Positions 1 to 56,983 of a DNA stretch of 56,983 nt are shown here, piece after piece. Below the pieces are notes generated by a model, which was given only the letters and a program-made list of their open reading frames with translations, had not been told where the DNA came from and did not search any database. Numbering within the stretch: position 1 is the first letter of the stretch; every line of letters starts with the position of its first letter. The DNA is from an uncultured Acidobacteriota bacterium (GTDB lineage Bacteria; Acidobacteriota; Vicinamibacteria; Fen-336), in the NCBI GenBank assembly GCA_902826455.1, contig CADEEV010000029.1, forward strand, positions 1 to 56,983, written 5' to 3'. The position numbers and the translations under genes were made by a program.

Positions 1-70
1 ACAGCCCCCAATCTGGCCGGGCCCAGACTATTGCCTGGGCCCAGCCAGATTGGGGACTGTCCCCGAGACA
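1..70. repeat. Palindromic repeat element, truncated by window edge
   Basis: Positions 1-26 and 35-60 form an inverted repeat with 26-base arms, about two mismatches and an 8-base loop (27-34). The right arm continues with TGTCCCCGAGACA (58-70), whose partner would lie upstream of the window, so the element is cut at its left side. The dyad is typical of short REP/MITE-like palindromes that spread in high-GC genomes. It interrupts the nuclease-like reading frame described for 1-640. No transposase is visible. Confidence 0.7.
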
Positions 71-640
71 AACACCGAAGAGATACTCGCGGCCGCCGTC
101 GCGGGCGAAGGCGGCGCCCTCAAGGTCGAGAAACAGGTCCCCCGCGGACGGCTCCGGCAGGCGTGCGAGTCCGAGCCCGTCCTGCACCGGCAGCAGTTCG
201 TGCACCAGCGTGTTCGTCGTCCGCTGCCGATGCTGCAACGCCGCCTGATCGCGCAGCCGCTCGTAGGTCTCGCGTGACCCGCGCGCTGGCGTGAACGGCA
301 GCGGATGCGGCAGTCCCGCCCCCGCCGCGAGCGTCGGCACCTCGCGCATCCCCTGGCCCACTTCCCGCGAGCCGTGGTGGAAGGGCCATAGCCCGGTCAT
401 CAGGGACGCGACCCCGGGAGTCGTGCGGGGGAAGGGCGTCGTGGCCTCGAGGAACACGGTGCCACGGCGCGCGAGGGCGTCGATGTTCGGTGTGCGCGGG
501 CCGGGCGACCCGTACGCGCCGACGGCGTCGGCGCGCAGCGTGTCGACGGTGACGAGGAGGATGTCGGGGGGGCGCGAGGGGCCGCAGGCAGCCGCCGCGA
601 GCGACGCGACGACGGCGGCGGCGCGCGCTGCTGGGTTCAA
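1..640 (-). CDS. Chimeric ORF: sulfatase N-terminus joined to TM0106/RecB-like nuclease fragment (partial)
   Basis: The frame opens at a TTG (640), 4 bp after the stop of the aldehyde dehydrogenase, and stays open to the window edge. Residues 1-20 look like a lipoprotein/Sec signal. Residues 25-105 match the sulfatase/alkaline-phosphatase superfamily start: DILLVTVDTLRADAVGAYG (metal-binding Asp), then TPNIDALARRG and TTPGVASLMTGLWPFHHG. The expected catalytic Cys/Ser motif CxPSR is replaced by TTPGV, as in many type I sulfatase-like lipoproteins. From about nt 325 downward the protein changes to ETYERLRDQAALQ, LVHELLPVQ, LARLPEPSAGDLFLDLEG and REYLFGV. These are hallmarks of the TM0106 family of RecB-like nucleases. 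After YLFGV the frame runs into the palindromic repeat. Probably a fusion of two decayed genes, or an assembly join. Confidence 0.6.
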   Translation of the reverse strand, partial: MNPAARAAAVVASLAAAACGPSRPPDILLVTVDTLRADAVGAYGSPGPRTPNIDALARRGTVFLEATTPFPRTTPGVASLMTGLWPFHHGSREVGQGMREVPTLAAGAGLPHPLPFTPARGSRETYERLRDQAALQHRQRTTNTLVHELLPVQDGLGLARLPEPSAGDLFLDLEGAAFARDGGREYLFGVCLGDSPQSGWAQAIVWARPDWGL

Positions 641-644
641 GCCG

Positions 645-2072
645 CTAGTTCAGGTTGAAGCAGACCATCCGCAGGTTCGTCATCTCCTCGATGGCGAAGC
701 GCACGCCCTCGCGGCCGATGCCGCTGGTCTTGTTGCCGCCGTAGGGCATGTGGTCGACGCGGAAGATCGAGGTGTCGTTGATCATGATCCCGCCCACGTC
801 CACCTTCTGGATCGCCGCGAAGGCCTTGCGCAGGTCCTGGGTGTAGATGCCGGCCTGAAGGCCGAAGGGCGAGTCGTTGAGCAGGCGCAGGGCCTCGTCG
901 AAGTCCCTGTAGGTGACGATCGAGACGAGGGGCGCGAAGGCCTCCTCGCACATGACCTTCATCTCGGGCGTGGTGTCGGCGAGGACGGTGGGCTCGAGCA
1001 CGCGGCCCTTGCGGCCGCCGCCGATCAGGGCTCGCGCGCCCTGGGACACGGCTTCGCGGATCCATTCCTCGGCCCGCACCGCGGCCGACTCGCTGATCAT
1101 CGGGCCGACGTCGCAGTCCTTGTCGACGGGGTTGCCGACCTTGAGGGCCGCCGTCGCCTTCACGAAGCGCTCGGTGAAGTCCTTCGCGATCGCCTCGTGG
1201 ACGTAGAGCCGCTGCAGGCTGATGCACACCTGGCCCGAGTTCGCGAAGGCGGAGGCGACGCATCGGGGTACGGCCTTGTCGAGATCGGCGTCGGGCTCGA
1301 CGATCGTGCCCGAGTTGTTGCCGAGTTCGAGGGTCACGCGCTTCAGGCCCGCGACCGCCATGATGTGGGCGCCCACGGGCGGGCTGCCGGTGAACGAGAG
1401 CTTGGCCGGAATCCTGTCGCGCACCAGCGCCTCGCCGACCACGCGCCCCTCGCCATGGATGATGTTGAAGACGCCCTTGGGCAGGCCGGCGGCCTCGAGG
1501 ACCTCGCCCAGGATCACCGCCGTGAGCGCCGTCTCGTGGGCCGGCTTCAGCACCATCGTGTTGCCCGCCGCGAGGGCTGGCGCCACCTTGTGCGCCACGA
1601 GGTTCAGCGGGAAGTTGAAGGGCGTGATCGCGCCCACGACGCCCATGGGCGTGCGGATGTAGAAGCCCATGCGCTTCTCGCCGAAGGCCGACGCGTCCAT
1701 CGGGATCGTCTCGCCGTGGATCTGCTTCGCCTCCTCGGCCGCGAACGAGAACGTCTCCACGGAGCGTTGCACCTCGGCCACCGCGTACTTCCAGGCCTTG
1801 CCGGCTTCCCGGGCGATGACCGTGGCGATCTCGTCCTGGCGCGCCGCGAGGCCCTCGGCCGTCTTCTGCAGGATCCTCGAGCGCTTCCAGGCCGGCGTCT
1901 CGCCCCACGTGGCGAAGGCCGCCTTGGCGGCCGCGGTGGCGCGGGCGACGTCCGCGGCGGACGCGACCGGCACGGTGCCGATGACCTCGCCCGTGTACTT
2001 GTCCAGGACGTCGATGCCGTCCGCGGCGCCCGACCACGTGCCGTCGATCAACATTCCGTGCGCGACTGCCAT
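645..2072 (-). CDS. NAD(P)-dependent aldehyde dehydrogenase family protein
   Basis: A 475-residue cytosolic ALDH-superfamily enzyme that would oxidise an aldehyde to the acid with NAD(P)+. The catalytic cysteine is Cys283 in SGQVCIS, and the general-base glutamate is Glu249 in LELGNNS. The N-terminal half has the cofactor-binding segment TPFNFPLNL and the KPA motif, followed by FTGSPPVG in the Rossmann part. Full family length. The QVCISLQR context resembles the lactaldehyde/phosphonoacetaldehyde/glyceraldehyde-3-phosphate branch rather than betaine-aldehyde enzymes, but the substrate cannot be assigned. The ATG at 2072 is preceded by AGGAGG at good spacing. Divergent from the DUF1080 gene, and the 80-bp gap holds TATAGT and TACAAT -10-like boxes. 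Confidence 0.92.
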   Translation of the reverse strand: MAVAHGMLIDGTWSGAADGIDVLDKYTGEVIGTVPVASAADVARATAAAKAAFATWGETPAWKRSRILQKTAEGLAARQDEIATVIAREAGKAWKYAVAEVQRSVETFSFAAEEAKQIHGETIPMDASAFGEKRMGFYIRTPMGVVGAITPFNFPLNLVAHKVAPALAAGNTMVLKPAHETALTAVILGEVLEAAGLPKGVFNIIHGEGRVVGEALVRDRIPAKLSFTGSPPVGAHIMAVAGLKRVTLELGNNSGTIVEPDADLDKAVPRCVASAFANSGQVCISLQRLYVHEAIAKDFTERFVKATAALKVGNPVDKDCDVGPMISESAAVRAEEWIREAVSQGARALIGGGRKGRVLEPTVLADTTPEMKVMCEEAFAPLVSIVTYRDFDEALRLLNDSPFGLQAGIYTQDLRKAFAAIQKVDVGGIMINDTSIFRVDHMPYGGNKTSGIGREGVRFAIEEMTNLRMVCFNLN

Positions 2073-2151
2073 CTCGGCCTCCTGAGGCTTCCACTATAGT
2101 CCCATCACGTACAATCCAGAGGCCTCGTGAACGGGGCGGAGGGGGACCACG

Positions 2152-2787
2152 ATGCGACGCAACCTGCTGGCCGTGGCGAGCCTGATGCTGGCCGTACCGT
2201 GCCTCGCCGAGGACGCGAGGCCGTTGTGGAACGGGCGCGATCTCACGGGCTGGACCCACGTCGGTCCCGGCGCCTTCGTGGTCACGGACGGCACCCTCAA
2301 GACGACCGGCGGCATGGGCCTGCTGTACTGGAACGGCGGCAAGATCGAGAACAGCGTGGTGAAGGTCGTCTACAGGAGCGAGAAGCCCGAGAGCAACGCG
2401 GGCGTCTTCGTCCGCATCCCCGAGGCGCCTACCGAAGCCTGGATGCCCGTGAACAAGGGCTACGAGGTGCAGATCTGCGACTCCGAGGACGACACCCACG
2501 TCACGGGCGTGCTGTACTCGCTGACCCGCGCCAAGGCCCGCCCGGGCAAGCCGGGCGAGTGGAACACCCTCGAGATCACCCTCGACGGAACCCGCACCCA
2601 GGTCAGCGTGAACGGCGTCGCGGTCACGGACTTCAAGGAAGGCGACCCGGTTCCCGAGCGCAAGCATCAGTGGGAGCCCGAGCGAGGGCCGCGGCCGGTC
2701 GCGGGCTTCATCGGCCTCCAGAACCATGACGACAAGGACGTGGTCTACTTCAAGGAGATCAGCGTCCGCCCGCTTCCGAAGAAATAG
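2152..2787 (+). CDS. Secreted DUF1080 (3-keto-disaccharide hydrolase-like) protein
   Basis: 211 residues with a Sec signal peptide (about 1-19, cleavage after CLA). The mature part is one DUF1080 / concanavalin-like domain: LWNGRDLTGW at the start, then SNAGVFVRIP, KGYEVQICD, GEWNTLEITLDG and GFIGLQNHDD near the end. DUF1080 proteins are beta-jelly-roll proteins that bind or cleave sugar derivatives (3-keto-glycosides) in the periplasm or outside. The exact activity here is unknown. Lies 24 bp upstream of an M20 peptidase on the same strand, so probably co-transcribed with it. A TACAAT box at 2110-2115 is a plausible -10. Confidence 0.88.
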   Translation: MRRNLLAVASLMLAVPCLAEDARPLWNGRDLTGWTHVGPGAFVVTDGTLKTTGGMGLLYWNGGKIENSVVKVVYRSEKPESNAGVFVRIPEAPTEAWMPVNKGYEVQICDSEDDTHVTGVLYSLTRAKARPGKPGEWNTLEITLDGTRTQVSVNGVAVTDFKEGDPVPERKHQWEPERGPRPVAGFIGLQNHDDKDVVYFKEISVRPLPKK

Positions 2788-2811
2788 GCATCGCGCAGCA
2801 CTGGAGGAGAG

Positions 2812-4236
2812 ATGACCCTGGCGAACGGCAACGTGAAGGCGGCCCTCGGCTACCTCGAGAAGAACTACGGCCAGTTCAAGGACACGCTCGTGGAGCTGTC
2901 GAAGATCCCCGGCGTCTCGGCCGACGGCTATCCGCCCGAGGCCCTGAAGCGCTCCGCCGACGCCACCGCCAAGGCCCTGCGCGACGCCGGCGTCGAGAAC
3001 GTCCAGGTGCTCGAGATCCCCGGCGTCCATCCCTACATCTACGGCGACTGGCTCCACGCGCCCGGCGCGCCCACGATCCTGCTCTACGGCCATCACGACG
3101 TGCAGCCCGAGGGCCGCCACGACAAGTGGCTGTCGCCGCCCTTCGAGCCCACCGAGCGCGGGGGCCGTCTGTACGGCCGCGGCACCGCCGACGACAAGGC
3201 CGGCGTCATGGCCCACGTCGCCGCCGTCGCGTCGTACCTCAAGTCCTCGGGCAAGGTCCCGTGCAACGTGAAGTTCGTGATCGAGGGCGAGGAGGAGATC
3301 GGCTCCGGCAACCTCGGCACGTTCCTGCAGAAGTACAAGGGCATGCTGGCGGCCGACTTCATCGTGCTCTCGGACACGGCCAACTTCGACACCGGCGTTC
3401 CGGCGCTGACGTACCAGCTGCGCGGCATCTGCCAGGTCGACGTCGAGGTGCAGGCCCTCGACCACCCGATCCACAGCGGCATGTGGGGCGGCCCGGTGCC
3501 CGACCCGGTGCAGATCCTGTGCAAGCTGATCGCGGGCCTCACGAAGGACGACGGCTCGCTCGACATCCCCGGGCTCTACAAGATGGTCGCGAAGCCGTCC
3601 AAGAAGCAGGCGGCGCGCCTGCGGGCGCTGGCCTTCGACGAGGCGAAGTTCAAGAAGGAAGCCTCGATGATGAAGGGCATGACGCTCGCCGGCGAGAAGG
3701 GCCACACGGTCTACGAAAAGCTGTGGACGCGGCCCTCGCTCACCGTGATCGCCCTCGAGGCGCGCCAGTTCCAGGGCTCGTCGAACCAGATCATCGACGC
3801 GGCCCGCGCCCGGCTGTCCCTGCGCACGGTGCCGAACATCGACGGCAACAAGGCGGCGTCCCTGCTCAAGACGCGTCTCGAGACGAAGCCGCCCTACGGC
3901 GCCAAGGTGACCGTCAAGACGAGCCGCAAGGCCGTCACGCCCTGGTGGACGACCGATCCCGAAGGGCCGGCCTTCGAGGCCGGCCGGCGCGCCCTGAAGG
4001 CGGGCTTCGGCAAGGACACCGCGATGATCGGCGCCGGCGGCTCGATCGGCTTCGTGGGACCGTTCGCCACGATGCTGGGCGGCGCGCCGTGCCTGCTGAT
4101 GGGCGTCGAGGACCCGAAGTGCAACGCGCACTCGGAGAACGAGAGCCTGCACCTGGGCGACTGGATCAAGTGCATGAAGTCCGCGATCTACCTCTACGAC
4201 GAGCTGTCGCGGGTGAGCCCGAAGAAGAAGCGCTAG
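2812..4236 (+). CDS. M20 family dipeptidase (CNDP-like)
   Basis: 474-residue zinc metallopeptidase of family M20, of the carnosinase/CNDP-like dipeptidase type. No signal peptide, so cytosolic. All metal and catalytic motifs are present: GHHDVQP (His ligand and catalytic Asp), GRGTADDKAG (bridging Asp), EGEEEIGSGN (general-base and ligand Glu), LSDTANFD (Asp ligand) and NAHSENES (C-terminal His). The lid-domain signature HSGMWGG is also visible. The ATG at 2812 follows GGAGGAGA. The 3' end overlaps by 4 bp the 3' end of the convergent transporter gene. It would hydrolyse dipeptides or N-acyl amino acids; the exact substrate is not visible. Confidence 0.93.
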   Translation: MTLANGNVKAALGYLEKNYGQFKDTLVELSKIPGVSADGYPPEALKRSADATAKALRDAGVENVQVLEIPGVHPYIYGDWLHAPGAPTILLYGHHDVQPEGRHDKWLSPPFEPTERGGRLYGRGTADDKAGVMAHVAAVASYLKSSGKVPCNVKFVIEGEEEIGSGNLGTFLQKYKGMLAADFIVLSDTANFDTGVPALTYQLRGICQVDVEVQALDHPIHSGMWGGPVPDPVQILCKLIAGLTKDDGSLDIPGLYKMVAKPSKKQAARLRALAFDEAKFKKEASMMKGMTLAGEKGHTVYEKLWTRPSLTVIALEARQFQGSSNQIIDAARARLSLRTVPNIDGNKAASLLKTRLETKPPYGAKVTVKTSRKAVTPWWTTDPEGPAFEAGRRALKAGFGKDTAMIGAGGSIGFVGPFATMLGGAPCLLMGVEDPKCNAHSENESLHLGDWIKCMKSAIYLYDELSRVSPKKKR

Positions 4237-5525
4237 GCGCCTGGCGCAGCCGTCGCCGCCGCCTGGCCGGCGGCGACGTCGACCTTCGCCAGGAGGAACG
4301 CGCCGAGGACGAAGAACAGCACGAGGCTCAGGATCGCCCCGCGGCCGCCGCCCGTGAGGGCGATCATCACGGCGAACAGGCCCGGCCCGAAGATGCCGGC
4401 GAACTTGTCGAAGACGCCGAAGAAGCCGAAGAACTCCGCCGAGCGCTCGCGCGGGACGAGGCTCGCGAACAGCGACCGCGAGAGCGCCTGGGCGCCTCCT
4501 TGCACGAGGCCCACCAGCACCGCGATCACCATGAAGTCCGAGGCCGTCTGCATGCGCCAGGCGAGCAGCGTGATGACGCCGTAGACCGCGAGGCTCACGA
4601 GGATCGCGCGCTTGGCACCGACGTAGCGGGCCGCCATCCCGAAGAGGATCGAGAACGGCACGCCCACGAACTGCAGCACCAGCACGGCGGTGATCAACGA
4701 CGCCTGCGGAATGCCGATCTCGGTGCCGAAAGCCGTGCCCATGCGGATGATCGTGTTGATGCCGTCGTTGTAGATCATGAACGCCACCAGCATCAGGAAG
4801 GCGTGGCGATAACCGCGCAGAGAGCGGAGGGTGCGGCCGAGGCGGCCGAAGGCCGCGCGCACCAGCGGCTCGTCGGTGGCGTCGGCCGCGGCGGGCGGCT
4901 CCGGGACGCGGCGCAGGATCGGGATCGAGAAGAGCAGCCACCACACGGCGGTGATCACGAACGACAGGCGCGTGGCGGCGCCGGCATCCGCGAGGCCGAA
5001 GCGCGCCGGGGCCTGGATCGCGAGAAGCGTGAACGCCAGCATCAGGCCGCCGCTCACGTAGCCGAGGGCGAACGCCGTGGTCGTGAGGCGGTCGAGTTCC
5101 TCGGGCTTCGCGACGTGGGGCAGCAGTGACTCCGCGAAGACGATGCTGCCCGTGGCCCCGATGTTGGCGAGCACGAAGAGGCCTGCGCCGAGCAGCCAGT
5201 CCCCGGGCCCGACGCAACACAGCCCGGCGGTGGCGCCGCAGCCGAGGAGGAGGAACAGGAGCAGCATCCGCTTCTTGAGCCCCGCGTGGTCGGCCATCGC
5301 GCCGAGGATCGGGGCGAGGATCGCGACGACGACCATCGCGATCGTCGTGGCCCAGGCGAAGCGACCCGTCGCGACCGCCGGCGGCAGGCCCTTCGCCGCG
5401 ACCGTCACGAAGTAGATCGGGAAGACCTGGAGCACCGTGGTCATGAACACGGAGTTGGCCCAGTCGTAGAGCGCCCAGGCCCGCAGCTCCGGCCGGTGGA
5501 GCGCCAGGGCTTCGAGGCCCCTCAT
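4233..5525 (-). CDS. MFS transporter, UMF1 (Atg22-like) family
   Basis: 430-residue polytopic membrane protein with about 12 hydrophobic segments. The start LRAWALYDWANSVF is diagnostic of the UMF1/vacuole-effluxer (Atg22-like) branch of the major facilitator superfamily. MIYNDGINTIIRMG and the late RSLFASLVPRERSAEFFGFF motif are also typical of the family. Substrate unknown; family members are proposed to export amino acids or peptides. The ATG at 5525 overlaps the kinase stop as ATGA (5522-5525), so translation is coupled to the kinase. The open frame continues far upstream, but only this start matches the family N-terminus. Confidence 0.9.
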   Translation of the reverse strand: MRGLEALALHRPELRAWALYDWANSVFMTTVLQVFPIYFVTVAAKGLPPAVATGRFAWATTIAMVVVAILAPILGAMADHAGLKKRMLLLFLLLGCGATAGLCCVGPGDWLLGAGLFVLANIGATGSIVFAESLLPHVAKPEELDRLTTTAFALGYVSGGLMLAFTLLAIQAPARFGLADAGAATRLSFVITAVWWLLFSIPILRRVPEPPAAADATDEPLVRAAFGRLGRTLRSLRGYRHAFLMLVAFMIYNDGINTIIRMGTAFGTEIGIPQASLITAVLVLQFVGVPFSILFGMAARYVGAKRAILVSLAVYGVITLLAWRMQTASDFMVIAVLVGLVQGGAQALSRSLFASLVPRERSAEFFGFFGVFDKFAGIFGPGLFAVMIALTGGGRGAILSLVLFFVLGAFLLAKVDVAAGQAAATAAPGA

Positions 5526-7045
5526 GGCGCCACGGCGCCCCAGCCGAGGTCGAGCTCCTTGCCGATGATCCCGCCGAAGCTCGAGACGAGCTTGCGCGCC
5601 TTGCCGCTCTCGAACTCGCCGCGGATGCGCTGGCTCCAGGTCTCGCCGTCCATCGTCACCTGCACCCGCACCACGTGCTCGCCGGGCTGGACGTCGAAGC
5701 TCTCCCGCAGGAGCTGGCGGCGCTGTTTGTAGAAAACGATCTTGCGGCGCACCGGCGCTCCGAGCTCGCGCTCGAGGACCAGGGCATCGTCCACGAACAC
5801 CTTGAGGCCTCCGGTGCGGAGCCCGTGCTCGAGCTGGAACTCGAGACGGGCCGGGGCGGCGGTCAGGGTCAGGCTCGTGGGCCACAGGCCCGAGGCGGCC
5901 TCGGTCGAGGGAGGCGCCGTCGGGCTCGGCGTCTCGAGCGTCGGCGCGGGAAGGGCGACGACGGGCGCGGGCACGGTGCGTCCCCGGCCCAGGTAGAAGG
6001 CCGCGCCGACGACCGCCGCGATCGCGAGGCCGGCGAGCCCGAGCCGCCCGCCCGAGCCGCGGCGCAGCGTCGGCGCCGCTCCCGCGAGCGTCGGCCTCGA
6101 CGCCTGGCGCAGGTCCGCCGTCTCGGGCTCGGGGGTCAGCGCCTCGGCCACGAGCGTGCCGTCGGCGCGCGCTGGCGCGCTCCATCCGGAGCGATGCCGC
6201 GGCGCGCGGCCCTCGGCCACGTCCGCGAGGTCCTCGGCGAACGTGCGTCCGTCGGGATAGCGCTGGCCGGGGTTCTTGGCGAGCGCCCGCGCGACCAGGT
6301 AGTCGCAGTCCTGGGGAAGGCCCGGAACGACGCGGCTCGGCAGCGGCGGATCCTGGTGCGCGACGCGCGCCAGGATGGCCGGGACGCCCTGGGCGTCGAA
6401 GGCGCGGCGGCCGGTCAGCAGCAGGTACAGCACGGCGCCCAGGGAGAACAGGTCGCTGCGTCCGTCCACGGTCCCTGAGGCCGCCTGTTCGGGCGACATG
6501 TACGAGGGCGTGCCGAAGAACTCGCCTGCGGCCGTGAGCTGCGAGGCCGGCACCTTCGCGATGCCGAAGTCCATGATCTTGGGCTCGCCGGAGGCGAGCA
6601 CCATGACGTTCGCGGGCTTCACGTCGCGGTGGACGACGCCCTTCTGGTGAGCGTGATGCAGGGCCTCCGCCACCCGCGAGGTCAGGCGCAGGGCCTCCCG
6701 CCACTCGAGCGCCATGCCGTTCGCCGTGAGCTCGCCGAGGGTCCGTCCTTCGAGCAGCTCGAGGGCGATGTAGACCGTGCCGCTCTCCTGGTCCCGGCCG
6801 ACGTCGTGGACGACCACGATGCCCGGATGGGAGAGGCTCGCGGCCACGCGCGCCTCGTTCACGAAGCGCTGCTCGAACACCTCGCGGTCCTGGGGATCGA
6901 TGGCCCAGGCCAGCCGCACCGTCTTGAGGGCGACCGTGCGGTGCAGCTCGGGATCGAGGGCGCGGTAGACGACGCCCATCATGCCCCGCCCGATCTCCTC
7001 CTGGATCTCGTAGCGGCCCAGCGTCCTGGGAGTCTCGGCGCTCAT
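5522..7045 (-). CDS. Membrane-anchored Ser/Thr protein kinase (PknB-like)
   Basis: 507 residues. The N-terminal Hanks-type kinase domain (about 10-270) has the glycine loop GRGMMGVVY, VALKTVR (ATP Lys), HRDVKPANVM (catalytic loop), DFGIAK (Mg-binding DFG) and GTPSYMSPEQ (activation segment/P+1). A low-complexity stretch follows, then one transmembrane helix (about 334-354, AGLAIAAVVGAAFYLG), a Pro/Thr-rich linker and a C-terminal periplasmic beta-rich domain of about 130 residues that I do not recognise. Topology is therefore cytoplasmic kinase, TM, external sensor. The ATG at 7045 has GGGAAAG upstream. An extended -10 lies at 7093-7101. First gene of a two-gene unit with the UMF1 transporter. 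Confidence 0.93.
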   Translation of the reverse strand: MSAETPRTLGRYEIQEEIGRGMMGVVYRALDPELHRTVALKTVRLAWAIDPQDREVFEQRFVNEARVAASLSHPGIVVVHDVGRDQESGTVYIALELLEGRTLGELTANGMALEWREALRLTSRVAEALHHAHQKGVVHRDVKPANVMVLASGEPKIMDFGIAKVPASQLTAAGEFFGTPSYMSPEQAASGTVDGRSDLFSLGAVLYLLLTGRRAFDAQGVPAILARVAHQDPPLPSRVVPGLPQDCDYLVARALAKNPGQRYPDGRTFAEDLADVAEGRAPRHRSGWSAPARADGTLVAEALTPEPETADLRQASRPTLAGAAPTLRRGSGGRLGLAGLAIAAVVGAAFYLGRGRTVPAPVVALPAPTLETPSPTAPPSTEAASGLWPTSLTLTAAPARLEFQLEHGLRTGGLKVFVDDALVLERELGAPVRRKIVFYKQRRQLLRESFDVQPGEHVVRVQVTMDGETWSQRIRGEFESGKARKLVSSFGGIIGKELDLGWGAVAP

Positions 7046-7092
7046 CTGCTTTCCCGCGCGGTCGTGAGGGAGAATGGCACCGACGCGCGCGG

Positions 7093-7101
7093 ATTATAGC
7101 A
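7093..7101 (-). promoter_or_regulatory. Extended -10 promoter element for the Ser/Thr kinase gene
   Basis: On the minus strand the sequence reads TGCTATAAT, a perfect TATAAT with the TGn extension, about 47 bp before the kinase ATG. No good -35 box is seen at the normal distance, which fits an extended -10 promoter. Very AT-rich for this genome. Confidence 0.55.
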
Positions 7102-7142
7102 GTTGACCCGGAACGGCCCGGGGCGTAGCCTGTCCGGATCCG

Positions 7143-8708
7143 ATGACGGCCCGCGCCCACGCCCTCTTCCTGGCGACGATTCTCCTCGGTGGCTGCCGGC
7201 GGCCGGCGGAGCGTGTCTCGACCGAGCCCATGCCCGAGACCCGCACCCTGCGCGTCCTGCTGTCGGCGGAGCCCGCGACCCTCGACCCGCAGATGCCGTT
7301 CGACGACGTCTCGTCCGTCGTGCTCAGCAACGCCTACGAGAGCCTCGTCCGCTTCGACCGCTCCCTGCGCCTCACGTCGGGCCTGGCGCTGCGCTGGATC
7401 AACCCGGACGACCGCACCTGGCGCTTCTTCCTGGACCCCGGCGCGCGTTTTGCAGACGGCAGCCCCGTGCGCGCCACCGACGTGAAGTACAGCATCGAGC
7501 GCATCCGCTCCCTCGCAGGCTCCGAGCTCTCGGGCTTCGCCCGCCACGTCGTGCGCACCCACATCGTCGACGAGTTGACGATCGACCTGCAGACCGACAC
7601 CCCGATCTCGATCCTCAACGGCCTGACGTTCATCCGTATCGTGAGCGAGTCCCAGGGTCGCAAGGAGCCGGACGCCCAGCCGCTGGGCACCGGCCCGTAC
7701 CGCATCGCGAGCTGGGACAAGGGCAAGTCCATCGTCCTCGAGCGCAACCCGCATCACCAGCCGATGGCCGCGATCCCGCGCATCGAGGTGCTGCTGGCAG
7801 GAGACGACGAGGCGGCTCTCGCGGCGCTCTCGAAGGAGCGTCCCGATCTCTTCGTGCTGCTCCGGTGGATGCTGCGGGATCGCGTCGCCCGCATGAAGGC
7901 GCCCGAGCACCGCATGGTGTCCGTCGAGGGCCTCGGGGTGTTCTACGTGGTCTTCAACGTGCGCCCCGAGGTGCCCGGCACACCGGGCCGCAACCCGCTC
8001 GCCGACAAGCGCGTGCGCCAGGCCCTGGCCCTCGCGACCGACACGGCCGAGGTCGTGCGCGAAGGCATCCAGGGCAGCGGCCACGCGGCGACCCAGCTCG
8101 TGGTGCCCCAGGTCTTCGGCTTCGATCCGACCCTCGAGCCCCCACGCTTCGACCTCGCGGCCGCCAAGCGGCTCCTGCACGAAGCGGGAACGCCGGCGCC
8201 GAAGATCCCGATCCTGGTGCAGAAGGCGCGGCTGCAGAACGTCGAGGAGGTCCTGGCGCGGCAGTGGGCGAAGGCCGGCGCGAAGACCTCGCTCGTCGCA
8301 CTGCCGCCGGCCGAGTACGCGGAGGCTCTCGACTCGGGCCGTTTCGTCGCGACGCTGCAGGGCTTCGCGTGCACGAGCGCCGACACGAGCGAGCTGCTCA
8401 GCTTCGCGATCCACACCCCCGACGCCCACGGTGGCTACGGGGCCGGCAACTACGGGGGTTTCAGCAACGTGGAACTGGACGCGCTCACCGACGAGAACCT
8501 GAGGGTCTTCGATCCCCGGCGCCGCCTCGACATGCTGCAGCGTGCGCTGCGCCTCGCGAGCGAGGAGCTGCCCATGCTGCCGCTCGTCGTCTCCGACGAC
8601 TTCTACGTCATCTCCAGCCACCTCCGCTGGGACCCGCCCCTCAACGGCGTCGTGGACGCCCTCGAGATGGCGTTCGTGCCGTCGCCGGCCCAGGCAGCCG
8701 CCCGGTGA
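7143..8708 (+). CDS. ABC transporter substrate-binding lipoprotein, family 5 (peptide/nickel type)
   Basis: 521 residues, typical length for SBP_bac_5. The lipobox LLGGC places lipidated Cys18. The mature protein has family landmarks: LLSAEPATLDPQ, NAYESLVRFD, GLALRW, WRFFLDPGARFADGSPV, LGTGPYRI, NPLADKRVRQALALATD. These proteins usually bind oligopeptides, nickel or other ligands for ABC importers. Here the downstream partners are not Dpp/Opp permeases but MlaE/F/D homologues: the stop codon overlaps the MlaE start (GTGA at 8705-8708). A weak promoter pair TTGACC / TAGCCT (7103-7108, 7126-7131) would give an almost leaderless mRNA. Confidence 0.9.
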   Translation: MTARAHALFLATILLGGCRRPAERVSTEPMPETRTLRVLLSAEPATLDPQMPFDDVSSVVLSNAYESLVRFDRSLRLTSGLALRWINPDDRTWRFFLDPGARFADGSPVRATDVKYSIERIRSLAGSELSGFARHVVRTHIVDELTIDLQTDTPISILNGLTFIRIVSESQGRKEPDAQPLGTGPYRIASWDKGKSIVLERNPHHQPMAAIPRIEVLLAGDDEAALAALSKERPDLFVLLRWMLRDRVARMKAPEHRMVSVEGLGVFYVVFNVRPEVPGTPGRNPLADKRVRQALALATDTAEVVREGIQGSGHAATQLVVPQVFGFDPTLEPPRFDLAAAKRLLHEAGTPAPKIPILVQKARLQNVEEVLARQWAKAGAKTSLVALPPAEYAEALDSGRFVATLQGFACTSADTSELLSFAIHTPDAHGGYGAGNYGGFSNVELDALTDENLRVFDPRRRLDMLQRALRLASEELPMLPLVVSDDFYVISSHLRWDPPLNGVVDALEMAFVPSPAQAAAR

Positions 8709-9490
8709 CCGGCGCCGTCCGGGCCTTCCTCGCCGCGTTCGGGCGCTCCGCCGAGGGCACGTTCCGCTTCGTCGGCGGCATGTCGATCCTCGCCGCGCAC
8801 TCGGTACGGGCTCTCGTCACCGGGCGCGTCGCGCTCCGCGACATCCTGGACCAGGGCGTCGAGATGGGCGTCGGCAGCCTGCCCCTCGTGCTCGTGACGG
8901 CCGTGCTGTCGGGCATCGTCACCTCGCAGCAGGGCGGCTACCAGTTCACGAGCTCGATCCCGCTCTACGTCCTCGGCAGCGTCGTGACCTCGAGCATCAT
9001 CCTGGAGCTGGGGCCGGTCATGACGGCCTTCGTGATCATCGGCCGGGTCGGCGCCCGGATCACCGCCGAGATCGGCACGATGCAGGTCTCGGAGCAGATC
9101 GACGCGCTCCTGTCCCTGGGCCGTGACCCCGTGAGCGCCCTGGCCGCGCCGCGTCTCGTCGCGGGCACGATCACCATGCCGCTCCTCGTCGGCATCGCGA
9201 ACACGGTGGGCATGTTCGCCGGCCTCGTCTCGGCGCGTCTCACGGTCGGGCTGGGCGACGAGGCCTTCCTCTACGGGGCCCGGCTCTTCTGGCACAACTG
9301 GGACCTGTTCTACTCGCTCATGAAGGCCACGGTGTTCGGCTTCATCATCCCGCTCGTGTCGACCCACATGGGCTTCCTGACCCGCGGCGGCGCCGAGGGC
9401 GTCGGCCGCTCGACCACGACCTCCGTCGTGATCATGATCATCTCGGTCCTGGTGCTCGACGCCCTCTTCCCACCCCTCTTCCTGAACTGA
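8705..9490 (+). CDS. mlaE: MlaE family lipid ABC transporter permease
   Basis: 261-residue inner-membrane permease of the MlaE/YrbE family, part of an MCE-type phospholipid transport complex. Visible family features are an N-terminal amphipathic helix, the central conserved stretch containing GPVMTAFVIIGRVGARITAEIG, and MQVSEQIDAL, which contacts the ATPase. About five hydrophobic segments. The start is GTG at 8705, overlapping the upstream lipoprotein stop. A longer open frame exists upstream, but only this start gives a family-length protein. Its stop overlaps the MlaF ATG by one base (TGATG). Confidence 0.93.
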   Translation: MTGAVRAFLAAFGRSAEGTFRFVGGMSILAAHSVRALVTGRVALRDILDQGVEMGVGSLPLVLVTAVLSGIVTSQQGGYQFTSSIPLYVLGSVVTSSIILELGPVMTAFVIIGRVGARITAEIGTMQVSEQIDALLSLGRDPVSALAAPRLVAGTITMPLLVGIANTVGMFAGLVSARLTVGLGDEAFLYGARLFWHNWDLFYSLMKATVFGFIIPLVSTHMGFLTRGGAEGVGRSTTTSVVIMIISVLVLDALFPPLFLN

Positions 9491-10260
9491 TGATCGAATT
9501 CAAGGACGTCTACAAGACGTTCGACGTGCCGGTCCTCGCCGGGGTGAGCCTCACCGTGGAGACCGGCGAGACCCTCAGCATCGTGGGTCCCTCGGGCACG
9601 GGCAAGAGCGTGCTGCTCAAGACCTCGATCGGCCTGATCGTTCCCGACAGCGGCGACGTGCTGATCGACGGCGAGTCGGTGTACAGCGCCGGCGGCCAGA
9701 AGCTCTACGAGATCCGGCGCAAGGTGGGCTACGTCTTCCAGTACGCGGCGCTCTTCGACTCCATGACGGTGTTCGAGAACGTCTCCATGGGGCTTCGCGA
9801 GGGCGAGGCCGACCGCCTGGGCAAGGACGAGGTCGTGGCGCGCGTCAGCCGGGCTCTCGACGAGGTGAACCTCGATCCCGCGATCGTCCTCAACAAGCTG
9901 CCGGCCGAGCTCTCGGGCGGGATGAAGAAGCGCGTTGGCCTGGCTCGCGCCATCGTCGGCGAGCCCCAGATCCTGCTCTACGACGAGCCGGTGACCGGCC
10001 TCGACCCCGTGAACACGGCCACCGTCGACCACCTCATCACCGAGATCGCGGAGCGCCGCGGCGTCACGTCCCTCGTGGTGACCCACGACATCGAGGGCGC
10101 CCTGGCGATCTCCGATCGCGTGGCGCTCCTCGACCACGGCAAGCTGCGCTTCATCGGCACGCCCGACGAGTTCCGGACGAGCGACGAGCCGCTCGTGAAG
10201 GCCTTCGCGAACCGGCAGGCCGCCGCCGCCGCCGCACTCAAGATCATGGAGGAGCCGTGA
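9490..10260 (+). CDS. mlaF: MlaF family lipid ABC transporter ATP-binding protein
   Basis: 256-residue ABC ATPase with Walker A GPSGTGKS, Q-loop in YVFQYAALFDSM, signature LSGGMKKRVGLARAI, Walker B ILLYDEPVTGLDP and switch His in VVTHDIEGA. The GMKKR signature variant and FQ-AALFDSMTVFENV are typical of MlaF (phospholipid transport), not of peptide importers. It starts inside the MlaE stop and overlaps MlaD by 4 bp, so the three proteins are made from one coupled message. Confidence 0.94.
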   Translation: MIEFKDVYKTFDVPVLAGVSLTVETGETLSIVGPSGTGKSVLLKTSIGLIVPDSGDVLIDGESVYSAGGQKLYEIRRKVGYVFQYAALFDSMTVFENVSMGLREGEADRLGKDEVVARVSRALDEVNLDPAIVLNKLPAELSGGMKKRVGLARAIVGEPQILLYDEPVTGLDPVNTATVDHLITEIAERRGVTSLVVTHDIEGALAISDRVALLDHGKLRFIGTPDEFRTSDEPLVKAFANRQAAAAAALKIMEEP

Positions 10261-11177
10261 GCGAACTGCAGGTGAAGTCCAGGGGCCGGGGCCGCGAGGT
10301 CAAGGTGGGGATCTTCGTGATCCTCGGGGTGGCGGCCGTGCTGACCGCCCTGTTCACGTTGACCGACGCCGCCATGTTCCGCGGCCGCTACATCATCTCG
10401 ACCCTCGTGCCCAACGCCGGAGGCATCCGCAAGGGCGACGCCGCCCAGATGCGCGGCGTCAACATCGGCCGCATCCACGGCTTCCGGATCGCGAACGACG
10501 GCGTCACCGTGAGCCTCGAGATCGAGGGCGAGTACAAGATCCCCGCCGACTCGAGGGTCGAGCTCAAGAGCCTGGGCGTCCTGGGCGGCATGGTGGCCGA
10601 CGTGGTGCCGGGAACCTCGACCACGATGCTGAAGGGCGGCGACTCCCTGCCCGGCGGGATGGGCGAGGGCATGTTCGACCAGATGGGCAAGCTCGCCGAC
10701 CAGTCCCACGAGGTGCTGGGGAGGGTTGAGCTCCTGCTCTCGGACAAGACCGTCGGCAACGTGGAGTCGTCCACGACGGAGTTGAACGCGGCCCTCAAGG
10801 ACCTGGCGGAGATCACGAAGAAGCAGAAGGTGCAGCTCGCCGAGCTGATGACGAGCCTCCAGAAGACCGCGGGGAGCGTCGAGAAGGCCACCGCGGGGCC
10901 CGAGCTCCAGGCCTCGGTGAAGCGTCTCGACGCGATCACGAAGAACATGGACGCGATGTCGGCCTCGTTCGAGCGCACCTCGAAGTCGAGCGAGGCGATC
11001 CTCTCGCGCATGGAGCGCGGCGAGGGCACCCTGGGCCGGCTCTCGAAGGACGAGACGCTATACGTCAACGCCAACGAGGCCGTCGTCAACCTCAACAAGA
11101 CGATCCAGGAGATGAAGCTCCTGACCGAGGACATCCGCAAGCAGCCGCGGCGCTACCTGAAGCTGAGCTTCTTCTAG
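10257..11177 (+). CDS. mlaD: MlaD family MCE-domain protein
   Basis: 306 residues. One N-terminal TM helix (about 18-36) is followed by a single MCE domain (about 40-120) with AGGIRKGDAAQMRGVNIG and LGVLGGMVADVV, then a long helical region to residue 306. MCE proteins form hexameric rings that carry lipids between inner and outer membrane. The tail is longer than E. coli MlaD and may form a helical tube or bundle. The GTG at 10257 overlaps the MlaF stop, and GGAGG precedes it. No MlaC- or MlaB-like gene follows. The only periplasmic binding protein in the operon is the family 5 lipoprotein. Confidence 0.92.
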   Translation: MSELQVKSRGRGREVKVGIFVILGVAAVLTALFTLTDAAMFRGRYIISTLVPNAGGIRKGDAAQMRGVNIGRIHGFRIANDGVTVSLEIEGEYKIPADSRVELKSLGVLGGMVADVVPGTSTTMLKGGDSLPGGMGEGMFDQMGKLADQSHEVLGRVELLLSDKTVGNVESSTTELNAALKDLAEITKKQKVQLAELMTSLQKTAGSVEKATAGPELQASVKRLDAITKNMDAMSASFERTSKSSEAILSRMERGEGTLGRLSKDETLYVNANEAVVNLNKTIQEMKLLTEDIRKQPRRYLKLSFF

Positions 11178-11210
11178 AGGAACGCCGAAAAGTAGTACAG
11201 TTCGAGGGTT

Positions 11211-11495
11211 ATGACAGCCATCCTGGGTCGCAACGATCCGTGCCACTGCGGGTCGGGCAAGAAGTACAAGGCGTGTCACCTCGAGAAGGACGAAGCGAAG
11301 GCCCGCGCCGCGCGCGCCAAGGCGGCGGAGGCGGCCGAGTCCGCAGCCCCCGCGGCCGAGACCACCGAAGCTCCGGCCAAGGCGGCGCCTGCCGCTCCGC
11401 GCCATGGCACTCGCCAGCCGTGGAAGGGCGGCGTCCAGAACACCCGCGGCTTCCAGAAGGTCACCGCCGCGCGCAAGACGGGCGGCGGAGGCTAG
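11211..11495 (+). CDS. SEC-C motif zinc-binding protein
   Basis: 94-residue basic protein. The N-terminus LGRNDPCHCGSGKKYKACH is a complete SEC-C motif (CxC-x8-CH) like the zinc-binding tail of SecA and many small accessory proteins. The rest is Ala/Lys-rich, low complexity and probably disordered. Role unknown; possibly nucleic-acid or ribosome associated. A TACAGT box (11196-11201) ends 9 bp before the ATG, suggesting a leaderless or near-leaderless transcript. Confidence 0.85.
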   Translation: MTAILGRNDPCHCGSGKKYKACHLEKDEAKARAARAKAAEAAESAAPAAETTEAPAKAAPAAPRHGTRQPWKGGVQNTRGFQKVTAARKTGGGG

Positions 11496-11518
11496 GCCGC
11501 CGCCGCGGAGAAGCAGCC

Positions 11519-12088
11519 ATGCGCACGACCCTGGGCCTCGCACTCCTCGTCCTCGCGCCGATCGTCGACGCCCAGGAGCGCACCGATTTCTCCGGGGCGT
11601 GGAGGCTCAACGCCAAGCTGAGCGACGACGTGGAGACGAAGGTCGAGGAGGCCACGGGCCCGGCCCAGATCAAGGGCGGGGGCCAGGGCGAGGTGCAGCG
11701 CCTGGTGCCCCGGCCGAGCGACGTCCACGAGGTCGACCGGGTGCAGTTCCGGCAGTACCTGATGGAGCGCATCGGCATGTTCGACGACCTCTCGATCGAG
11801 CAGAAGGCCGGCGAGATCACGATCGTCCACGGCGAGGACGACTTCCGCATCTTCTACTTCGACCGGGAGCACACCCGCAACGACCGGCGCGGCCGCAAGC
11901 TCACCTGCCGCAGCCGCTTCGAGCAGGGCAAGCTGATCGTCGAGGAGGACGGCGAGGACAAGACGAGGATCATCCACGTCCTGACCCTCGTGCCGTCGCG
12001 ACACCAGCTCGTCTACGGCACCCGCATCGAGAGCGCGAGCCTCAAGCAGCCGCTGAATCTCAACCTGCTCTACGACCAGGTCGAGTAG
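11519..12088 (+). CDS. Secreted hypothetical protein
   Basis: 189 residues with an N-terminal signal peptide (MRTTLGLALLVLAPIVDAQ). The mature start, RTDFSGAWRLNAKLSDD, is the DFSGxWxLNxxLS pattern seen in many exported proteins of soil Gram-negatives with a small beta-barrel fold. The rest is charged (FRIFYFDREHTRNDRRGRK) and has no catalytic motif that I recognise. Starts 23 bp after the SEC-C gene, so probably in the same transcript. Convergent with the DUF1624 gene. Confidence 0.75.
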   Translation: MRTTLGLALLVLAPIVDAQERTDFSGAWRLNAKLSDDVETKVEEATGPAQIKGGGQGEVQRLVPRPSDVHEVDRVQFRQYLMERIGMFDDLSIEQKAGEITIVHGEDDFRIFYFDREHTRNDRRGRKLTCRSRFEQGKLIVEEDGEDKTRIIHVLTLVPSRHQLVYGTRIESASLKQPLNLNLLYDQVE

Positions 12089-12094
12089 CGCCCC

Positions 12095-13324
12095 TCAGAG
12101 GTAGCTCAGCCACCAGTCGCGCCGGCGCGCCTTGACGCCGGCGAACCAGCGGCAGGCGGGGTAGAGCAGCAGCGTTCCCAGGATCCACACCGCGTAGGTT
12201 CCCCACAGCGGCCCGCCGATGTCCGGCGTCTTCCCGGACAGGATGATCTGGATCAGGTTCTGGAAGTAGGGCGAGAGGTCCTTGCCCTGGGCGCCGGTGA
12301 TGAGCATCCCGCCGAAGTGGGCCACGAGCCACTGGAGGAAGTAGAAGAACAGCGGGACGCGACCGAAGGTCACGAGGAAGCGCGCCGGTCCTTCGAGCCG
12401 GCGGCCATCGAGCAGGCCCAGTGCCAGCACCGCTGGCGCCAGCGTCACGAGCACGAACAGTGCGGACGGCGGGTACTTCGCCACGTTGAAGAAGGACATG
12501 GCGGTCGCCAGCGCCGTGGCCCCCGGTGCCCAGGGTCGGGGATCGCCGTAGCCGTTCGCGTAGCGCAGCACGACGAACGCCGCGAGCATGGCCGTGCCCG
12601 TCGCCATCAGCAGGCGGCGACGGCGCTCGGGCGCCCAGCCGTAGAGCGTCGCGGCGCCGTAGCCCGCGAACAACAGTCCGGCCCACGGCAGGACCGGGTA
12701 GCCCGCGAACACCATCGGCCCCGGAAACGGCGCCACCGGATAGATGCCGCCCTGGTGGAGCAGGATCCAGAGCTGCCCGAGAAGACTCGGCACGGGCGTG
12801 TCCGGTCCGCGGAAGCCTCCGACCTGGAAGCGGTCGAGCAGGTTGTGGCCGAAGACGATCAGGAGTCCCAGGACGCCGATCGCGCGCGACGGCAGGCGCA
12901 CGCAGGCCGCGAGCAGCAGCATCGACATGCCGATCGCCCAGATCACCTGGAGGAACGCGAGCATCGACAGGTCGGCGTTGAACCAGATGAGGAGGCGGAC
13001 CACGGTCAGCTCCAGGAACACGAGCCACAGCCCGCGCGTCCAGAGCAGGCGCTGCAGCGCGCCCACCGGCCGGCCGCGCAGCGCCTGCAGGCCCACGCTG
13101 AGCCCCGCCAGGAAGACGAACGTGGGCGCGCACAGGTGGGTGATCCAGCGGGTGAGGTACAGGAGCGCCGTCGTGCGCGCCGGGTCCAGGGGATCGAAGG
13201 CGAACGCCTGGGCGTGGGTCCATTCGCGGACGTGGTCGAGCATCATGACCACCATCACGAAGCCGCGGACGCAGTCGATCGAGTCGAGCCGCGTCGGACC
13301 GGGAGCCGTGGCCGGGGCGCTCAT
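12095..13324 (-). CDS. DUF1624 (HGSNAT-like) integral membrane protein, copy 1
   Basis: 409 residues and about ten membrane segments. The first 120 residues carry the DUF1624/heparan-alpha-glucosaminide N-acetyltransferase signature: SIDCVRGFVMVVMMLDHVR, TRWITHLCAPTFVFLAG, and LQVIWAIGMSMLLL. Such proteins may transfer acyl groups to sugars at the membrane, but bacterial functions are unproven. Its closest relative in the window is the protein at 39411-40607, and both end in WWLSYL. The ATG at 13324 lies 8 bp from a TAGGAT box, so it may have its own leaderless promoter inside the SnoaL/DUF1624 unit. Confidence 0.87.
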   Translation of the reverse strand: MSAPATAPGPTRLDSIDCVRGFVMVVMMLDHVREWTHAQAFAFDPLDPARTTALLYLTRWITHLCAPTFVFLAGLSVGLQALRGRPVGALQRLLWTRGLWLVFLELTVVRLLIWFNADLSMLAFLQVIWAIGMSMLLLAACVRLPSRAIGVLGLLIVFGHNLLDRFQVGGFRGPDTPVPSLLGQLWILLHQGGIYPVAPFPGPMVFAGYPVLPWAGLLFAGYGAATLYGWAPERRRRLLMATGTAMLAAFVVLRYANGYGDPRPWAPGATALATAMSFFNVAKYPPSALFVLVTLAPAVLALGLLDGRRLEGPARFLVTFGRVPLFFYFLQWLVAHFGGMLITGAQGKDLSPYFQNLIQIILSGKTPDIGGPLWGTYAVWILGTLLLYPACRWFAGVKARRRDWWLSYL

Positions 13325-13341
13325 GGCCGACCATCCTAGCC

Positions 13342-13767
13342 CTATTCGCAGGCGCCCAGCTGCCGCATCAGCGTCAGCTCGTCCGTGACCCGATGATGGC
13401 CCACGATGCGCCCGCCGCGGATGCGCTCGATCGTCATCTGCTGGACGCGCACGGCGCGGCCCGTCGGCGCAAGGCCGAAGAAGTCGCCCTGGTGGGTCCC
13501 CGTCAGCGTGGTGCGAACCGCCACCGCGTCCTCGGTCGCCACCATGTCCTCGATCGCGTAGCGCAGGTCGGGGAAGGCCTCGCGCAGGGCCCGCACCACG
13601 ATCGCGACCCCGTCGCGGCCTCGCGGCAGATCGGGGCTGCCGGGGGAGTGGTTCACGTAGTCCTCGGCGAGCAGCTCCTCGACGAGCTCCAGACGGCCCC
13701 GGCCGAAGAGCTCGTCGAAGTAGCGGCGGATCAGGTCCTCGTTGCGGACGACGCTCGGTAGCTTCAT
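13342..13767 (-). CDS. SnoaL-like ester cyclase/polyketide cyclase family protein
   Basis: 141 residues, one alpha+beta-barrel SnoaL-like domain. The family pattern is visible: RRYFDELFGRG, VEELLAEDYVNHSPG, LREAFPDLRYAIEDMVATED, TLTGTHQGDFFGLAPTGR. Most bacterial members have no known substrate; some isomerise or cyclise small lactones and polyketides. Divergent from a LysR regulator with a 69-bp gap, so it is a likely target of that regulator. DUF1624 copy 1 follows 17 bp downstream on the same strand. Confidence 0.88.
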   Translation of the reverse strand: MKLPSVVRNEDLIRRYFDELFGRGRLELVEELLAEDYVNHSPGSPDLPRGRDGVAIVVRALREAFPDLRYAIEDMVATEDAVAVRTTLTGTHQGDFFGLAPTGRAVRVQQMTIERIRGGRIVGHHRVTDELTLMRQLGACE

Positions 13768-13788
13768 GGCTCCAAGCTAGGCATCGCC

Positions 13789-13825
13789 CTGTGATCTGTC
13801 CAAGACTGCTTTCGGGAGCTGTGAT
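13789..13825. promoter_or_regulatory. Direct repeat in the snoaL/lysR divergent promoter
   Basis: CTGTGAT occurs at 13789-13795 and again at 13819-13825, 30 bp apart, i.e. about three helical turns on the same face. It lies in the 69-bp gap between the SnoaL-like gene and the LysR gene. Half-site spacing of this kind fits a regulator binding site, but LysR boxes are normally imperfect palindromes (T-N11-A), so the assignment is tentative. Confidence 0.3.
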
Positions 13826-13836
13826 ACCAATGGCGT

Positions 13837-14730
13837 ATGAACGCACCCGCCGACCTCACGTTGCTGAACTCGTTCGTGGCCGTGGCCGAGGAGCTGCATT
13901 TCGGCCGCGCCGCCCAGCGCCTGCACATCGCCCAGCCCCCGCTCAGCATGCGCATCCGGCGTCTCGAAGAGGATCTCGGCGTGCGCCTGCTCGAGCGCTC
14001 GCGCCGCCACGTCGCGCTGACGGAGGCCGGCGCCTTCCTGCTCGTCCGGGCCCGGGACCTGCTGAGCGAGGCGGAGCGGGCGCAGGTCGAGACGCAGCGC
14101 GTCGCGCGGGGCGAAGGCGGCGTGCTGTCGATCGGTTACACCCCCACGGCGACCTTCGACGTGCTGCCGAAGGTGCTGGCGGCGTTCCGGAAGCGACGCC
14201 CGGACGTGCGTCTCGAGCTGCGCGAGATGGCGAGCCCGGAGCAGCCCGAGGCCCTCCGGCGTGGCCGCATCGAGCTCGGATTCGCGTGCGGTCCCGTCGG
14301 CGCCGACGGGCTTCGCGAGGACGTCCTCGGTCGTGAGGGCCTGGTCCTGGCGTTGCCCGCGGGCCATGCCCTCGCCCGCGAACGGCGGGTGGCCCTCCGG
14401 CGCCTCGCCGCCCTGCCTTTCGTCCTGGTCAGGCCTGAGATCGAGCCCGCCTGGGCCCAGGCCTCGCTCGCGGCGCTCCGGGAGCACCGCGTCGCGATCG
14501 ACGTGGTCCAGGAGGCGGACTCGAAGATCGCCCAGCTCGGCCTCGTGGCGGCGGGCGTCGGGCTGGCCCTGGTCTCGGAGTCGGTGCAGTGTCTGGGCCG
14601 CAAGGGAGTCGTGTTCCGGGCCTTGACGGGCCTCGATCTGCGCCTGCCGCTCGTGCTGCTCTCGGCGGAGCCGTCGACGCCCCGGGCCCGCGAGTGCGCC
14701 GGCCTCGCGCGGGCCGCCGCCGGCGCTTGA
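13837..14730 (+). CDS. LysR family transcriptional regulator
   Basis: 297 residues, normal length. The N-terminal winged helix-turn-helix (about 4-65) reads LLNSFVAVAEELHFGRAAQRLHI and SMRIRRLEEDLGVRLLERS, the classic LysR DNA-binding segment. A linker helix and a two-lobe effector domain follow from about residue 90 (SIGYTPTATFDVLPKVLAAF). The effector is likely a small organic acid, as in most of the family. Divergent from the SnoaL-like gene and followed 46 bp later by an aminotransferase. Confidence 0.94.
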   Translation: MNAPADLTLLNSFVAVAEELHFGRAAQRLHIAQPPLSMRIRRLEEDLGVRLLERSRRHVALTEAGAFLLVRARDLLSEAERAQVETQRVARGEGGVLSIGYTPTATFDVLPKVLAAFRKRRPDVRLELREMASPEQPEALRRGRIELGFACGPVGADGLREDVLGREGLVLALPAGHALARERRVALRRLAALPFVLVRPEIEPAWAQASLAALREHRVAIDVVQEADSKIAQLGLVAAGVGLALVSESVQCLGRKGVVFRALTGLDLRLPLVLLSAEPSTPRARECAGLARAAAGA

Positions 14731-14776
14731 CAGCGGCAAGCCGGTGCGCGGACGATGCCCGCCGAGGTTCACGAGC

Positions 14777-16111
14777 ATGATCGAGACCGCGACCGAGGCG
14801 ATGACCGGTGACGAGATGGTGGCCCTGTGCAAGGCGCACAGCCTGTACGAGTGGTCCGTCCAGACCAAGGTGGATCCGATCCCCGTGGCACGTGCCGAGG
14901 GCGTTTACTTCTGGACGCCCGAGGGCAAGCGCTATCTCGACTTCAACAGCCAGCTCATGTGCACGAACGTCGGCCACTCGCACCCGCGCGTCGTGAAGGC
15001 CATCCAGGACCAGGCCGCGAGCCTGGCCTACGCCAACCCCTTCATGGCCACGGAGCCCCGCGCACGGCTCGGCGCGAAGCTCGCGGAGATCACGCCCGGC
15101 GACATGAGTGCGTTCTTCTTCACGAACGGCGGCGCCGAGGCCGTCGAGAACGCGGTGCGCATCGCGCGCGTCGTGACGGGCCGCCACAAGGTCCTCGTGC
15201 GCTACCGCGCCTACCACGGCGGCACGGCCGGCGCGCTCACCCTGACCGGCGACCCGCGGCGCTGGGCCTCGGAGCCCGGCATCCCCGGCGTCGTGCGGAT
15301 TCCCGACTTCCACAAGTGGGGGCGCAAGGAGCCCGAGCCGGTCGCGACCGCCCTACGGGACGTCGAGGACGTGATCCTGATGGAAGGCGGCCACACGATC
15401 GCGGCGCTCCTCGTCGAGACCGTGGTGGGCTCGAACGGCCTGCTGATCCCGCCCGACGGCTACATGCAGGGCCTGCGGGCGATCTGCGATCGCCACGGCA
15501 TCCTCCTCATCGCGGACGAGGTGATGGCGGGCTTCGGACGCACGGGCCGCTGGTTCGCGATCGACCACTGGAACGTGGTGCCCGACCTCATGACGATGGC
15601 CAAGGGCATCACCTCGGCCTACGTGCAGCTGGGCGCCGTCGGCATGCGGCCGGGGATCGCGAAGACCTTCCAGGAGAAGGCGTTCCCGGGCGGCCTGACC
15701 TACAACAGCCATCCCCTCGCCTGTGCCACCGCGCTCGCCACGATCGCCGTGTACGAAGAGGAAGGCCTGATCGAGCGGGCGCGCGCGATGGGCGAGATCC
15801 TCTCGCGGCGGATGGGCGAGATCGCGCGGCGCCACCCTTCGGTCGGGTCGCACCGCAGCATCGGCCTGTTCGGGCTCGTCGAGCTCGTGAAGAACCCGAA
15901 GACCTACGAGCCCCTCGCGCCCTTCAACGGCACGTCCGAGCCGATGGCGGCGCTCGGCCGGTTCTTCCGCGAGAACGGCCTCTACACCTTCGTGCGCTGG
16001 AACACGTTCTTCACGAACCCGCCGCTCACGATCACGGAGGCCCAGCTCGAGGAGGGCCTCGACGTCATCGACCGCGGCCTCGCCATCACGGACCGCGCGG
16101 TCGAGGGCTGA
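14777..16111 (+). CDS. Class III PLP-dependent aminotransferase (omega-amino acid/taurine type)
   Basis: 444 residues, cytosolic fold-type I aminotransferase. Key features are FFFTNGGAEAVENA (PLP phosphate binding), YHGGTAGALTLTGD, ADEVMAGFGRTGRW (Asp that contacts the pyridine N) and MTMAKGITS with the Schiff-base Lys. The EGVYFWTPEGKRYLDF beginning and overall motifs match taurine-, beta-alanine- or diamine-pyruvate aminotransferases. The exact donor cannot be read. ATG at 14777 preferred because the family N-terminus starts about there and GAGG precedes it. Confidence 0.9.
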   Translation: MIETATEAMTGDEMVALCKAHSLYEWSVQTKVDPIPVARAEGVYFWTPEGKRYLDFNSQLMCTNVGHSHPRVVKAIQDQAASLAYANPFMATEPRARLGAKLAEITPGDMSAFFFTNGGAEAVENAVRIARVVTGRHKVLVRYRAYHGGTAGALTLTGDPRRWASEPGIPGVVRIPDFHKWGRKEPEPVATALRDVEDVILMEGGHTIAALLVETVVGSNGLLIPPDGYMQGLRAICDRHGILLIADEVMAGFGRTGRWFAIDHWNVVPDLMTMAKGITSAYVQLGAVGMRPGIAKTFQEKAFPGGLTYNSHPLACATALATIAVYEEEGLIERARAMGEILSRRMGEIARRHPSVGSHRSIGLFGLVELVKNPKTYEPLAPFNGTSEPMAALGRFFRENGLYTFVRWNTFFTNPPLTITEAQLEEGLDVIDRGLAITDRAVEG

Positions 16112-16151
16112 GGATTCAACAGTAGGCTTGCGCCCACCGGGGGGTGAGCGG

Positions 16152-17738
16152 ATGCGAGACGGCACGAGGGCCGTGGCGATGCTGGGGATGCTCGGCCTGG
16201 CTGTCGCGTGCCAGGCCGGCGCCGCCGAGCCCGTGAAGACGGACTCCGGGCTCGTGAGCGGCGTCGAGGCCGACGGCGTCGTGTCCTTCAAGGGCATCCC
16301 CTATGCGGCGCCGCCCGTCGGCCCGCTGCGCTGGCGTCCGCCGCAACCCCCGGCGCCGTGGCCGGGGGTCCGTGCCGCGGAGGCCTACGGCCACGACTGC
16401 ATGCAGGAGCCCTTCCCGAGCGACGCCGCTCCCCTCGGCACGCCGCCCAGCGAGGACTGCCTGACGGTCAACGTGTGGGCTCCGGCGAAGCGCGGCGCGG
16501 AACCTCTGCCCGTGATGGTCTGGTTCCACGGCGGCGGCTTCGTGAACGGCGGCAGCTCGCCGGCCGTCTACGACGGCTCGCGTTTCGCCCGGCGCGGCGT
16601 GGTGCTCGTGAGCCTCAACCATCGTCTCGGCCGCTTCGGCTTCTTCGCCCACCCGGCCCTCTCGCGGGAAGCCCCCGCGGGACCTCTCGGAAACTACGGC
16701 TTCCTCGACCAGATCGCCGCGTTGCACTGGGTGCGGCGCAACGTGGCGGCGTTCGGCGGGGATCCCCGCAACGTGACGCTCTTCGGCGAGTCGGCCGGGG
16801 GAAACTCCGTCCACACGATGATGATCTCGCCGCTCGCGACGGGGCTGTTCCACAAGGCGATCGTGCAGTCGGGCGGAGGCCGGACGAACCCGTCCCTGCC
16901 GATGGCGCGGCTCCACGAGGCGGGTCCGGGAGGGCGCCCCTCGGCCGAGGCGATCGGCGTCGCCTTCGCGGAGAAGGCGGGGATCCGCGGCGAGGACGCG
17001 GCGGCGCTCGCGGCGCTGCGACGCCTCCCCGCGGCGACGCTCGTGAGCGGCATGAACCTGGCGCAGCCCCAGCCCGAGACCTACTCGGGCCCGATCCTCG
17101 ACGGACGCGTCGTTCCCGGCGAGATCGAGGCGCAGTTCCGCGCGGCGCGTCAGGCCCGCGTGCCCTATCTCGTCGGAGCGAACGCCCTCGAGTTCGGCTT
17201 CGGGCCCTTGCCGGCCCCGGCCGTCGACGGCCTGTTCGCGGCGTTCGGCTCCGACCGCGAGCGAGCGATCGAGGCCTACGACGCCGACGGCAGGCGCGAC
17301 GAAGGCCGGATGGGCATCGAGCTCGTCAGCGACCAGGCGATGGTCGAGCCGGCGCGGCTGCTCGCGCGGCTCATGTCGGCGGCGGGCCGGCCGACCTGGG
17401 CCTACCGCTTCTCGTACGTCGCCACGTCCCTGCGCGGGAAGGTCATGGGCGCGCTGCACGCCTCCGAGATCCCCTTCGTGTTCTCGACCGTGCGCTCGCG
17501 CTACGAGGCGGCCACGACCGCCGAGGACGAGGCGGTGGGCGAGATCATGAACGCGTACTGGGTCGCCTTCGCGGCGAACGGCGATCCCAACGGCGAGGGC
17601 CGCCCGCGCTGGCCCTCGTACTCGACGGACCAGGACGTGATCCTGGACTTCGGCCCGGGCGGCCCGGTCGCCCGGCCGGATCCGGCGCGAACGCGGCTCG
17701 ACCTCGTCGAGCGGCTGGCCGGGGCCTCGCGGCCCTAG
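16152..17738 (+). CDS. Exported type-B carboxylesterase
   Basis: 528 residues with a signal peptide (MLGLAVACQAGAAEP); a Cys in the hydrophobic part could be lipidated, but the context is not a perfect lipobox. The alpha/beta-hydrolase fold of the carboxylesterase/cholinesterase family is clear: FKGIPYAAPPVGPLRW, SEDCLTVNVW, FHGGGFVNG (oxyanion hole) and GESAGG with the nucleophilic Ser. The His is probably in GALHASEIPFVF. It would hydrolyse carboxylic esters in the periplasm. ATG 16152 follows a G-rich RBS; a TTG 24 bp upstream is in frame but less likely. The 3' end overlaps the next, convergent gene by 4 bp. Confidence 0.92.
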   Translation: MRDGTRAVAMLGMLGLAVACQAGAAEPVKTDSGLVSGVEADGVVSFKGIPYAAPPVGPLRWRPPQPPAPWPGVRAAEAYGHDCMQEPFPSDAAPLGTPPSEDCLTVNVWAPAKRGAEPLPVMVWFHGGGFVNGGSSPAVYDGSRFARRGVVLVSLNHRLGRFGFFAHPALSREAPAGPLGNYGFLDQIAALHWVRRNVAAFGGDPRNVTLFGESAGGNSVHTMMISPLATGLFHKAIVQSGGGRTNPSLPMARLHEAGPGGRPSAEAIGVAFAEKAGIRGEDAAALAALRRLPAATLVSGMNLAQPQPETYSGPILDGRVVPGEIEAQFRAARQARVPYLVGANALEFGFGPLPAPAVDGLFAAFGSDRERAIEAYDADGRRDEGRMGIELVSDQAMVEPARLLARLMSAAGRPTWAYRFSYVATSLRGKVMGALHASEIPFVFSTVRSRYEAATTAEDEAVGEIMNAYWVAFAANGDPNGEGRPRWPSYSTDQDVILDFGPGGPVARPDPARTRLDLVERLAGASRP

Positions 17739-19261
17739 CCGTCCCGGCGCCGGGCGGCCGCTTCCATGTCGGCCTCCGCCTGCAGGCTCTGGCGGTCGCG
17801 GGAGATCGTCGCGACGGCCAGGACGCGCCCGCCCCGCTTGTAGGTCACCGCGCACTCGGAGCCGTCGAGCCCTCCGTCGACCTCGACGGCGTCCCACTTC
17901 TCGGCGTGGCCGACGTAGCTGATCTGCGTGTCGTAGTGCTGGCTCCAGAAGAACGGCACGGCGTCGAAGGGCACCTTGCGGCCCAGGATGTTCTGGGCCG
18001 CGACCTGGCCCTGACGCTCCGCCACGACCCAGTGCTCGACCCGAATGGCTTCTCCCGTATGGGGATCGGGCCAGCGCGCGATGTCGCCCGCCGCGAAGAC
18101 GCCCGGCGCGCTGGTCTCGAGGCAGGCGTCGACACGGACGCCCCGGTCCATCGTGAGACCCGCCTGCTCCGCCAGCGCCGTCGAGGGCCGAACCCCGACG
18201 CCCAGCACCAGCAGGTCGGCATCGACGACGGCCCCGCCGCTCAAGGCGACGGCGCGAGCGTCGACGCGCTTCACCGTCTCGCCCAGGTGGAACACCACGC
18301 CGTGGTCCTCGTGGAGCTTCCGCACCAGGCGGCCGAGCTCCGCGCCCAGGATCCGCTCGAGGGGCTGCGACTCCGGAGCGACGACGTGGACCTCGATGCC
18401 GCGCTTGCGGAGCGAGCCGGCCACCTCGAGGCCGATGAAGCTCGCGCCGACCACGACGATGCGCTTCGCCCCGGTGGCGCGGGCGACGAGCGCCTGGCTG
18501 TCGGCGAACGTGCGCAGGTAGTGGATCTGGCCTTCGGTGGCGCCTTCGACCGGAAGGCGGACGGGGTCGGCGCCCGTGGCGAGGAGCAGGGCGTCCCAGG
18601 CGTAGCTCGCGCCGCCCTCGACGAGCGCGCGCTTCTCCCCGAGACCGAGGGACGTCACGCGCGCCCCGAGCACGAGCGCGATGCGCCGCTCGGCGTAGTA
18701 CTCCGGCGTGCGGAGCGGAATCCAGTCCGCGGGTGCGTTGCCGGCCAGGAAGTCCTTCGAGAGATTGGGACGGTCGTAGGGGGCCGAAGCGTCCGCGCTG
18801 ATCAGGGTCAGGGCGCCGTCGTAGCCTTCCTTGCGGAGCGTATCGGCGGCCGCCAGCCCCGCCGCCCCGCCCCCGACGATCACGACCGAGCGGGGCCCCG
18901 TCGCCGGCGCCGGTTTCGAGGCCGGCGAAGGAAGCTTCTCGCGCACGAACACGGTGTCGCCCTTGCGCTCCACGCGCCAGCAGGCGACAGGATCGAGGGC
19001 GGGAGCCCGGAGCGGCTCGCCCGTGGCGAGGCCGAAGCAGGCGTGGTGCCACGGGCAACGGACGGTCGCGCCCACGACCAGGCCGTCGGCGAGCGGGGCG
19101 TGGTAGTGGGTGCACTCGGCGCCCACCGCGAAGAACGCGTCGCCGCTGCGGGCGAGGACGACGCCTTCACCCGCGACGGTTCCGGCGAGCAACGTTCCGT
19201 CGGGAACGTCCGCGACCGGCACGCCCGCGCCGAGATCCGGGCCCGAGGACTGCGTCGTCAT
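17735..19261 (-). CDS. FAD-dependent oxidoreductase with N-terminal Rieske domain (AIF-like)
   Basis: 508 residues. Residues about 10-105 form a Rieske [2Fe-2S] domain with CTHYHAP and CPWHHACF ligands. From about 122 comes a pyridine-nucleotide-disulphide oxidoreductase: VVIVGGGAAGLAAADTL (FAD), VVVGASFIGLEVAGSL (NAD(P)H), VFAAGDIARWPD (FAD). A C-terminal reductase domain follows (FFWSQHYDTQISYVG). This order matches AIFM3-like or ferredoxin-reductase-like proteins that pass electrons from NAD(P)H to a Rieske centre. It may support a dioxygenase or redox homeostasis, but no oxygenase gene is adjacent. ATG at 19261 preceded by GGGGAGG. Confidence 0.93.
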   Translation of the reverse strand: MTTQSSGPDLGAGVPVADVPDGTLLAGTVAGEGVVLARSGDAFFAVGAECTHYHAPLADGLVVGATVRCPWHHACFGLATGEPLRAPALDPVACWRVERKGDTVFVREKLPSPASKPAPATGPRSVVIVGGGAAGLAAADTLRKEGYDGALTLISADASAPYDRPNLSKDFLAGNAPADWIPLRTPEYYAERRIALVLGARVTSLGLGEKRALVEGGASYAWDALLLATGADPVRLPVEGATEGQIHYLRTFADSQALVARATGAKRIVVVGASFIGLEVAGSLRKRGIEVHVVAPESQPLERILGAELGRLVRKLHEDHGVVFHLGETVKRVDARAVALSGGAVVDADLLVLGVGVRPSTALAEQAGLTMDRGVRVDACLETSAPGVFAAGDIARWPDPHTGEAIRVEHWVVAERQGQVAAQNILGRKVPFDAVPFFWSQHYDTQISYVGHAEKWDAVEVDGGLDGSECAVTYKRGGRVLAVATISRDRQSLQAEADMEAAARRRDG

Positions 19262-19316
19262 GGCGCCACCTCCCCGAACAGCCTACATCGGCGATGATGG
19301 CGCCAGGAGGACGACG

Positions 19317-19790
19317 ATGAAAGCACGATTCGACATGTACAAGGCGTCGCCCGACGCCTTGAACGCCATGACGGCGCTCGAGACCTACGTCCACGGCTGT
19401 GGCCTCGAGCTCTCGCTCCTGGACCTCGTGAAGACGCGGGCCTCGCAGATCAACGGCTGCGCGTTCTGCATCCACCTGCACACCCGGGAGGCGCGCTCGC
19501 GCGGCGAGACGGAGCAGCGCCTCTACCTGCTCGACGCGTGGCGCGAGTCGTCGTACTACACCGACCGCGAGCGCGCCGCCCTGGCCTGGACCGAGGCCGT
19601 GACCCTCGTCTCCGAGAACCAGGTGCCCGACGACGTCTACGAGGAGGCACGCCGTGCCTTCGACGAGACGGAGCTCGTGAAGCTCACGCTCGCCATCGCC
19701 ACGATCAACGCGTGGAATCGCCTGGCGATCAGTTTCCGCTCGCAACATCCCACCCACACCCGACCCGTGGTGCAGACGACGACGGCCTGA
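19317..19790 (+). CDS. AhpD-like / carboxymuconolactone decarboxylase family protein
   Basis: 157 residues, all-alpha CMD/AhpD-like fold. The diagnostic NGCAFCIHLHTREAR contains the CxxC...H catalytic triad of alkylhydroperoxidase-type disulphide reductases (about residues 44-51). Function is likely thiol-dependent peroxide reduction or oxidative defence. AGGAGG lies 6 bp before the ATG. Divergent from the Rieske/FAD oxidoreductase by 55 bp, and followed by a racemase 10 bp downstream, so AhpD-racemase is an operon. Confidence 0.91.
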   Translation: MKARFDMYKASPDALNAMTALETYVHGCGLELSLLDLVKTRASQINGCAFCIHLHTREARSRGETEQRLYLLDAWRESSYYTDRERAALAWTEAVTLVSENQVPDDVYEEARRAFDETELVKLTLAIATINAWNRLAISFRSQHPTHTRPVVQTTTA

Positions 19791-19800
19791 GGAGGACGAG

Positions 19801-20502
19801 ATGCCGGGGCACATCGGAATCGTGGCGTGCAGCAGCGAGGGAGCGGCGCTGTGCTATCGCACCGTGTCGCTCTACGGCAGCGAGAGGATGGGCCGGTACG
19901 CCCACCCCGAGGTCGCCATGCACACCCACAGCCTGGCGGAGTACATGGAAGCGATCGACCGCGACGACTGGAAGGGCGTCGCCGAGCTGATGCTGTCGTC
20001 GGCGCGCAAGCTCGCGGCGGCCGGAGCCGACTTCCTGATCTGCCCGGACAACACGATCCACATCGCCTTTCCCCACCTGCGGGCCGCGTCGCCGCTCCCC
20101 TGGCTGCACATCGCGGAGGTCGTCGCGGCCGAAGCGCAGGCACGTGGCCTGCGGCGCATCGGCATCCTCGGTACCCGCTACACGATGGAGGGGCCCGTCT
20201 ACCCCGAGGCCCTCGGTGCCGCGGGGCTCGAGTTCCGTCGGCCCCGGACCGCGGAGATCGAAGGGCTCAACCGCATCATCTTCGACGAACTGGTGCACGG
20301 GCGTTGCACCGAAGCGTCGCTCGCCGCGTTCCAGGACGTGATCCGCAGGCTGGGAGAGGAGGAGGGCTGCGACGCCGTGGTCCTCGGCTGCACGGAGATC
20401 CCGCTCCTCGTGCCGCCCGACCGGTCGCCGCTCCCGACCCTCGACTCGACGCGCCTGCTCGCGCGAGCGGCCGTCGATCGCGCCCTGACCCTGCGGGCCT
20501 GA
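19801..20502 (+). CDS. Aspartate/glutamate racemase family protein
   Basis: 233 residues, two-domain Asp/Glu/hydantoin racemase fold. The second catalytic cysteine is clear in VVLGCTEIPLL. The first one is probably Cys in FLICPDNTIH, where the normal CNT triplet has two extra residues between Cys and Asn. This variant is found in some uncharacterised members, so activity may be racemisation of another amino acid or a hydantoin. Cytosolic, second gene after the AhpD-like protein, with GGAGG before ATG 19801. Confidence 0.85.
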   Translation: MPGHIGIVACSSEGAALCYRTVSLYGSERMGRYAHPEVAMHTHSLAEYMEAIDRDDWKGVAELMLSSARKLAAAGADFLICPDNTIHIAFPHLRAASPLPWLHIAEVVAAEAQARGLRRIGILGTRYTMEGPVYPEALGAAGLEFRRPRTAEIEGLNRIIFDELVHGRCTEASLAAFQDVIRRLGEEEGCDAVVLGCTEIPLLVPPDRSPLPTLDSTRLLARAAVDRALTLRA

Positions 20503-20527
20503 ACAGGACCTCGGAGCCGCTCCAGTT

Positions 20528-20824
20528 CTAGAAAGTGCCGTCGGGCTCCATCGGATTGGGCGTCGGCTCCTGCTGTCCGGGAGTCGGAAGCGGGGACGGC
20601 GGTAGCGGCGTCGGCAGCCCGGGCCGTGGCGGCTTCGGCGAGGGGCTCGGCGCGACGGTCGGCGACGGCAGCGGCACCGGCGAGGGCGGAGGCGTCAGGG
20701 TCGGCTTCGGCGTCGGCGTGGGGGACATCGTGGGCGTGGGTGTCGGCGTCGGTGTGGGCTCCTGAGCGCTGGCGTACAGCGACGGCAGGAGCAGGGTTGC
20801 GATCAAGGCCAGTCGTCTCATCAC
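20528..20824 (-). CDS. Secreted proline/threonine-rich low-complexity protein
   Basis: 98 residues. A signal peptide ([15 protein letters not shown]) is followed by an almost pure Pro/Thr/Ser region starting [14 protein letters not shown]. It looks like a flexible cell-wall or outer-membrane spacer. The DNA shows matching short tandem repeats, so length may vary. An AGGAG lies before the double ATG at 20824/20821. No enzyme motif. The convincing signal peptide and RBS argue that it is real, despite the low complexity. Confidence 0.6.
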
Positions 20825-20910
20825 TCACTCCTTTCGCCCTCCGCTACTGCAACCGATGTGCCACGGCTCGCAGGCAGCGCCGCGGTCCTCCTTGGCGTAT
20901 GTTGTGAAGG

Positions 20911-21927
20911 ATGCCGAAGCCAAGCGAAGGGGTCGTCGTGGAGGCCGCGGGCCGCGAGGTGCCCGTCTCGAACCCCGACAAGATCTACTTCCCGGAGGCG
21001 GGCATCCGCAAGATCGAGGTGGTCCGCTACTACGTGGCCGTGGCCGAGGGCGCGCTCCGCGGCTCGGGAGGCCGGCCGAACGTGATGGTGCGCTACGCCG
21101 ACGGCATCCACGGCGAGTTCTTCTACCAGAAGCGCGCGCCCGCCTCGCGGCCCGACTGGATCGAGGTCGCGGCCCTCAGCTTCCCCTCGGGGCGCAAGGC
21201 CGAAGAGATCGTGCCCCGCGACGCCGCGGCCCTGGCCTGGCTCGCGAACCTCGGCTGCCTCGAGCTGCACCCGCATCCCGTGCGCGCCGAGGATCTCGAT
21301 CACCCCGACGAGCTGCGCGTCGACCTCGACCCCATGCCCGGCATCGAGTGGCCGCAGATCGTGGCGGTGGCATTGCAGGCGAAGGACGTCCTCACGGAGG
21401 CCGGGCTCCGGGGCTGGCCCAAGACCTCGGGGTCGCGCGGCATCCACGTGAACGTGAGGATCGAGCCGCGCTGGTCGTTCACCGAGGTGCGGCGTGCGGC
21501 CCTCGCCCTCGCCCGCGAGGTCGAGCGGCGCGTGCCCGAGCTCGCCACCAGCAAGTGGTGGAAGGAGGAGCGCCACGGGGTCTTCATCGACTACAACCAG
21601 AACGCGAAGGACCGCACGGTCGCCGGCGCCTACTCGGTGCGGCCCAAGCCCGACGCGCGGGTCTCGGCGCCGCTCACGTGGGAAGAGCTCGGCACCTGCC
21701 GGCCCGAGGAGTTCACGCTGCGCACCATGCCCGCGCGCTTCGCGGAGCTGGGCGACCGCCACGCGGACATCGACGCCCATGCCGGCCGCCTCGACGCGCT
21801 GCTGGAGCTCTCGGCGCGGCAGGAGAAGGAAGGGCTGGGCGACGCCCCCTGGCCCCCGCACTACGCGAAGCAGTCGGGCGAGCCGCCGCGCGTGCAGCCC
21901 TCGAAGCGCAAGCGCGAGGAGCCCTGA
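20911..21927 (+). CDS. LigD-type DNA primase/polymerase (PolDom) protein
   Basis: 338 residues, a stand-alone archaeo-eukaryotic primase-type polymerase domain as in the N- or C-terminal part of LigD. Visible motifs: VSNPDKIYFPEAGIRK, RVDLDP (catalytic Asp pair), KTSGSRGIHVNVRI and VFIDYNQNAKDRTVAGAYSVR. These enzymes add ribo- or deoxyribonucleotides at breaks and gaps. Here it is not fused to the ligase; a separate ATP-dependent ligase gene converges on it with a 1-bp gap. The TATGTT box ends 7 bp before the ATG, pointing to leaderless transcription. No Ku gene is visible in the window. Confidence 0.92.
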   Translation: MPKPSEGVVVEAAGREVPVSNPDKIYFPEAGIRKIEVVRYYVAVAEGALRGSGGRPNVMVRYADGIHGEFFYQKRAPASRPDWIEVAALSFPSGRKAEEIVPRDAAALAWLANLGCLELHPHPVRAEDLDHPDELRVDLDPMPGIEWPQIVAVALQAKDVLTEAGLRGWPKTSGSRGIHVNVRIEPRWSFTEVRRAALALAREVERRVPELATSKWWKEERHGVFIDYNQNAKDRTVAGAYSVRPKPDARVSAPLTWEELGTCRPEEFTLRTMPARFAELGDRHADIDAHAGRLDALLELSARQEKEGLGDAPWPPHYAKQSGEPPRVQPSKRKREEP

Positions 21928-21928
21928 G

Positions 21929-22999
21929 TCAGGCGCCGAAGATCAGGCCCAGCTCCGCCGGCGGCGCCACCTCGAGCTGATCGTACCGGCAGTCCCCGGG
22001 CGACTTGTCGGTGCGCCAGCGCAGGAAGTGGGCGGCGTGGCGGAAACGATCGCCCTGCATGTGGTCGTACTTGACCTCGCACACGCGCTCGATGCGAAGC
22101 GGCTCCCAGGACAGGTCCTTGCCGGCGCTCCAGCGGCTCTGGGCTCCGGGGCGCCGCTGCAGCGTCTCGCCCGGTTCCGCCCAGTCCCGCCACGGATGAC
22201 TTTCGAGGGCGGCGTCGCGCAGGGGGGCGAGCTCCAGGGCGAGCTCCCGGCGCACGGCCATCGGAAACGACGACGTGACGCCGACGTGCTGCAACACGCC
22301 GTCGTCGTCGTACAGGCCGAGCAGCAGCGAGCCCACGAGCGTCCCCGGACCCTGCTTGTGCCAGCGGAAGCCGGCCACGACGCAGTCGGCGCTGCGCACG
22401 TGCTTGATCTTGAGCATGCTGCGCTTGCCGGGCTCGTAGGCGCCCTCCGCGCGCTTCGCGATGACGCCGTCGAAGCCCGCGCCCTCGAAGCGGTGGAACC
22501 AGTCCTCGGCGACGCTGCGCTCGCGCCGGCACGGCGTCAGGTGGAGCCGGGGCGCCGGAGCCGCGAACAGGGCCTCGAGCCGCGACCGGCGCTCGGCCTG
22601 GGGCCGGACCCGCAGGTCCTCGTCGCCCACGGCGAGCAGATCGAAGGCGACGAACGACGCCGGCTGCTCGGCCGCGAGCTTCTTCACCCGCGACGCCGCG
22701 GGATGCAGGCGCATCTGGAGGGCGTCGAAGTCGAGGCCCCGCGGGCTCACGCTGACGATCTCGCCGTCGACCACGCAGCGCTCGGGCAGGTGCGCGCGGA
22801 AGAGCTCCTCGAGCTCGGGGAAATAGCGGCCGAGAGGCTTGAGGTCGCGGCTCTGGAGGAAGACCTCGTCCCCGTCACGGAAGACGAGGGCCCGGAACCC
22901 GTCCCACTTGGGCTCGAAGAGCCAGCCGTCGCCCTCCGGCAGCGCGTCGGCGAGCTTTGCCAGCATGGGCTCGACGGGCGGCGCGATGGGGAAGGCCAT
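21929..22999 (-). CDS. ATP-dependent DNA ligase (LigD/LigC-like)
   Basis: 356 residues: adenylation domain plus OB-fold. The lysine nucleophile is in FEPKWDGFRA (motif I, about residue 31). Other motifs are VVDGEIVS (III), FVAFDLLAVG (IIIa), DGVIAKRAEGAYEPGKRS (IV) and MLKIKHVRSADCV (V). It seals nicks using ATP, in the bacterial repair (not replication) ligase group. ATG 22999 shares its A with the exonuclease III stop (TGATG). It is the last gene of the polX-unknown-xthA-lig operon. Confidence 0.93.
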   Translation of the reverse strand: MAFPIAPPVEPMLAKLADALPEGDGWLFEPKWDGFRALVFRDGDEVFLQSRDLKPLGRYFPELEELFRAHLPERCVVDGEIVSVSPRGLDFDALQMRLHPAASRVKKLAAEQPASFVAFDLLAVGDEDLRVRPQAERRSRLEALFAAPAPRLHLTPCRRERSVAEDWFHRFEGAGFDGVIAKRAEGAYEPGKRSMLKIKHVRSADCVVAGFRWHKQGPGTLVGSLLLGLYDDDGVLQHVGVTSSFPMAVRRELALELAPLRDAALESHPWRDWAEPGETLQRRPGAQSRWSAGKDLSWEPLRIERVCEVKYDHMQGDRFRHAAHFLRWRTDKSPGDCRYDQLEVAPPAELGLIFGA

Positions 23000-23880
23000 C
23001 AGCGCCTGGCCTCGAGGCGCGCGGCGATGCGTCCCTCGGCCGAGGCCCAGCCCGCGTCGAACGGGTGCCCCGGCTCGTCCACGTCCATCAGCAGCGGCGC
23101 GTGGTCCGAAGGGATGGGCTTGCCCTTGCGGGCCTCGCGGTCGATCTCGCTCGCGACCACGCGGGCGGCGAGGGGCGCCGTGGCGAGCAGGTGGTCGATG
23201 CGCATGCCGAAGTTCTTCTGGAAGCTGCCGGCCCGGTAGTCCCACCAGGTGTAGCGCCCGCCCTCCGGCCTCTGACGTCGATAGACGTCGACGAGCCCCC
23301 AGCGGCACAGCCGGTCGAAGGCCTCGCGCTCCCGCGGCGACACGTGGGTGCCGCCGTGGCACAGGCGCGGGTTCCAGACGTCGTCGTCGGTCGGCGCCAC
23401 GTTGTAGTCGCCGCCGAGCACCAGCGGCTGGCCGGGGTCGCCGCTCTCGGCGAGCCAGCGGGCCAGGCGCAAGAACCAGTCGAGCTTGGCCTCGTAGAAG
23501 GGCGAGTCCACGACGCGGCCGTTCGGCGCGTAGAGGCTCACCACGCGGACGTCGCCGCACGTCGCCGCGAGCATGCGGGCCTCGGAGCCCGGCTCGTCGT
23601 CGCCGCTGCCCGGCGTGCGCGCCGGCAGGACCGGGTCGCCGAAGTTCGTGACGACGTCCGTGATCGGGAGCCGGCTCGCGATCGCGACGCCGTTCCAGCG
23701 GCCCTCGCCGTGGTGGGCGAGCTCGTATCCGAGCTCCTGGAAGGCGGCGAGCGGCGCGTCTTCGTCCTTGAGCTTCGTCTCCTGCATCAGGAGGACGTCG
23801 GGTCGGGCCCGCTCCAGCCACCAGCGCACCTTGTCGATGCGGGCTCTCAGCGAGTTGACGTTCCAGGTGGCGATGCGCAC
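22999..23880 (-). CDS. xthA: Exodeoxyribonuclease III / AP endonuclease
   Basis: 293 residues, exonuclease-endonuclease-phosphatase fold. MRIATWNVNSLRAR, LLMQETKL (metal Glu), VSLYAPNG, LGGDYNVAPTD (Asp/Asn), WWDYRAGSFQKNFGMRIDH and SDHAPL (catalytic Asp-His) are all intact. It nicks DNA at abasic sites and trims 3' ends. Its stop overlaps the ligase ATG, and only 9 bp separate it from the unknown gene upstream, so it is clearly co-translated with ligase and PolX in a base-excision/strand-break operon. Confidence 0.95.
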   Translation of the reverse strand: MRIATWNVNSLRARIDKVRWWLERARPDVLLMQETKLKDEDAPLAAFQELGYELAHHGEGRWNGVAIASRLPITDVVTNFGDPVLPARTPGSGDDEPGSEARMLAATCGDVRVVSLYAPNGRVVDSPFYEAKLDWFLRLARWLAESGDPGQPLVLGGDYNVAPTDDDVWNPRLCHGGTHVSPREREAFDRLCRWGLVDVYRRQRPEGGRYTWWDYRAGSFQKNFGMRIDHLLATAPLAARVVASEIDREARKGKPIPSDHAPLLMDVDEPGHPFDAGWASAEGRIAARLEARR

Positions 23881-23889
23881 GCGGTCTCC

Positions 23890-24492
23890 TCAGGAAGCGG
23901 CGCGAGGCCGGGGGGTGAGCCGCGCGGGGCGCGCGCCGCGGCGCACCGCGCCGTCGAGGGGCACGTAGTCGAGCTCGCGGCCGGCGTCGACCGCGCGCAG
24001 CAGCAGGCCGCCCCGGCTCATGTCGCCCCGGCCCACGAACGCGGCGGGGAAGAGCAGGCGCCGGCCGAGCACCGGGGTCAGCAGGTCCGCGTACTTCTTC
24101 GACGCGACGCTTCCCAGGAGCACGACGTCGGCGTTCCCCCAGGTCGGCGCGAGAGCCGCGAGGTCGCGCCGGAGCGGATCGCTGTAGCGTGGCTCGTCGG
24201 GATCCACGTCGACCGCGGCGTAGCGCGCCAGGTCGGGGAGGTGGAGGCGGTCCTCGGGGGAGCGCAGGCCGTCGCACGGCGTGATGACGTGGAGGCCCGC
24301 GCTCGCGAAGGCGCGCGCGTACGCGAGCTTGCCGCGGAAATAGAGGCTGCTCACGAAGCTGAAGACCTCCCCCAGGGCCGCGCCGTCGGCGTCGCGCAGC
24401 CGGCGGCTCAGGTCGGAGCCCGCGTCCGGGCGCTGCAGCATCCGCGCGCGCTGGCCCGAGCAGTTCGCCGGCGAGAGCAGGAAGACCTTCAT
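23890..24492 (-). CDS. Unknown protein in DNA-repair operon
   Basis: 200 residues, no signal peptide or membrane segment. Conserved-looking segments are [44 protein letters not shown] and [16 protein letters not shown]. The arrangement [11 protein letters not shown] ... GLxxPE is faintly like the DUF6884/YaaA group, but I cannot place it with confidence. The Arg/Pro-rich C-terminus could bind DNA. Its ATG overlaps the polX stop (ATGA, 24489-24492), and the next gene is xthA. Translational coupling on one side and a 9-bp gap on the other suggest a direct role in the repair step run by PolX, ExoIII and ligase. Confidence 0.75.
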
Positions 24493-26228
24493 TGCCGGCG
24501 CGCCCGCACCCACTCGAGGAAGCGCTTGCGCGGCCAGGTGTTCGCGATGCGGGCGGGATCCACCCAGCCCCGCATGGCGTGCTCCACGCCACCGTCCATG
24601 CGCTGCAGTTCGCGGGTGTGGTGGCTGTCCGTGCTGAGGACGAACGTCACGTCGAGCCCGCGGGCGCGATACAGCACCTCGCTCGAGAGGTCGAGGCGCC
24701 CGAGCGCGCAGTTGATCTCGAGAGCCACGCCGGTCTCCGCGGCCTTCTTCAGGACGGCGTCGACGTCGACGTCGATGCCGTGGCGGTGGCCGATGCGCCG
24801 GCCCGTCAGGTGGGCGATCGCGTTGACCGTACGGTCCTCCATGGCGGCGAGCACCCGCTGCGTCTGCTCGCCACGGCCGAGCTCGAAGTGGGAGTGGACC
24901 CCGGCCACGCACCACTCCAGGCGGCGGCGGAAGGCCGGGTCGTAGTCGAGGCCGCCGTCGCGGCCGATGTTGAGCTCGCAGCCCTGGAGTAGCGTCGTCT
25001 TCCTGAAGCGCGGCCGCAGGGCGTCGATCTCCTCGCGCTGGGCCAGCAGGCGCTCGCGGCTGACCCCGTTCATCGCGAGGTCCTCGCCGTGGTCGGTGAG
25101 GGCCAGGTACTCGTACCCGCGCTCCGCGGCCGCGGCGACGATCTCCTCGAGGCTGCTCTTGCCGTCGCCCGAGAGGGCGGTGTGCACGTGGAGATCGCCG
25201 CGCATGTGCTTCGGCAGCAGGCTGAGGGGCAGCTCGCCCGCGAGGGCGGCCTCGACCTCGCCGTGGTCCTCGCGCAGGGGAGCCGGGACGAGGGGCAGGC
25301 CCAGGGCCGCGTAGATGTCGGCCTCGGTCTTCGAGGCGATGACCTTGCCCGTGGCCGTCTCGGTCAGGCCGTACTCGTTCAGGAGCCAGCCGCGCTCGAG
25401 GGCGCGCTGCCGCAGCTTGATGTTGTGGGACTTGGAGCCCGTGAAGTACTGGCAGGCCGCCCCGAACTGCCGCGGCTCCACGAGGCGCAGGTCGACCTGG
25501 AAGCCGCTCGCCGTGAGCACCGAGGTCTTGGTCTCGCCGCTGCCGATCACGTCGCGGACCATCGAGAGCGCGAGAAAGGCTTCGCGCACGGCCTCGGGCT
25601 TGCGGGTGGCCGCCACGACGTCGATGTCGGCCACGGTCTCGCGCAGGCGCCGCAGGCTGCCGCAGAACTGGACGCGCTCCACCTCGGGCAGCGCTCCGAG
25701 CGCCGCGACCAGCTCGCGCGCGATGGGCATGGCCTCGGCGATGGGCCGCCGCTTGTCCTTGCCGGTCTCGCCCATGCGGCTCACGGCCTGCAGGATCTTC
25801 TCCTCGGCCTTCGCTCCGAGCCCGCGCAGGTCCCGCAGCTTCTGAGCCGCCAGGGCGGCGCGCAGGTCGTCGATGTTGTGGACGCCCAGCTCGCTCCGCA
25901 GCCGGAGGAGCGTCTTGGGGCCCACGCCCGGGATGCGGCTCAGGGCGACGAAGGCCGGCGGGTACTTGGCTCGCAGGCCTTCGAGCTTCTCGATCGTCCC
26001 GGTGTCGAAGAACTCCCGGATCTTCTTCGCGGTGCTCTCGCCGATCCCGCCGACCGCGACGAGCTCCTTGAGGGACAGGGTCGACAGCTCGCCCCTGTAG
26101 GTCGTGATGGCCTCCATGGCGTTCTCGTAGGCTCGGGCCCGGAAGGACATGGTGGAGCCTTCGTCGAGGACCGTGAGCTGCGCCATCTCGCGGAACAACG
26201 CCACGAGGGACTCGTTGTGGCTGGCCAT
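24489..26228 (-). CDS. polX: DNA polymerase X family protein with PHP phosphoesterase domain
   Basis: 579 residues. N-terminal helix-hairpin-helix region (about 1-150: [24 protein letters not shown]), then the Pol beta-type nucleotidyltransferase core [17 protein letters not shown] with its DxD aspartates. A third Asp lies in QVDLRLVEP, and a thumb follows ([20 protein letters not shown]). The C-terminal PHP domain (about 335-579) has [22 protein letters not shown] and STDSHH metal ligands. Full bacterial PolX architecture: gap-filling polymerase plus 3'-5' exonuclease/phosphatase. First gene of the repair operon. A TAGACT box ends 6 bp before the ATG, so the operon may be leaderless. Confidence 0.95.
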
Positions 26229-26326
26229 CGCCGCAGTCTAACGCGCCCGGCCGGCGCCGCAGGACCGAGCCTGGAACGAAACGCCGGCGATCGGTAAGAT
26301 GCGGCGATGGGCCCGGAGCGTCGCGC

Positions 26327-27007
26327 GTGAGCACCCTGACCCTCCTGGGCATCGGCCTGGCTCTCGGCATCCGCCACGCGGCGGACAGCGACCACGTCGT
26401 CGCGGTGACCGCCATCGCCGCACGCTACAAGCGCATCGGGCCGGCGGCGCTGATCGGCGCCTTCTGGGGCCTCGGCCACACCCTGACCATCTGCGTCGTG
26501 GGAGGGCTGATCATCCTGTTCAACCTGACGGTGCCGCCGCGCGTCGGCTTGAGCCTCGAGTTCGCGGTCGGCATCGTGCTCACGGTCGTAGGCCTGCTGA
26601 ATCTGGCCGGCCGCGGCGGGTTCGTGTCCGCGGACCCGCACCCGCCCCACGGCGACGGCCACAGCCACGACACACGGCAGGGATGGCGGGCCTTTCTCGT
26701 GGGCCTCGTCCATGGTCTCGCCGGCAGCGCGGCGATCGCCCTGATGGTGCTGGCGACCGTCAAGGACCCGTGGGCGGGTTGCCTGTACCTGGTCGTCTTC
26801 GGGGCCGGGACCATCGTCGGCATGATGCTCGTCACCCTCGCGTTCGCGTCGCCGGTCGCTCTCCTTTCCGACCGCTTCCGGTGGTCGGGGGAGCGCCTGC
26901 GGCTGGCGACCGGCCTGCTGTCCGTCGGCTTCGGCCTCTACGTGATGTACCAGATCGGCCTGGTGGACGGGTTGTTCCGCGCGGTGCCGCACTGGAGCCC
27001 GCACTGA
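26327..27007 (+). CDS. NiCoT/NicO-like nickel-cobalt transporter
   Basis: 226 residues, about six membrane segments. The HAADSDH motif (HxxxDxDH, near residue 17) is the metal-binding signature of nickel/cobalt transporters, and the cytoplasmic loop HPPHGDGHSHD is His-rich. Shorter than classic HoxN/NixA, closer to the NicO/UreH-type proteins. Start GTG 26327; its first bases overlap the TGA of a 7-codon ATG frame (26307-26330). No urease or hydrogenase genes are nearby. MsrA follows with overlap. Confidence 0.86.
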   Translation: MSTLTLLGIGLALGIRHAADSDHVVAVTAIAARYKRIGPAALIGAFWGLGHTLTICVVGGLIILFNLTVPPRVGLSLEFAVGIVLTVVGLLNLAGRGGFVSADPHPPHGDGHSHDTRQGWRAFLVGLVHGLAGSAAIALMVLATVKDPWAGCLYLVVFGAGTIVGMMLVTLAFASPVALLSDRFRWSGERLRLATGLLSVGFGLYVMYQIGLVDGLFRAVPHWSPH

Positions 27008-27033
27008 TCCGGGGCGCGCTGCTCGGCGTCCTG

Positions 27034-27624
27034 ATGATGGGGGCGCCGCACGCCGCGGCCGCCGCCCTGCCCGCGTCCCCCGGCGAGCACAGCGTGGTGC
27101 TCGCCGGCGGCTGCTTCTGGGGCGTCCAGGCCGTCTTCCAGCACGTGCGTGGCGTGACGTCCGCCGTGTCCGGCTATGCCGGGGGCGCCGGCTACTCGGC
27201 CCACTACTCGATCGTGAGCCTGGGCGTCACGAACCACGCCGAGGCCGTGCAGGTCACGTACGACCCCTCGCGCGTGACGCTCGAGCAGCTCCTCCGCGTC
27301 TTCTTCTCTGTGGCCCACGATCCCACGCAGAAGGACCGCCAGGGGCCCGACACGGGCCGGCAGTATCGGTCGGCGATCTTCTACGCCGACGAGGCCCAGC
27401 GCCGGACCGCCGCCGCGTCCATCGCCGAGCTCGACGCGGCGCGCGCCGGCGCGCCGCCGATCGTGACCGAGCTCGCGCCGCTCGAGGCCTTCTACGTCGC
27501 CGAGTCCTACCACCAGGACTACGCGACGCGTCACCCCGGGGATCCCTACATCGTGGTCAACGACGCGCCGAAGCTCGCGCGCCTCAAGGCCACGCTGCCG
27601 GATCTCTACGTCGGCCCGAACTAG
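27034..27624 (+). CDS. msrA: Exported peptide methionine sulfoxide reductase MsrA
   Basis: MsrA family, reducing the S-form of methionine sulfoxide in proteins. The catalytic site GGCFWGVQAVFQ is intact; also seen are SGYAGGAGYSAHYSIVSLGVTNHAEAV split over adjacent strands and SYHQDYATRHP. The N-terminus is a problem: ATG 27034 leaves only a weak signal, whereas an in-frame CTG at 27004, overlapping the NiCoT stop as CTGA, would give a good signal peptide (IRGALLGVLMMGAPHAAAA). Either way a hydrophobic Ala-rich leader suggests periplasmic location. A typical bacterial MsrA domain; no MsrB fused. Confidence 0.88.
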   Translation: MMGAPHAAAAALPASPGEHSVVLAGGCFWGVQAVFQHVRGVTSAVSGYAGGAGYSAHYSIVSLGVTNHAEAVQVTYDPSRVTLEQLLRVFFSVAHDPTQKDRQGPDTGRQYRSAIFYADEAQRRTAAASIAELDAARAGAPPIVTELAPLEAFYVAESYHQDYATRHPGDPYIVVNDAPKLARLKATLPDLYVGPN

Positions 27625-27668
27625 GCTTACACTCTCCCGGCAGAAAGCGTTCATCCCGGGGGGCACGA

Positions 27669-30600
27669 GTGGGGAAGACGAGGCCGGGCACCCGCCTCAT
27701 CGTCCAGGTCCTGGCCGCCGTCGCCCTCGTCGGCGCGCTGTGCGGGTCGCTCTACCAGCGCGAGGCCTCGGCGATCGAGCAGCGCTGGCGCGAGCGCGAG
27801 CAGTCGCGCCTCAACGTGCTCGCGAACTTCGTCCACTCCAGCCTGCAGCCTGCCGTCGCCGACCTCCAGCTTCTCGCCGACGGAGACGGGATCCAGGCCT
27901 TCCTCGTGACCGGAGCGCCCAGCGATCTCGCGCGGGCTGTCCGCCGCGCGGCCTTCATCAGCCGCCTGCGCTCCGACTACGACCAGGTCCGCTTCCTCGA
28001 CCTCACGGGACGCGAGGTGCTGAGGGTGAACCACGGCGGAGTGTCCGTCGCGGAGGCCGCGCTCCAGGACAAGTCCGACCGTCCGTACTTCAAGAGAGCC
28101 GTCGCGTTGAAGCCGGGGCAGGTCTACGTCTCGGCTCTCGATCTCAACGTGGAGGGCGGCCGCGTGGAGCGGCCCCTGAAGCCGGTACTGCGCTTCGCGG
28201 CGCCCGTGTTCGACGGAACCGGCACCACGCGGGGCATCTACGTCATCAACTACCTGGGCCAGAACCTGATCGAGCGCCTGCAGACGGCCGTCCCCTTGTA
28301 TAGCCACCGGCTCAGGCTCCTGGACGCCCGAGGCTACTGGGTGAAGGGCTCGGAGGCGACCCGAGAATGGGGCTTCCAGGCCTCCGAAGCCCCGCTCTGG
28401 GCCCGTGTCGCGCGTGAAGGTCAGGGACAGGCGAGCCGTGCGGGAGGCCTCTTCACCTGGATGCATCTGCTCCCGCAGGAATTCAGTCACGCCGATGGCG
28501 TCGAGATCGTGTCCGAGGACGTCCCGTTCCTCGTGCTCGCGTCCGAGATCCAGGCACCGGAATTCGACGGTTTCTTCGCGGATCTGAAGCGAACCTTCCT
28601 GGTGCTGACCCTGGGACTGCTGGTTCTCGCGACCAGCAGCGCCTGGTTCCTCCACGGAAGGACCCGGGCGCTCGGGTCGCTGCGCGACAGCGAGGAGAAC
28701 CTCTCGGTGACCCTGCACTCCATCGGCGACGGCGTCCTCGCCACGGACACGGCGGGCACGGTCACGCGGATGAACGAGGTCGCGGAGAGGCTCACGGGCT
28801 GGAGCCAGGCCGCGGCACAGGGGCGACCGATCGCCGAGGTGTTCCGCATCGTCAACGAGGACACGCGGGAGCCGGCCCACATCCCGGTCGCCGACGTGCT
28901 CGCCACCGGCGAGCTGCGGAGTCTCGAGACCCACACGATTCTCGTCGCACGGGACGGTAGCGAGCGCGCGATCGCCGACAGCGCCGCCCCGATCCGCAAC
29001 GCGGACGGCGGCATCCTCGGCGTGGTGCTGGTGTTCCGGGACGTGACGGCCGAGAGCGCGGCGCGCGCGGCGCTGCGCGAGAGCGAGGCCCGCTACCGCA
29101 CGTTGTTCGACTCGATCGACGAAGGCTTCTGCATCCTCGAGGTGCTCTTCGACGCGAACCAGAAGGCGGTCGACTACCGGTTCCTCGAGGTCAACCCGTC
29201 CTTCGAGAAGCAATCGGGCCTGCGCGATGCCGTCGGCCGGACCATGCGATCGTTCGCGCCCGACCTCGAGGAGTACTGGTTCGAGACCTTCGGCCGGATC
29301 GCCCTCACCGGCGAGGCGACTCGCTTCAAGAACCGGGCCGAGCCCCTGCAACGCTCCTTCGAGATGTACGCCTTCCGCCTCGGCGATCCGGCGGCGCGCC
29401 ACGTGGCGGTGCTCTTCGTCGACATCACCGAGCGCGAGCGCGCGCAGGCCGAGCTCGACCGGTTCTTCAGCCTGTCCCTGGACCTGCTCTGCATCTCGAG
29501 CGCCGATGGCTACTTCAAGCGCGTGAGCCCGGCCGTCCAGGACCTGCTGGGCTGGAGCGTCGAGGAGTTCCTCGCGACGCCGTACATCGACAACGTGCAT
29601 CCCGACGACCACGAGGCGACCCTGCAGGAGGTGACGCGCCAGATGAAGAGCGGCGAGCGCGTGCTTCACTTCGAGAACCGCTACCGGCACAAGAACGGCT
29701 CGTGGCGCGTGCTCTCGTGGCGCTCGGTGCCCTACGGCGACCTCATGTACGCGATCGCCCGCGACGTCACCGATCTCAAGACCATGGAACAGGCCCTGCG
29801 CGAGAGCAACGAGCGACTCGAGCGGCGCGTGGAGGCCCGGACGGCGGAGCTGCTCCGTACCCACGAGGTGGTCCAGCACAGCGAACGGCGCTTCCGCGCG
29901 CTCATCGAGCACGGCGCCGACGGGATCTCCGTGATCGACGCCCGGAACAACATCCTCTACCTGAGCCCGGCGGTGGCCGCCATCGAGGGCTACACGGCCG
30001 AGGAGCTCGCGGGCCAGAACGGCCTGGACAACACGCACCCCGACGATCTCCCGCTCGTGGGGCAGCTCGTCGACCGCCTGGTCGCGAACCCCGGCAAGCC
30101 GATTCCGGTGCTGTGGCGGCGTCGCCACAAGGACGGCCGCTGGCTCTGGCTGGAAGGCGTCGCGACGAACCTGCTCGACGATCCCGCCGTGAAGGGGATC
30201 GTCACGAACTACCGCGACGTCACCGAGCGCAAGCGTGCCGAGGCCGAGATCCAGCTGCTGAACCGCGACCTCGAGCGCCGCGTGAGCGAGCGCACGGCCC
30301 AGCTCGAGAACGCGAACACGGAGCTCGAGTCCTTCTCGTACTCCGTCTCCCACGACCTGCGCGCGCCCCTGCGCCACGTCCAGGGCTTCGTGGAGATGCT
30401 GGGGGAGGAGCTGCAGGGAGGGCTCTCCGCGAAGGCGGAGCGGTACATGAAGACGATCGCGTCCGCGGCGGGAGAGATGGGCCAGCTGATCGACGACCTG
30501 CTGTCCTTCTCCAAGATGGGCCGGGCCGAGATGCGCGAGACGACCGTCGACCTCGACGCGGTCGTCCGGAAGACCCGCGAGCGACTCGAGCGTTCGGTGG

Positions 30601-31022
30601 GGGAGCGCCGCGTCGAGTGGCAGGTCGAGGCGCTGCCGCGCGTCCAGGGCGATCCGGCCATGCTCAACCAGGTGCTCGCGAACCTCCTCGACAACGCGGT
30701 GAAGTACACGCGGCCGCGGGACCCGGCCCGGATCGAGGTGGGCTGCTCGGGGCGCGAGGGGGAGCGCGTCGTGCTGTACGTGCGGGACAACGGGGCCGGC
30801 TTCGAGATGAAGTACGCCGACAAGCTCTTCGGCGTCTTCCAGCGCCTCCACCGCGCCGAGGAGTTCGAAGGAACCGGCATCGGCCTCGCCACCGTGCGTC
30901 GCATCGTGGGGCGCCACGGGGGCCGCGTGTGGGCCGAGTCGGCCCTGGACCGGGGCTCGACGTTCTACTTCACGGTGAAAGCCGTCGACGACGTGAAACC
31001 CGAAAGCGAGGCCTCCGCATGA
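27669..31022 (+). CDS. Multi-PAS membrane sensor histidine kinase
   Basis: 1117 residues. TM1 (about 10-27), a periplasmic Cache-like sensor domain (about 30-305, with SRLRSDYDQVRFLDLTG), TM2 (about 308-328), then four PAS domains at about 340-460, 472-585, 597-705 and 740-855, with coiled segments between (LERRVEARTAELL). HisKA contains SYSVSHDLRAPLRH with phospho-accepting His895. The HATPase domain (about 940-1105) has NLLDNAVKYT, RDNGAGFEMKYADKLFGVF and GTGIGLATVRRI. Start is GTG 27669. Its stop overlaps the response regulator start (ATGA). The phytochrome-like HisKA/HATPase and Rcp1-type partner suggest a two-component phosphorelay responding to an external ligand. Confidence 0.93.
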   Translation: MGKTRPGTRLIVQVLAAVALVGALCGSLYQREASAIEQRWREREQSRLNVLANFVHSSLQPAVADLQLLADGDGIQAFLVTGAPSDLARAVRRAAFISRLRSDYDQVRFLDLTGREVLRVNHGGVSVAEAALQDKSDRPYFKRAVALKPGQVYVSALDLNVEGGRVERPLKPVLRFAAPVFDGTGTTRGIYVINYLGQNLIERLQTAVPLYSHRLRLLDARGYWVKGSEATREWGFQASEAPLWARVAREGQGQASRAGGLFTWMHLLPQEFSHADGVEIVSEDVPFLVLASEIQAPEFDGFFADLKRTFLVLTLGLLVLATSSAWFLHGRTRALGSLRDSEENLSVTLHSIGDGVLATDTAGTVTRMNEVAERLTGWSQAAAQGRPIAEVFRIVNEDTREPAHIPVADVLATGELRSLETHTILVARDGSERAIADSAAPIRNADGGILGVVLVFRDVTAESAARAALRESEARYRTLFDSIDEGFCILEVLFDANQKAVDYRFLEVNPSFEKQSGLRDAVGRTMRSFAPDLEEYWFETFGRIALTGEATRFKNRAEPLQRSFEMYAFRLGDPAARHVAVLFVDITERERAQAELDRFFSLSLDLLCISSADGYFKRVSPAVQDLLGWSVEEFLATPYIDNVHPDDHEATLQEVTRQMKSGERVLHFENRYRHKNGSWRVLSWRSVPYGDLMYAIARDVTDLKTMEQALRESNERLERRVEARTAELLRTHEVVQHSERRFRALIEHGADGISVIDARNNILYLSPAVAAIEGYTAEELAGQNGLDNTHPDDLPLVGQLVDRLVANPGKPIPVLWRRRHKDGRWLWLEGVATNLLDDPAVKGIVTNYRDVTERKRAEAEIQLLNRDLERRVSERTAQLENANTELESFSYSVSHDLRAPLRHVQGFVEMLGEELQGGLSAKAERYMKTIASAAGEMGQLIDDLLSFSKMGRAEMRETTVDLDAVVRKTRERLERSVGERRVEWQVEALPRVQGDPAMLNQVLANLLDNAVKYTRPRDPARIEVGCSGREGERVVLYVRDNGAGFEMKYADKLFGVFQRLHRAEEFEGTGIGLATVRRIVGRHGGRVWAESALDRGSTFYFTVKAVDDVKPESEASA

Positions 31023-31471
31023 AGCCCAGCCGCATCCTGCTCGTGGACGATTCGCCCCGGGATCTCGAGATGGCCACGAGCGCCCTCGAGCAGTACCGCC
31101 TGGCGAACGAGGTGACGACGCTCCGCGACGGAGCCGAGTGCCTCGACTACCTCTATCGCCGGGGCGAGTTCGCCGGGCGCACGGACGCCCAGCCGGCGGT
31201 GATCCTGCTCGACCTGAAGATGCCGAGGGTCGACGGTCTCGAGGTGCTGCGCCAGGTGAAGGGCGATCCGGATCTCAAGACGATACCGATCGTCATGATG
31301 ACGTCGTCGCGCGAGGAGCGGGACCTCGTCCAGAGCTACGAGCTCGGCGCCAACGCGTACGTGGTGAAGCCCCTCAGCTTCCACGAGTTCGTCGACGCGA
31401 TCCGCGTGCTCGGCGCGTTCTGGGTGGTGCTCAACGAGCCGCCGCCCAAGGGCCCGCAGTCGAGCTCATGA
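31019..31471 (+). CDS. Rcp1-type single-domain response regulator
   Basis: 150 residues, one receiver domain without output domain. Acidic pocket DD (10-11), phospho-acceptor Asp65 in ILLDLKMP, Thr/Ser in MMTSS and Lys in YVVKPLS. The LYRRGEFAGR insertion and ILLDLKMPRVDGLEVLRQ are typical of the Rcp1 (cyanobacterial phytochrome partner) group. The ATG at 31019 overlaps the kinase stop, so it is made together with the kinase. It likely acts by protein contact, not DNA binding. Confidence 0.94.
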   Translation: MKPSRILLVDDSPRDLEMATSALEQYRLANEVTTLRDGAECLDYLYRRGEFAGRTDAQPAVILLDLKMPRVDGLEVLRQVKGDPDLKTIPIVMMTSSREERDLVQSYELGANAYVVKPLSFHEFVDAIRVLGAFWVVLNEPPPKGPQSSS

Positions 31472-31561
31472 GACACATCCCTCTCTCTAGAACGTAAGCC
31501 GCACCGCGAACACGACACCCTCGTCGTCGATTCGCGACGTGGTTGCGCGGCGTGGCGCCCC

Positions 31562-31585
31562 GCGTTCCGTTTTATTGCGGGACGC
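31562..31585. other. Hairpin upstream of bamA-like gene
   Basis: GCGTTCCG (31562-31569) can pair with CGGGACGC (31578-31585), with one G-U pair and an AT-rich 8-base loop (TTTTATTG). An outer inverted repeat GGTTGCG (31541-31547) / CGCAACC (31583-31589) overlaps it. Lies in the 264-bp gap between the response regulator and the Omp85 gene. It could be a terminator for the kinase operon or a leader structure; no U-tract follows. Confidence 0.35.
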
Positions 31586-31735
31586 AACCAAGAGCGTGGA
31601 CGCGCTTGTCATCGTGAGACGACGGCGCTGTCCGCGGGGGACGACACCGCATCTCGAAAACACGCGCGCCGACGCGCGGCTTGCGCGTGGTCCGGACATT
31701 GCATCGGGCTCGCGCGCATCCATGACGCGGCTCCG

Positions 31736-34120
31736 ATGACGGCCGAACGACGACACCTCGTGCGCGTTGCCGTCGCGTTCGCGATCGCCGCCGCCACCGC
31801 TCTCGGCGCGAGCTCCGTGCGCGCCGACGACGAGGAGGCGATCGTCGAGAAGGTCGAGATGTCGCGAAACCAGTACCTCCAGACGGAGACGCTGCTGTAC
31901 TACGTGTCCACCAAGCCCGGCGAGCGCTACGACCCGCTGCGCGTGCGCGAGGACTTCCGCAGGCTGTGGGACACGGGCTTCCTCGACGATCTGCTCGTCG
32001 ACGTGCGCGACGGGGCCACGGGCAAGATCGTCACGTTCGTGGTGCGCGAGCGCAAGCGCATCCAGATCGTCGACTACAGGGGGAGCAAGGCCCTCACCAC
32101 GTCGAACATCGAGGACGAGCTCAAGAAGCGCGACGTCGTCGTGCGCCTCGACACGTTCTACGACCCGGGCAAGGCGCGCAAGGTCGAGGCCGCGATCCTC
32201 GGCATGCTCAAGGACAAGGGCTTGTCCTTCGCGTCGGTGAAGCACGAGACCAGGAACGTCGGCAACGCGGGCCTGCAGCTGTCCTTCGTGATCGAAGAGG
32301 GGCCCAGGACCAGGATCAAGTCGATCACGTTCGCCGGCAACGAGGTCTACTCCGATGGTCGCCTCCGCGGCGAGATGAAGGGCGTCAAGCAGGCAGGCTT
32401 CTGGAACCTGTCGTGGCTGAAGGGCAGCGCGAAGTTCACGGACGCCAAGTGGGAAGAGGCCCAGGAGGGCCTGAGGGATTTCTACCTCGACCACGGCTAC
32501 GTGACGGCCAGCGTCGGCACGCCCGTGCTGGCCTACAGCGACGGCAAGGCGGGCTTGCTGCGCAAGAAGCCCGTGAAGTGGCTGCACGTGGACATCCCCG
32601 TCGTCGAGGGCGACCAGTATCGCGTCGGCGAGGTGAGCTTCGAAGGCGTCACGGTCTTCAAGGAAGCGGCCCTGCGCCCGATCTTCAAGCTCGCCACGGG
32701 CGACGTGTACGACGACTCGAAGCTCAAGAAGGGCTACGAGAAGATCCGGGACATCTACGGCTCGACGGGCTACTTCCAGATGACGGGCTTCACGAAGCGC
32801 AAGCCCGATCCCGAGGGCAAGATCGTCGACCTCACCCTAACGATGGAGGAGGACAAGCGCTACTACGTCGGGCGCATCACGTTCACGGGCAACGACTCCA
32901 CGCGCGACAAGGTCATCCGCCGCGAGGTGTTCATGAACGAGGGCGACGTGTTCAACACGGAAGCCCTGAAGATGTCGATCCGGCGCGTGAACCAGCTCGG
33001 GTATTTCAAGCCGATGGAAGCGCCTCCCGAGTTCTCGCTGTCCGAGGGCTCGGACGACAAGCTCGACCTGACGTTCAAGGTCGAGGAGCAGAACCGCAAC
33101 CAGTTCACCTTCGGCGGCGGCGCCTCGGGCCTCGAGGGCACCTTCATCAACGGCTCCTTCTCGACCGCGAACTTCCTCGGCCTGGGCCAGACCATGACGC
33201 TGTCGGCCCAGACCGGGCGCCGCAGCCGGAACTTCCAGGTCGGCATCACGGAGCCGTACGTCCTGGACCGGCCGATCACCGCGGGCTTCGACGTCTTCCT
33301 GCGCCGCATCACGTACTTCAGCACGCCCAACTTCGTGGGCTTCTCCGAGCAGGACCAGGGCCTGTCCCTGACCAGCGGCTTCTCGGTCGGCCGCTTCACC
33401 CGGCTCTTCGCGAGCTACGGCTACCAGATCGTCGACATCTACGGCGTCGACCAGGTGCGGCTCCGGGCCCTCGGACTCGAGGGCGCGAGCTACCTGCAGA
33501 AGACGCGCCGCTTCGAGAGCCGGGTGACGCCGGCCTGGGTGCGCAACACCGTCGACAACCCGTTCACGCCCCGGAGCGGCACGAAGCAGAGCGTCGCCTT
33601 CGAGCTCGTGGGCGGGCCCCTGGGCGGCAGCGTCAGCTACTACAAGCCCACGATCGAGTCGATCGCCTACCGCCCGGTGACGCGCAAGACGGCCCTGGGC
33701 CTGCGCGGCCAGGTCGGCTTCGTGAGCGCGTTCGGCTCGACGAGCGAGATCCCGTACTACCAGCGCTTCTTCCTGGGCGGCGAGAACCAGATCCGCGGCT
33801 ACGACATCCGGGAGGCCTCGCCCGTGGGGACCCAGACCACCGCCGACGCCGGTGGCAACAAGTTCGTGCTCTTCAACGCCGAGTACTACTTCGACATCTT
33901 CGGGCCCTTGCGCTTCCTGCTCTTCTTCGACGCCGGCGAGGCCTACCGCAAGGGCCAGGACGTCGATCTCAGGACGCTGTCGACCTCGGCCGGCGCCGAG
34001 GTCCGCTTCCTGATGCCGGTGCTGAACGTGCCGTTCCGTCTGATCTACGCGCGCAACCCGAACCGCGCCGCGTCCCAGCCCGCGTCGACCTTCAAGTTCG
34101 CCGTGGGCACGACCTTCTGA
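31736..34120 (+). CDS. bamA: Outer-membrane protein assembly factor, BamA/Omp85 family
   Basis: 794 residues. Signal peptide (about 1-30, ending SSVRA), five POTRA repeats (about 32-430), and a C-terminal 16-strand barrel (about 440-794). Signature features: FTFGGGASGLEGTF at the barrel start, IRGYD (loop 6 motif, about residue 687) and a C-terminal Phe (AVGTTF). It inserts beta-barrel proteins into the outer membrane and is essential in Gram-negatives. Here it is not beside lpx, rseP or skp. A lipoprotein gene follows 22 bp downstream and could be an accessory. The barrel is intact. Confidence 0.93.
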   Translation: MTAERRHLVRVAVAFAIAAATALGASSVRADDEEAIVEKVEMSRNQYLQTETLLYYVSTKPGERYDPLRVREDFRRLWDTGFLDDLLVDVRDGATGKIVTFVVRERKRIQIVDYRGSKALTTSNIEDELKKRDVVVRLDTFYDPGKARKVEAAILGMLKDKGLSFASVKHETRNVGNAGLQLSFVIEEGPRTRIKSITFAGNEVYSDGRLRGEMKGVKQAGFWNLSWLKGSAKFTDAKWEEAQEGLRDFYLDHGYVTASVGTPVLAYSDGKAGLLRKKPVKWLHVDIPVVEGDQYRVGEVSFEGVTVFKEAALRPIFKLATGDVYDDSKLKKGYEKIRDIYGSTGYFQMTGFTKRKPDPEGKIVDLTLTMEEDKRYYVGRITFTGNDSTRDKVIRREVFMNEGDVFNTEALKMSIRRVNQLGYFKPMEAPPEFSLSEGSDDKLDLTFKVEEQNRNQFTFGGGASGLEGTFINGSFSTANFLGLGQTMTLSAQTGRRSRNFQVGITEPYVLDRPITAGFDVFLRRITYFSTPNFVGFSEQDQGLSLTSGFSVGRFTRLFASYGYQIVDIYGVDQVRLRALGLEGASYLQKTRRFESRVTPAWVRNTVDNPFTPRSGTKQSVAFELVGGPLGGSVSYYKPTIESIAYRPVTRKTALGLRGQVGFVSAFGSTSEIPYYQRFFLGGENQIRGYDIREASPVGTQTTADAGGNKFVLFNAEYYFDIFGPLRFLLFFDAGEAYRKGQDVDLRTLSTSAGAEVRFLMPVLNVPFRLIYARNPNRAASQPASTFKFAVGTTF

Positions 34121-34142
34121 TCACTTGTCCAAGGAGAAGCCG

Positions 34143-34685
34143 ATGCTCAGTCCCTTCAAGTCCACCGTCGCGGGAGCGCTGCTGCTGGGCGTCGCCGCCT
34201 GCAGCTCGCCGACCGACCCGACGTCGACGAGCGCCGCCGTGAACCTCACCGCGAACCCGAGCCCTGCCAACGCGCAGCCGAGCCGCGGCGTCTTCTACAT
34301 CCTGCAGGGGGACGCCAACAACCCCGACAAGACCCTCGAATACCCGTTCGACTCGACCTTCACCGCGACGATCGCGGAGACCGGCGGCGCCGCCCTCGAG
34401 ATCACCGCGATCACCCTGAAGGTGCAGCAGGCGACGGGAGGCATCATCACCCCGCCGACGAACGGCCAGATCGAGCACTACCAGTTCGTGTCGTCCGCGA
34501 GCGGCAAGAACCTGGCGGCGAACGGCCAGGTCACGGTGGGCTTCCAGGTCTGGTTCGCGCTGCCGAACCAGCGGCGCGAGTGCGTCGCGACCGTGGGCTT
34601 CACGTTCATCGACCGCAAGGGCACGCCGAACGACACCTCGGACGACATCGCCTTCAGCAAGTCCTTCGACGTGCAGATCCAGTAG
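34143..34685 (+). CDS. Lipoprotein of unknown function
   Basis: 180 residues. Signal with lipobox VAAC (GALLLGVAAC), so N-terminally lipidated. The mature part is Thr/Ala-rich with no known domain: FDSTFTATIAETGGAALEI suggests an immunoglobulin-like beta-sandwich, and it has one Cys (RRECVATVGF). ATG 34143 chosen because AAGGAG lies 6 bp upstream. Only 22 bp after bamA, so probably the same transcript; possible accessory lipoprotein of the outer-membrane assembly system, but nothing proves it. Confidence 0.75.
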   Translation: MLSPFKSTVAGALLLGVAACSSPTDPTSTSAAVNLTANPSPANAQPSRGVFYILQGDANNPDKTLEYPFDSTFTATIAETGGAALEITAITLKVQQATGGIITPPTNGQIEHYQFVSSASGKNLAANGQVTVGFQVWFALPNQRRECVATVGFTFIDRKGTPNDTSDDIAFSKSFDVQIQ

Positions 34686-34729
34686 CCGCGTGGCGCGTCG
34701 AGCCCAGGGCCGTCGTGCCAGAATGGCGC

Positions 34730-35491
34730 GTGCCCGCCCTGAGGACCGTTCGCGTCACGCGCTACGTGACCCCGCTCCGCGAGGGAGGCTCGCTGCCGGC
34801 GATCGTCGAAGCCGACGACGACGGGCTCTACGTCCTCAAGTTCCGGGGCGCGGGCCAGGGACCGCGCGCCCTGATCGCGGAGCTCGTGTCGGGGGAGATC
34901 GCGCGGGCGCTCGGCCTGGCCGTGCCGGAACTGGTGTTCGCGGAGCTCGACGCCGACCTGGCCCGCACCGAGCCCGATCCGGAGATCGCCGACCTGATCC
35001 GGGCCAGCGGCGGACTCAACCTGGCCCTCGACTACCTGCCGGGCTCGGTCGCCTTCGACCCGGTGGTCGAGCGCCCCGCGAGCGAGCTGGCCTCGCGGAT
35101 CGTGTGGTTCGACGCCTTCGTCAGCAACGTGGATCGCAGTGTCCGCAACACGAACCTGCTGATGTGGCATCGCCGGCTCTGGCTCATCGACCACGGCGCG
35201 TCGCTCTACTTCCAGCACCTGCCGGGCTGGCCGTCGAGCCCCGAGCGGGCCCGCGATAGGTTCCCGCTCATCGAGCAGCACGTCCTGCTGCCGCTCGCCG
35301 GAGATCTCCAGCGCATCGACGCGGAGTGCGCGGCGGCGCTGACGCCCGCCGTGCTCGACGGCATCGTCGCGCTCGTCCCGGACGCCTGGCTCCCGGGCGA
35401 AGGCGAAGGGCGCCCGGCCTACGCCCGCTATCTCCGGGACCGGCTGGTCGCGCCGCGTGGGTTCGTCGAGGAGGCGCAGCGTGCCCGCTGA
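34730..35491 (+). CDS. HipA-like kinase family protein
   Basis: 253 residues, a compact kinase of the HipA family (HipA_2 type). The ATP-binding part is GLYVLKFRGAGQGPRALIAE, the catalytic loop is FVSNVDRSVRNTNLL (NxDR...N), and the metal-binding triplet is in LIDHGASLYF. It lacks the N-terminal subdomain of toxin HipA. The related HipA toxin phosphorylates glutamyl-tRNA synthetase; this branch is uncharacterised. GTG 34730 start. The downstream DUF3037 gene overlaps by 11 bp. No HipB-like antitoxin is adjacent, although an XRE gene lies convergently at 35887. Confidence 0.85.
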   Translation: MPALRTVRVTRYVTPLREGGSLPAIVEADDDGLYVLKFRGAGQGPRALIAELVSGEIARALGLAVPELVFAELDADLARTEPDPEIADLIRASGGLNLALDYLPGSVAFDPVVERPASELASRIVWFDAFVSNVDRSVRNTNLLMWHRRLWLIDHGASLYFQHLPGWPSSPERARDRFPLIEQHVLLPLAGDLQRIDAECAAALTPAVLDGIVALVPDAWLPGEGEGRPAYARYLRDRLVAPRGFVEEAQRAR

Positions 35492-35882
35492 GTTCGCCTA
35501 CGACTACGCGATCATCCGCCTCACGCCCCGCGTCGAGCGCGGCGAGACCGTCAACGTCGGCGTGATCGTGTCGTGCCCGGCCCGCGACTTCCTCGACGCG
35601 CGCGTCGAGCTCGACGTCGCGCGGCTCCAGGCCCTCGATCCCGCCTTCGATCTCGACGCGGTCCGCGCCCACCTCGAGGCGATCCCGCGGATCTGCCGAG
35701 GCGGCGCCGAGGCCGGCGCGCTGGGCGAGCTGCCGGCGCGCAACCGCTTCCACTGGCTGGTGGCGCCGCGCAGCACCGTGATCCAGGTCTCGCCGGTGCA
35801 CACCGGCCGCACCGACGATCCCGCGGCCGCCCTCGAGCGCCTGCTGGAGACCATGGTGCGCCTCGGCCCGCGGTCGCGCTGA
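35481..35882 (+). CDS. DUF3037 domain protein
   Basis: 133 residues. The start AEFAYDYAIIRLTPRVERGETVNVG is the DUF3037 signature, ending with SPVHTGRTDDP. Function unknown; it is commonly encoded directly after a HipA-like kinase, as here (11-bp overlap, GGAGG before GTG 35481). Likely a substrate or regulator of the kinase. No membrane segments. Confidence 0.87.
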   Translation: MPAEFAYDYAIIRLTPRVERGETVNVGVIVSCPARDFLDARVELDVARLQALDPAFDLDAVRAHLEAIPRICRGGAEAGALGELPARNRFHWLVAPRSTVIQVSPVHTGRTDDPAAALERLLETMVRLGPRSR

Positions 35883-35886
35883 GCGC

Positions 35887-36102
35887 TCACTCGACGCCGA
35901 ACTGGAACACCTCCTCGAGAGGCTTGCCGAAGACGCGGGCGATGCGGAAGGCCACCTCGAGGGACGGCGAGTACTTGCCGGCCTCGATGGCGTTGATGGT
36001 CTGGCGCGTGACGCCGACCTCGGTTGCCAGCCGCTGCTGCGTCATCTCGTCCTGATGGAACCGAAGCGCACGGATCCGGTTCGTGACCCGCGTGGGCGCC
36101 AC
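35887..36102 (-). CDS. XRE/Cro family transcriptional regulator
   Basis: 71 residues, almost only the helix-turn-helix: MTQQRLATEVGVTRQTINAIEAGKYSPSLEVAFRIARVF. The GTG at 36102 directly abuts the stop of the upstream membrane protein gene, so they are one operon. Small Cro-like proteins paired with a membrane protein often repress their own promoter; the inverted repeat around the promoter at 36567-36614 is a good candidate operator. Confidence 0.9.
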   Translation of the reverse strand: MAPTRVTNRIRALRFHQDEMTQQRLATEVGVTRQTINAIEAGKYSPSLEVAFRIARVFGKPLEEVFQFGVE

Positions 36103-36522
36103 CTAGAAGCCCCGGCGGTAGTCGACGAGCTGCAGGACGAGCTTCAGCACTTCCGAGAGGAACAACGACAGGAGGAGCAGGTGGGCGACCCAGGCACTAG
36201 GCCACGAGAAGAGCATCGCCGTGATCCCGGCGAGCACTCCCGTGGCGAGCACCCAGCCGGAGCGCGCCTCGGCCCGCCACGCGATCAGCCGATCGCGCTC
36301 GTCCTCGTCGTCGGGGCGGCTCACGATCGCGGCCACCACGTGACCCACGACGATGACGACCACCATCAACGCCACGGAGACGCCGAACACCGCGACATAG
36401 GCCGGCAAGGCGAGGACACCGGCCCCCAGCATGCGGGACGCCACCAGGAAGTAACCCCCCAGTACCAGCAGCATGCTGAACAGCTGGATCCAGACGCTTC
36501 GCTCTAGAAAGGATGCGCTCAT
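36103..36522 (-). CDS. Small multi-pass membrane protein paired with XRE regulator
   Basis: 139 residues, four hydrophobic helices (VWIQLFSMLLVLGGYFLVA, VAVFGVSVALMVVVIVVGHV, SGWVLATGVLAGITAML, AHLLLLSLFLSEVLKLVL) and a charged loop between helices 2 and 3 (RPDDEDERDR). Such proteins are typically found with a small XRE repressor (DUF2178-like pairs). Function unknown. ATG 36522 has GGAG upstream. An in-frame ATG at 36564 would be only about 3 bases from the predicted transcription start. Confidence 0.75.
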   Translation of the reverse strand: MSASFLERSVWIQLFSMLLVLGGYFLVASRMLGAGVLALPAYVAVFGVSVALMVVVIVVGHVVAAIVSRPDDEDERDRLIAWRAEARSGWVLATGVLAGITAMLFSWPSAWVAHLLLLSLFLSEVLKLVLQLVDYRRGF

Positions 36523-36566
36523 CGCTCGCTCTCCGTTCGGATGTGTGACGTGTGCATTGGACATGA

Positions 36567-36614
36567 TGTAAAGAATATAGGACTCATTCGGAGTGTTGTC
36601 AAGAATTCTTTACA
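36567..36614 (-). promoter_or_regulatory. Promoter and palindromic operator of the membrane protein/XRE operon
   Basis: On the minus strand TTGACA (36602-36597), a 17-bp spacer and TATATT (36579-36574) form a near-consensus sigma70 promoter. A perfect 10-bp inverted repeat, TGTAAAGAAT (36567-36576) and ATTCTTTACA (36605-36614), brackets it: one half overlaps the -10, the other lies just upstream of the -35. The region is strikingly AT-rich compared with its surroundings. Binding of the XRE protein to both halves would block the promoter; the same site lies in front of the divergent ohr gene. Confidence 0.75.
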
Positions 36615-36636
36615 TTTCCATTCAGGAGGAACCCTC

Positions 36637-37053
36637 ATGAGCGTCGACACGGTTCTGTACACCGCCAGGACCCACACCACCGGAGGCCGCGATCGCGGCG
36701 TCGCCCGCAGCTCCGACGGCCACCTCGACGTCCGCCTCTCGGCGCCCGGCACGGGTGGGCCCGGGACGAACCCCGAGCAGCTGTTCGCCGCCGGCTGGTC
36801 CGCCTGCTTCGAAGGCGCCATGGCGTTCGTGGCCCGCGAGAGGAAGCTCACGCTGCCCGCCGACACGGCCATCGACGCCGAGGTCGAGCTGATGAACGGC
36901 GAGGGCGGCTTCTTCCTCCGGGCGCGTCTTGACGTGAGCGCCCCCGGGCTCGACCGCGACACCGTGGTGTCGCTGGTCGATGCCGCGCACCAGGTCTGCC
37001 CCTACTCGAAGGCGATCCAGGGCAACGTCGAGGTCACGATCAACGTCGTCTAG
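36637..37053 (+). CDS. ohr: Organic hydroperoxide resistance protein (Ohr/OsmC family)
   Basis: 138 residues, OsmC/Ohr fold. Reactive Cys57 in SACFEGA and Cys121 in QVCPYSKA form the peroxidatic/resolving pair, and GGRDRGVARSSDGHLDV is the typical start. It reduces organic peroxides with lipoyl/dihydrolipoyl donors. AGGAGG lies 8 bp before ATG 36637. Divergent from the membrane/XRE operon with a shared AT-rich control region. No ohrR is adjacent. Its end overlaps a convergent amidohydrolase by 4 bp. Confidence 0.94.
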   Translation: MSVDTVLYTARTHTTGGRDRGVARSSDGHLDVRLSAPGTGGPGTNPEQLFAAGWSACFEGAMAFVARERKLTLPADTAIDAEVELMNGEGGFFLRARLDVSAPGLDRDTVVSLVDAAHQVCPYSKAIQGNVEVTINVV

Positions 37054-37970
37054 TTCGGGCGGCCCGGCTCCAGCCGGAAGAAGCGGACCGCGTTGCCGTA
37101 GAAGATGTCGCGCTTCTGCTCGGCCGTCAGGAACGTCGCGGACTCGACTCCCTCGACGGCGAGGCCGATGCCCTCGGGCCAGTACATGTGGTCCGATCCG
37201 AACATGAGCTGCTTGCCGAGGCCCGCGCGCACCAGGGCCCCGAGGTACGCGTGGAACTCGGCGCGGGGCAGCAGCCAGTCGATGGCGCCCAGGTCCGCGT
37301 TCACCTGGGGGTACTCGAACAGGATCGCGATCGTCTCCTGCAGGTAGGGCCAGCCGGCGTGCATCAGGGAGACGCGCAGCTTCGGGTGACGGTTGAGGGC
37401 CTCCTCGATCAGCGCGGGGTTGCCGAGGCTGACGCGGAAGCTGCGGCAGCACTCGTCGTAGGAGATTCCGGGGGGGCCCGTGCCCGTGTGCACGGCCACC
37501 GGGACGTCGAGCTCCTCGGCGAGAGCCAGGTACGGCTCGTACTCGGCGTCGCTCAGGGTGAGGCCGGCGTATTGGGCTGTGACCTCGCCCAGCACCTTCA
37601 GCCGCCCTTCGCTGAAGGCCTTGCGCAGCGCGCCGAGCTCCGGCAGCGGCGTGTCCGCGGAGCCCCGCACGCCCGCGCCGGCCAGGATCCGGTCCGGCGC
37701 CGTCGCGCTCCAGTGCAGCGCCGCCCCGAGCCGATCTCCCGAGCCGCCGCTCGCCACGCCCTTCACGATGTTGAGTCGCTTCATCTCGGCCAGCACCGCG
37801 CGGAGATGCGCTTCGCCGTCCTTCACCCCGGGATGCCCGCCGTTCGCGGGGTTGGCGATGTCGGGGATGGCCTCGGTCGCCGGGTAGGCGTGCATGTGGA
37901 CGTCGATGATCGGCGCCCGTTCCGTCGTCGCGGCAGGAGCGGCCAACAGCACGGCGGCAAGCAGGATCAT
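37050..37970 (-). CDS. Exported amidohydrolase (PF04909 type)
   Basis: 306 residues. Signal peptide MILLAAVLLAAPAATTERA, then an amidohydrolase_2 TIM barrel: IDVHMHAYP (HxH), VAVHTGTG (His), LMHAGWPYL (His), FGSDHMYWP (Asp). The metal set is complete. These enzymes hydrolyse or decarboxylate cyclic carboxylates or lactones. Being secreted is unusual, but several metallohydrolases in this window are. ATG 37970. Divergent from the imidazolonepropionase-like amidohydrolase with a 135-bp gap. Confidence 0.9.
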   Translation of the reverse strand: MILLAAVLLAAPAATTERAPIIDVHMHAYPATEAIPDIANPANGGHPGVKDGEAHLRAVLAEMKRLNIVKGVASGGSGDRLGAALHWSATAPDRILAGAGVRGSADTPLPELGALRKAFSEGRLKVLGEVTAQYAGLTLSDAEYEPYLALAEELDVPVAVHTGTGPPGISYDECCRSFRVSLGNPALIEEALNRHPKLRVSLMHAGWPYLQETIAILFEYPQVNADLGAIDWLLPRAEFHAYLGALVRAGLGKQLMFGSDHMYWPEGIGLAVEGVESATFLTAEQKRDIFYGNAVRFFRLEPGRPN

Positions 37971-38105
37971 TCCACCACCTCGAGAGCCCCCCGGCAGCGC
38001 GCGGCGTCGAGACGATACTTCCTCGCCGGTCGGCGTTCCAGTGGTCGTACGGCCGGCAACGGGCCTGCTGCGTCCTACTCCCAAGCGCACGGTGAAGGAG
38101 GATCG

Positions 38106-39353
38106 ATGGCCATTTCCTGGATCGCGGCTGTATCGCTGACGGCAGCCGTGCTGACGCCGGAGGGCCAGGGATCGTTCGTCGTTCGGCACGCGCGGGTCTT
38201 CGACGGCCGTACGGCGACCGAGGATCGCGACGTCTGGGTCGAAGGCGGGCGCATCCGGGCCGTGGGGAAGGACCTGAAAACCGGGCCCGGCGTGACCGAG
38301 ATCGACGCCAGGGGAGACACGCTCCTTCCCGGCCTCATCGACGCGCATACCCACGACTGGGGCGAGTCCACGAAGCAGGCGCTCCGGTTCGGCGTGACGA
38401 CGGAGCTGAACCAGGCGGCGCCGCCCTCGTTCCTCGCCGAAAGGAAGCGCGCGGAGGCCGAAGGGAAGGCGGGCGATTCGGCCGCCTTGTTCTCAGCGGG
38501 CAACGTGGTGACGCCGACGAAGGGCCACGGCACGGAGTACGGCCTCACGGTGCCGACGCTCGACCGTGCGGAGGACGCACCCGCGTTCGTCGATGCCCGT
38601 CTCGCCGAGGGAAGCGACTACGTCAAGATCATCCTGGAAGACGGCCGGGGCTGCGGCCAGGAGTTCGCGACGCTGTCCGACGCGATGCTGACGGCCACCG
38701 TGGCCGCGGCCCATGGGCGGGGCAAGCTGGCCGTGGTCCACGTCAGCACGCAGGAGGACGCGCGCCGGGCGATCGCGGCCGGCGCCGACGGCATCGCCCA
38801 CGTGTTCGCCGATGCCGCGCCGCGCGCCGAGGTGGTCGCGTCGCTGCTCCAGCACAAGGCCTTCGCGATCACGACGCTGTCGGTGATCCAGTCGACGTTC
38901 GGCACGCCCAGCGGAACCGCTCTGCTCGCCGACCCGCGCCTCGCGCTGTTCCTGTCCGCCGATGCGAGGACGCAAATGGGAAAGCCCATGCGGATGCGGT
39001 GCGCCGGGAGCATGGCGAATGCCTTCGCCGCCGTGAAGCAGCTCCACGACGCCGGTGTCCCGATCCTCGCCGGGACCGACGCGCCCGCGCCCGGCAGCTC
39101 CAACGGCGCCAGCCTTCATGGCGAGCTGGAGCTCCTCGTCCAGGCGGGTCTCTCGCCCGCCGAGGCGCTGGCGGCGGCGACGTCGGCGCCCGCCGCGGCC
39201 TTCCATCTCCAGGATCGTGGCCGCATCGCCCCCGGCCTGCGGGCCGATCTCCTGCTGGTCCACGGCGACCCCACGCGGGACGTCACGGCCACGCGCGACA
39301 TCGTCGGGATCTGGAAGGCGGGCGAGCGGGTGGAGCGTCAGCCGGCCCGATAA
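38106..39353 (+). CDS. Amidohydrolase (imidazolonepropionase-like), exported
   Basis: 415 residues; weak N-terminal signal (MAISWIAAVSLTAAVLTPEG). Metal-dependent hydrolase fold with LLPGLIDAHTHDW (HxH), DYVKIILED (candidate carbamylated Lys), VVHVSTQEDARRAIAAGADGIAHV (His ligands) and ILAGTDAPAPG (Asp). Group is close to imidazolonepropionase/prolidase-type hydrolases seen as secreted enzymes in soil bacteria. AAGGAGG precedes ATG 38106. Start of a plus-strand run with DUF1624 copy 2 and gluconokinase. Confidence 0.88.
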   Translation: MAISWIAAVSLTAAVLTPEGQGSFVVRHARVFDGRTATEDRDVWVEGGRIRAVGKDLKTGPGVTEIDARGDTLLPGLIDAHTHDWGESTKQALRFGVTTELNQAAPPSFLAERKRAEAEGKAGDSAALFSAGNVVTPTKGHGTEYGLTVPTLDRAEDAPAFVDARLAEGSDYVKIILEDGRGCGQEFATLSDAMLTATVAAAHGRGKLAVVHVSTQEDARRAIAAGADGIAHVFADAAPRAEVVASLLQHKAFAITTLSVIQSTFGTPSGTALLADPRLALFLSADARTQMGKPMRMRCAGSMANAFAAVKQLHDAGVPILAGTDAPAPGSSNGASLHGELELLVQAGLSPAEALAAATSAPAAAFHLQDRGRIAPGLRADLLLVHGDPTRDVTATRDIVGIWKAGERVERQPAR

Positions 39354-39410
39354 AAGTCTGGCGACTTCCGCGCCGGGATTCCGATCTCCCGGGTGACGGA
39401 GGTTCCACCC

Positions 39411-40607
39411 GTGTCGAGCCAGGCCCGCGCCGTACCCGACGTCACGCGCGTCCAGTCCATTGATCTGTTGAGAGGCACGGTCATGGTCATCATGGCCCTC
39501 GACCACGTCCGTGCCTACTTCCATGCCGCCGCCCTCGTCCACAGCCCCACGGACCTGGAGCGCACCAGTGTCATCCTCTTCTTCACCCGCTGGATCACCC
39601 ACTACTGCGCGCCGGTGTTCGTGTTCCTGGCCGGCGTTTCGGCCCACATCTACGGGGCGCGTCGCGGCCGGCAGGTGCTTTCGACCTTCCTCTGGACGCG
39701 GGGCCTCTGGCTCGTCTTCACGGAGCTCTTCATCCTGTCGTTCTTCCGGACCTTCAACCCCGCGTTCCCCTACTTCAACCTGCAGGTCATCTGGGCGATC
39801 GGCCTGTGCATGCTGATCCTGTCCGTCCTGATCCGCCTCGAGACGCGCTCCATCCTACTGATCGGGCTGGCGTTGATCGTGGGCCACAACCTCCTCGACA
39901 CGGTCCACGTCGCCGGCGACGGCATTCCCGCGTTCCTCTGGGCGGTGCTCCACGAGACGCGGCGCTTCACCTTCGGCCCCTTCCTGGTCAACGTGCAGTA
40001 CCCGCTCTTGCCGTGGATCGGCACCATGGCGGTGGGCTACTGGTTCGGCGGCCTGTACACGAGCGAGCAGCCTGCGCGCCGGCGGAGGATCCTGCTGCTC
40101 ACGGGGCTGGTCGTCACCCTGGTCTTCATCGACCTGCGTTTCCTCAACGGGTATGGCGACCCGGCTCCCTGGTCGGCGCAGCGCTCGATCGCCTTCGAGA
40201 TCCTCTCGTTCCTGAACCTCACGAAGTACCCGCCGTCGCTGCTCTACCTGGCGATGACGCTGGGGCCGGCGCTCGTCTTCCTCGCGTGCACGGAGCGCGT
40301 GCCTCGCGAGGTCGCCGCACCGATCGCGCTGTTCGGCAGGGTGGCGATGTTCTACTACCTCGCCCACATCCTCCTGATCCACAGCGCCGCCACGCTGGCG
40401 GCTCCCCTCGGCGGGTACTCCATGTCCGACATGGTGCTCTCGAGCAGCCTGATCGACACGGCGGCGTTGAAGGGCTACGGCTACGGGCTGCCGACGGTCT
40501 ACCTGGTCTGGATCGGCCTGGTCCTCGTCCTGTACCCCTGCTGCCGTTGGTTCGATCGCTACAAGAGGGCGCACCAGTCGACGCACTGGTGGCTCAGCTA
40601 CCTCTAG
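39411..40607 (+). CDS. DUF1624 (HGSNAT-like) integral membrane protein, copy 2
   Basis: 398 residues, about ten membrane helices. SIDLLRGTVMVIMALDHVR, TRWITHYCAPVFVFLAG and LQVIWAIGLCMLIL match copy 1 (12095-13324) closely along the length, including the C-terminal WWLSYL. Putative membrane acyltransferase. Start GTG 39411 preferred, as GGAGG lies just upstream; an earlier in-frame GTG (39393) lacks an RBS. Confidence 0.86.
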   Translation: MSSQARAVPDVTRVQSIDLLRGTVMVIMALDHVRAYFHAAALVHSPTDLERTSVILFFTRWITHYCAPVFVFLAGVSAHIYGARRGRQVLSTFLWTRGLWLVFTELFILSFFRTFNPAFPYFNLQVIWAIGLCMLILSVLIRLETRSILLIGLALIVGHNLLDTVHVAGDGIPAFLWAVLHETRRFTFGPFLVNVQYPLLPWIGTMAVGYWFGGLYTSEQPARRRRILLLTGLVVTLVFIDLRFLNGYGDPAPWSAQRSIAFEILSFLNLTKYPPSLLYLAMTLGPALVFLACTERVPREVAAPIALFGRVAMFYYLAHILLIHSAATLAAPLGGYSMSDMVLSSSLIDTAALKGYGYGLPTVYLVWIGLVLVLYPCCRWFDRYKRAHQSTHWWLSYL

Positions 40608-40652
40608 ACGTCCGCGCCGCGTCCGGCCGGGCCGGCGTTAGGATGGCGTCGA

Positions 40653-41144
40653 ATGATCGTCGTGTTGATGGGGGTCTCGGGCGTCGGCAAGACGACACTG
40701 GGCCGGCGCCTCGCGTCCGAGCTGGGCTGGTCCTTCCTCGACGCCGACGACTTCCACCCCGCGTCGAACGTCGCCAAGATGAAGAGCGGCGTCCCTCTCG
40801 ACGACGCCGACCGCGAGCCGTGGCTCGCATCGCTGGCGGCGGCGATCCGCGCGCGTCTGGCGCGCGGCGAGAGCGCCGTGCTGGCGTGTTCGGCGCTCAA
40901 GGAGGCCTACCGCGACCGCCTGCGCGTCGATCCCTCCGTGCGCTTCGTCCACCTGACCGCCGCTCCCGAGCTGATCCGGCGCCGGCTCGAGGAGCGCCGC
41001 GGACACTATTTCGCTCCGGAGCTGCTGGCGAGCCAGCTCGAGGCTCTCGAGGAGCCTCGTGAGGCTCTGCGGGTGGACGTCGGGGAGGCGCCCGACGCCG
41101 TCGTCCGCCGCATCCTTCAGGGGCTGGGTTATCCCGCGCCATGA
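40653..41144 (+). CDS. gntK: Gluconokinase
   Basis: 163 residues, GntK/shikimate-kinase-like P-loop kinase. Walker A MGVSGVGKTT at 6-15, DADDFHP (gluconate binding), PLDDADREPWL, and the lid region LACSALKEAYRDRLR. It phosphorylates D-gluconate to 6-phosphogluconate for the Entner-Doudoroff or pentose phosphate path. A TAGGAT box ends 8 bp before the ATG, indicating its own leaderless promoter. No gluconate permease nearby. Confidence 0.95.
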   Translation: MIVVLMGVSGVGKTTLGRRLASELGWSFLDADDFHPASNVAKMKSGVPLDDADREPWLASLAAAIRARLARGESAVLACSALKEAYRDRLRVDPSVRFVHLTAAPELIRRRLEERRGHYFAPELLASQLEALEEPREALRVDVGEAPDAVVRRILQGLGYPAP

Positions 41145-41193
41145 GGCTCGGGGCCCGCCGAGGCGTCCGTGGTCCGAGCCCGCTAGCCGAGCG

Positions 41194-42714
41194 TCACTCC
41201 GCGATCCGGTAGAACAAGCGCACGAACGACAACGCGGCCTCGTCCATGCCCGCGATCTTCGGATCGCTGCTCTCGACCAGGAAGAACTCGTCCGGAGCAT
41301 GCGCCCCGGTGCCGTAGCCCGTGCCGAAGGTGCCCGCGGGCAGATTCAGCGGCGCTCCGGTGAAGCGCACACCTGGCCAGGATCCCGCCATGCGCGGGTT
41401 GATCGACGGGTCGATCCCCAGGGCCTTGTAGGTCGCGATCTGGGCCTGGACAAGCCGGCTATTCTCGGCGGTTTGCGTCGGGTCGTAGCCGCCCGTCACG
41501 TTGATCTCGACGTCGGTGAAGCCGCGCTTGTCGAGATGCGCCCGCAGCTTGCGCTTGGCGTCCTCGATCGTCATGTCCGGCACCAGTCGGAGATCGAGCT
41601 TCGCCACCGCGCGCCCCGGCAGGATCGTCTTGCCGCCCGGGCCGGTGTAGCCCGCGACGAGCCCTTCGATGTTGATCGTCGGCTCCGCCGCCAGCCGCTC
41701 CATCGCCTTCCCGAACGGCAGGTCGTCGATCCAGTGGGAGATGCCCATCTCCTCCATCTCCGCCTTCTCGTTCCGGACCTCGATGGACTGCGCGATCAGT
41801 TCCTTCTGACGCACGGTCAGTGGCTTGACGTGCTCGTACCAGCCGTCCACTGCCGGCTTGTTGCCGTCCGGCGTCACCAGGGTCTGGAGCGCCTGGACCA
41901 GCCGCCAGACCGGGCTGTCCACGGCCGCCTTCAAGCTCGAGTGCAGGTCCTGGCGCGGTCCGCGGCCCCACTTGGCCCCGCTCGAGACCAGCTCCAGCTC
42001 CGCAATGCCCTTCGCGCCGAGATCGATGCTCACGCCGCCGGTCGTGTCCTGGCTGGCGTGGGGCAGCAGGATGCCCTCGGTCCTCTTGAGCGCCGCCAGC
42101 ACGTCCGGGCGATTGACGATCTCGCCGAAGTGCGTCGAGCCGATCTCCTCCTCGCCTTCCGCCACCAGCACCAGGTTGACGGGCAGCGTGCGTCCGGCGT
42201 CCTTCATCGCGTGCAGGGCGGCGAGGAACGCCGCCTCCGGCCCCTTCTGGTTCACGGCGCCGCGGCCCATGAGGATCTTGCCCAGGCCCGGCTTGTCGAT
42301 CAGCCGCGCCTCGAGGGGCGGCGACGACCACTCCTTGGGATCGAACTGCTTCACGTCGTACATGAAGTAGACGCCGAGCGTCTTGGGCGCGCCGGCATCG
42401 AGGATCGCGAAGACGCCGGGCATGCCCGCCGTCGGGATCACCTCGACGCGCTGGAACCCCGCGTCGCGCGCGAGCTGCGCCATGTGGTCGGCGCCTTCCT
42501 TCCCCGCGCGGCTCTCGGCCGCGATCGAGGGCAGGGCGATCCAGTCCTGCAACCGCTTCACCGCCACGGCGTGGTTCTTGGCGATGGCGGCTTTCACGCT
42601 CGCGAGGTCATCGGCCGCGGACGCGACGCCGGGGACGACGATCCACGCGCCCGCCACGAGACCGCCCAGCAAGACCGTGCGCCGAAGGGCGCCCTCGAAT
42701 GCCAATCCCGCCAT
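41194..42714 (-). CDS. Exported M20-like metallohydrolase with altered metal site
   Basis: 506 residues with a signal peptide (VLLGGLVAGAWIVVPGVASAA). M20 fold but with changed ligands: the usual GHxDVxP is FMYDVKQF (His replaced), and the bridging Asp of GRGxxDxKG is GRGAVNQKG (Asn). EGEEEIGS is intact, and a C-terminal GTGAHAPDEFF keeps the His. This looks like a distinct M20 clade that may bind metal differently or be an unusual hydrolase, not a simple pseudogene, because the rest is intact. GGAGG precedes ATG 42714. Divergent from the alpha/beta hydrolase. Confidence 0.85.
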   Translation of the reverse strand: MAGLAFEGALRRTVLLGGLVAGAWIVVPGVASAADDLASVKAAIAKNHAVAVKRLQDWIALPSIAAESRAGKEGADHMAQLARDAGFQRVEVIPTAGMPGVFAILDAGAPKTLGVYFMYDVKQFDPKEWSSPPLEARLIDKPGLGKILMGRGAVNQKGPEAAFLAALHAMKDAGRTLPVNLVLVAEGEEEIGSTHFGEIVNRPDVLAALKRTEGILLPHASQDTTGGVSIDLGAKGIAELELVSSGAKWGRGPRQDLHSSLKAAVDSPVWRLVQALQTLVTPDGNKPAVDGWYEHVKPLTVRQKELIAQSIEVRNEKAEMEEMGISHWIDDLPFGKAMERLAAEPTINIEGLVAGYTGPGGKTILPGRAVAKLDLRLVPDMTIEDAKRKLRAHLDKRGFTDVEINVTGGYDPTQTAENSRLVQAQIATYKALGIDPSINPRMAGSWPGVRFTGAPLNLPAGTFGTGYGTGAHAPDEFFLVESSDPKIAGMDEAALSFVRLFYRIAE

Positions 42715-42775
42715 TTGAACTCCTCCGTGTCTGGGTATTCTCCCTTATGCTCACGCCCCTGCGGAGGAGAGATCG

Positions 42776-43711
42776 ATGAAACGAATCGTCCTGGCCGCCT
42801 TCGGAGCACTCGCGTTTCCCGCGTTCGCCGCCCTTGTACTCGCCGACACCCTCGACGTCGGCGACGGTGTGAAGGTCTGGTACACGATCCAGGGCCACGG
42901 CAAGGGCGCGCCGATCATCGTCGTCCACGGTGGGCCGGGCATGGACTCGGGGTCGCTCAGCGGGGACCTCGTGCCGCTCGAGGCGAAGCACCGGCTCTTG
43001 TACTACGACCAGCGGGGTGGCGGCCGCTCGTCGCTGCCCGCGGACACGAAGCTCCTCACCATCGATCGCCACGTCGACGACCTGGAGGCGCTGCGCCGGC
43101 ACCTCGGCGCCGACAAGGTCGTGCTGCTGGGGCATTCGTTCGGCCCCGCGATCATCGCGCGCTACGCGATCAAGTACCCAAGCCACGTCGATCGCATGGT
43201 GCTCATCGGTCCGATCCCGCCGCGCAAGGGAAAGTTCGTCGAAGAGTACGGAGCGACGATCGACGCGCGCCTCACGGACGCGCAGCGGAAGCGCTCGGCC
43301 GAGCTGGAAAAGCAGTACGAGTCCGCGGACGTGGTAGCGGCCTGCCGCGAGTTCTGGGTCATCAACATCGTGCCCCGGCTCGCGAAGTCGGTGAAGCCTT
43401 CGGTGGTGAAATCGGACTTCTGCACCGCCCCGCCGGAGGCGATCCGCTACGGCGCGACCAAGACCAGCGCGACGACGTTCGAGTCGCTCGGGGACTGGGA
43501 CTGGACCGCGGACCTCAGGAAGGTGAGCGCGCCCACGCTGATCGTCCACGGCGAGGAGGACGCGATCCCGATGGCGATGGTGGCGGAATGGGCGTCCGCG
43601 CTGCCCCACGCCCGGCTGATCAAGGTGTCGAACGCGGGGCACATTCCATACGCCGAGCGACCGGACGTGGTCTTTCCCGAGATCGAGACGTTCCTGGCCC
43701 GGAAGCGCTAG
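42776..43711 (+). CDS. Exported alpha/beta hydrolase (proline iminopeptidase-like)
   Basis: 311 residues; signal peptide (LAAFGALAFPAFAALVLA). IIVVHGGPGMDSGSL carries the HGGPG oxyanion motif of prolyl aminopeptidases, LLYYDQRGGGRSS matches the DQRGxGRS motif, and GHSFGP holds the nucleophilic Ser; Asp/His are late (GEEDAIP, NAGHIPYAE). Likely an N-terminal peptidase or esterase in the periplasm. GGAGGAGA before ATG 42776. Confidence 0.9.
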   Translation: MKRIVLAAFGALAFPAFAALVLADTLDVGDGVKVWYTIQGHGKGAPIIVVHGGPGMDSGSLSGDLVPLEAKHRLLYYDQRGGGRSSLPADTKLLTIDRHVDDLEALRRHLGADKVVLLGHSFGPAIIARYAIKYPSHVDRMVLIGPIPPRKGKFVEEYGATIDARLTDAQRKRSAELEKQYESADVVAACREFWVINIVPRLAKSVKPSVVKSDFCTAPPEAIRYGATKTSATTFESLGDWDWTADLRKVSAPTLIVHGEEDAIPMAMVAEWASALPHARLIKVSNAGHIPYAERPDVVFPEIETFLARKR

Positions 43712-43734
43712 ATCGACAGGCCGGGATCTCCCTC
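43712..43734. repeat. 23-bp direct repeat, copy 1
   Basis: Identical to 44379-44401 and in the same orientation. The second copy is the end of the phoD gene and encodes its last residues (GDPGLSI). This first copy lies right after the alpha/beta hydrolase stop and is not part of any gene. The two copies flank the TPR lipoprotein gene, so that gene may have arrived by, or be able to leave through, recombination at the repeats. Confidence 0.85.
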
Positions 43735-43769
43735 CAGTTCGAACGACCTCGACGGCGCGGTAGTGGGAG

Positions 43770-44333
43770 CTAACGAAGTCGTCCGGAGCCCGCCCAGAGC
43801 CGCATGGCCGCGAGGAGCGACGCTTCGTCGGCCATCACCGCGTCCGCGTCCTCGAGGGCGTGGCGAAGGTCGAAAATCACCTGATCCTGCTCTTCGCGCG
43901 TCGTGTAGACGAACCACTTCCCTTCGTCGATGAGAGCCTGGGCGCGGCGCTTCTCCTCGACGGCCTCGCGAAAGAGGTCCAAGGCCTCCTGATCGCGTGC
44001 GTCTACCGCCGCGGCCATCGCGAGGCGCGACGTGGTCGCGCCGAGGTTGTACCAGCCTTCGGTGAAATCGGGCTGAAGCTCGACGGCCTGCTTCAGGAGG
44101 TCACGGGCCTCGTCCAGGTTCTCGCCCCGGACGGCCAGTATCGCGGCCTGGTAGGCCCGGAACGCCTCGATCGAGAGTCCGGAAGGAGGCGGCGCGGTTG
44201 GCACCGTCGCCTCCGCGACCTCCGCCACCGGCTCGAACTTTGGAGGCGCCTCGGCGTCCTTGTCCTTGCCTTGGCAACTCGCGAAGCCCAGCGCGGCCAG
44301 GAAGAGGGCGACGAGGGCGAGCCTGCGCGTCAC
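43770..44333 (-). CDS. TPR-containing lipoprotein
   Basis: 187 residues. Signal with a lipobox-like GFASC (AALGFASC) followed by a Pro/Glu-rich linker, then a tetratricopeptide region: AYQAAILAVRGENLDEARDLLKQAVELQPDFTEGWYNLG is the clear TPR motif. Protein-protein contact role, periplasmic side. Start GTG 44333; TACAAT box ends 5 bp upstream (44339-44344), leaderless. Lies between two 23-bp direct repeats. Confidence 0.75.
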   Translation of the reverse strand: MTRRLALVALFLAALGFASCQGKDKDAEAPPKFEPVAEVAEATVPTAPPPSGLSIEAFRAYQAAILAVRGENLDEARDLLKQAVELQPDFTEGWYNLGATTSRLAMAAAVDARDQEALDLFREAVEEKRRAQALIDEGKWFVYTTREEQDQVIFDLRHALEDADAVMADEASLLAAMRLWAGSGRLR

Positions 44334-44374
44334 GAGAAATTGTATCTTCGATCCGGGAAGGCGATCGACCGCGA

Positions 44375-46438
44375 TCAAATCGACAGGCCGGGATCTCCCT
44401 CGAGGACCTCCTGCCGCAGCTTGGGCCGCTCGCCGGCACGCCACAGCGGCGCCACGTGGACCAGGCGATAGCGCAGCGGCCCGCCGTCGGGGCGCTCGCT
44501 GCGCGTCACCGGGCGCGGGATGCACACGAACTCCGTGCGCATCTCTTCCGCGGACAGCCGCACCTTCGCGTAGCCGTGTCCGCCCAGGTCGAGGAACGCG
44601 AGGTGCGGCGCGAGCTCCGGGTTCGAGAGAGCGCGCGCCTTGGCAAGATCGCCGCTCTTCGCGTATTCCAGGCAGGACCGCACGCCGTGCCTCAAGAGCA
44701 TGTTGAAGGTCCACTCGGGCTTCGCGCCGGGCCGGTCCGCGAGGAACAGCGCACGCAGGGGATGCTTCTTGGGGAAGTTGTGCTCCATCGCCTCCATCGT
44801 CCCGGGGCTCGAGAGCGACGCGCCGACGAAGCTGAGCCCGACCGGCTCGAAGGCCCGCGGCGGAAGCCCGTTGGTGGCGTAGCCGGCCCAGAAGCTGTGC
44901 TTGTCGCCGGACACGATCGCGAAGCCCGTGATGCGGTTCTCGCGCACGAGGTCGTAGATCTCGCCGCGCTCGGAGTAGGCGTTGCCCCAGTCGCTGTTGC
45001 CCATGTTCGCGTACCCGGCCCCCGCGGGCCAGGGCGCCGTCAGGCCCTCGGGGAGGTTCTGCGGATCGCAGCGCTCGTCGACGGCGCCCTGGGAGCTGCC
45101 CCAGATCTTCCACGTGGCCGACGAGCTGCGCAGGCGCTCCTTGAACCACGCCTTCTGCGTCGCGCCCAGGATCGTCATCGGCGCCGCATCCTTGGCGGGG
45201 TTCGGGCACGTGTTCTTCCCGAAGCTCAGCTCCGCAGGCGGCTTGCCCCCGTCGTACGCGCGGCCGCCGTCGAGGATCCGCCGCAGCTCCTCGGGGAACA
45301 TGGACGGGAACTCCTCGCCGCCCAGCTTCTCGAGCTCGGGCGATTCGACCGGGTCGGGGCCGCGGTAGCTGTGCTGGTCGGTGAGCATCAGGTCGAGGTG
45401 CTTGCCGTAGCGCAGGGCCCGGTAGGCCCTGAGGCTGTCGATCGCGATGTGGTTGTTCGGCTCGTCTCCGAGGCCGGTGGCGTCGAAGCGCTCGATCTTC
45501 ACGTCCTTGACGGCGGGCGCATCGAACGTCTCGAGAGACGTGCTGTTCGGGCGGGTCACCCGCGCCGGGATGTACTCGAACCACGCCTGGTTGGCGGCGA
45601 CCTTGATGGTCTGACCCGGCCGCTCGTAGCCGCCCCCCTTGAGGATGCTCTGCCAGCCCATCCACGAGAACTCGTGGTTGTCCCATATGCAGACGAACGG
45701 CCAGCGGGCGCGCGCGTCCTGGAGGTCGGGATTGCGGAGGTATCCCTGGTAGACGGCGCGATAGCCGTCGAGCGTCATGGGAACGTGGAGCTTGCCGATC
45801 TTCTCGGCGCCCGGGATGCGGCAGACCTCGTAGACCGTCCGGTCGTAGCGGGTCTGCAGGTCCTCGGGGTACCAGATGATCTCGTAGATGAAGTCGCCGA
45901 GGTGGAGCACGAAGTCGAGCTGGTCGGCCGCCGCCGCCTTCCCGTCCTCGAAGATCATCCGGCGGTACGCGTTCAGCGTGCCGTCGTTGATGTCCTGGCA
46001 GCTCACGAACGCGAAGTTCACTGCGCGGCCGTCCGCGGGATCGGGAGCCGTGATCGTCCGGCCGACGCGGCTGCCGTTCCCGTCCGCGTCGGTGAAGCGG
46101 TACCAGTACGTCGTGGCCGGCTTCAGTCCCGCGACCAGAACGCGACTCGTCCAGTCGGCCGCGCGCGACACGGGTGCGGGCGCCGTGGCGACGACATGAC
46201 GGAACGCTTCGTCCTCGGCCACCTCGACGGTGAGGACCTCACGCTCGCCTTTCTCGAACGGCCGGCGCGTCCAGAGGATGACACTCTGGTGATCCGGATC
46301 GCCGGACGCGACGCCCTCGAGGAAGAGCGCGCGCTGTTCGCGCCACGTGGCTTTCGATGCGCGAGCGGTTCCGGCGAAGGCCAGTGTCGCGCCCATCGCG
46401 GCGGCGCCCTCGATGAACTCACGGCGGCTGAGCGTCAT
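44375..46438 (-). CDS. phoD: Alkaline phosphatase D family protein (PhoD), Tat-exported
   Basis: 687 residues. Twin-arginine signal TLSRREFIEGAAAMGATLAF; N-terminal immunoglobulin-like domain (FLEGVASGDPDHQSVILWTR), then the calcineurin-like PhoD catalytic domain (VSCQDIND, HLGDFIYE, WDNHEFSWMG, LMLTDQHSYRGP, VSGDKHSFWAG). It cleaves phosphate esters outside the cytoplasm with Fe/Ca. ATG 46438 chosen because GGAGG is 5 bp upstream and it places the Arg pair at residues 5-6; an earlier in-frame ATG would leave an odd leader. The C-terminal codons are the second copy of the 23-bp direct repeat. Confidence 0.93.
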   Translation of the reverse strand: MTLSRREFIEGAAAMGATLAFAGTARASKATWREQRALFLEGVASGDPDHQSVILWTRRPFEKGEREVLTVEVAEDEAFRHVVATAPAPVSRAADWTSRVLVAGLKPATTYWYRFTDADGNGSRVGRTITAPDPADGRAVNFAFVSCQDINDGTLNAYRRMIFEDGKAAAADQLDFVLHLGDFIYEIIWYPEDLQTRYDRTVYEVCRIPGAEKIGKLHVPMTLDGYRAVYQGYLRNPDLQDARARWPFVCIWDNHEFSWMGWQSILKGGGYERPGQTIKVAANQAWFEYIPARVTRPNSTSLETFDAPAVKDVKIERFDATGLGDEPNNHIAIDSLRAYRALRYGKHLDLMLTDQHSYRGPDPVESPELEKLGGEEFPSMFPEELRRILDGGRAYDGGKPPAELSFGKNTCPNPAKDAAPMTILGATQKAWFKERLRSSSATWKIWGSSQGAVDERCDPQNLPEGLTAPWPAGAGYANMGNSDWGNAYSERGEIYDLVRENRITGFAIVSGDKHSFWAGYATNGLPPRAFEPVGLSFVGASLSSPGTMEAMEHNFPKKHPLRALFLADRPGAKPEWTFNMLLRHGVRSCLEYAKSGDLAKARALSNPELAPHLAFLDLGGHGYAKVRLSAEEMRTEFVCIPRPVTRSERPDGGPLRYRLVHVAPLWRAGERPKLRQEVLEGDPGLSI
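44379..44401. repeat. 23-bp direct repeat, copy 2 (3' end of phoD)
   Basis: Same 23 bases, same orientation as 43712-43734, with 644 bp between the copies. Here it codes for the PhoD C-terminus, so this is likely the parental copy and the other a relic of a duplication. Confidence 0.85.
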
Positions 46439-46568
46439 GACATCCTCCATGCGGTCGGAGCGAAGTCCGCGAAGCGCATGGTACATCCCCGGACCGTCGG
46501 CCTCGCGCGTCGAGCAAGAACTTGATAGTTCAGAGGAGTGAACGGTTTACGCGGCCCCGGTGGATGAC

Positions 46569-46650
46569 GGGATCACCGCGGAGTTGTCGGAGTTGGCGCG
46601 CGAGGGGCGCCCGCAGGGCGTGCGCCCTCGAGCACGCGCGCGGTGATCCC
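46569..46650. other. Large nested hairpin in the phoD/GH15 intergenic region
   Basis: GGGATCACCGCG (46569-46580) pairs with CGCGGTGATCCC (46639-46650). Inside, CGAGGGGCGC and GCGCCCTCG form a second stem, giving a stacked structure of about 80 nt. It sits in the 336-bp gap between the divergent phoD start (46438) and the end of the GH15 gene (46775). No ORF with a plausible start lies there. May be a structured RNA, a terminator or a palindromic repeat; the rest of the gap shows nothing else clear. Confidence 0.5.
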
Positions 46651-46774
46651 GACCCTCGGCGGCGGCGGGTCGTGTTGCGAGCTCGGGGTCGCGGCGGGAG
46701 ACCAGGGCACCAGCGCGGGCGGAGGGTATTCGCTGGCGCGAAAGCATGTCCCGACTATCGCCCGGGGCGCTCAG

Positions 46775-48541
46775 TCACAGCACCTCCGACCACTTCGGCG
46801 ACGCCGCGAATGCAGCGTGGATCAGCCCCACGTGGGAGTAGGCCTGGGGGAAGTTGCCCCACATCCGCATGGTCGAAGTCTCGAGGTCCTCGGAAATGAG
46901 ACCCAGCGGCGACAGTACGGCATGCACGCGATCCATCACGGTCTTTGCGTCCGCGTGGCGCCCGACGAGCGCGAGCGCCTCCACAAGCCAGAAAGTGCAG
47001 ATCGTGAATGCGACTGTCGGCTGGCCGAAACCGTCGTCGAGGCGGTAGCGAAACAGCCAGCCTTCATTCGAGAGGCGGGCGCGTATGCCGTCGATCGTGC
47101 CGGTCAGCCGCCGATCATCGACCGGCAGGAGGCGCAGGGTCGCCATCTGCAGGAGGGCGGCATCCAGGTCGCCGCCGCCGTAGGTGCCGGCGAAGGCGCC
47201 CAAGGCCGGATTCCAGGCCTTCGCAAGGATCTCTTCCCGGATCCGCGTCGCGGCCTGCTCGAACTCGTGAAGGGTCGCGGGCGTATGCAAGGCAGCCACC
47301 CGGCCCATCCTGTCGGCGGCGGCCCAGGACATGAGACTCGAGAAGGTCTGCGGCTTCCACTCGGTCCGGTATTCCCAGATGCCAGCGTCCGGAGTCCCGG
47401 CGAGCGCGATCGCCTTCCGGGCGAGCCGCTGGATCAGGTCGAGCGTCGCCTTGGACCGCTCCGCGCTGAAGCGCTCGTCGAGAAAGACCGGCGTCAACGC
47501 CAGCACCATTTCGCCGAAGATGTCGTTCTGCGAATGCCGGGCCGCCCCGTTTCCCACGCGTACAGGTCCTTCGCCGCCGAATCCCGGCCAAGAGTCCAGC
47601 ACGCGCTCTTCCAGGTCCGTGCCCCCGTCGACTCGATAGAGGGGCGCAAGCTTCAAGTCGGGAGCGGAGGCGGCGACGTTGAGCAGGTACTCGATGAAGT
47701 GCTCGCGCTCTTCGAAATGGCCCAGGAGCCTGAACGCGCCCAGCACGTAGTACGCGTCACGAAGCCAGCAGTAGCGGTAGTCCCAGGTCCGGCCGCTTCC
47801 CGGTGACTCGGGAATCGACGTCGTCATTGCCGCGACGATCGCGCCTGTGTCCTCGAAGCAGTGGAGCTTGAGCGCCAGCGCCGAGCGAATCACCTCGCGC
47901 TGATACTGCGACGGGATGTCGCAGTGCTTCACCCAGCGTTGCCAGTAGCGCAGCGTCTCGGCCAGGAAGCGGTCGCACACCGGAGCCAGTGGCTCCTCGA
48001 TGGGCGCTCCCCAGGTCAGGGCGAGGTAGCGCCGCCCGGTAAGCGCGAACGGATGACCGGCGACAAAGGACAGCGGGATGTCGGTCGTGAGGCGCAGGGA
48101 GCTCGCGAAGCCCTCGAAGCGCAGATGGTTGGAGCCTTGGAGGACGGCGGGCACAGCCTTGGACCATCCGAGCCGCGGCTCGCACTCGACTCGAACAAGC
48201 GGCGTCCCCTCGATCGGCTCCACGACCCGGAAGAGCTGCGTGGGTCGGAAGATCCGATCGTGCTGCGTGAAGCGAGGAGCGAAGTCCAGCACGCGGAACT
48301 TGCCGCTCGTGGTCTCGAAGGTCGTCTCCAGCACGTTCGAGTTCTCGAGGTAGCGCTGCGATCCCATCCCGCCGTCCGCCGCGCCCACGACGAAGCGGCC
48401 GCCCGACTCGTGGTCGAGGAGCGTCGAGAACACCGGCTCGGAGTCGAAGCGCGGCAGGCAGCACCAGACCACGTCACCGCTGCGACCGATCAGGGCCGAG
48501 AACTGGCAGTTGCCGATCAGGCCGAGGTCTTCCAGGCGCAC
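46775..48541 (-). CDS. GH15 family glucoamylase/trehalase
   Basis: 588 residues. N-terminal beta domain (RLEDLGLIGNCQFSALIG, WCCLPRFDSEPVF) followed by the (alpha/alpha)6 barrel: SIPESPGSGRTWDYRYCWLRDA, DGGTDLEERVLD, AGIWEYRTEWKPQTFSSLMSWAA. The two catalytic Glu are probably in LEERV and WEYR. Related bacterial GH15 enzymes hydrolyse trehalose or alpha-glucans. Divergent from otsA, which makes trehalose-6-phosphate, so the locus can both make and degrade trehalose. Start GTG 48541 fits the family N-terminus exactly; TATATT ends 6 bp before it, so the mRNA may be leaderless. Confidence 0.93.
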   Translation of the reverse strand: MRLEDLGLIGNCQFSALIGRSGDVVWCCLPRFDSEPVFSTLLDHESGGRFVVGAADGGMGSQRYLENSNVLETTFETTSGKFRVLDFAPRFTQHDRIFRPTQLFRVVEPIEGTPLVRVECEPRLGWSKAVPAVLQGSNHLRFEGFASSLRLTTDIPLSFVAGHPFALTGRRYLALTWGAPIEEPLAPVCDRFLAETLRYWQRWVKHCDIPSQYQREVIRSALALKLHCFEDTGAIVAAMTTSIPESPGSGRTWDYRYCWLRDAYYVLGAFRLLGHFEEREHFIEYLLNVAASAPDLKLAPLYRVDGGTDLEERVLDSWPGFGGEGPVRVGNGAARHSQNDIFGEMVLALTPVFLDERFSAERSKATLDLIQRLARKAIALAGTPDAGIWEYRTEWKPQTFSSLMSWAAADRMGRVAALHTPATLHEFEQAATRIREEILAKAWNPALGAFAGTYGGGDLDAALLQMATLRLLPVDDRRLTGTIDGIRARLSNEGWLFRYRLDDGFGQPTVAFTICTFWLVEALALVGRHADAKTVMDRVHAVLSPLGLISEDLETSTMRMWGNFPQAYSHVGLIHAAFAASPKWSEVL

Positions 48542-48547
48542 GGCAGC

Positions 48548-48575
48548 AATATACCTCTTTTAGTTGCGACTCAAA
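48548..48575 (-). promoter_or_regulatory. Promoter of the GH15 gene
   Basis: Minus strand: TTTGAG (48575-48570), 16-bp spacer, TATATT (48553-48548). Transcription would start at or next to the GTG at 48541, so translation would be leaderless. The MarR-type palindrome lies over the -35 and spacer. Confidence 0.5.
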
Positions 48576-48578
48576 CTA
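48561..48578. promoter_or_regulatory. MarR-type operator in the trehalose divergent promoter
   Basis: The 18-bp sequence TAGTTGCGACTCAAACTA is an imperfect palindrome (TAGTTG...mAACTA with one mismatch). This is the usual shape of MarR/OhrR-family operators (TAGTTGnnnnnCAACTA). It lies between the GH15 and otsA starts. A MarR gene closes the otsAB operon, so autoregulation is likely. Confidence 0.65.
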
Positions 48579-48601
48579 GTATGTGCTCCAATGACCGGGC
48601 T

Positions 48602-50845
48602 ATGCGTCGCGCGGTCCGGTTCCTGATGGCGCTCGTGGTCGCTCTGGCCCTCGTGGCGTGGGTGGGATCCGCCATCGTGCATCGGACCACCCGCGCCTGG
48701 TTCGAGAAGGACGTCAGCTTGCGTGCCCAGCTGGTCGTGAGCGGTGCGCGCCAGGCACTGGCCACGCACTGGCGCAAGGAGCAGCGCTCGGAGCTTCAGG
48801 GGCTGCTGGCCGAGATAGCCCACGACGAGCGCATCATGGCCGCGGCCGCTTGCGCCGCCGACTTCACCACTCTCACGCGGACCAAGGATTATCCCGACCA
48901 GTTCGGCTGCGCCGATCTCGGACCGCACGTGCGACCGAGCGCCGACTCACCGGCGGAGGAATGGAAGGCGTGGGGGACGGTGGCGACGCTTCCCGGCGGC
49001 GACGTTCACGTCAGCGCCATTCCGGTGCTCGACGCCGAGCACCCGCTGGGCTTCGTCGTGCTCGTCCACGACCTGAGCTTCGTCCAGCGCCGCGAGGCAA
49101 CGACACAGCGGTTCATGTTGCTCGCCTTCGGCCTGTTGGCGGCCACGGCCGCTATCGTCACGATCGTCACGGCTCGGCTCGCCTGGCGCGGATGGAGCGA
49201 CGAACTGCGCGGCATTCTCCGCAGCGGGACGAAGCGTCCGGAGTTCCAACCCATCCTGCGCGACGTCCGCGACCTCGTCGATCGAATCGTCGCCGAGAAG
49301 CAGTCCGATCGCGACGGCGGAGCCTGGACGCCTCAACGCCTCAAGCACACGCTCAACCGCTACCTGCACGGGGAGAAGGTCGTCATCCTGGCCAACCGCG
49401 AGCCTTACGTCCACGAGCACACGAAGAGCGGCACCATCGAGGTGCTGCACCCGGCGAGTGGCCTCGTGACGGCCCTGGAGCCCGTCATGCGGGCTTGCTC
49501 GGGAGTCTGGGTCGCCCATGGAAGCGGATCGGCGGACAAGCAAACGGTCGACAAGCAGTCACGCGTGGCCGTTCCTCCGGGGGAGGAGTCCTACCTGATC
49601 CGGAGGGTCTGGCTCTCGCCCGAGGAGGAGAAGGGCTACTACTACGGCTTCTCCAACGAAGGGCTCTGGCCGCTCTGCCACATCGCCCACGCCCGCCCGA
49701 TCTTCCGCAGCGAGGACTGGAAGCACTACCAGGCCGTGAACCAGAGGTTCGCCGACGCGGTCTGCGAGGAGGTCGATTCCGAGGATCCGATCGTGCTGGT
49801 GCAGGACTACCACTTCGCCCTGGCGCCGCGCCTGATCCGGGAACGGCTGCCGCGGGCCACGGTGATCATGTTCTGGCACATCCCCTGGCCCAACTCGGCG
49901 CGCCTCGGCATCTGCCCATGGCGCAACGCGCTGCTCGAGGGAATGCTGGGCGCCAGCATCCTGGGCTTCCACACGCAGTTCGACTGCAACAACTTCGTGG
50001 AGTCCGTCGATCGCTTTCTCGAGGCGCGCATCGACCGGGAACAACAAGGAGTCGTGCAGCACGGTCGCACGACCCTGGTGCGGCCCTACCCGATCTCCCT
50101 GGAATGGCCTGTTCGCTGGTCCAGCACGACGCCGCCGGCGGCCGAGTGCCGACGCGCGCTGTGTGAAGAGTTGGAGCTGCCTCCGAATGCCCTGATCGGA
50201 GTCGGGGTGGACCGGCTGGACTACACGAAGGGCGTCGAGGAACGGCTCCTGGCGGTGGAGTGCCTGCTCGACCGTTACCCCGAATACCGCGGCCGGTTCA
50301 CGTTCATCCAGCTCGCGGCGCCCAGCCGGACGGTGATCGAGCGCTACCAGCAGTACAACGACAGCGTGGAGAAGCTCGCGGCCCGTATCAACGAGCGCTT
50401 CGGCGAGGGTAGCTATCGCCCCATCGTCCTGCTGAGACGGCACCATGAGCCGCCTGTGGTCTTCCGGTACTACCGAGCCGCCGACGTGTGCTACGTGAGC
50501 AGCCTCCACGACGGAATGAACCTGGTGGCCAAGGAGTTCATCGCGGCCCGCGAGGACGAGCGTGGCGTCCTGGTGCTCAGCCAGTTCACCGGGGCCGCGC
50601 GCGAGCTGACCGAGGCCCTGATCGTGAACCCGTACGACCTGGGAGAGGCCAGCGCGGCGCTCGCCACGGCCCTCACCCTGTCGACCGAGGAGCAACGCGA
50701 TCGCATGCGCTCGATGCGCGCGTTCCTGGCCGAGTTCAACGTCTACCGCTGGGCCGGACGCATGCTCGCGGACGCGGCGCGCCTGCGCAGCCGCGATCGG
50801 CTCACGGGACGCCTCACGGACCACTTGGCGGCCGCCGCGCGATGA
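48602..50845 (+). CDS. otsA: Membrane-anchored trehalose-6-phosphate synthase (GT20)
   Basis: 747 residues, longer than cytosolic OtsA (about 460-490). N-terminus: TM1 (about 7-25), a periplasmic region of about 130 residues, TM2 (about 175-197), and a HAMP-like linker (LRDVRDLVDRIVAEK). The GT20 synthase follows from about 255 to the end: VVILANREPYV, FWHIPWPN, GVDRLDYTKGVEERL (UDP-glucose and G6P contacts) and SLHDGMNLVAKEF. It makes trehalose-6-phosphate from UDP-glucose and glucose-6-phosphate. The sensor-like module could tie synthesis to envelope or osmotic state. ATG 48602; an in-frame ATG at 48581 is also possible. The stop overlaps otsB (ATGA). Confidence 0.93.
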   Translation: MRRAVRFLMALVVALALVAWVGSAIVHRTTRAWFEKDVSLRAQLVVSGARQALATHWRKEQRSELQGLLAEIAHDERIMAAAACAADFTTLTRTKDYPDQFGCADLGPHVRPSADSPAEEWKAWGTVATLPGGDVHVSAIPVLDAEHPLGFVVLVHDLSFVQRREATTQRFMLLAFGLLAATAAIVTIVTARLAWRGWSDELRGILRSGTKRPEFQPILRDVRDLVDRIVAEKQSDRDGGAWTPQRLKHTLNRYLHGEKVVILANREPYVHEHTKSGTIEVLHPASGLVTALEPVMRACSGVWVAHGSGSADKQTVDKQSRVAVPPGEESYLIRRVWLSPEEEKGYYYGFSNEGLWPLCHIAHARPIFRSEDWKHYQAVNQRFADAVCEEVDSEDPIVLVQDYHFALAPRLIRERLPRATVIMFWHIPWPNSARLGICPWRNALLEGMLGASILGFHTQFDCNNFVESVDRFLEARIDREQQGVVQHGRTTLVRPYPISLEWPVRWSSTTPPAAECRRALCEELELPPNALIGVGVDRLDYTKGVEERLLAVECLLDRYPEYRGRFTFIQLAAPSRTVIERYQQYNDSVEKLAARINERFGEGSYRPIVLLRRHHEPPVVFRYYRAADVCYVSSLHDGMNLVAKEFIAAREDERGVLVLSQFTGAARELTEALIVNPYDLGEASAALATALTLSTEEQRDRMRSMRAFLAEFNVYRWAGRMLADAARLRSRDRLTGRLTDHLAAAAR

Positions 50846-51612
50846 GGGACATCCTCTCCCGCACCGGCCGCGAGGTCCTTCGACAATTCACCTGGTCGAA
50901 CGTGCTCCTGGCCTTCGACTACGACGGAACCCTCGCGCCCATCGTGCGCGACCCCAACAAGGCCGCGATGCGCGCGAACACGCGCCGGCTGCTCGCTGCT
51001 GTCGCGCGCCGCTATCCGTGCATCGTCGTTTCAGGCCGTGCCCAATCGGACGCCCAACACTGGCTTCGAGGAATTCCTCTGGAGCAGGTCGTCGGCAACC
51101 ACGGGATCGAGCCGTGGCAGGCCACTCGGCCGTTGATGAACGAGGTCGAGCGCTGGGCACCGCTGCTCGGTCGGCGGCTGGCACCGCTCAAGGGAGTGCG
51201 CATCGAAAACAAGACCTTCTCCGTCGCCGTGCACTACCGGAGGTCAAGGGAGAAGAAGAGGGCACGCGCAGCGATCCTGGATGCCGCCGCCAGCCTTGGC
51301 GCTGTCCGGCTGATCGGCGGAAAGCAGGTAGTCAACATTCTGCCCAAGGATGCTCCACACAAGGGCATCGCGCTGGAAAGAGAGCGGGAGCGGCTACGCC
51401 ACGACACGGCCATCTACGTGGGCGACGACGAAACAGATGAGGATGTCTTCGCTCTCGATCAGCCGGGCCGGCTTCTGACGGTTCGCGTGGGTCCGAAGCG
51501 GCTCTCGCAGGCCTCGTACTTCCTCAAGAACCAGGCCGCCGTGGACGAGTTCCTCGAGACTCTCGTCATCTTCCGGCAGGAGCCGGAACTGGCCCTCGCG
51601 GCCCAGTCATGA
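50842..51612 (+). CDS. otsB: Trehalose-6-phosphate phosphatase
   Basis: 256 residues, HAD phosphatase. FDYDGTLAP (Asp26 nucleophile, Asp28 acid), VSGRAQ, and GDDETDEDVFAL (motif IV, Mg2+) are intact. Converts trehalose-6-phosphate to trehalose. Translationally coupled to otsA (ATGA) and to marR (ATGA). Together the operon is otsA-otsB-marR-small ORF. Confidence 0.95.
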   Translation: MRDILSRTGREVLRQFTWSNVLLAFDYDGTLAPIVRDPNKAAMRANTRRLLAAVARRYPCIVVSGRAQSDAQHWLRGIPLEQVVGNHGIEPWQATRPLMNEVERWAPLLGRRLAPLKGVRIENKTFSVAVHYRRSREKKRARAAILDAAASLGAVRLIGGKQVVNILPKDAPHKGIALERERERLRHDTAIYVGDDETDEDVFALDQPGRLLTVRVGPKRLSQASYFLKNQAAVDEFLETLVIFRQEPELALAAQS

Positions 51613-52076
51613 GCCCCAAGCTCGCGCTTGCTCCCGCTCAACCGTCGCTGGGCGAGGTGCTCGACTTCATGCGACTGATCTGGGCGCTCCACCATGGGCT
51701 CCAGAGCAAATCGAAGCGCATGAAGGGCGCCATCGGCGTGACGGGACCGCAGCGCCTCGTCATCCGCATCGTGACCCGGTTCCCGGGCATACCTGCAGGC
51801 CAGATCGCGCAGCTCCTGCACGTGCACCCGAGCACGTTGACGGGAGTCTTGAAGCGCTTGGAGAAGCAGGGCTTGATTCATCGGCGGCCCGATCCCAAGG
51901 ACGGCCGACGCGCCTTCCTCGGGATCACGGAGAAGGGCAAGCGCGTCGACATGGCGGCGGTAGGAACGGTCGAAGCCACCGTCGCTCGGTTGCTGGCGCG
52001 GACGTCGAAGTCGAAGCTGGAGGCGGCGCGTGCCGTGCTGTCGGACCTGGCCTTCGATCTCTCGAAGGAGCAGTAG
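51609..52076 (+). CDS. MarR family transcriptional regulator
   Basis: 155 residues, winged helix. IAQLLHVHPSTLTGVLKRLEKQGLIHRRPDPKDGRRAFLGITEKG is the MarR DNA-binding signature with the wing DxRRxxLxIT. Its ATG overlaps the otsB stop. Operator candidate at 48561-48578 in front of otsA and GH15. A MarR-controlled otsAB locus is unusual; ligand unknown. Confidence 0.94.
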   Translation: MSPKLALAPAQPSLGEVLDFMRLIWALHHGLQSKSKRMKGAIGVTGPQRLVIRIVTRFPGIPAGQIAQLLHVHPSTLTGVLKRLEKQGLIHRRPDPKDGRRAFLGITEKGKRVDMAAVGTVEATVARLLARTSKSKLEAARAVLSDLAFDLSKEQ

Positions 52077-52078
52077 CG

Positions 52079-52267
52079 GTGCCGGCCGAGAAACAGCACG
52101 TCCTCACTGGCCTCGTTCGGTTGCGTGACCATTGCACTTTCACGTGGGAACAACCCGAGGGCGAACCGCAGCGGACCGCCATCGTCCGAGACACTCACTG
52201 CGAACAGTGCGTTACGGCAGCTCGAAAGCTGGGATACCTCCTGCGTTCGAGCACCGAGCAGGTCTAG
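52079..52267 (+). CDS. Small Cys/His protein, last gene of the otsAB-marR operon
   Basis: 62 residues, GTG start 2 bp after the marR stop. Contains DHCTFTW and HCEQCV: three Cys and two His that could bind a metal or act as redox thiols. No known family. Placement in the coupled operon supports its being real; coding character is uncertain because the gene is short. Possible co-sensor for the MarR protein. Confidence 0.5.
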   Translation: MPAEKQHVLTGLVRLRDHCTFTWEQPEGEPQRTAIVRDTHCEQCVTAARKLGYLLRSSTEQV

Positions 52268-52287
52268 CGGAGGCTCCGGACCGACGC

Positions 52288-54060
52288 TCACGCGTCGTCG
52301 TCGTCCGTGGCGCGCGCCAACGCCGCGGCCACGTCCGTCAGGCTGATCAAACCTTCGAGCTTGCGGGTGTCCTTGCGGTTGACGACGGGCAGCTCGGCCA
52401 CCCCCAAGCGTCCGAGCTTGACGAGCACCGTATCCAGCGTGTGGTCCGGGTGGGCGTGCACTGAAGGCCGCCGAACGAGCTCGTCGAGTCTTCGCGCCCG
52501 CTCTTCCACGCCGGTAGCCCGCGAGATCTCTCCGGCATCCAGCATCCCGACCAGCCGGCCCTCCTCGTCCACGAGCGGATAGCCTTGTTGCTGGCCTGCG
52601 GAGTTCAAGAGCCGTGCGTTCGCCTCCTCCAGCGTCCAGTCCCGCTGAAGCGTCACCGGCTCGCGCTTCATCGCCGCTCCGGCCCGCACCTGCCGGAGCC
52701 GATGGCCGCTGGCGTGTGGCATGTGAATGCCGTCCTGCAGCAGGAGCGCGTCATAGATGGGCATCGGGGACAGCCTCCGGGCGATGGCATAGCTCGTGAT
52801 ATTCGCCACCATGAGAGGCAAGATCACCGAGTAGTTGTTGGTCATCTCGAAGATGATCACGATCGAGGTGATGGGCGCCCGCACGATGCCGGCGAAGACG
52901 GCTCCCATGCCCACCAGCACGAAGGCCCCTGGTTGTGTCGCGGGGTCTCCGAGCAACAGGCTCGCAAGTATTCCAACGACGCCTCCGAGCATGCCGCCAA
53001 TGTACAGCGAGGGCCCGAAGATCCCGCCCGAAGACCCCGAGGAGTAAGAGACCACGGTTGCGGCCAGCTTGAACGCGCCCAGGATGAGCAGGAGCTTCAG
53101 CGGCATCCCGCCTTGCAGACCGTCCGCCAACTGCTGGTAGCCGACCCCGAAGACGCTCGCCGAGCCCGTGAGCAGAAGGGCCGAGAGCCCGAGCAACCCC
53201 AGCACGAAGCCGCCCACGCCGGGAGTCGCCCACGCGGGCACATGGCGCTGCTCTCGAAACCAGGCGCGAAGCCGGAGCAGTGAGACGTTGAACGCCACAG
53301 CGGCTACCCCAGCGGCGAGTCCGAGGAGGGCGTAGAACGGCAGCTCGCTGACGCTGTTCAGCCTGTACGCGGGCACGCTGAAGAGGGCGTGTTCCCCGAG
53401 CAGCCAGCGTTCCACGACGGAGGCGATGACCGACGCGATCACGATCGATCCGAGGGGCTTCGCGGCCGTGTCCCCGAGGATCTCCTCCAGCGTGAACGTC
53501 ACGGCTGCGATCGGGGTATTGAACGCCGCGGCAAGTCCCGCCGCGGCGCCGACCGGCACGAGGCTGCGCTGACCCTCTCGCGACAGGTCGAACACCCGGC
53601 CCAGCAGCGAGGCGATTGCGGCGCAGATCTGCACTGTTGGCCCTTCGCGTCCGAGGCTCGCGCCCGTCCCGATGTTGATTGCCGGCAGGAGCATCTTGGC
53701 GGGGATCACGCGAGCCGGAATACGACCGCCCTCGAGCACGAAGGCAGCTTTCACCTGAGGAATGCCGCTCCCACGAGCCTCGGGCGCGAAGAAGTACAGG
53801 GCAGCGCCGGCCAGTAGGCCGCCCATCACCGGGACGAGGATCAGAAGGGGCGCGCGCCAGGGGCCTGGCGTAGCCGCCGCCCGGTAGATGATTCCGCTCT
53901 GGAGGGATTCGAGCAGCCAGTGAAAGGCCACCGCGGCCAAGCCGCACAGACCGCCGATCAGGAACGTGAGGAGATGGAGCTTCTGGCTCTCACGGACCGG
54001 CAGCCGATTGAGGAGCCGGCGCGCCTGAATCTGGCCACGCCGCCACTTCCGTCCCCGCAT
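52288..54060 (-). CDS. ClC family chloride channel/antiporter with CBS domains
   Basis: 590 residues. ClC core of about 410 residues: the selectivity motifs GSGIPQVKA, GREGPTVQ and GGIFGPSLYIG are present, and GREGP holds the gating Glu. Two CBS repeats close the protein (VTLQRDWTLEEANARLL and VHAHPDHTLDTVLVKLG). Bacterial ClC proteins exchange Cl-/H+ in acid stress or conduct anions. ATG 54060 preferred over an in-frame TTG 30 bp upstream. Two base pairs of unusual TAGGAT/TTAC sequence precede it. Ends 20 bp from the small operon gene, convergent. Confidence 0.93.
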   Translation of the reverse strand: MRGRKWRRGQIQARRLLNRLPVRESQKLHLLTFLIGGLCGLAAVAFHWLLESLQSGIIYRAAATPGPWRAPLLILVPVMGGLLAGAALYFFAPEARGSGIPQVKAAFVLEGGRIPARVIPAKMLLPAINIGTGASLGREGPTVQICAAIASLLGRVFDLSREGQRSLVPVGAAAGLAAAFNTPIAAVTFTLEEILGDTAAKPLGSIVIASVIASVVERWLLGEHALFSVPAYRLNSVSELPFYALLGLAAGVAAVAFNVSLLRLRAWFREQRHVPAWATPGVGGFVLGLLGLSALLLTGSASVFGVGYQQLADGLQGGMPLKLLLILGAFKLAATVVSYSSGSSGGIFGPSLYIGGMLGGVVGILASLLLGDPATQPGAFVLVGMGAVFAGIVRAPITSIVIIFEMTNNYSVILPLMVANITSYAIARRLSPMPIYDALLLQDGIHMPHASGHRLRQVRAGAAMKREPVTLQRDWTLEEANARLLNSAGQQQGYPLVDEEGRLVGMLDAGEISRATGVEERARRLDELVRRPSVHAHPDHTLDTVLVKLGRLGVAELPVVNRKDTRKLEGLISLTDVAAALARATDDDDA

Positions 54061-54236
54061 GTCGCTTCGACGCTCTACCGCTGCCTCCAAAACCGCGGGC
54101 TCATCCTAGCAGTAATTGATTTGACCTCCAACCATTCGTGCGGTCCCTCGCGTGGACGGCATGGCGGGAGCGGGCGCCCTAGCGGTCAGCAGCCGAGGCT
54201 CGGAGGGAATCCCGTCTCGGGGTGAGTTGAAAAGGT

Positions 54237-54278
54237 TGGTGGAGCTGAGGGATCGAACCCCTGACCTCGTGAATGCCA
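54237..54278 (-). repeat. tRNA-Ala(GGC) 3' fragment, attachment-site copy 1
   Basis: TGGTGGAGC at 54237-54245 is the complement of an Ala tRNA 3' end (GCTCCACCA). It continues with the T-arm complement (GATCGAACCCC) and reaches the anticodon side (GAATGCCA). The rest of the tRNA is absent, and two G are missing relative to the second copy, so it is a decayed attachment-site remnant. The intervening 54061-54236 and 54279-54418 show no gene. Confidence 0.8.
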
Positions 54279-54418
54279 CTACGGAGGCCTCCCGATGACT
54301 CCCGGCGCTTCGGCGGTTCGCGCAGGGGAATGGACCCTGCCTAAAGCGCCGTTGTAGAATCAAGATCCGATCTGCGTCCCCGCCTCCCGGCAGCATCCCG
54401 CAGCTCAACTCCAGCAAC

Positions 54419-56047
54419 ATGATCTCAGTCAGCAACGTTTCCGTCCGCTATGGCTCGAAGGTGCTGTTCGACGAGGTGACCACCAGCCTCACGCCAGGCA
54501 AGCGCTACGGCCTCACCGGGCCCAACGGCGCGGGCAAGTCGACCTTCATGAACCTCCTGACCGGTGCCCTCGAGCCCCAGAAGGGTACGGTCACCCGGCC
54601 CCGGAAGCTCGGTGTGCTGCGCCAGGATCAATTCGCATTCGATCGCTTGCGCGTCCTCGACACGGTGATCATGGGCAACCAGCGCCTGTGGTCGGCGATG
54701 GAGGAGCGCGACCGGATCCACGCCCAGGCCGAGCTGACCGACGCCGACGGGATGCGCCTCGCCGAACTCGAGGGGATCATCGGCGAGGAGGATGGCTACA
54801 GCGCCGAGAGCGACGCGGCCATCCTGCTCGAAGGGCTGGACATCCCGGACGCCGCGCACGAGCGCACGATGGCCGAGCTGCAGGGCGGACAGAAGGTGCG
54901 CGTGCTGCTGGCGCAAGCCCTGTTCGGGCATCCCCAGGCCCTGCTCCTGGACGAGCCGACGAACCATCTGGACCTGGACTCGATCCACTGGTTGCAGGCT
55001 TTCCTGAACGCGTATGACGGTGTGGTGATCGTGATCTCGCACGATCGGCACTTCCTGAACCGTGTGTGCACCCACATCGCCGACATCGACTACGAGACGA
55101 TCATCACCTACGTCGGAACCTACGACGACATGGTGGAGATGAAGACCCAGGTGCGCGGCCAGCTCGAGGCGCAGAACTCGCAGCGCGAGAAGAAGATCGC
55201 CCAGCTCAACGACTTCATCGCACGCTTCTCGGCGGGGACGCGCTCCAGCCAGGTGCAGTCGCGGCGCAAGGAAGTGGAGCGCCTGCAGGTCACGGAGCTG
55301 GCGAAGTCGAACATCCAGCGCCCGTATCTCAAGTTCGAGCCGAAGCGACCTTCTGGCAAGCACGTCCTGGAGATCGAGGGCGTCGGCCAGTCGTATGGTG
55401 AAGTGCTCGCGATCCGGGACTTCTCGGCCAGCGTCTCGCGCGGAGAGAAGATCGCCCTCATGGGCCGCAACGGCGCGGGCAAGACGACACTGCTGAATGC
55501 GCTGCTCGCTTCATCTCCGGGGATGTCCACCGTGGACCTGCAGGCGATCAGCGGATACGGCGGGCCGTTCTCGACCGCAGGGAAGGTGGTTTGGGGACAC
55601 GAGACCGCGGTGGGTTACTTCCCCCAGGACCACAGGACCTCGATCGAGCCCGGGATGGCCCTGCTGGAGTGGCTCGCGCAGTGGGACTCCACCGCCTCCA
55701 ACCTGGAGCTACGCGGCCTGCTGGGACAGATGATGTTCCCGCGCGAGGACGCCGAGAAGCGCACCGAAGTGCTGTCCGGGGGAGAGGCCGCGCGGCTGCT
55801 CTTCTGCAAGCTGATGCTGCAGAAGCCGAACGTGCTCGTCCTCGACGAGCCGACCAACCACCTGGATCTCGAGTCGGTCAACGCGCTCAACATCGCGCTG
55901 CAGCGCTACCCGGGAACCCTACTCGTGGTTACCCACGACGAGGACCTGATCGACGAGGTGGCCACCCGCATCTGGCACTTCGAAGGCGACCACCAGATCA
56001 CGGACTTCAAGGGCGCCTACGCGGAGTACCAGCCGGCATCTGTCTGA
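54419..56047 (+). CDS. ABC-F ATPase, YbiT-like
   Basis: 542 residues, two ABC cassettes without membrane domains. First: GPNGAGKSTFMNLL, LLLDEPTNHLDL, VISHDRHFLNRV; second: GRNGAGKTTLLNALL, LSGGEAARLLFCKLML, LVLDEPTNHLDL. The first signature is degenerate (LQGGQKVRVLLAQAL). RQDQFAFD and VLDTVIMGN match the YbiT branch of ribosome-binding ABC-F proteins (translation factors). The inter-ABC linker contains the expected helix (AQNSQREKKIAQLNDF). A core-type gene that here sits between two tRNA-derived att copies. Confidence 0.93.
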   Translation: MISVSNVSVRYGSKVLFDEVTTSLTPGKRYGLTGPNGAGKSTFMNLLTGALEPQKGTVTRPRKLGVLRQDQFAFDRLRVLDTVIMGNQRLWSAMEERDRIHAQAELTDADGMRLAELEGIIGEEDGYSAESDAAILLEGLDIPDAAHERTMAELQGGQKVRVLLAQALFGHPQALLLDEPTNHLDLDSIHWLQAFLNAYDGVVIVISHDRHFLNRVCTHIADIDYETIITYVGTYDDMVEMKTQVRGQLEAQNSQREKKIAQLNDFIARFSAGTRSSQVQSRRKEVERLQVTELAKSNIQRPYLKFEPKRPSGKHVLEIEGVGQSYGEVLAIRDFSASVSRGEKIALMGRNGAGKTTLLNALLASSPGMSTVDLQAISGYGGPFSTAGKVVWGHETAVGYFPQDHRTSIEPGMALLEWLAQWDSTASNLELRGLLGQMMFPREDAEKRTEVLSGGEAARLLFCKLMLQKPNVLVLDEPTNHLDLESVNALNIALQRYPGTLLVVTHDEDLIDEVATRIWHFEGDHQITDFKGAYAEYQPASV

Positions 56048-56276
56048 TCCGCGCCGGGGATTGCGCCGCCCGGGTCGCTGCCGCCGACGTGGGTGGGCGG
56101 CAGCGTTGCCTGCCTTGCGCACGCCATGGAACAGGTCGGCGACCTCGCGGGGCAGCAGCCCGTGATCGCGGAACCGTGAAAGTTGTCGTGCTCTCGGACC
56201 AACCCATGGACTGTTGGTCCGAGTCAGCGCGCGGCCGTCGACTCTTCCCGGAGGAAGCAATCTCGGACCCGCCAGA

Positions 56277-56295
56277 CAAGACACAAGCAAGACAC
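56277..56295. repeat. Paired arm-type repeat left of the att core
   Basis: CAAGACAC at 56277-56284 and 56288-56295, period 11 bp. The same pair recurs at 56534-56541/56545-56552 on the other side of the tRNA fragment. Spacing of one helical turn is typical of integrase arm-binding sites. Confidence 0.6.
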
Positions 56296-56343
56296 GAAAC
56301 GCCCTCGGCGCTGAGGCCGTCCCGCTAGATTGTTGTTCGGAGT

Positions 56344-56391
56344 TGGTGGAGCTGAGGGGGATCGAACCCCTGACCTCGTGAATGCCATTCA
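56344..56391 (-). repeat. tRNA-Ala(GGC) 3' fragment, attachment-site copy 2
   Basis: Complement of an Ala tRNA 3' half from the CCA end to the anticodon loop (AUGGCAU, anticodon GGC). It departs from tRNA sequence just past the anticodon loop at about 56391, where tyrosine integrases often cross over. The 5' half is absent, so this is an att site, not a gene. Fully matches copy 1 apart from the 2-base gap in the latter. Confidence 0.85.
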
Positions 56392-56412
56392 TTTTCCCAG
56401 TGCTTGTTCAGG

Positions 56413-56440
56413 GACGTTCGAGGACGTTCGCTGACGTTCG
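56413..56440. repeat. Triple direct repeat next to the att core
   Basis: GACGTTCG occurs at 56413-56420, 56423-56430 and 56433-56440, an exact 10-bp period, in the AT-richer stretch between the att core and the integrase gene. Candidate integrase or excisionase binding sites. Confidence 0.65.
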
Positions 56441-56533
56441 GAAGTCCAATTCCATCAGAGTATTATGAGCTATATCAGCTAGTTACAAGATGTCCGCCGG
56501 CGTACCCCAGAATTCGACGAGGTTCAGACCCAA

Positions 56534-56552
56534 CAAGACACAAACAAGACAC
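56534..56552. repeat. Paired arm-type repeat right of the att core
   Basis: CAAGACAC at 56534-56541 and 56545-56552, the same unit and period as at 56277-56295. It lies just upstream of the integrase start. Together with the left pair it brackets the tRNA fragment as in a phage-type attP. Confidence 0.6.
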
Positions 56553-56585
56553 GGGCCGTGGTATTGTCGTTCTGGGAGAACGGCG

Positions 56586-56983
56586 ATGCGCGAACCCGCA
56601 GTCGCAACGCAGAACGACCGACGTGAATACGGCGCGAATCTGATCGTCCTGAACGCCGCCAAGCTGGACGCTCTCAAGGTGCTTCCAGGCGAGGGCCGGA
56701 CCGAGTTCTGGGATCGTGGCCTCCGCGGTTTCGGCGTCCGCGTGTACGCCTCCGGCCTGAAGGTCTTCACCGTCCGCTATCGCTTGCACAACAAGCAACG
56801 CCGGAAGGACATCGGCGTCTACCGGCACCGTCGGGGCGTGGTCGGCGCAGAAGTCACCTTCACGGCCGCACGGACCGAGGCTGAGCGGATCATCTCCGAA
56901 GCACGGAACGACCGCGATCCCTTCATCAGCACCGCGCTGCTCAAGAAGGCGGACGTGTCGACCTTTGAGAGCCTCTGCAAGCG
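56586..56983 (+). CDS. Tyrosine site-specific integrase, N-terminal part (cut by window)
   Basis: 132 codons visible; the gene runs off the window. After a short leader the protein reads FWDRGLRGFGVRVYASGLKVF, the arm-DNA-binding (DUF4102-like) domain of phage/island P4-type integrases, followed by charged linker sequence. The catalytic C-terminal part lies outside. ATG 56586 has GGGAGA upstream. Position directly after a tRNA-Ala att core with tandem repeats makes it the integrase of an island that extends to the right. Confidence 0.85.
   Translation, partial: MREPAVATQNDRREYGANLIVLNAAKLDALKVLPGEGRTEFWDRGLRGFGVRVYASGLKVFTVRYRLHNKQRRKDIGVYRHRRGVVGAEVTFTAARTEAERIISEARNDRDPFISTALLKKADVSTFESLCK

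Follow-up and report, generated by a model that had tools for sequence, protein, structure and literature searches.

A trehalose locus in an uncultured bacterium of the Acidobacteriota (Vicinamibacteria) may well be controlled at two levels, by a MarR-type regulator acting on transcription and by a sensor domain fused to the trehalose-6-phosphate synthase OtsA, a reading to which we give a probability of roughly 0.6. The window, i.e. the whole stretch of DNA that was analyzed, comprises 56,983 nucleotides of contig CADEEV010000029.1. The order of the genes, the clade of the MarR with its neighbors, the conservation of the operator, the predicted fold of the sensor and the conserved catalytic motifs were all obtained computationally.

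Organization of the locus

The gene for a GH15 alpha,alpha-trehalase-like enzyme of 588 aa (46775-48541, minus strand, GTG start at 48541) is divergent from otsA-otsB-marR, and a first-pass annotation made from the sequence alone was correct in these genes and strands. The otsA ORF was first called at 48581-50845 on the plus strand. However, its homologs begin at a position equivalent to the ATG at 48602, which was therefore taken as the start, leaving a divergent gap of approximately 60 bp (48542-48601) that should hold both promoters. The genes otsB (50842-51612) and marR (51609-52076) follow on the plus strand, with ATGA overlaps coupling otsA to otsB and otsB to marR. The coupling had also been extended to a small ORF of 62 codons, ORF62 (52079-52267, plus strand), which does start 2 nt after the marR stop but is not conserved. 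As it has no homolog in any related locus fetched, no family match above the cut-off in Pfam or NCBIfam, and a GC3 of 0.71 (0.80-0.88 in the other genes), it cannot be called as a gene. Convergent with marR is a ClC-type chloride transporter with CBS domains (52288-54090, minus strand; PF00654, 9e-100).

By mapping profiles built for GH15, OtsA, OtsB and MarR on all loci, we found adjacency of GH15 and otsA to be recurrent. The complete order GH15 / otsA-otsB-marR recurs together with two distinct groups of MarR proteins. With group 1, to which the window MarR belongs, it is found in L113, L114, L039, L040 and L199, and divided between two contigs in L117/L118; with group 2 it is found in L045, L047, L053 and L082. 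The proposed link between MarR and trehalose recurs across phyla.

The trehalose enzymes

The GH15 protein combines the GH15 domain (PF00723, 1.8e-41) with TREH_N (PF19291, 3.5e-14) and has the two glutamates of the GH15 trehalase family, the candidate catalytic residues being Glu390 (WEY) and Glu551 (SED), in agreement with the motifs that PMC10232917 gives for GH15 trehalases. Among NCBIfam models it comes closest to TreH1 and TreH2, which represent archaeal trehalases, scoring below the cut-off of either, and no PDB sequence matched at 0.001. Judged from these domains and motifs, the enzyme would be a trehalase. OtsB matches PF02358 (1e-27). In OtsA, which is 754 residues long, the GT20 domain starts near residue 266 in Pfam (49376-50842; PF00982, 6.6e-118, 395 bits) and was aligned to residues 13-480 of the trehalose-6-phosphate synthase structure PDB 5jij, with donor and acceptor motifs conserved. 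By its sequence it represents a related subfamily rather than the curated TIGR02400 equivalog.

One could argue from the scores below cut-off (OtsA 410 bits on TIGR02400 against 565, GH15 296 bits on TreH1 against 820) that both enzymes use another glucoside, so that trehalose is neither made nor split. This is very improbable, since OtsB exceeds the cut-off of the trehalose-6-phosphate phosphatase model (TIGR00685, 101 bits against 68), the 410 bits of OtsA are far above the 288 it reaches on the glucosylglycerol-phosphate synthase model, and its donor and acceptor motifs agree with those of the solved synthase.

A predicted MarR operator in the divergent gap

The first-pass annotation placed a MarR-type palindrome, TAGTTGCGACTCAAACTA (48561-48578), over the GH15 promoter. 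Only 5/9 arm pairs match, and as a bare palindrome the site is not above chance for this gap (p 0.34 against dinucleotide shuffles); palindrome strength was therefore not used as proof. The site did exceed chance when scored against an operator model derived from the other loci. The predicted operator, AGTTGCGACTCAAACT (48562-48577; minus strand AGTTTGAGTCGCAACT), is not at the GH15 promoter alone, as it lies between both starts, and promoter elements in the gap are weak, a consensus scan having found no sigma-70-type promoter there.

A common 16-bp consensus, AGTTTGANNTCAAACT, written from later loci and without the window, was found in the upstream regions of many group-1 members. The window site has one perfect AGTTTGA half-site and one degenerate half-site, and deviates at 3/14 fixed positions. 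The group-1 16-mers were aligned by eye, namely AGTTGGAGTACCAACT (L113), AGTTGGTGCTCAAAGT (L114), GCTTGGAACTCCAAGT (L039), GCTTGGATATCCAAGC (L040) and that of the window. Because they had been chosen in this way, a leave-one-out test was run, using upstream windows derived from gene positions. All five training gaps returned their own site as the best (p 0.0005-0.0045), and the PWM built without the window selected exactly 48562-48577 (p 0.003). Sites in loci outside the training set include GTTTTGAGTTCAAACG (L151, p 0.003), GATTTGAGGTCAAACT (L158, p 0.008) and AGTTGGAGGACAAACC (L159, p 0.001), and the combined p over 11 loci was 2e-6. A later locus set added AGTTTGACGTCAAACT in a gap of approximately 30 bp (L186, p 0.001), CGTTTGACCTCAAATT in the GH15/otsA gap of L199 (p 0.012), and further PWM sites in L189 (p 0.001), L190 (0.001), L193 (0.004) and L195 (0.008), while the PWM found no operator in the remaining loci of this set. 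The survey for conservation suggested in the first-pass annotation, which would have counted its absence against the idea, thus found the operator kept with this MarR lineage.

Scanning the window genome with AGTTTGANNTCAAACT gave 16 sites, all of them with three mismatches and none with fewer. Only 48562-48577 lies outside long ORFs, with 1.8e-4 such sites expected in 60 bp, and as the other 15 are all inside long ORFs we claim no distant regulon. At the same place, group-2 gaps carry a different sequence, TTTGATATCAAA (L045, L053, L082). A site matching the group-1 operator also occurs in L037 (p 0.005), which has no MarR nearby. In the recognition-helix region, L039 and L040 read GT-[IL]-SA where the others have ST-[LV]-[TS]-G, and their outer operator bases are GC in place of AG, a covariation seen in two sequences.

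The site could also be a by-product of overlapping divergent promoters, with no regulator bound. The bare palindrome, being no better than chance, would fit this, as would the gap itself, which is AT-rich and promoter-like in a GC-rich genome. Nevertheless, we regard it as quite improbable, since the leave-one-out and independent-locus tests favor an operator, most MarR-negative gaps lack one, and the center and the 16-bp geometry are kept across loci. MarR thus probably binds an operator in the GH15/otsA gap.

The MarR clade and its neighbors

The window regulator is a MarR family protein (PF01047, 2.4e-15, 56.6 bits against a cut-off of 24.6; PF12802, 54 against 27). In a tree of 52 MarR proteins, the 18 group-1 members form one clade (SH-aLRT 99) and the five group-2 members another (support 97), both separate from the MarRs that were taken from these genomes as controls, although many control branches are long and the deeper joins are unsure. 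Group 2 occupies the same locus in other phyla.

When the phylum and the class were searched with profiles, 29 group-1 members were recovered beyond six seeds, 12 of them in the tree and 17 recruited later by E <= 1e-35 and placed outside it. As neighbors within approximately 6 kb, otsA/B, ClC or MscS were found for 19 of these 29, compared to 2 of 20 control MarRs drawn from the remaining MarR genes of these genomes (Fisher p 1e-4); the seeds, picked for their otsA adjacency, were left out of this test. The two controls with such a neighbor both had ClC. In L113, L114 and L039 the gene next downstream of GH15, in the same orientation, encodes a ClC transporter, which is therefore likely to belong to the same regulon there. 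In L151 and L186, marR is divergent from an otsA-otsB pair without the sensor and MscS follows, so that the MarR link tracks the trehalose pathway and not the type of sensor. Many close relatives of the locus have no MarR nearby (L033, L035, L038, L041-L043 and the Nitrospira loci), and MarR control is therefore not essential to the module. Some clade members (e.g. L152, L191, L196, L197) have neither a recognizable site nor trehalose genes. No ect or bet genes were noticed when the MarR neighborhoods were read by eye.

These neighbors allow another reading, in which MarR chiefly governs the ion and turgor genes ClC and MscS together with itself, the trehalose genes are passengers in its operon, and it is the OtsA sensor, along with general stress regulators, that sets the trehalose level. 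ClC is indeed at least as frequent a neighbor as otsAB (15 and 14 of 35 clade members, respectively), and is present without otsA in L148, L153, L156 and L157. We nonetheless consider this unlikely, as L151, L186 and L040 have the operator in a gap that serves otsA and no ClC close by, and the lone site outside long ORFs in the window genome belongs to the GH15/otsA gap and not to the region preceding the ClC gene. There is also a small chance that the two MarR lineages were recruited separately, each with its own ligand, and that the window MarR senses a small aromatic or sugar-derived one and governs how trehalose is stored and used as carbon, with no relation to osmotic stress. The distinct clades, with different operators in the same position, are in keeping with this, as is HpaR being the closest NCBIfam model of the window MarR (53 bits, below the cut-off of 121). 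On the other hand, the ClC and MscS neighbors of group 1 suit ion and osmotic functions, and no catabolic aromatic genes were seen near otsA. For trehalose control by MarR, these recurrent partners, which like the sensor domain fused to OtsA had escaped the first-pass annotation, point to osmotic control.

A predicted sensor module fused to OtsA

The part of OtsA preceding GT20 (approximately residues 8-260, 48602-49360) has hydrophobic segments at about residues 8-36 and 175-202, according to hydropathy. An AlphaFold2 model of the N-terminus, based on 54 sequences (pLDDT 87.6, pTM 0.68), gives the order TM helix, PAS/Cache-like domain, TM helix and helical linker, i.e. a PAS/Cache fold between two TM helices. 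By employing Foldseek, the predicted sensor was matched to CitA (1p0z, E 6e-5) and WalK (4ywz, E 1e-4), and VIA-align superposed it on WalK 4ywz with a Z of 14.6 and 2.4 A over 130 residues. Residues 1-260 are accordingly predicted to be two TM helices around an extracytoplasmic PAS/sCache-type sensor of the WalK/CitA fold. A Pfam scan of the 54 N-termini found no HAMP and no clear sensor family, five sequences matching CHASE4 weakly and one matching dCache_3. Cys91 and Cys110 occur together in 50/54 homologs, and three of the four exceptions have neither, a co-occurrence which suggests a disulfide.

Most of the 80 loci found in a scan of genome contigs have the same OtsA extension. Their titles name Acidobacteria, Planctomycetota, Myxococcaceae, Bdellovibrionales, Nitrospira, Gemmatimonadetes and Alpha-, Beta- and Gammaproteobacteria, and the fusion of sensor and OtsA is, as far as can be read from sequence, widespread. 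Soluble OtsA functions elsewhere without such a sensor.

Proposed control of trehalose

From the above we infer DNA binding, repression, the cue, and the topology and gating of OtsA, as follows. A MarR dimer on the 16-bp operator would repress GH15 and otsA-otsB-marR together, including its own gene, the last in the otsAB operon. The first-pass annotation had instead seen a switch between synthesis and breakdown, but one operator between starts approximately 60 bp apart predicts co-repression and not a reciprocal switch. With ClC and MscS as partners, osmotic or ionic stress is the likely context, and would most likely be the cue that lifts repression, upon which the synthetic and hydrolytic enzymes would be produced jointly. 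Such joint production would be sensible if the direction of flux is set elsewhere, for which the OtsA sensor is an obvious candidate. At this second level, OtsA would be anchored in the inner membrane with its sensor extracytoplasmic, and the sensor would tune cytoplasmic trehalose-6-phosphate synthesis post-translationally, and thereby the direction of trehalose flux.

A more general proposal, which we hold tentatively and at slightly less than even odds, is that OtsA is a one-component receptor enzyme in many phyla, its extracytoplasmic sensor gating synthesis across the membrane, with MarR setting the amount of enzyme in some lineages. If true, an outside signal controls the synthesis of a compatible solute without a kinase or a transcription step. 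The coupling of external osmotic or drying signals to bacterial trehalose synthesis is poorly understood beyond a few models. Given a conserved operator and a defined MarR clade, the transcriptional level is open to direct testing, and the fusion of sensor and OtsA is one candidate through which a signal from outside the cytoplasm could exert direct allosteric control.

Comparison with known systems

MarR-type control of ectoine and glycine betaine synthesis is established, by EctR1 and CosR (PMC7876524), and this kind of control is therefore already known. A literature search, with most subscription papers outside its coverage, gave no earlier account of a membrane OtsA, a sensor-OtsA or MarR control of trehalose; relative to the literature searched, novelty seems to lie in the trehalose version, its operator and the receptor-like OtsA. 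As with EctR1 and CosR, a MarR-type regulator adjoins genes for compatible-solute synthesis, a likeness of gene context in which direct repression is assumed here. The differences are trehalose as the solute, a trehalase-like gene at the operator region, and a synthase with its own sensor. Linkage to ectABC or betIBA characterizes EctR1/CosR-type regulators; the genes linked here were otsAB, ClC and MscS, with no ect or bet genes noticed in the neighborhoods read by eye.

The pathway itself has the same two enzymes as the known OtsA/OtsB pathway (GT20 and trehalose-6-phosphate phosphatase, with conserved motifs), but OtsA is here fused to a two-TM sensor that E. coli OtsA (PDB 1gz5, 456 residues) lacks. 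Similarly, the GH15 enzyme resembles mycobacterial and archaeal TreH in having GH15, TREH_N and both Glu motifs, but falls under the TreH1 and TreH2 equivalog cut-offs and recurrently adjoins otsA. Lastly, the sensor shares its predicted fold and the TM-sensor-TM layout with the sensors of the kinases WalK, CitA and DcuS, whereas the output is a glycosyltransferase and not a kinase, and the OtsA family has its conserved cysteine pair.

MarR neighbors and otsA variants at related loci

ClC genes are recurrent neighbors of the window MarR clade, which recurs beside otsAB, ClC or MscS genes, and in the window itself a CBS-domain ClC transporter gene (52288-54090) lies convergent with marR. In two related genomes, one of them the window's own, a ClC gene adjoins a second MarR, unrelated to this clade and divergently oriented (L165:3640-5830 and L166:3694-5884); the palindrome-like ATATATCGTAGCACGATA is common to both MarR/ClC gaps.

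A strong operator-like sequence, TCGTTTGGACTCAAACGA, is positioned between a TTGACA box and otsA at L037:5945-5970, a locus that lacks a nearby MarR, and may serve a regulator acting from elsewhere. At L069, likewise MarR-negative, the GH15/otsA gap (about 5970-6004) carries the arms TTTACTTT and AAAGTAAA, separated by 11 bp; these may be divergent promoters arranged symmetrically. An otsA fragment ahead of otsB (L158:675-2415) retains the N-terminal sensor region (query 3-189) and lacks the GT20 domain, being either a decayed gene, an assembly error or a sensor-only remnant.

Other genes in the window

Two proteins that look like acyltransferases and are predicted to cross the membrane several times, encoded at 12095-13846 (-) and 39393-40607 (+), resemble each other and are apparently paralogues. 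By eye, a putative stand-alone LigD-type primase-polymerase (20911-21927, +), a putative ATP-dependent DNA ligase encoded by 21929-24592 (-) in its C-terminal half, and a putative PolX-type polymerase (24489-26228, -) were located close together at 20911-26228, and these possibly constitute a split NHEJ set.
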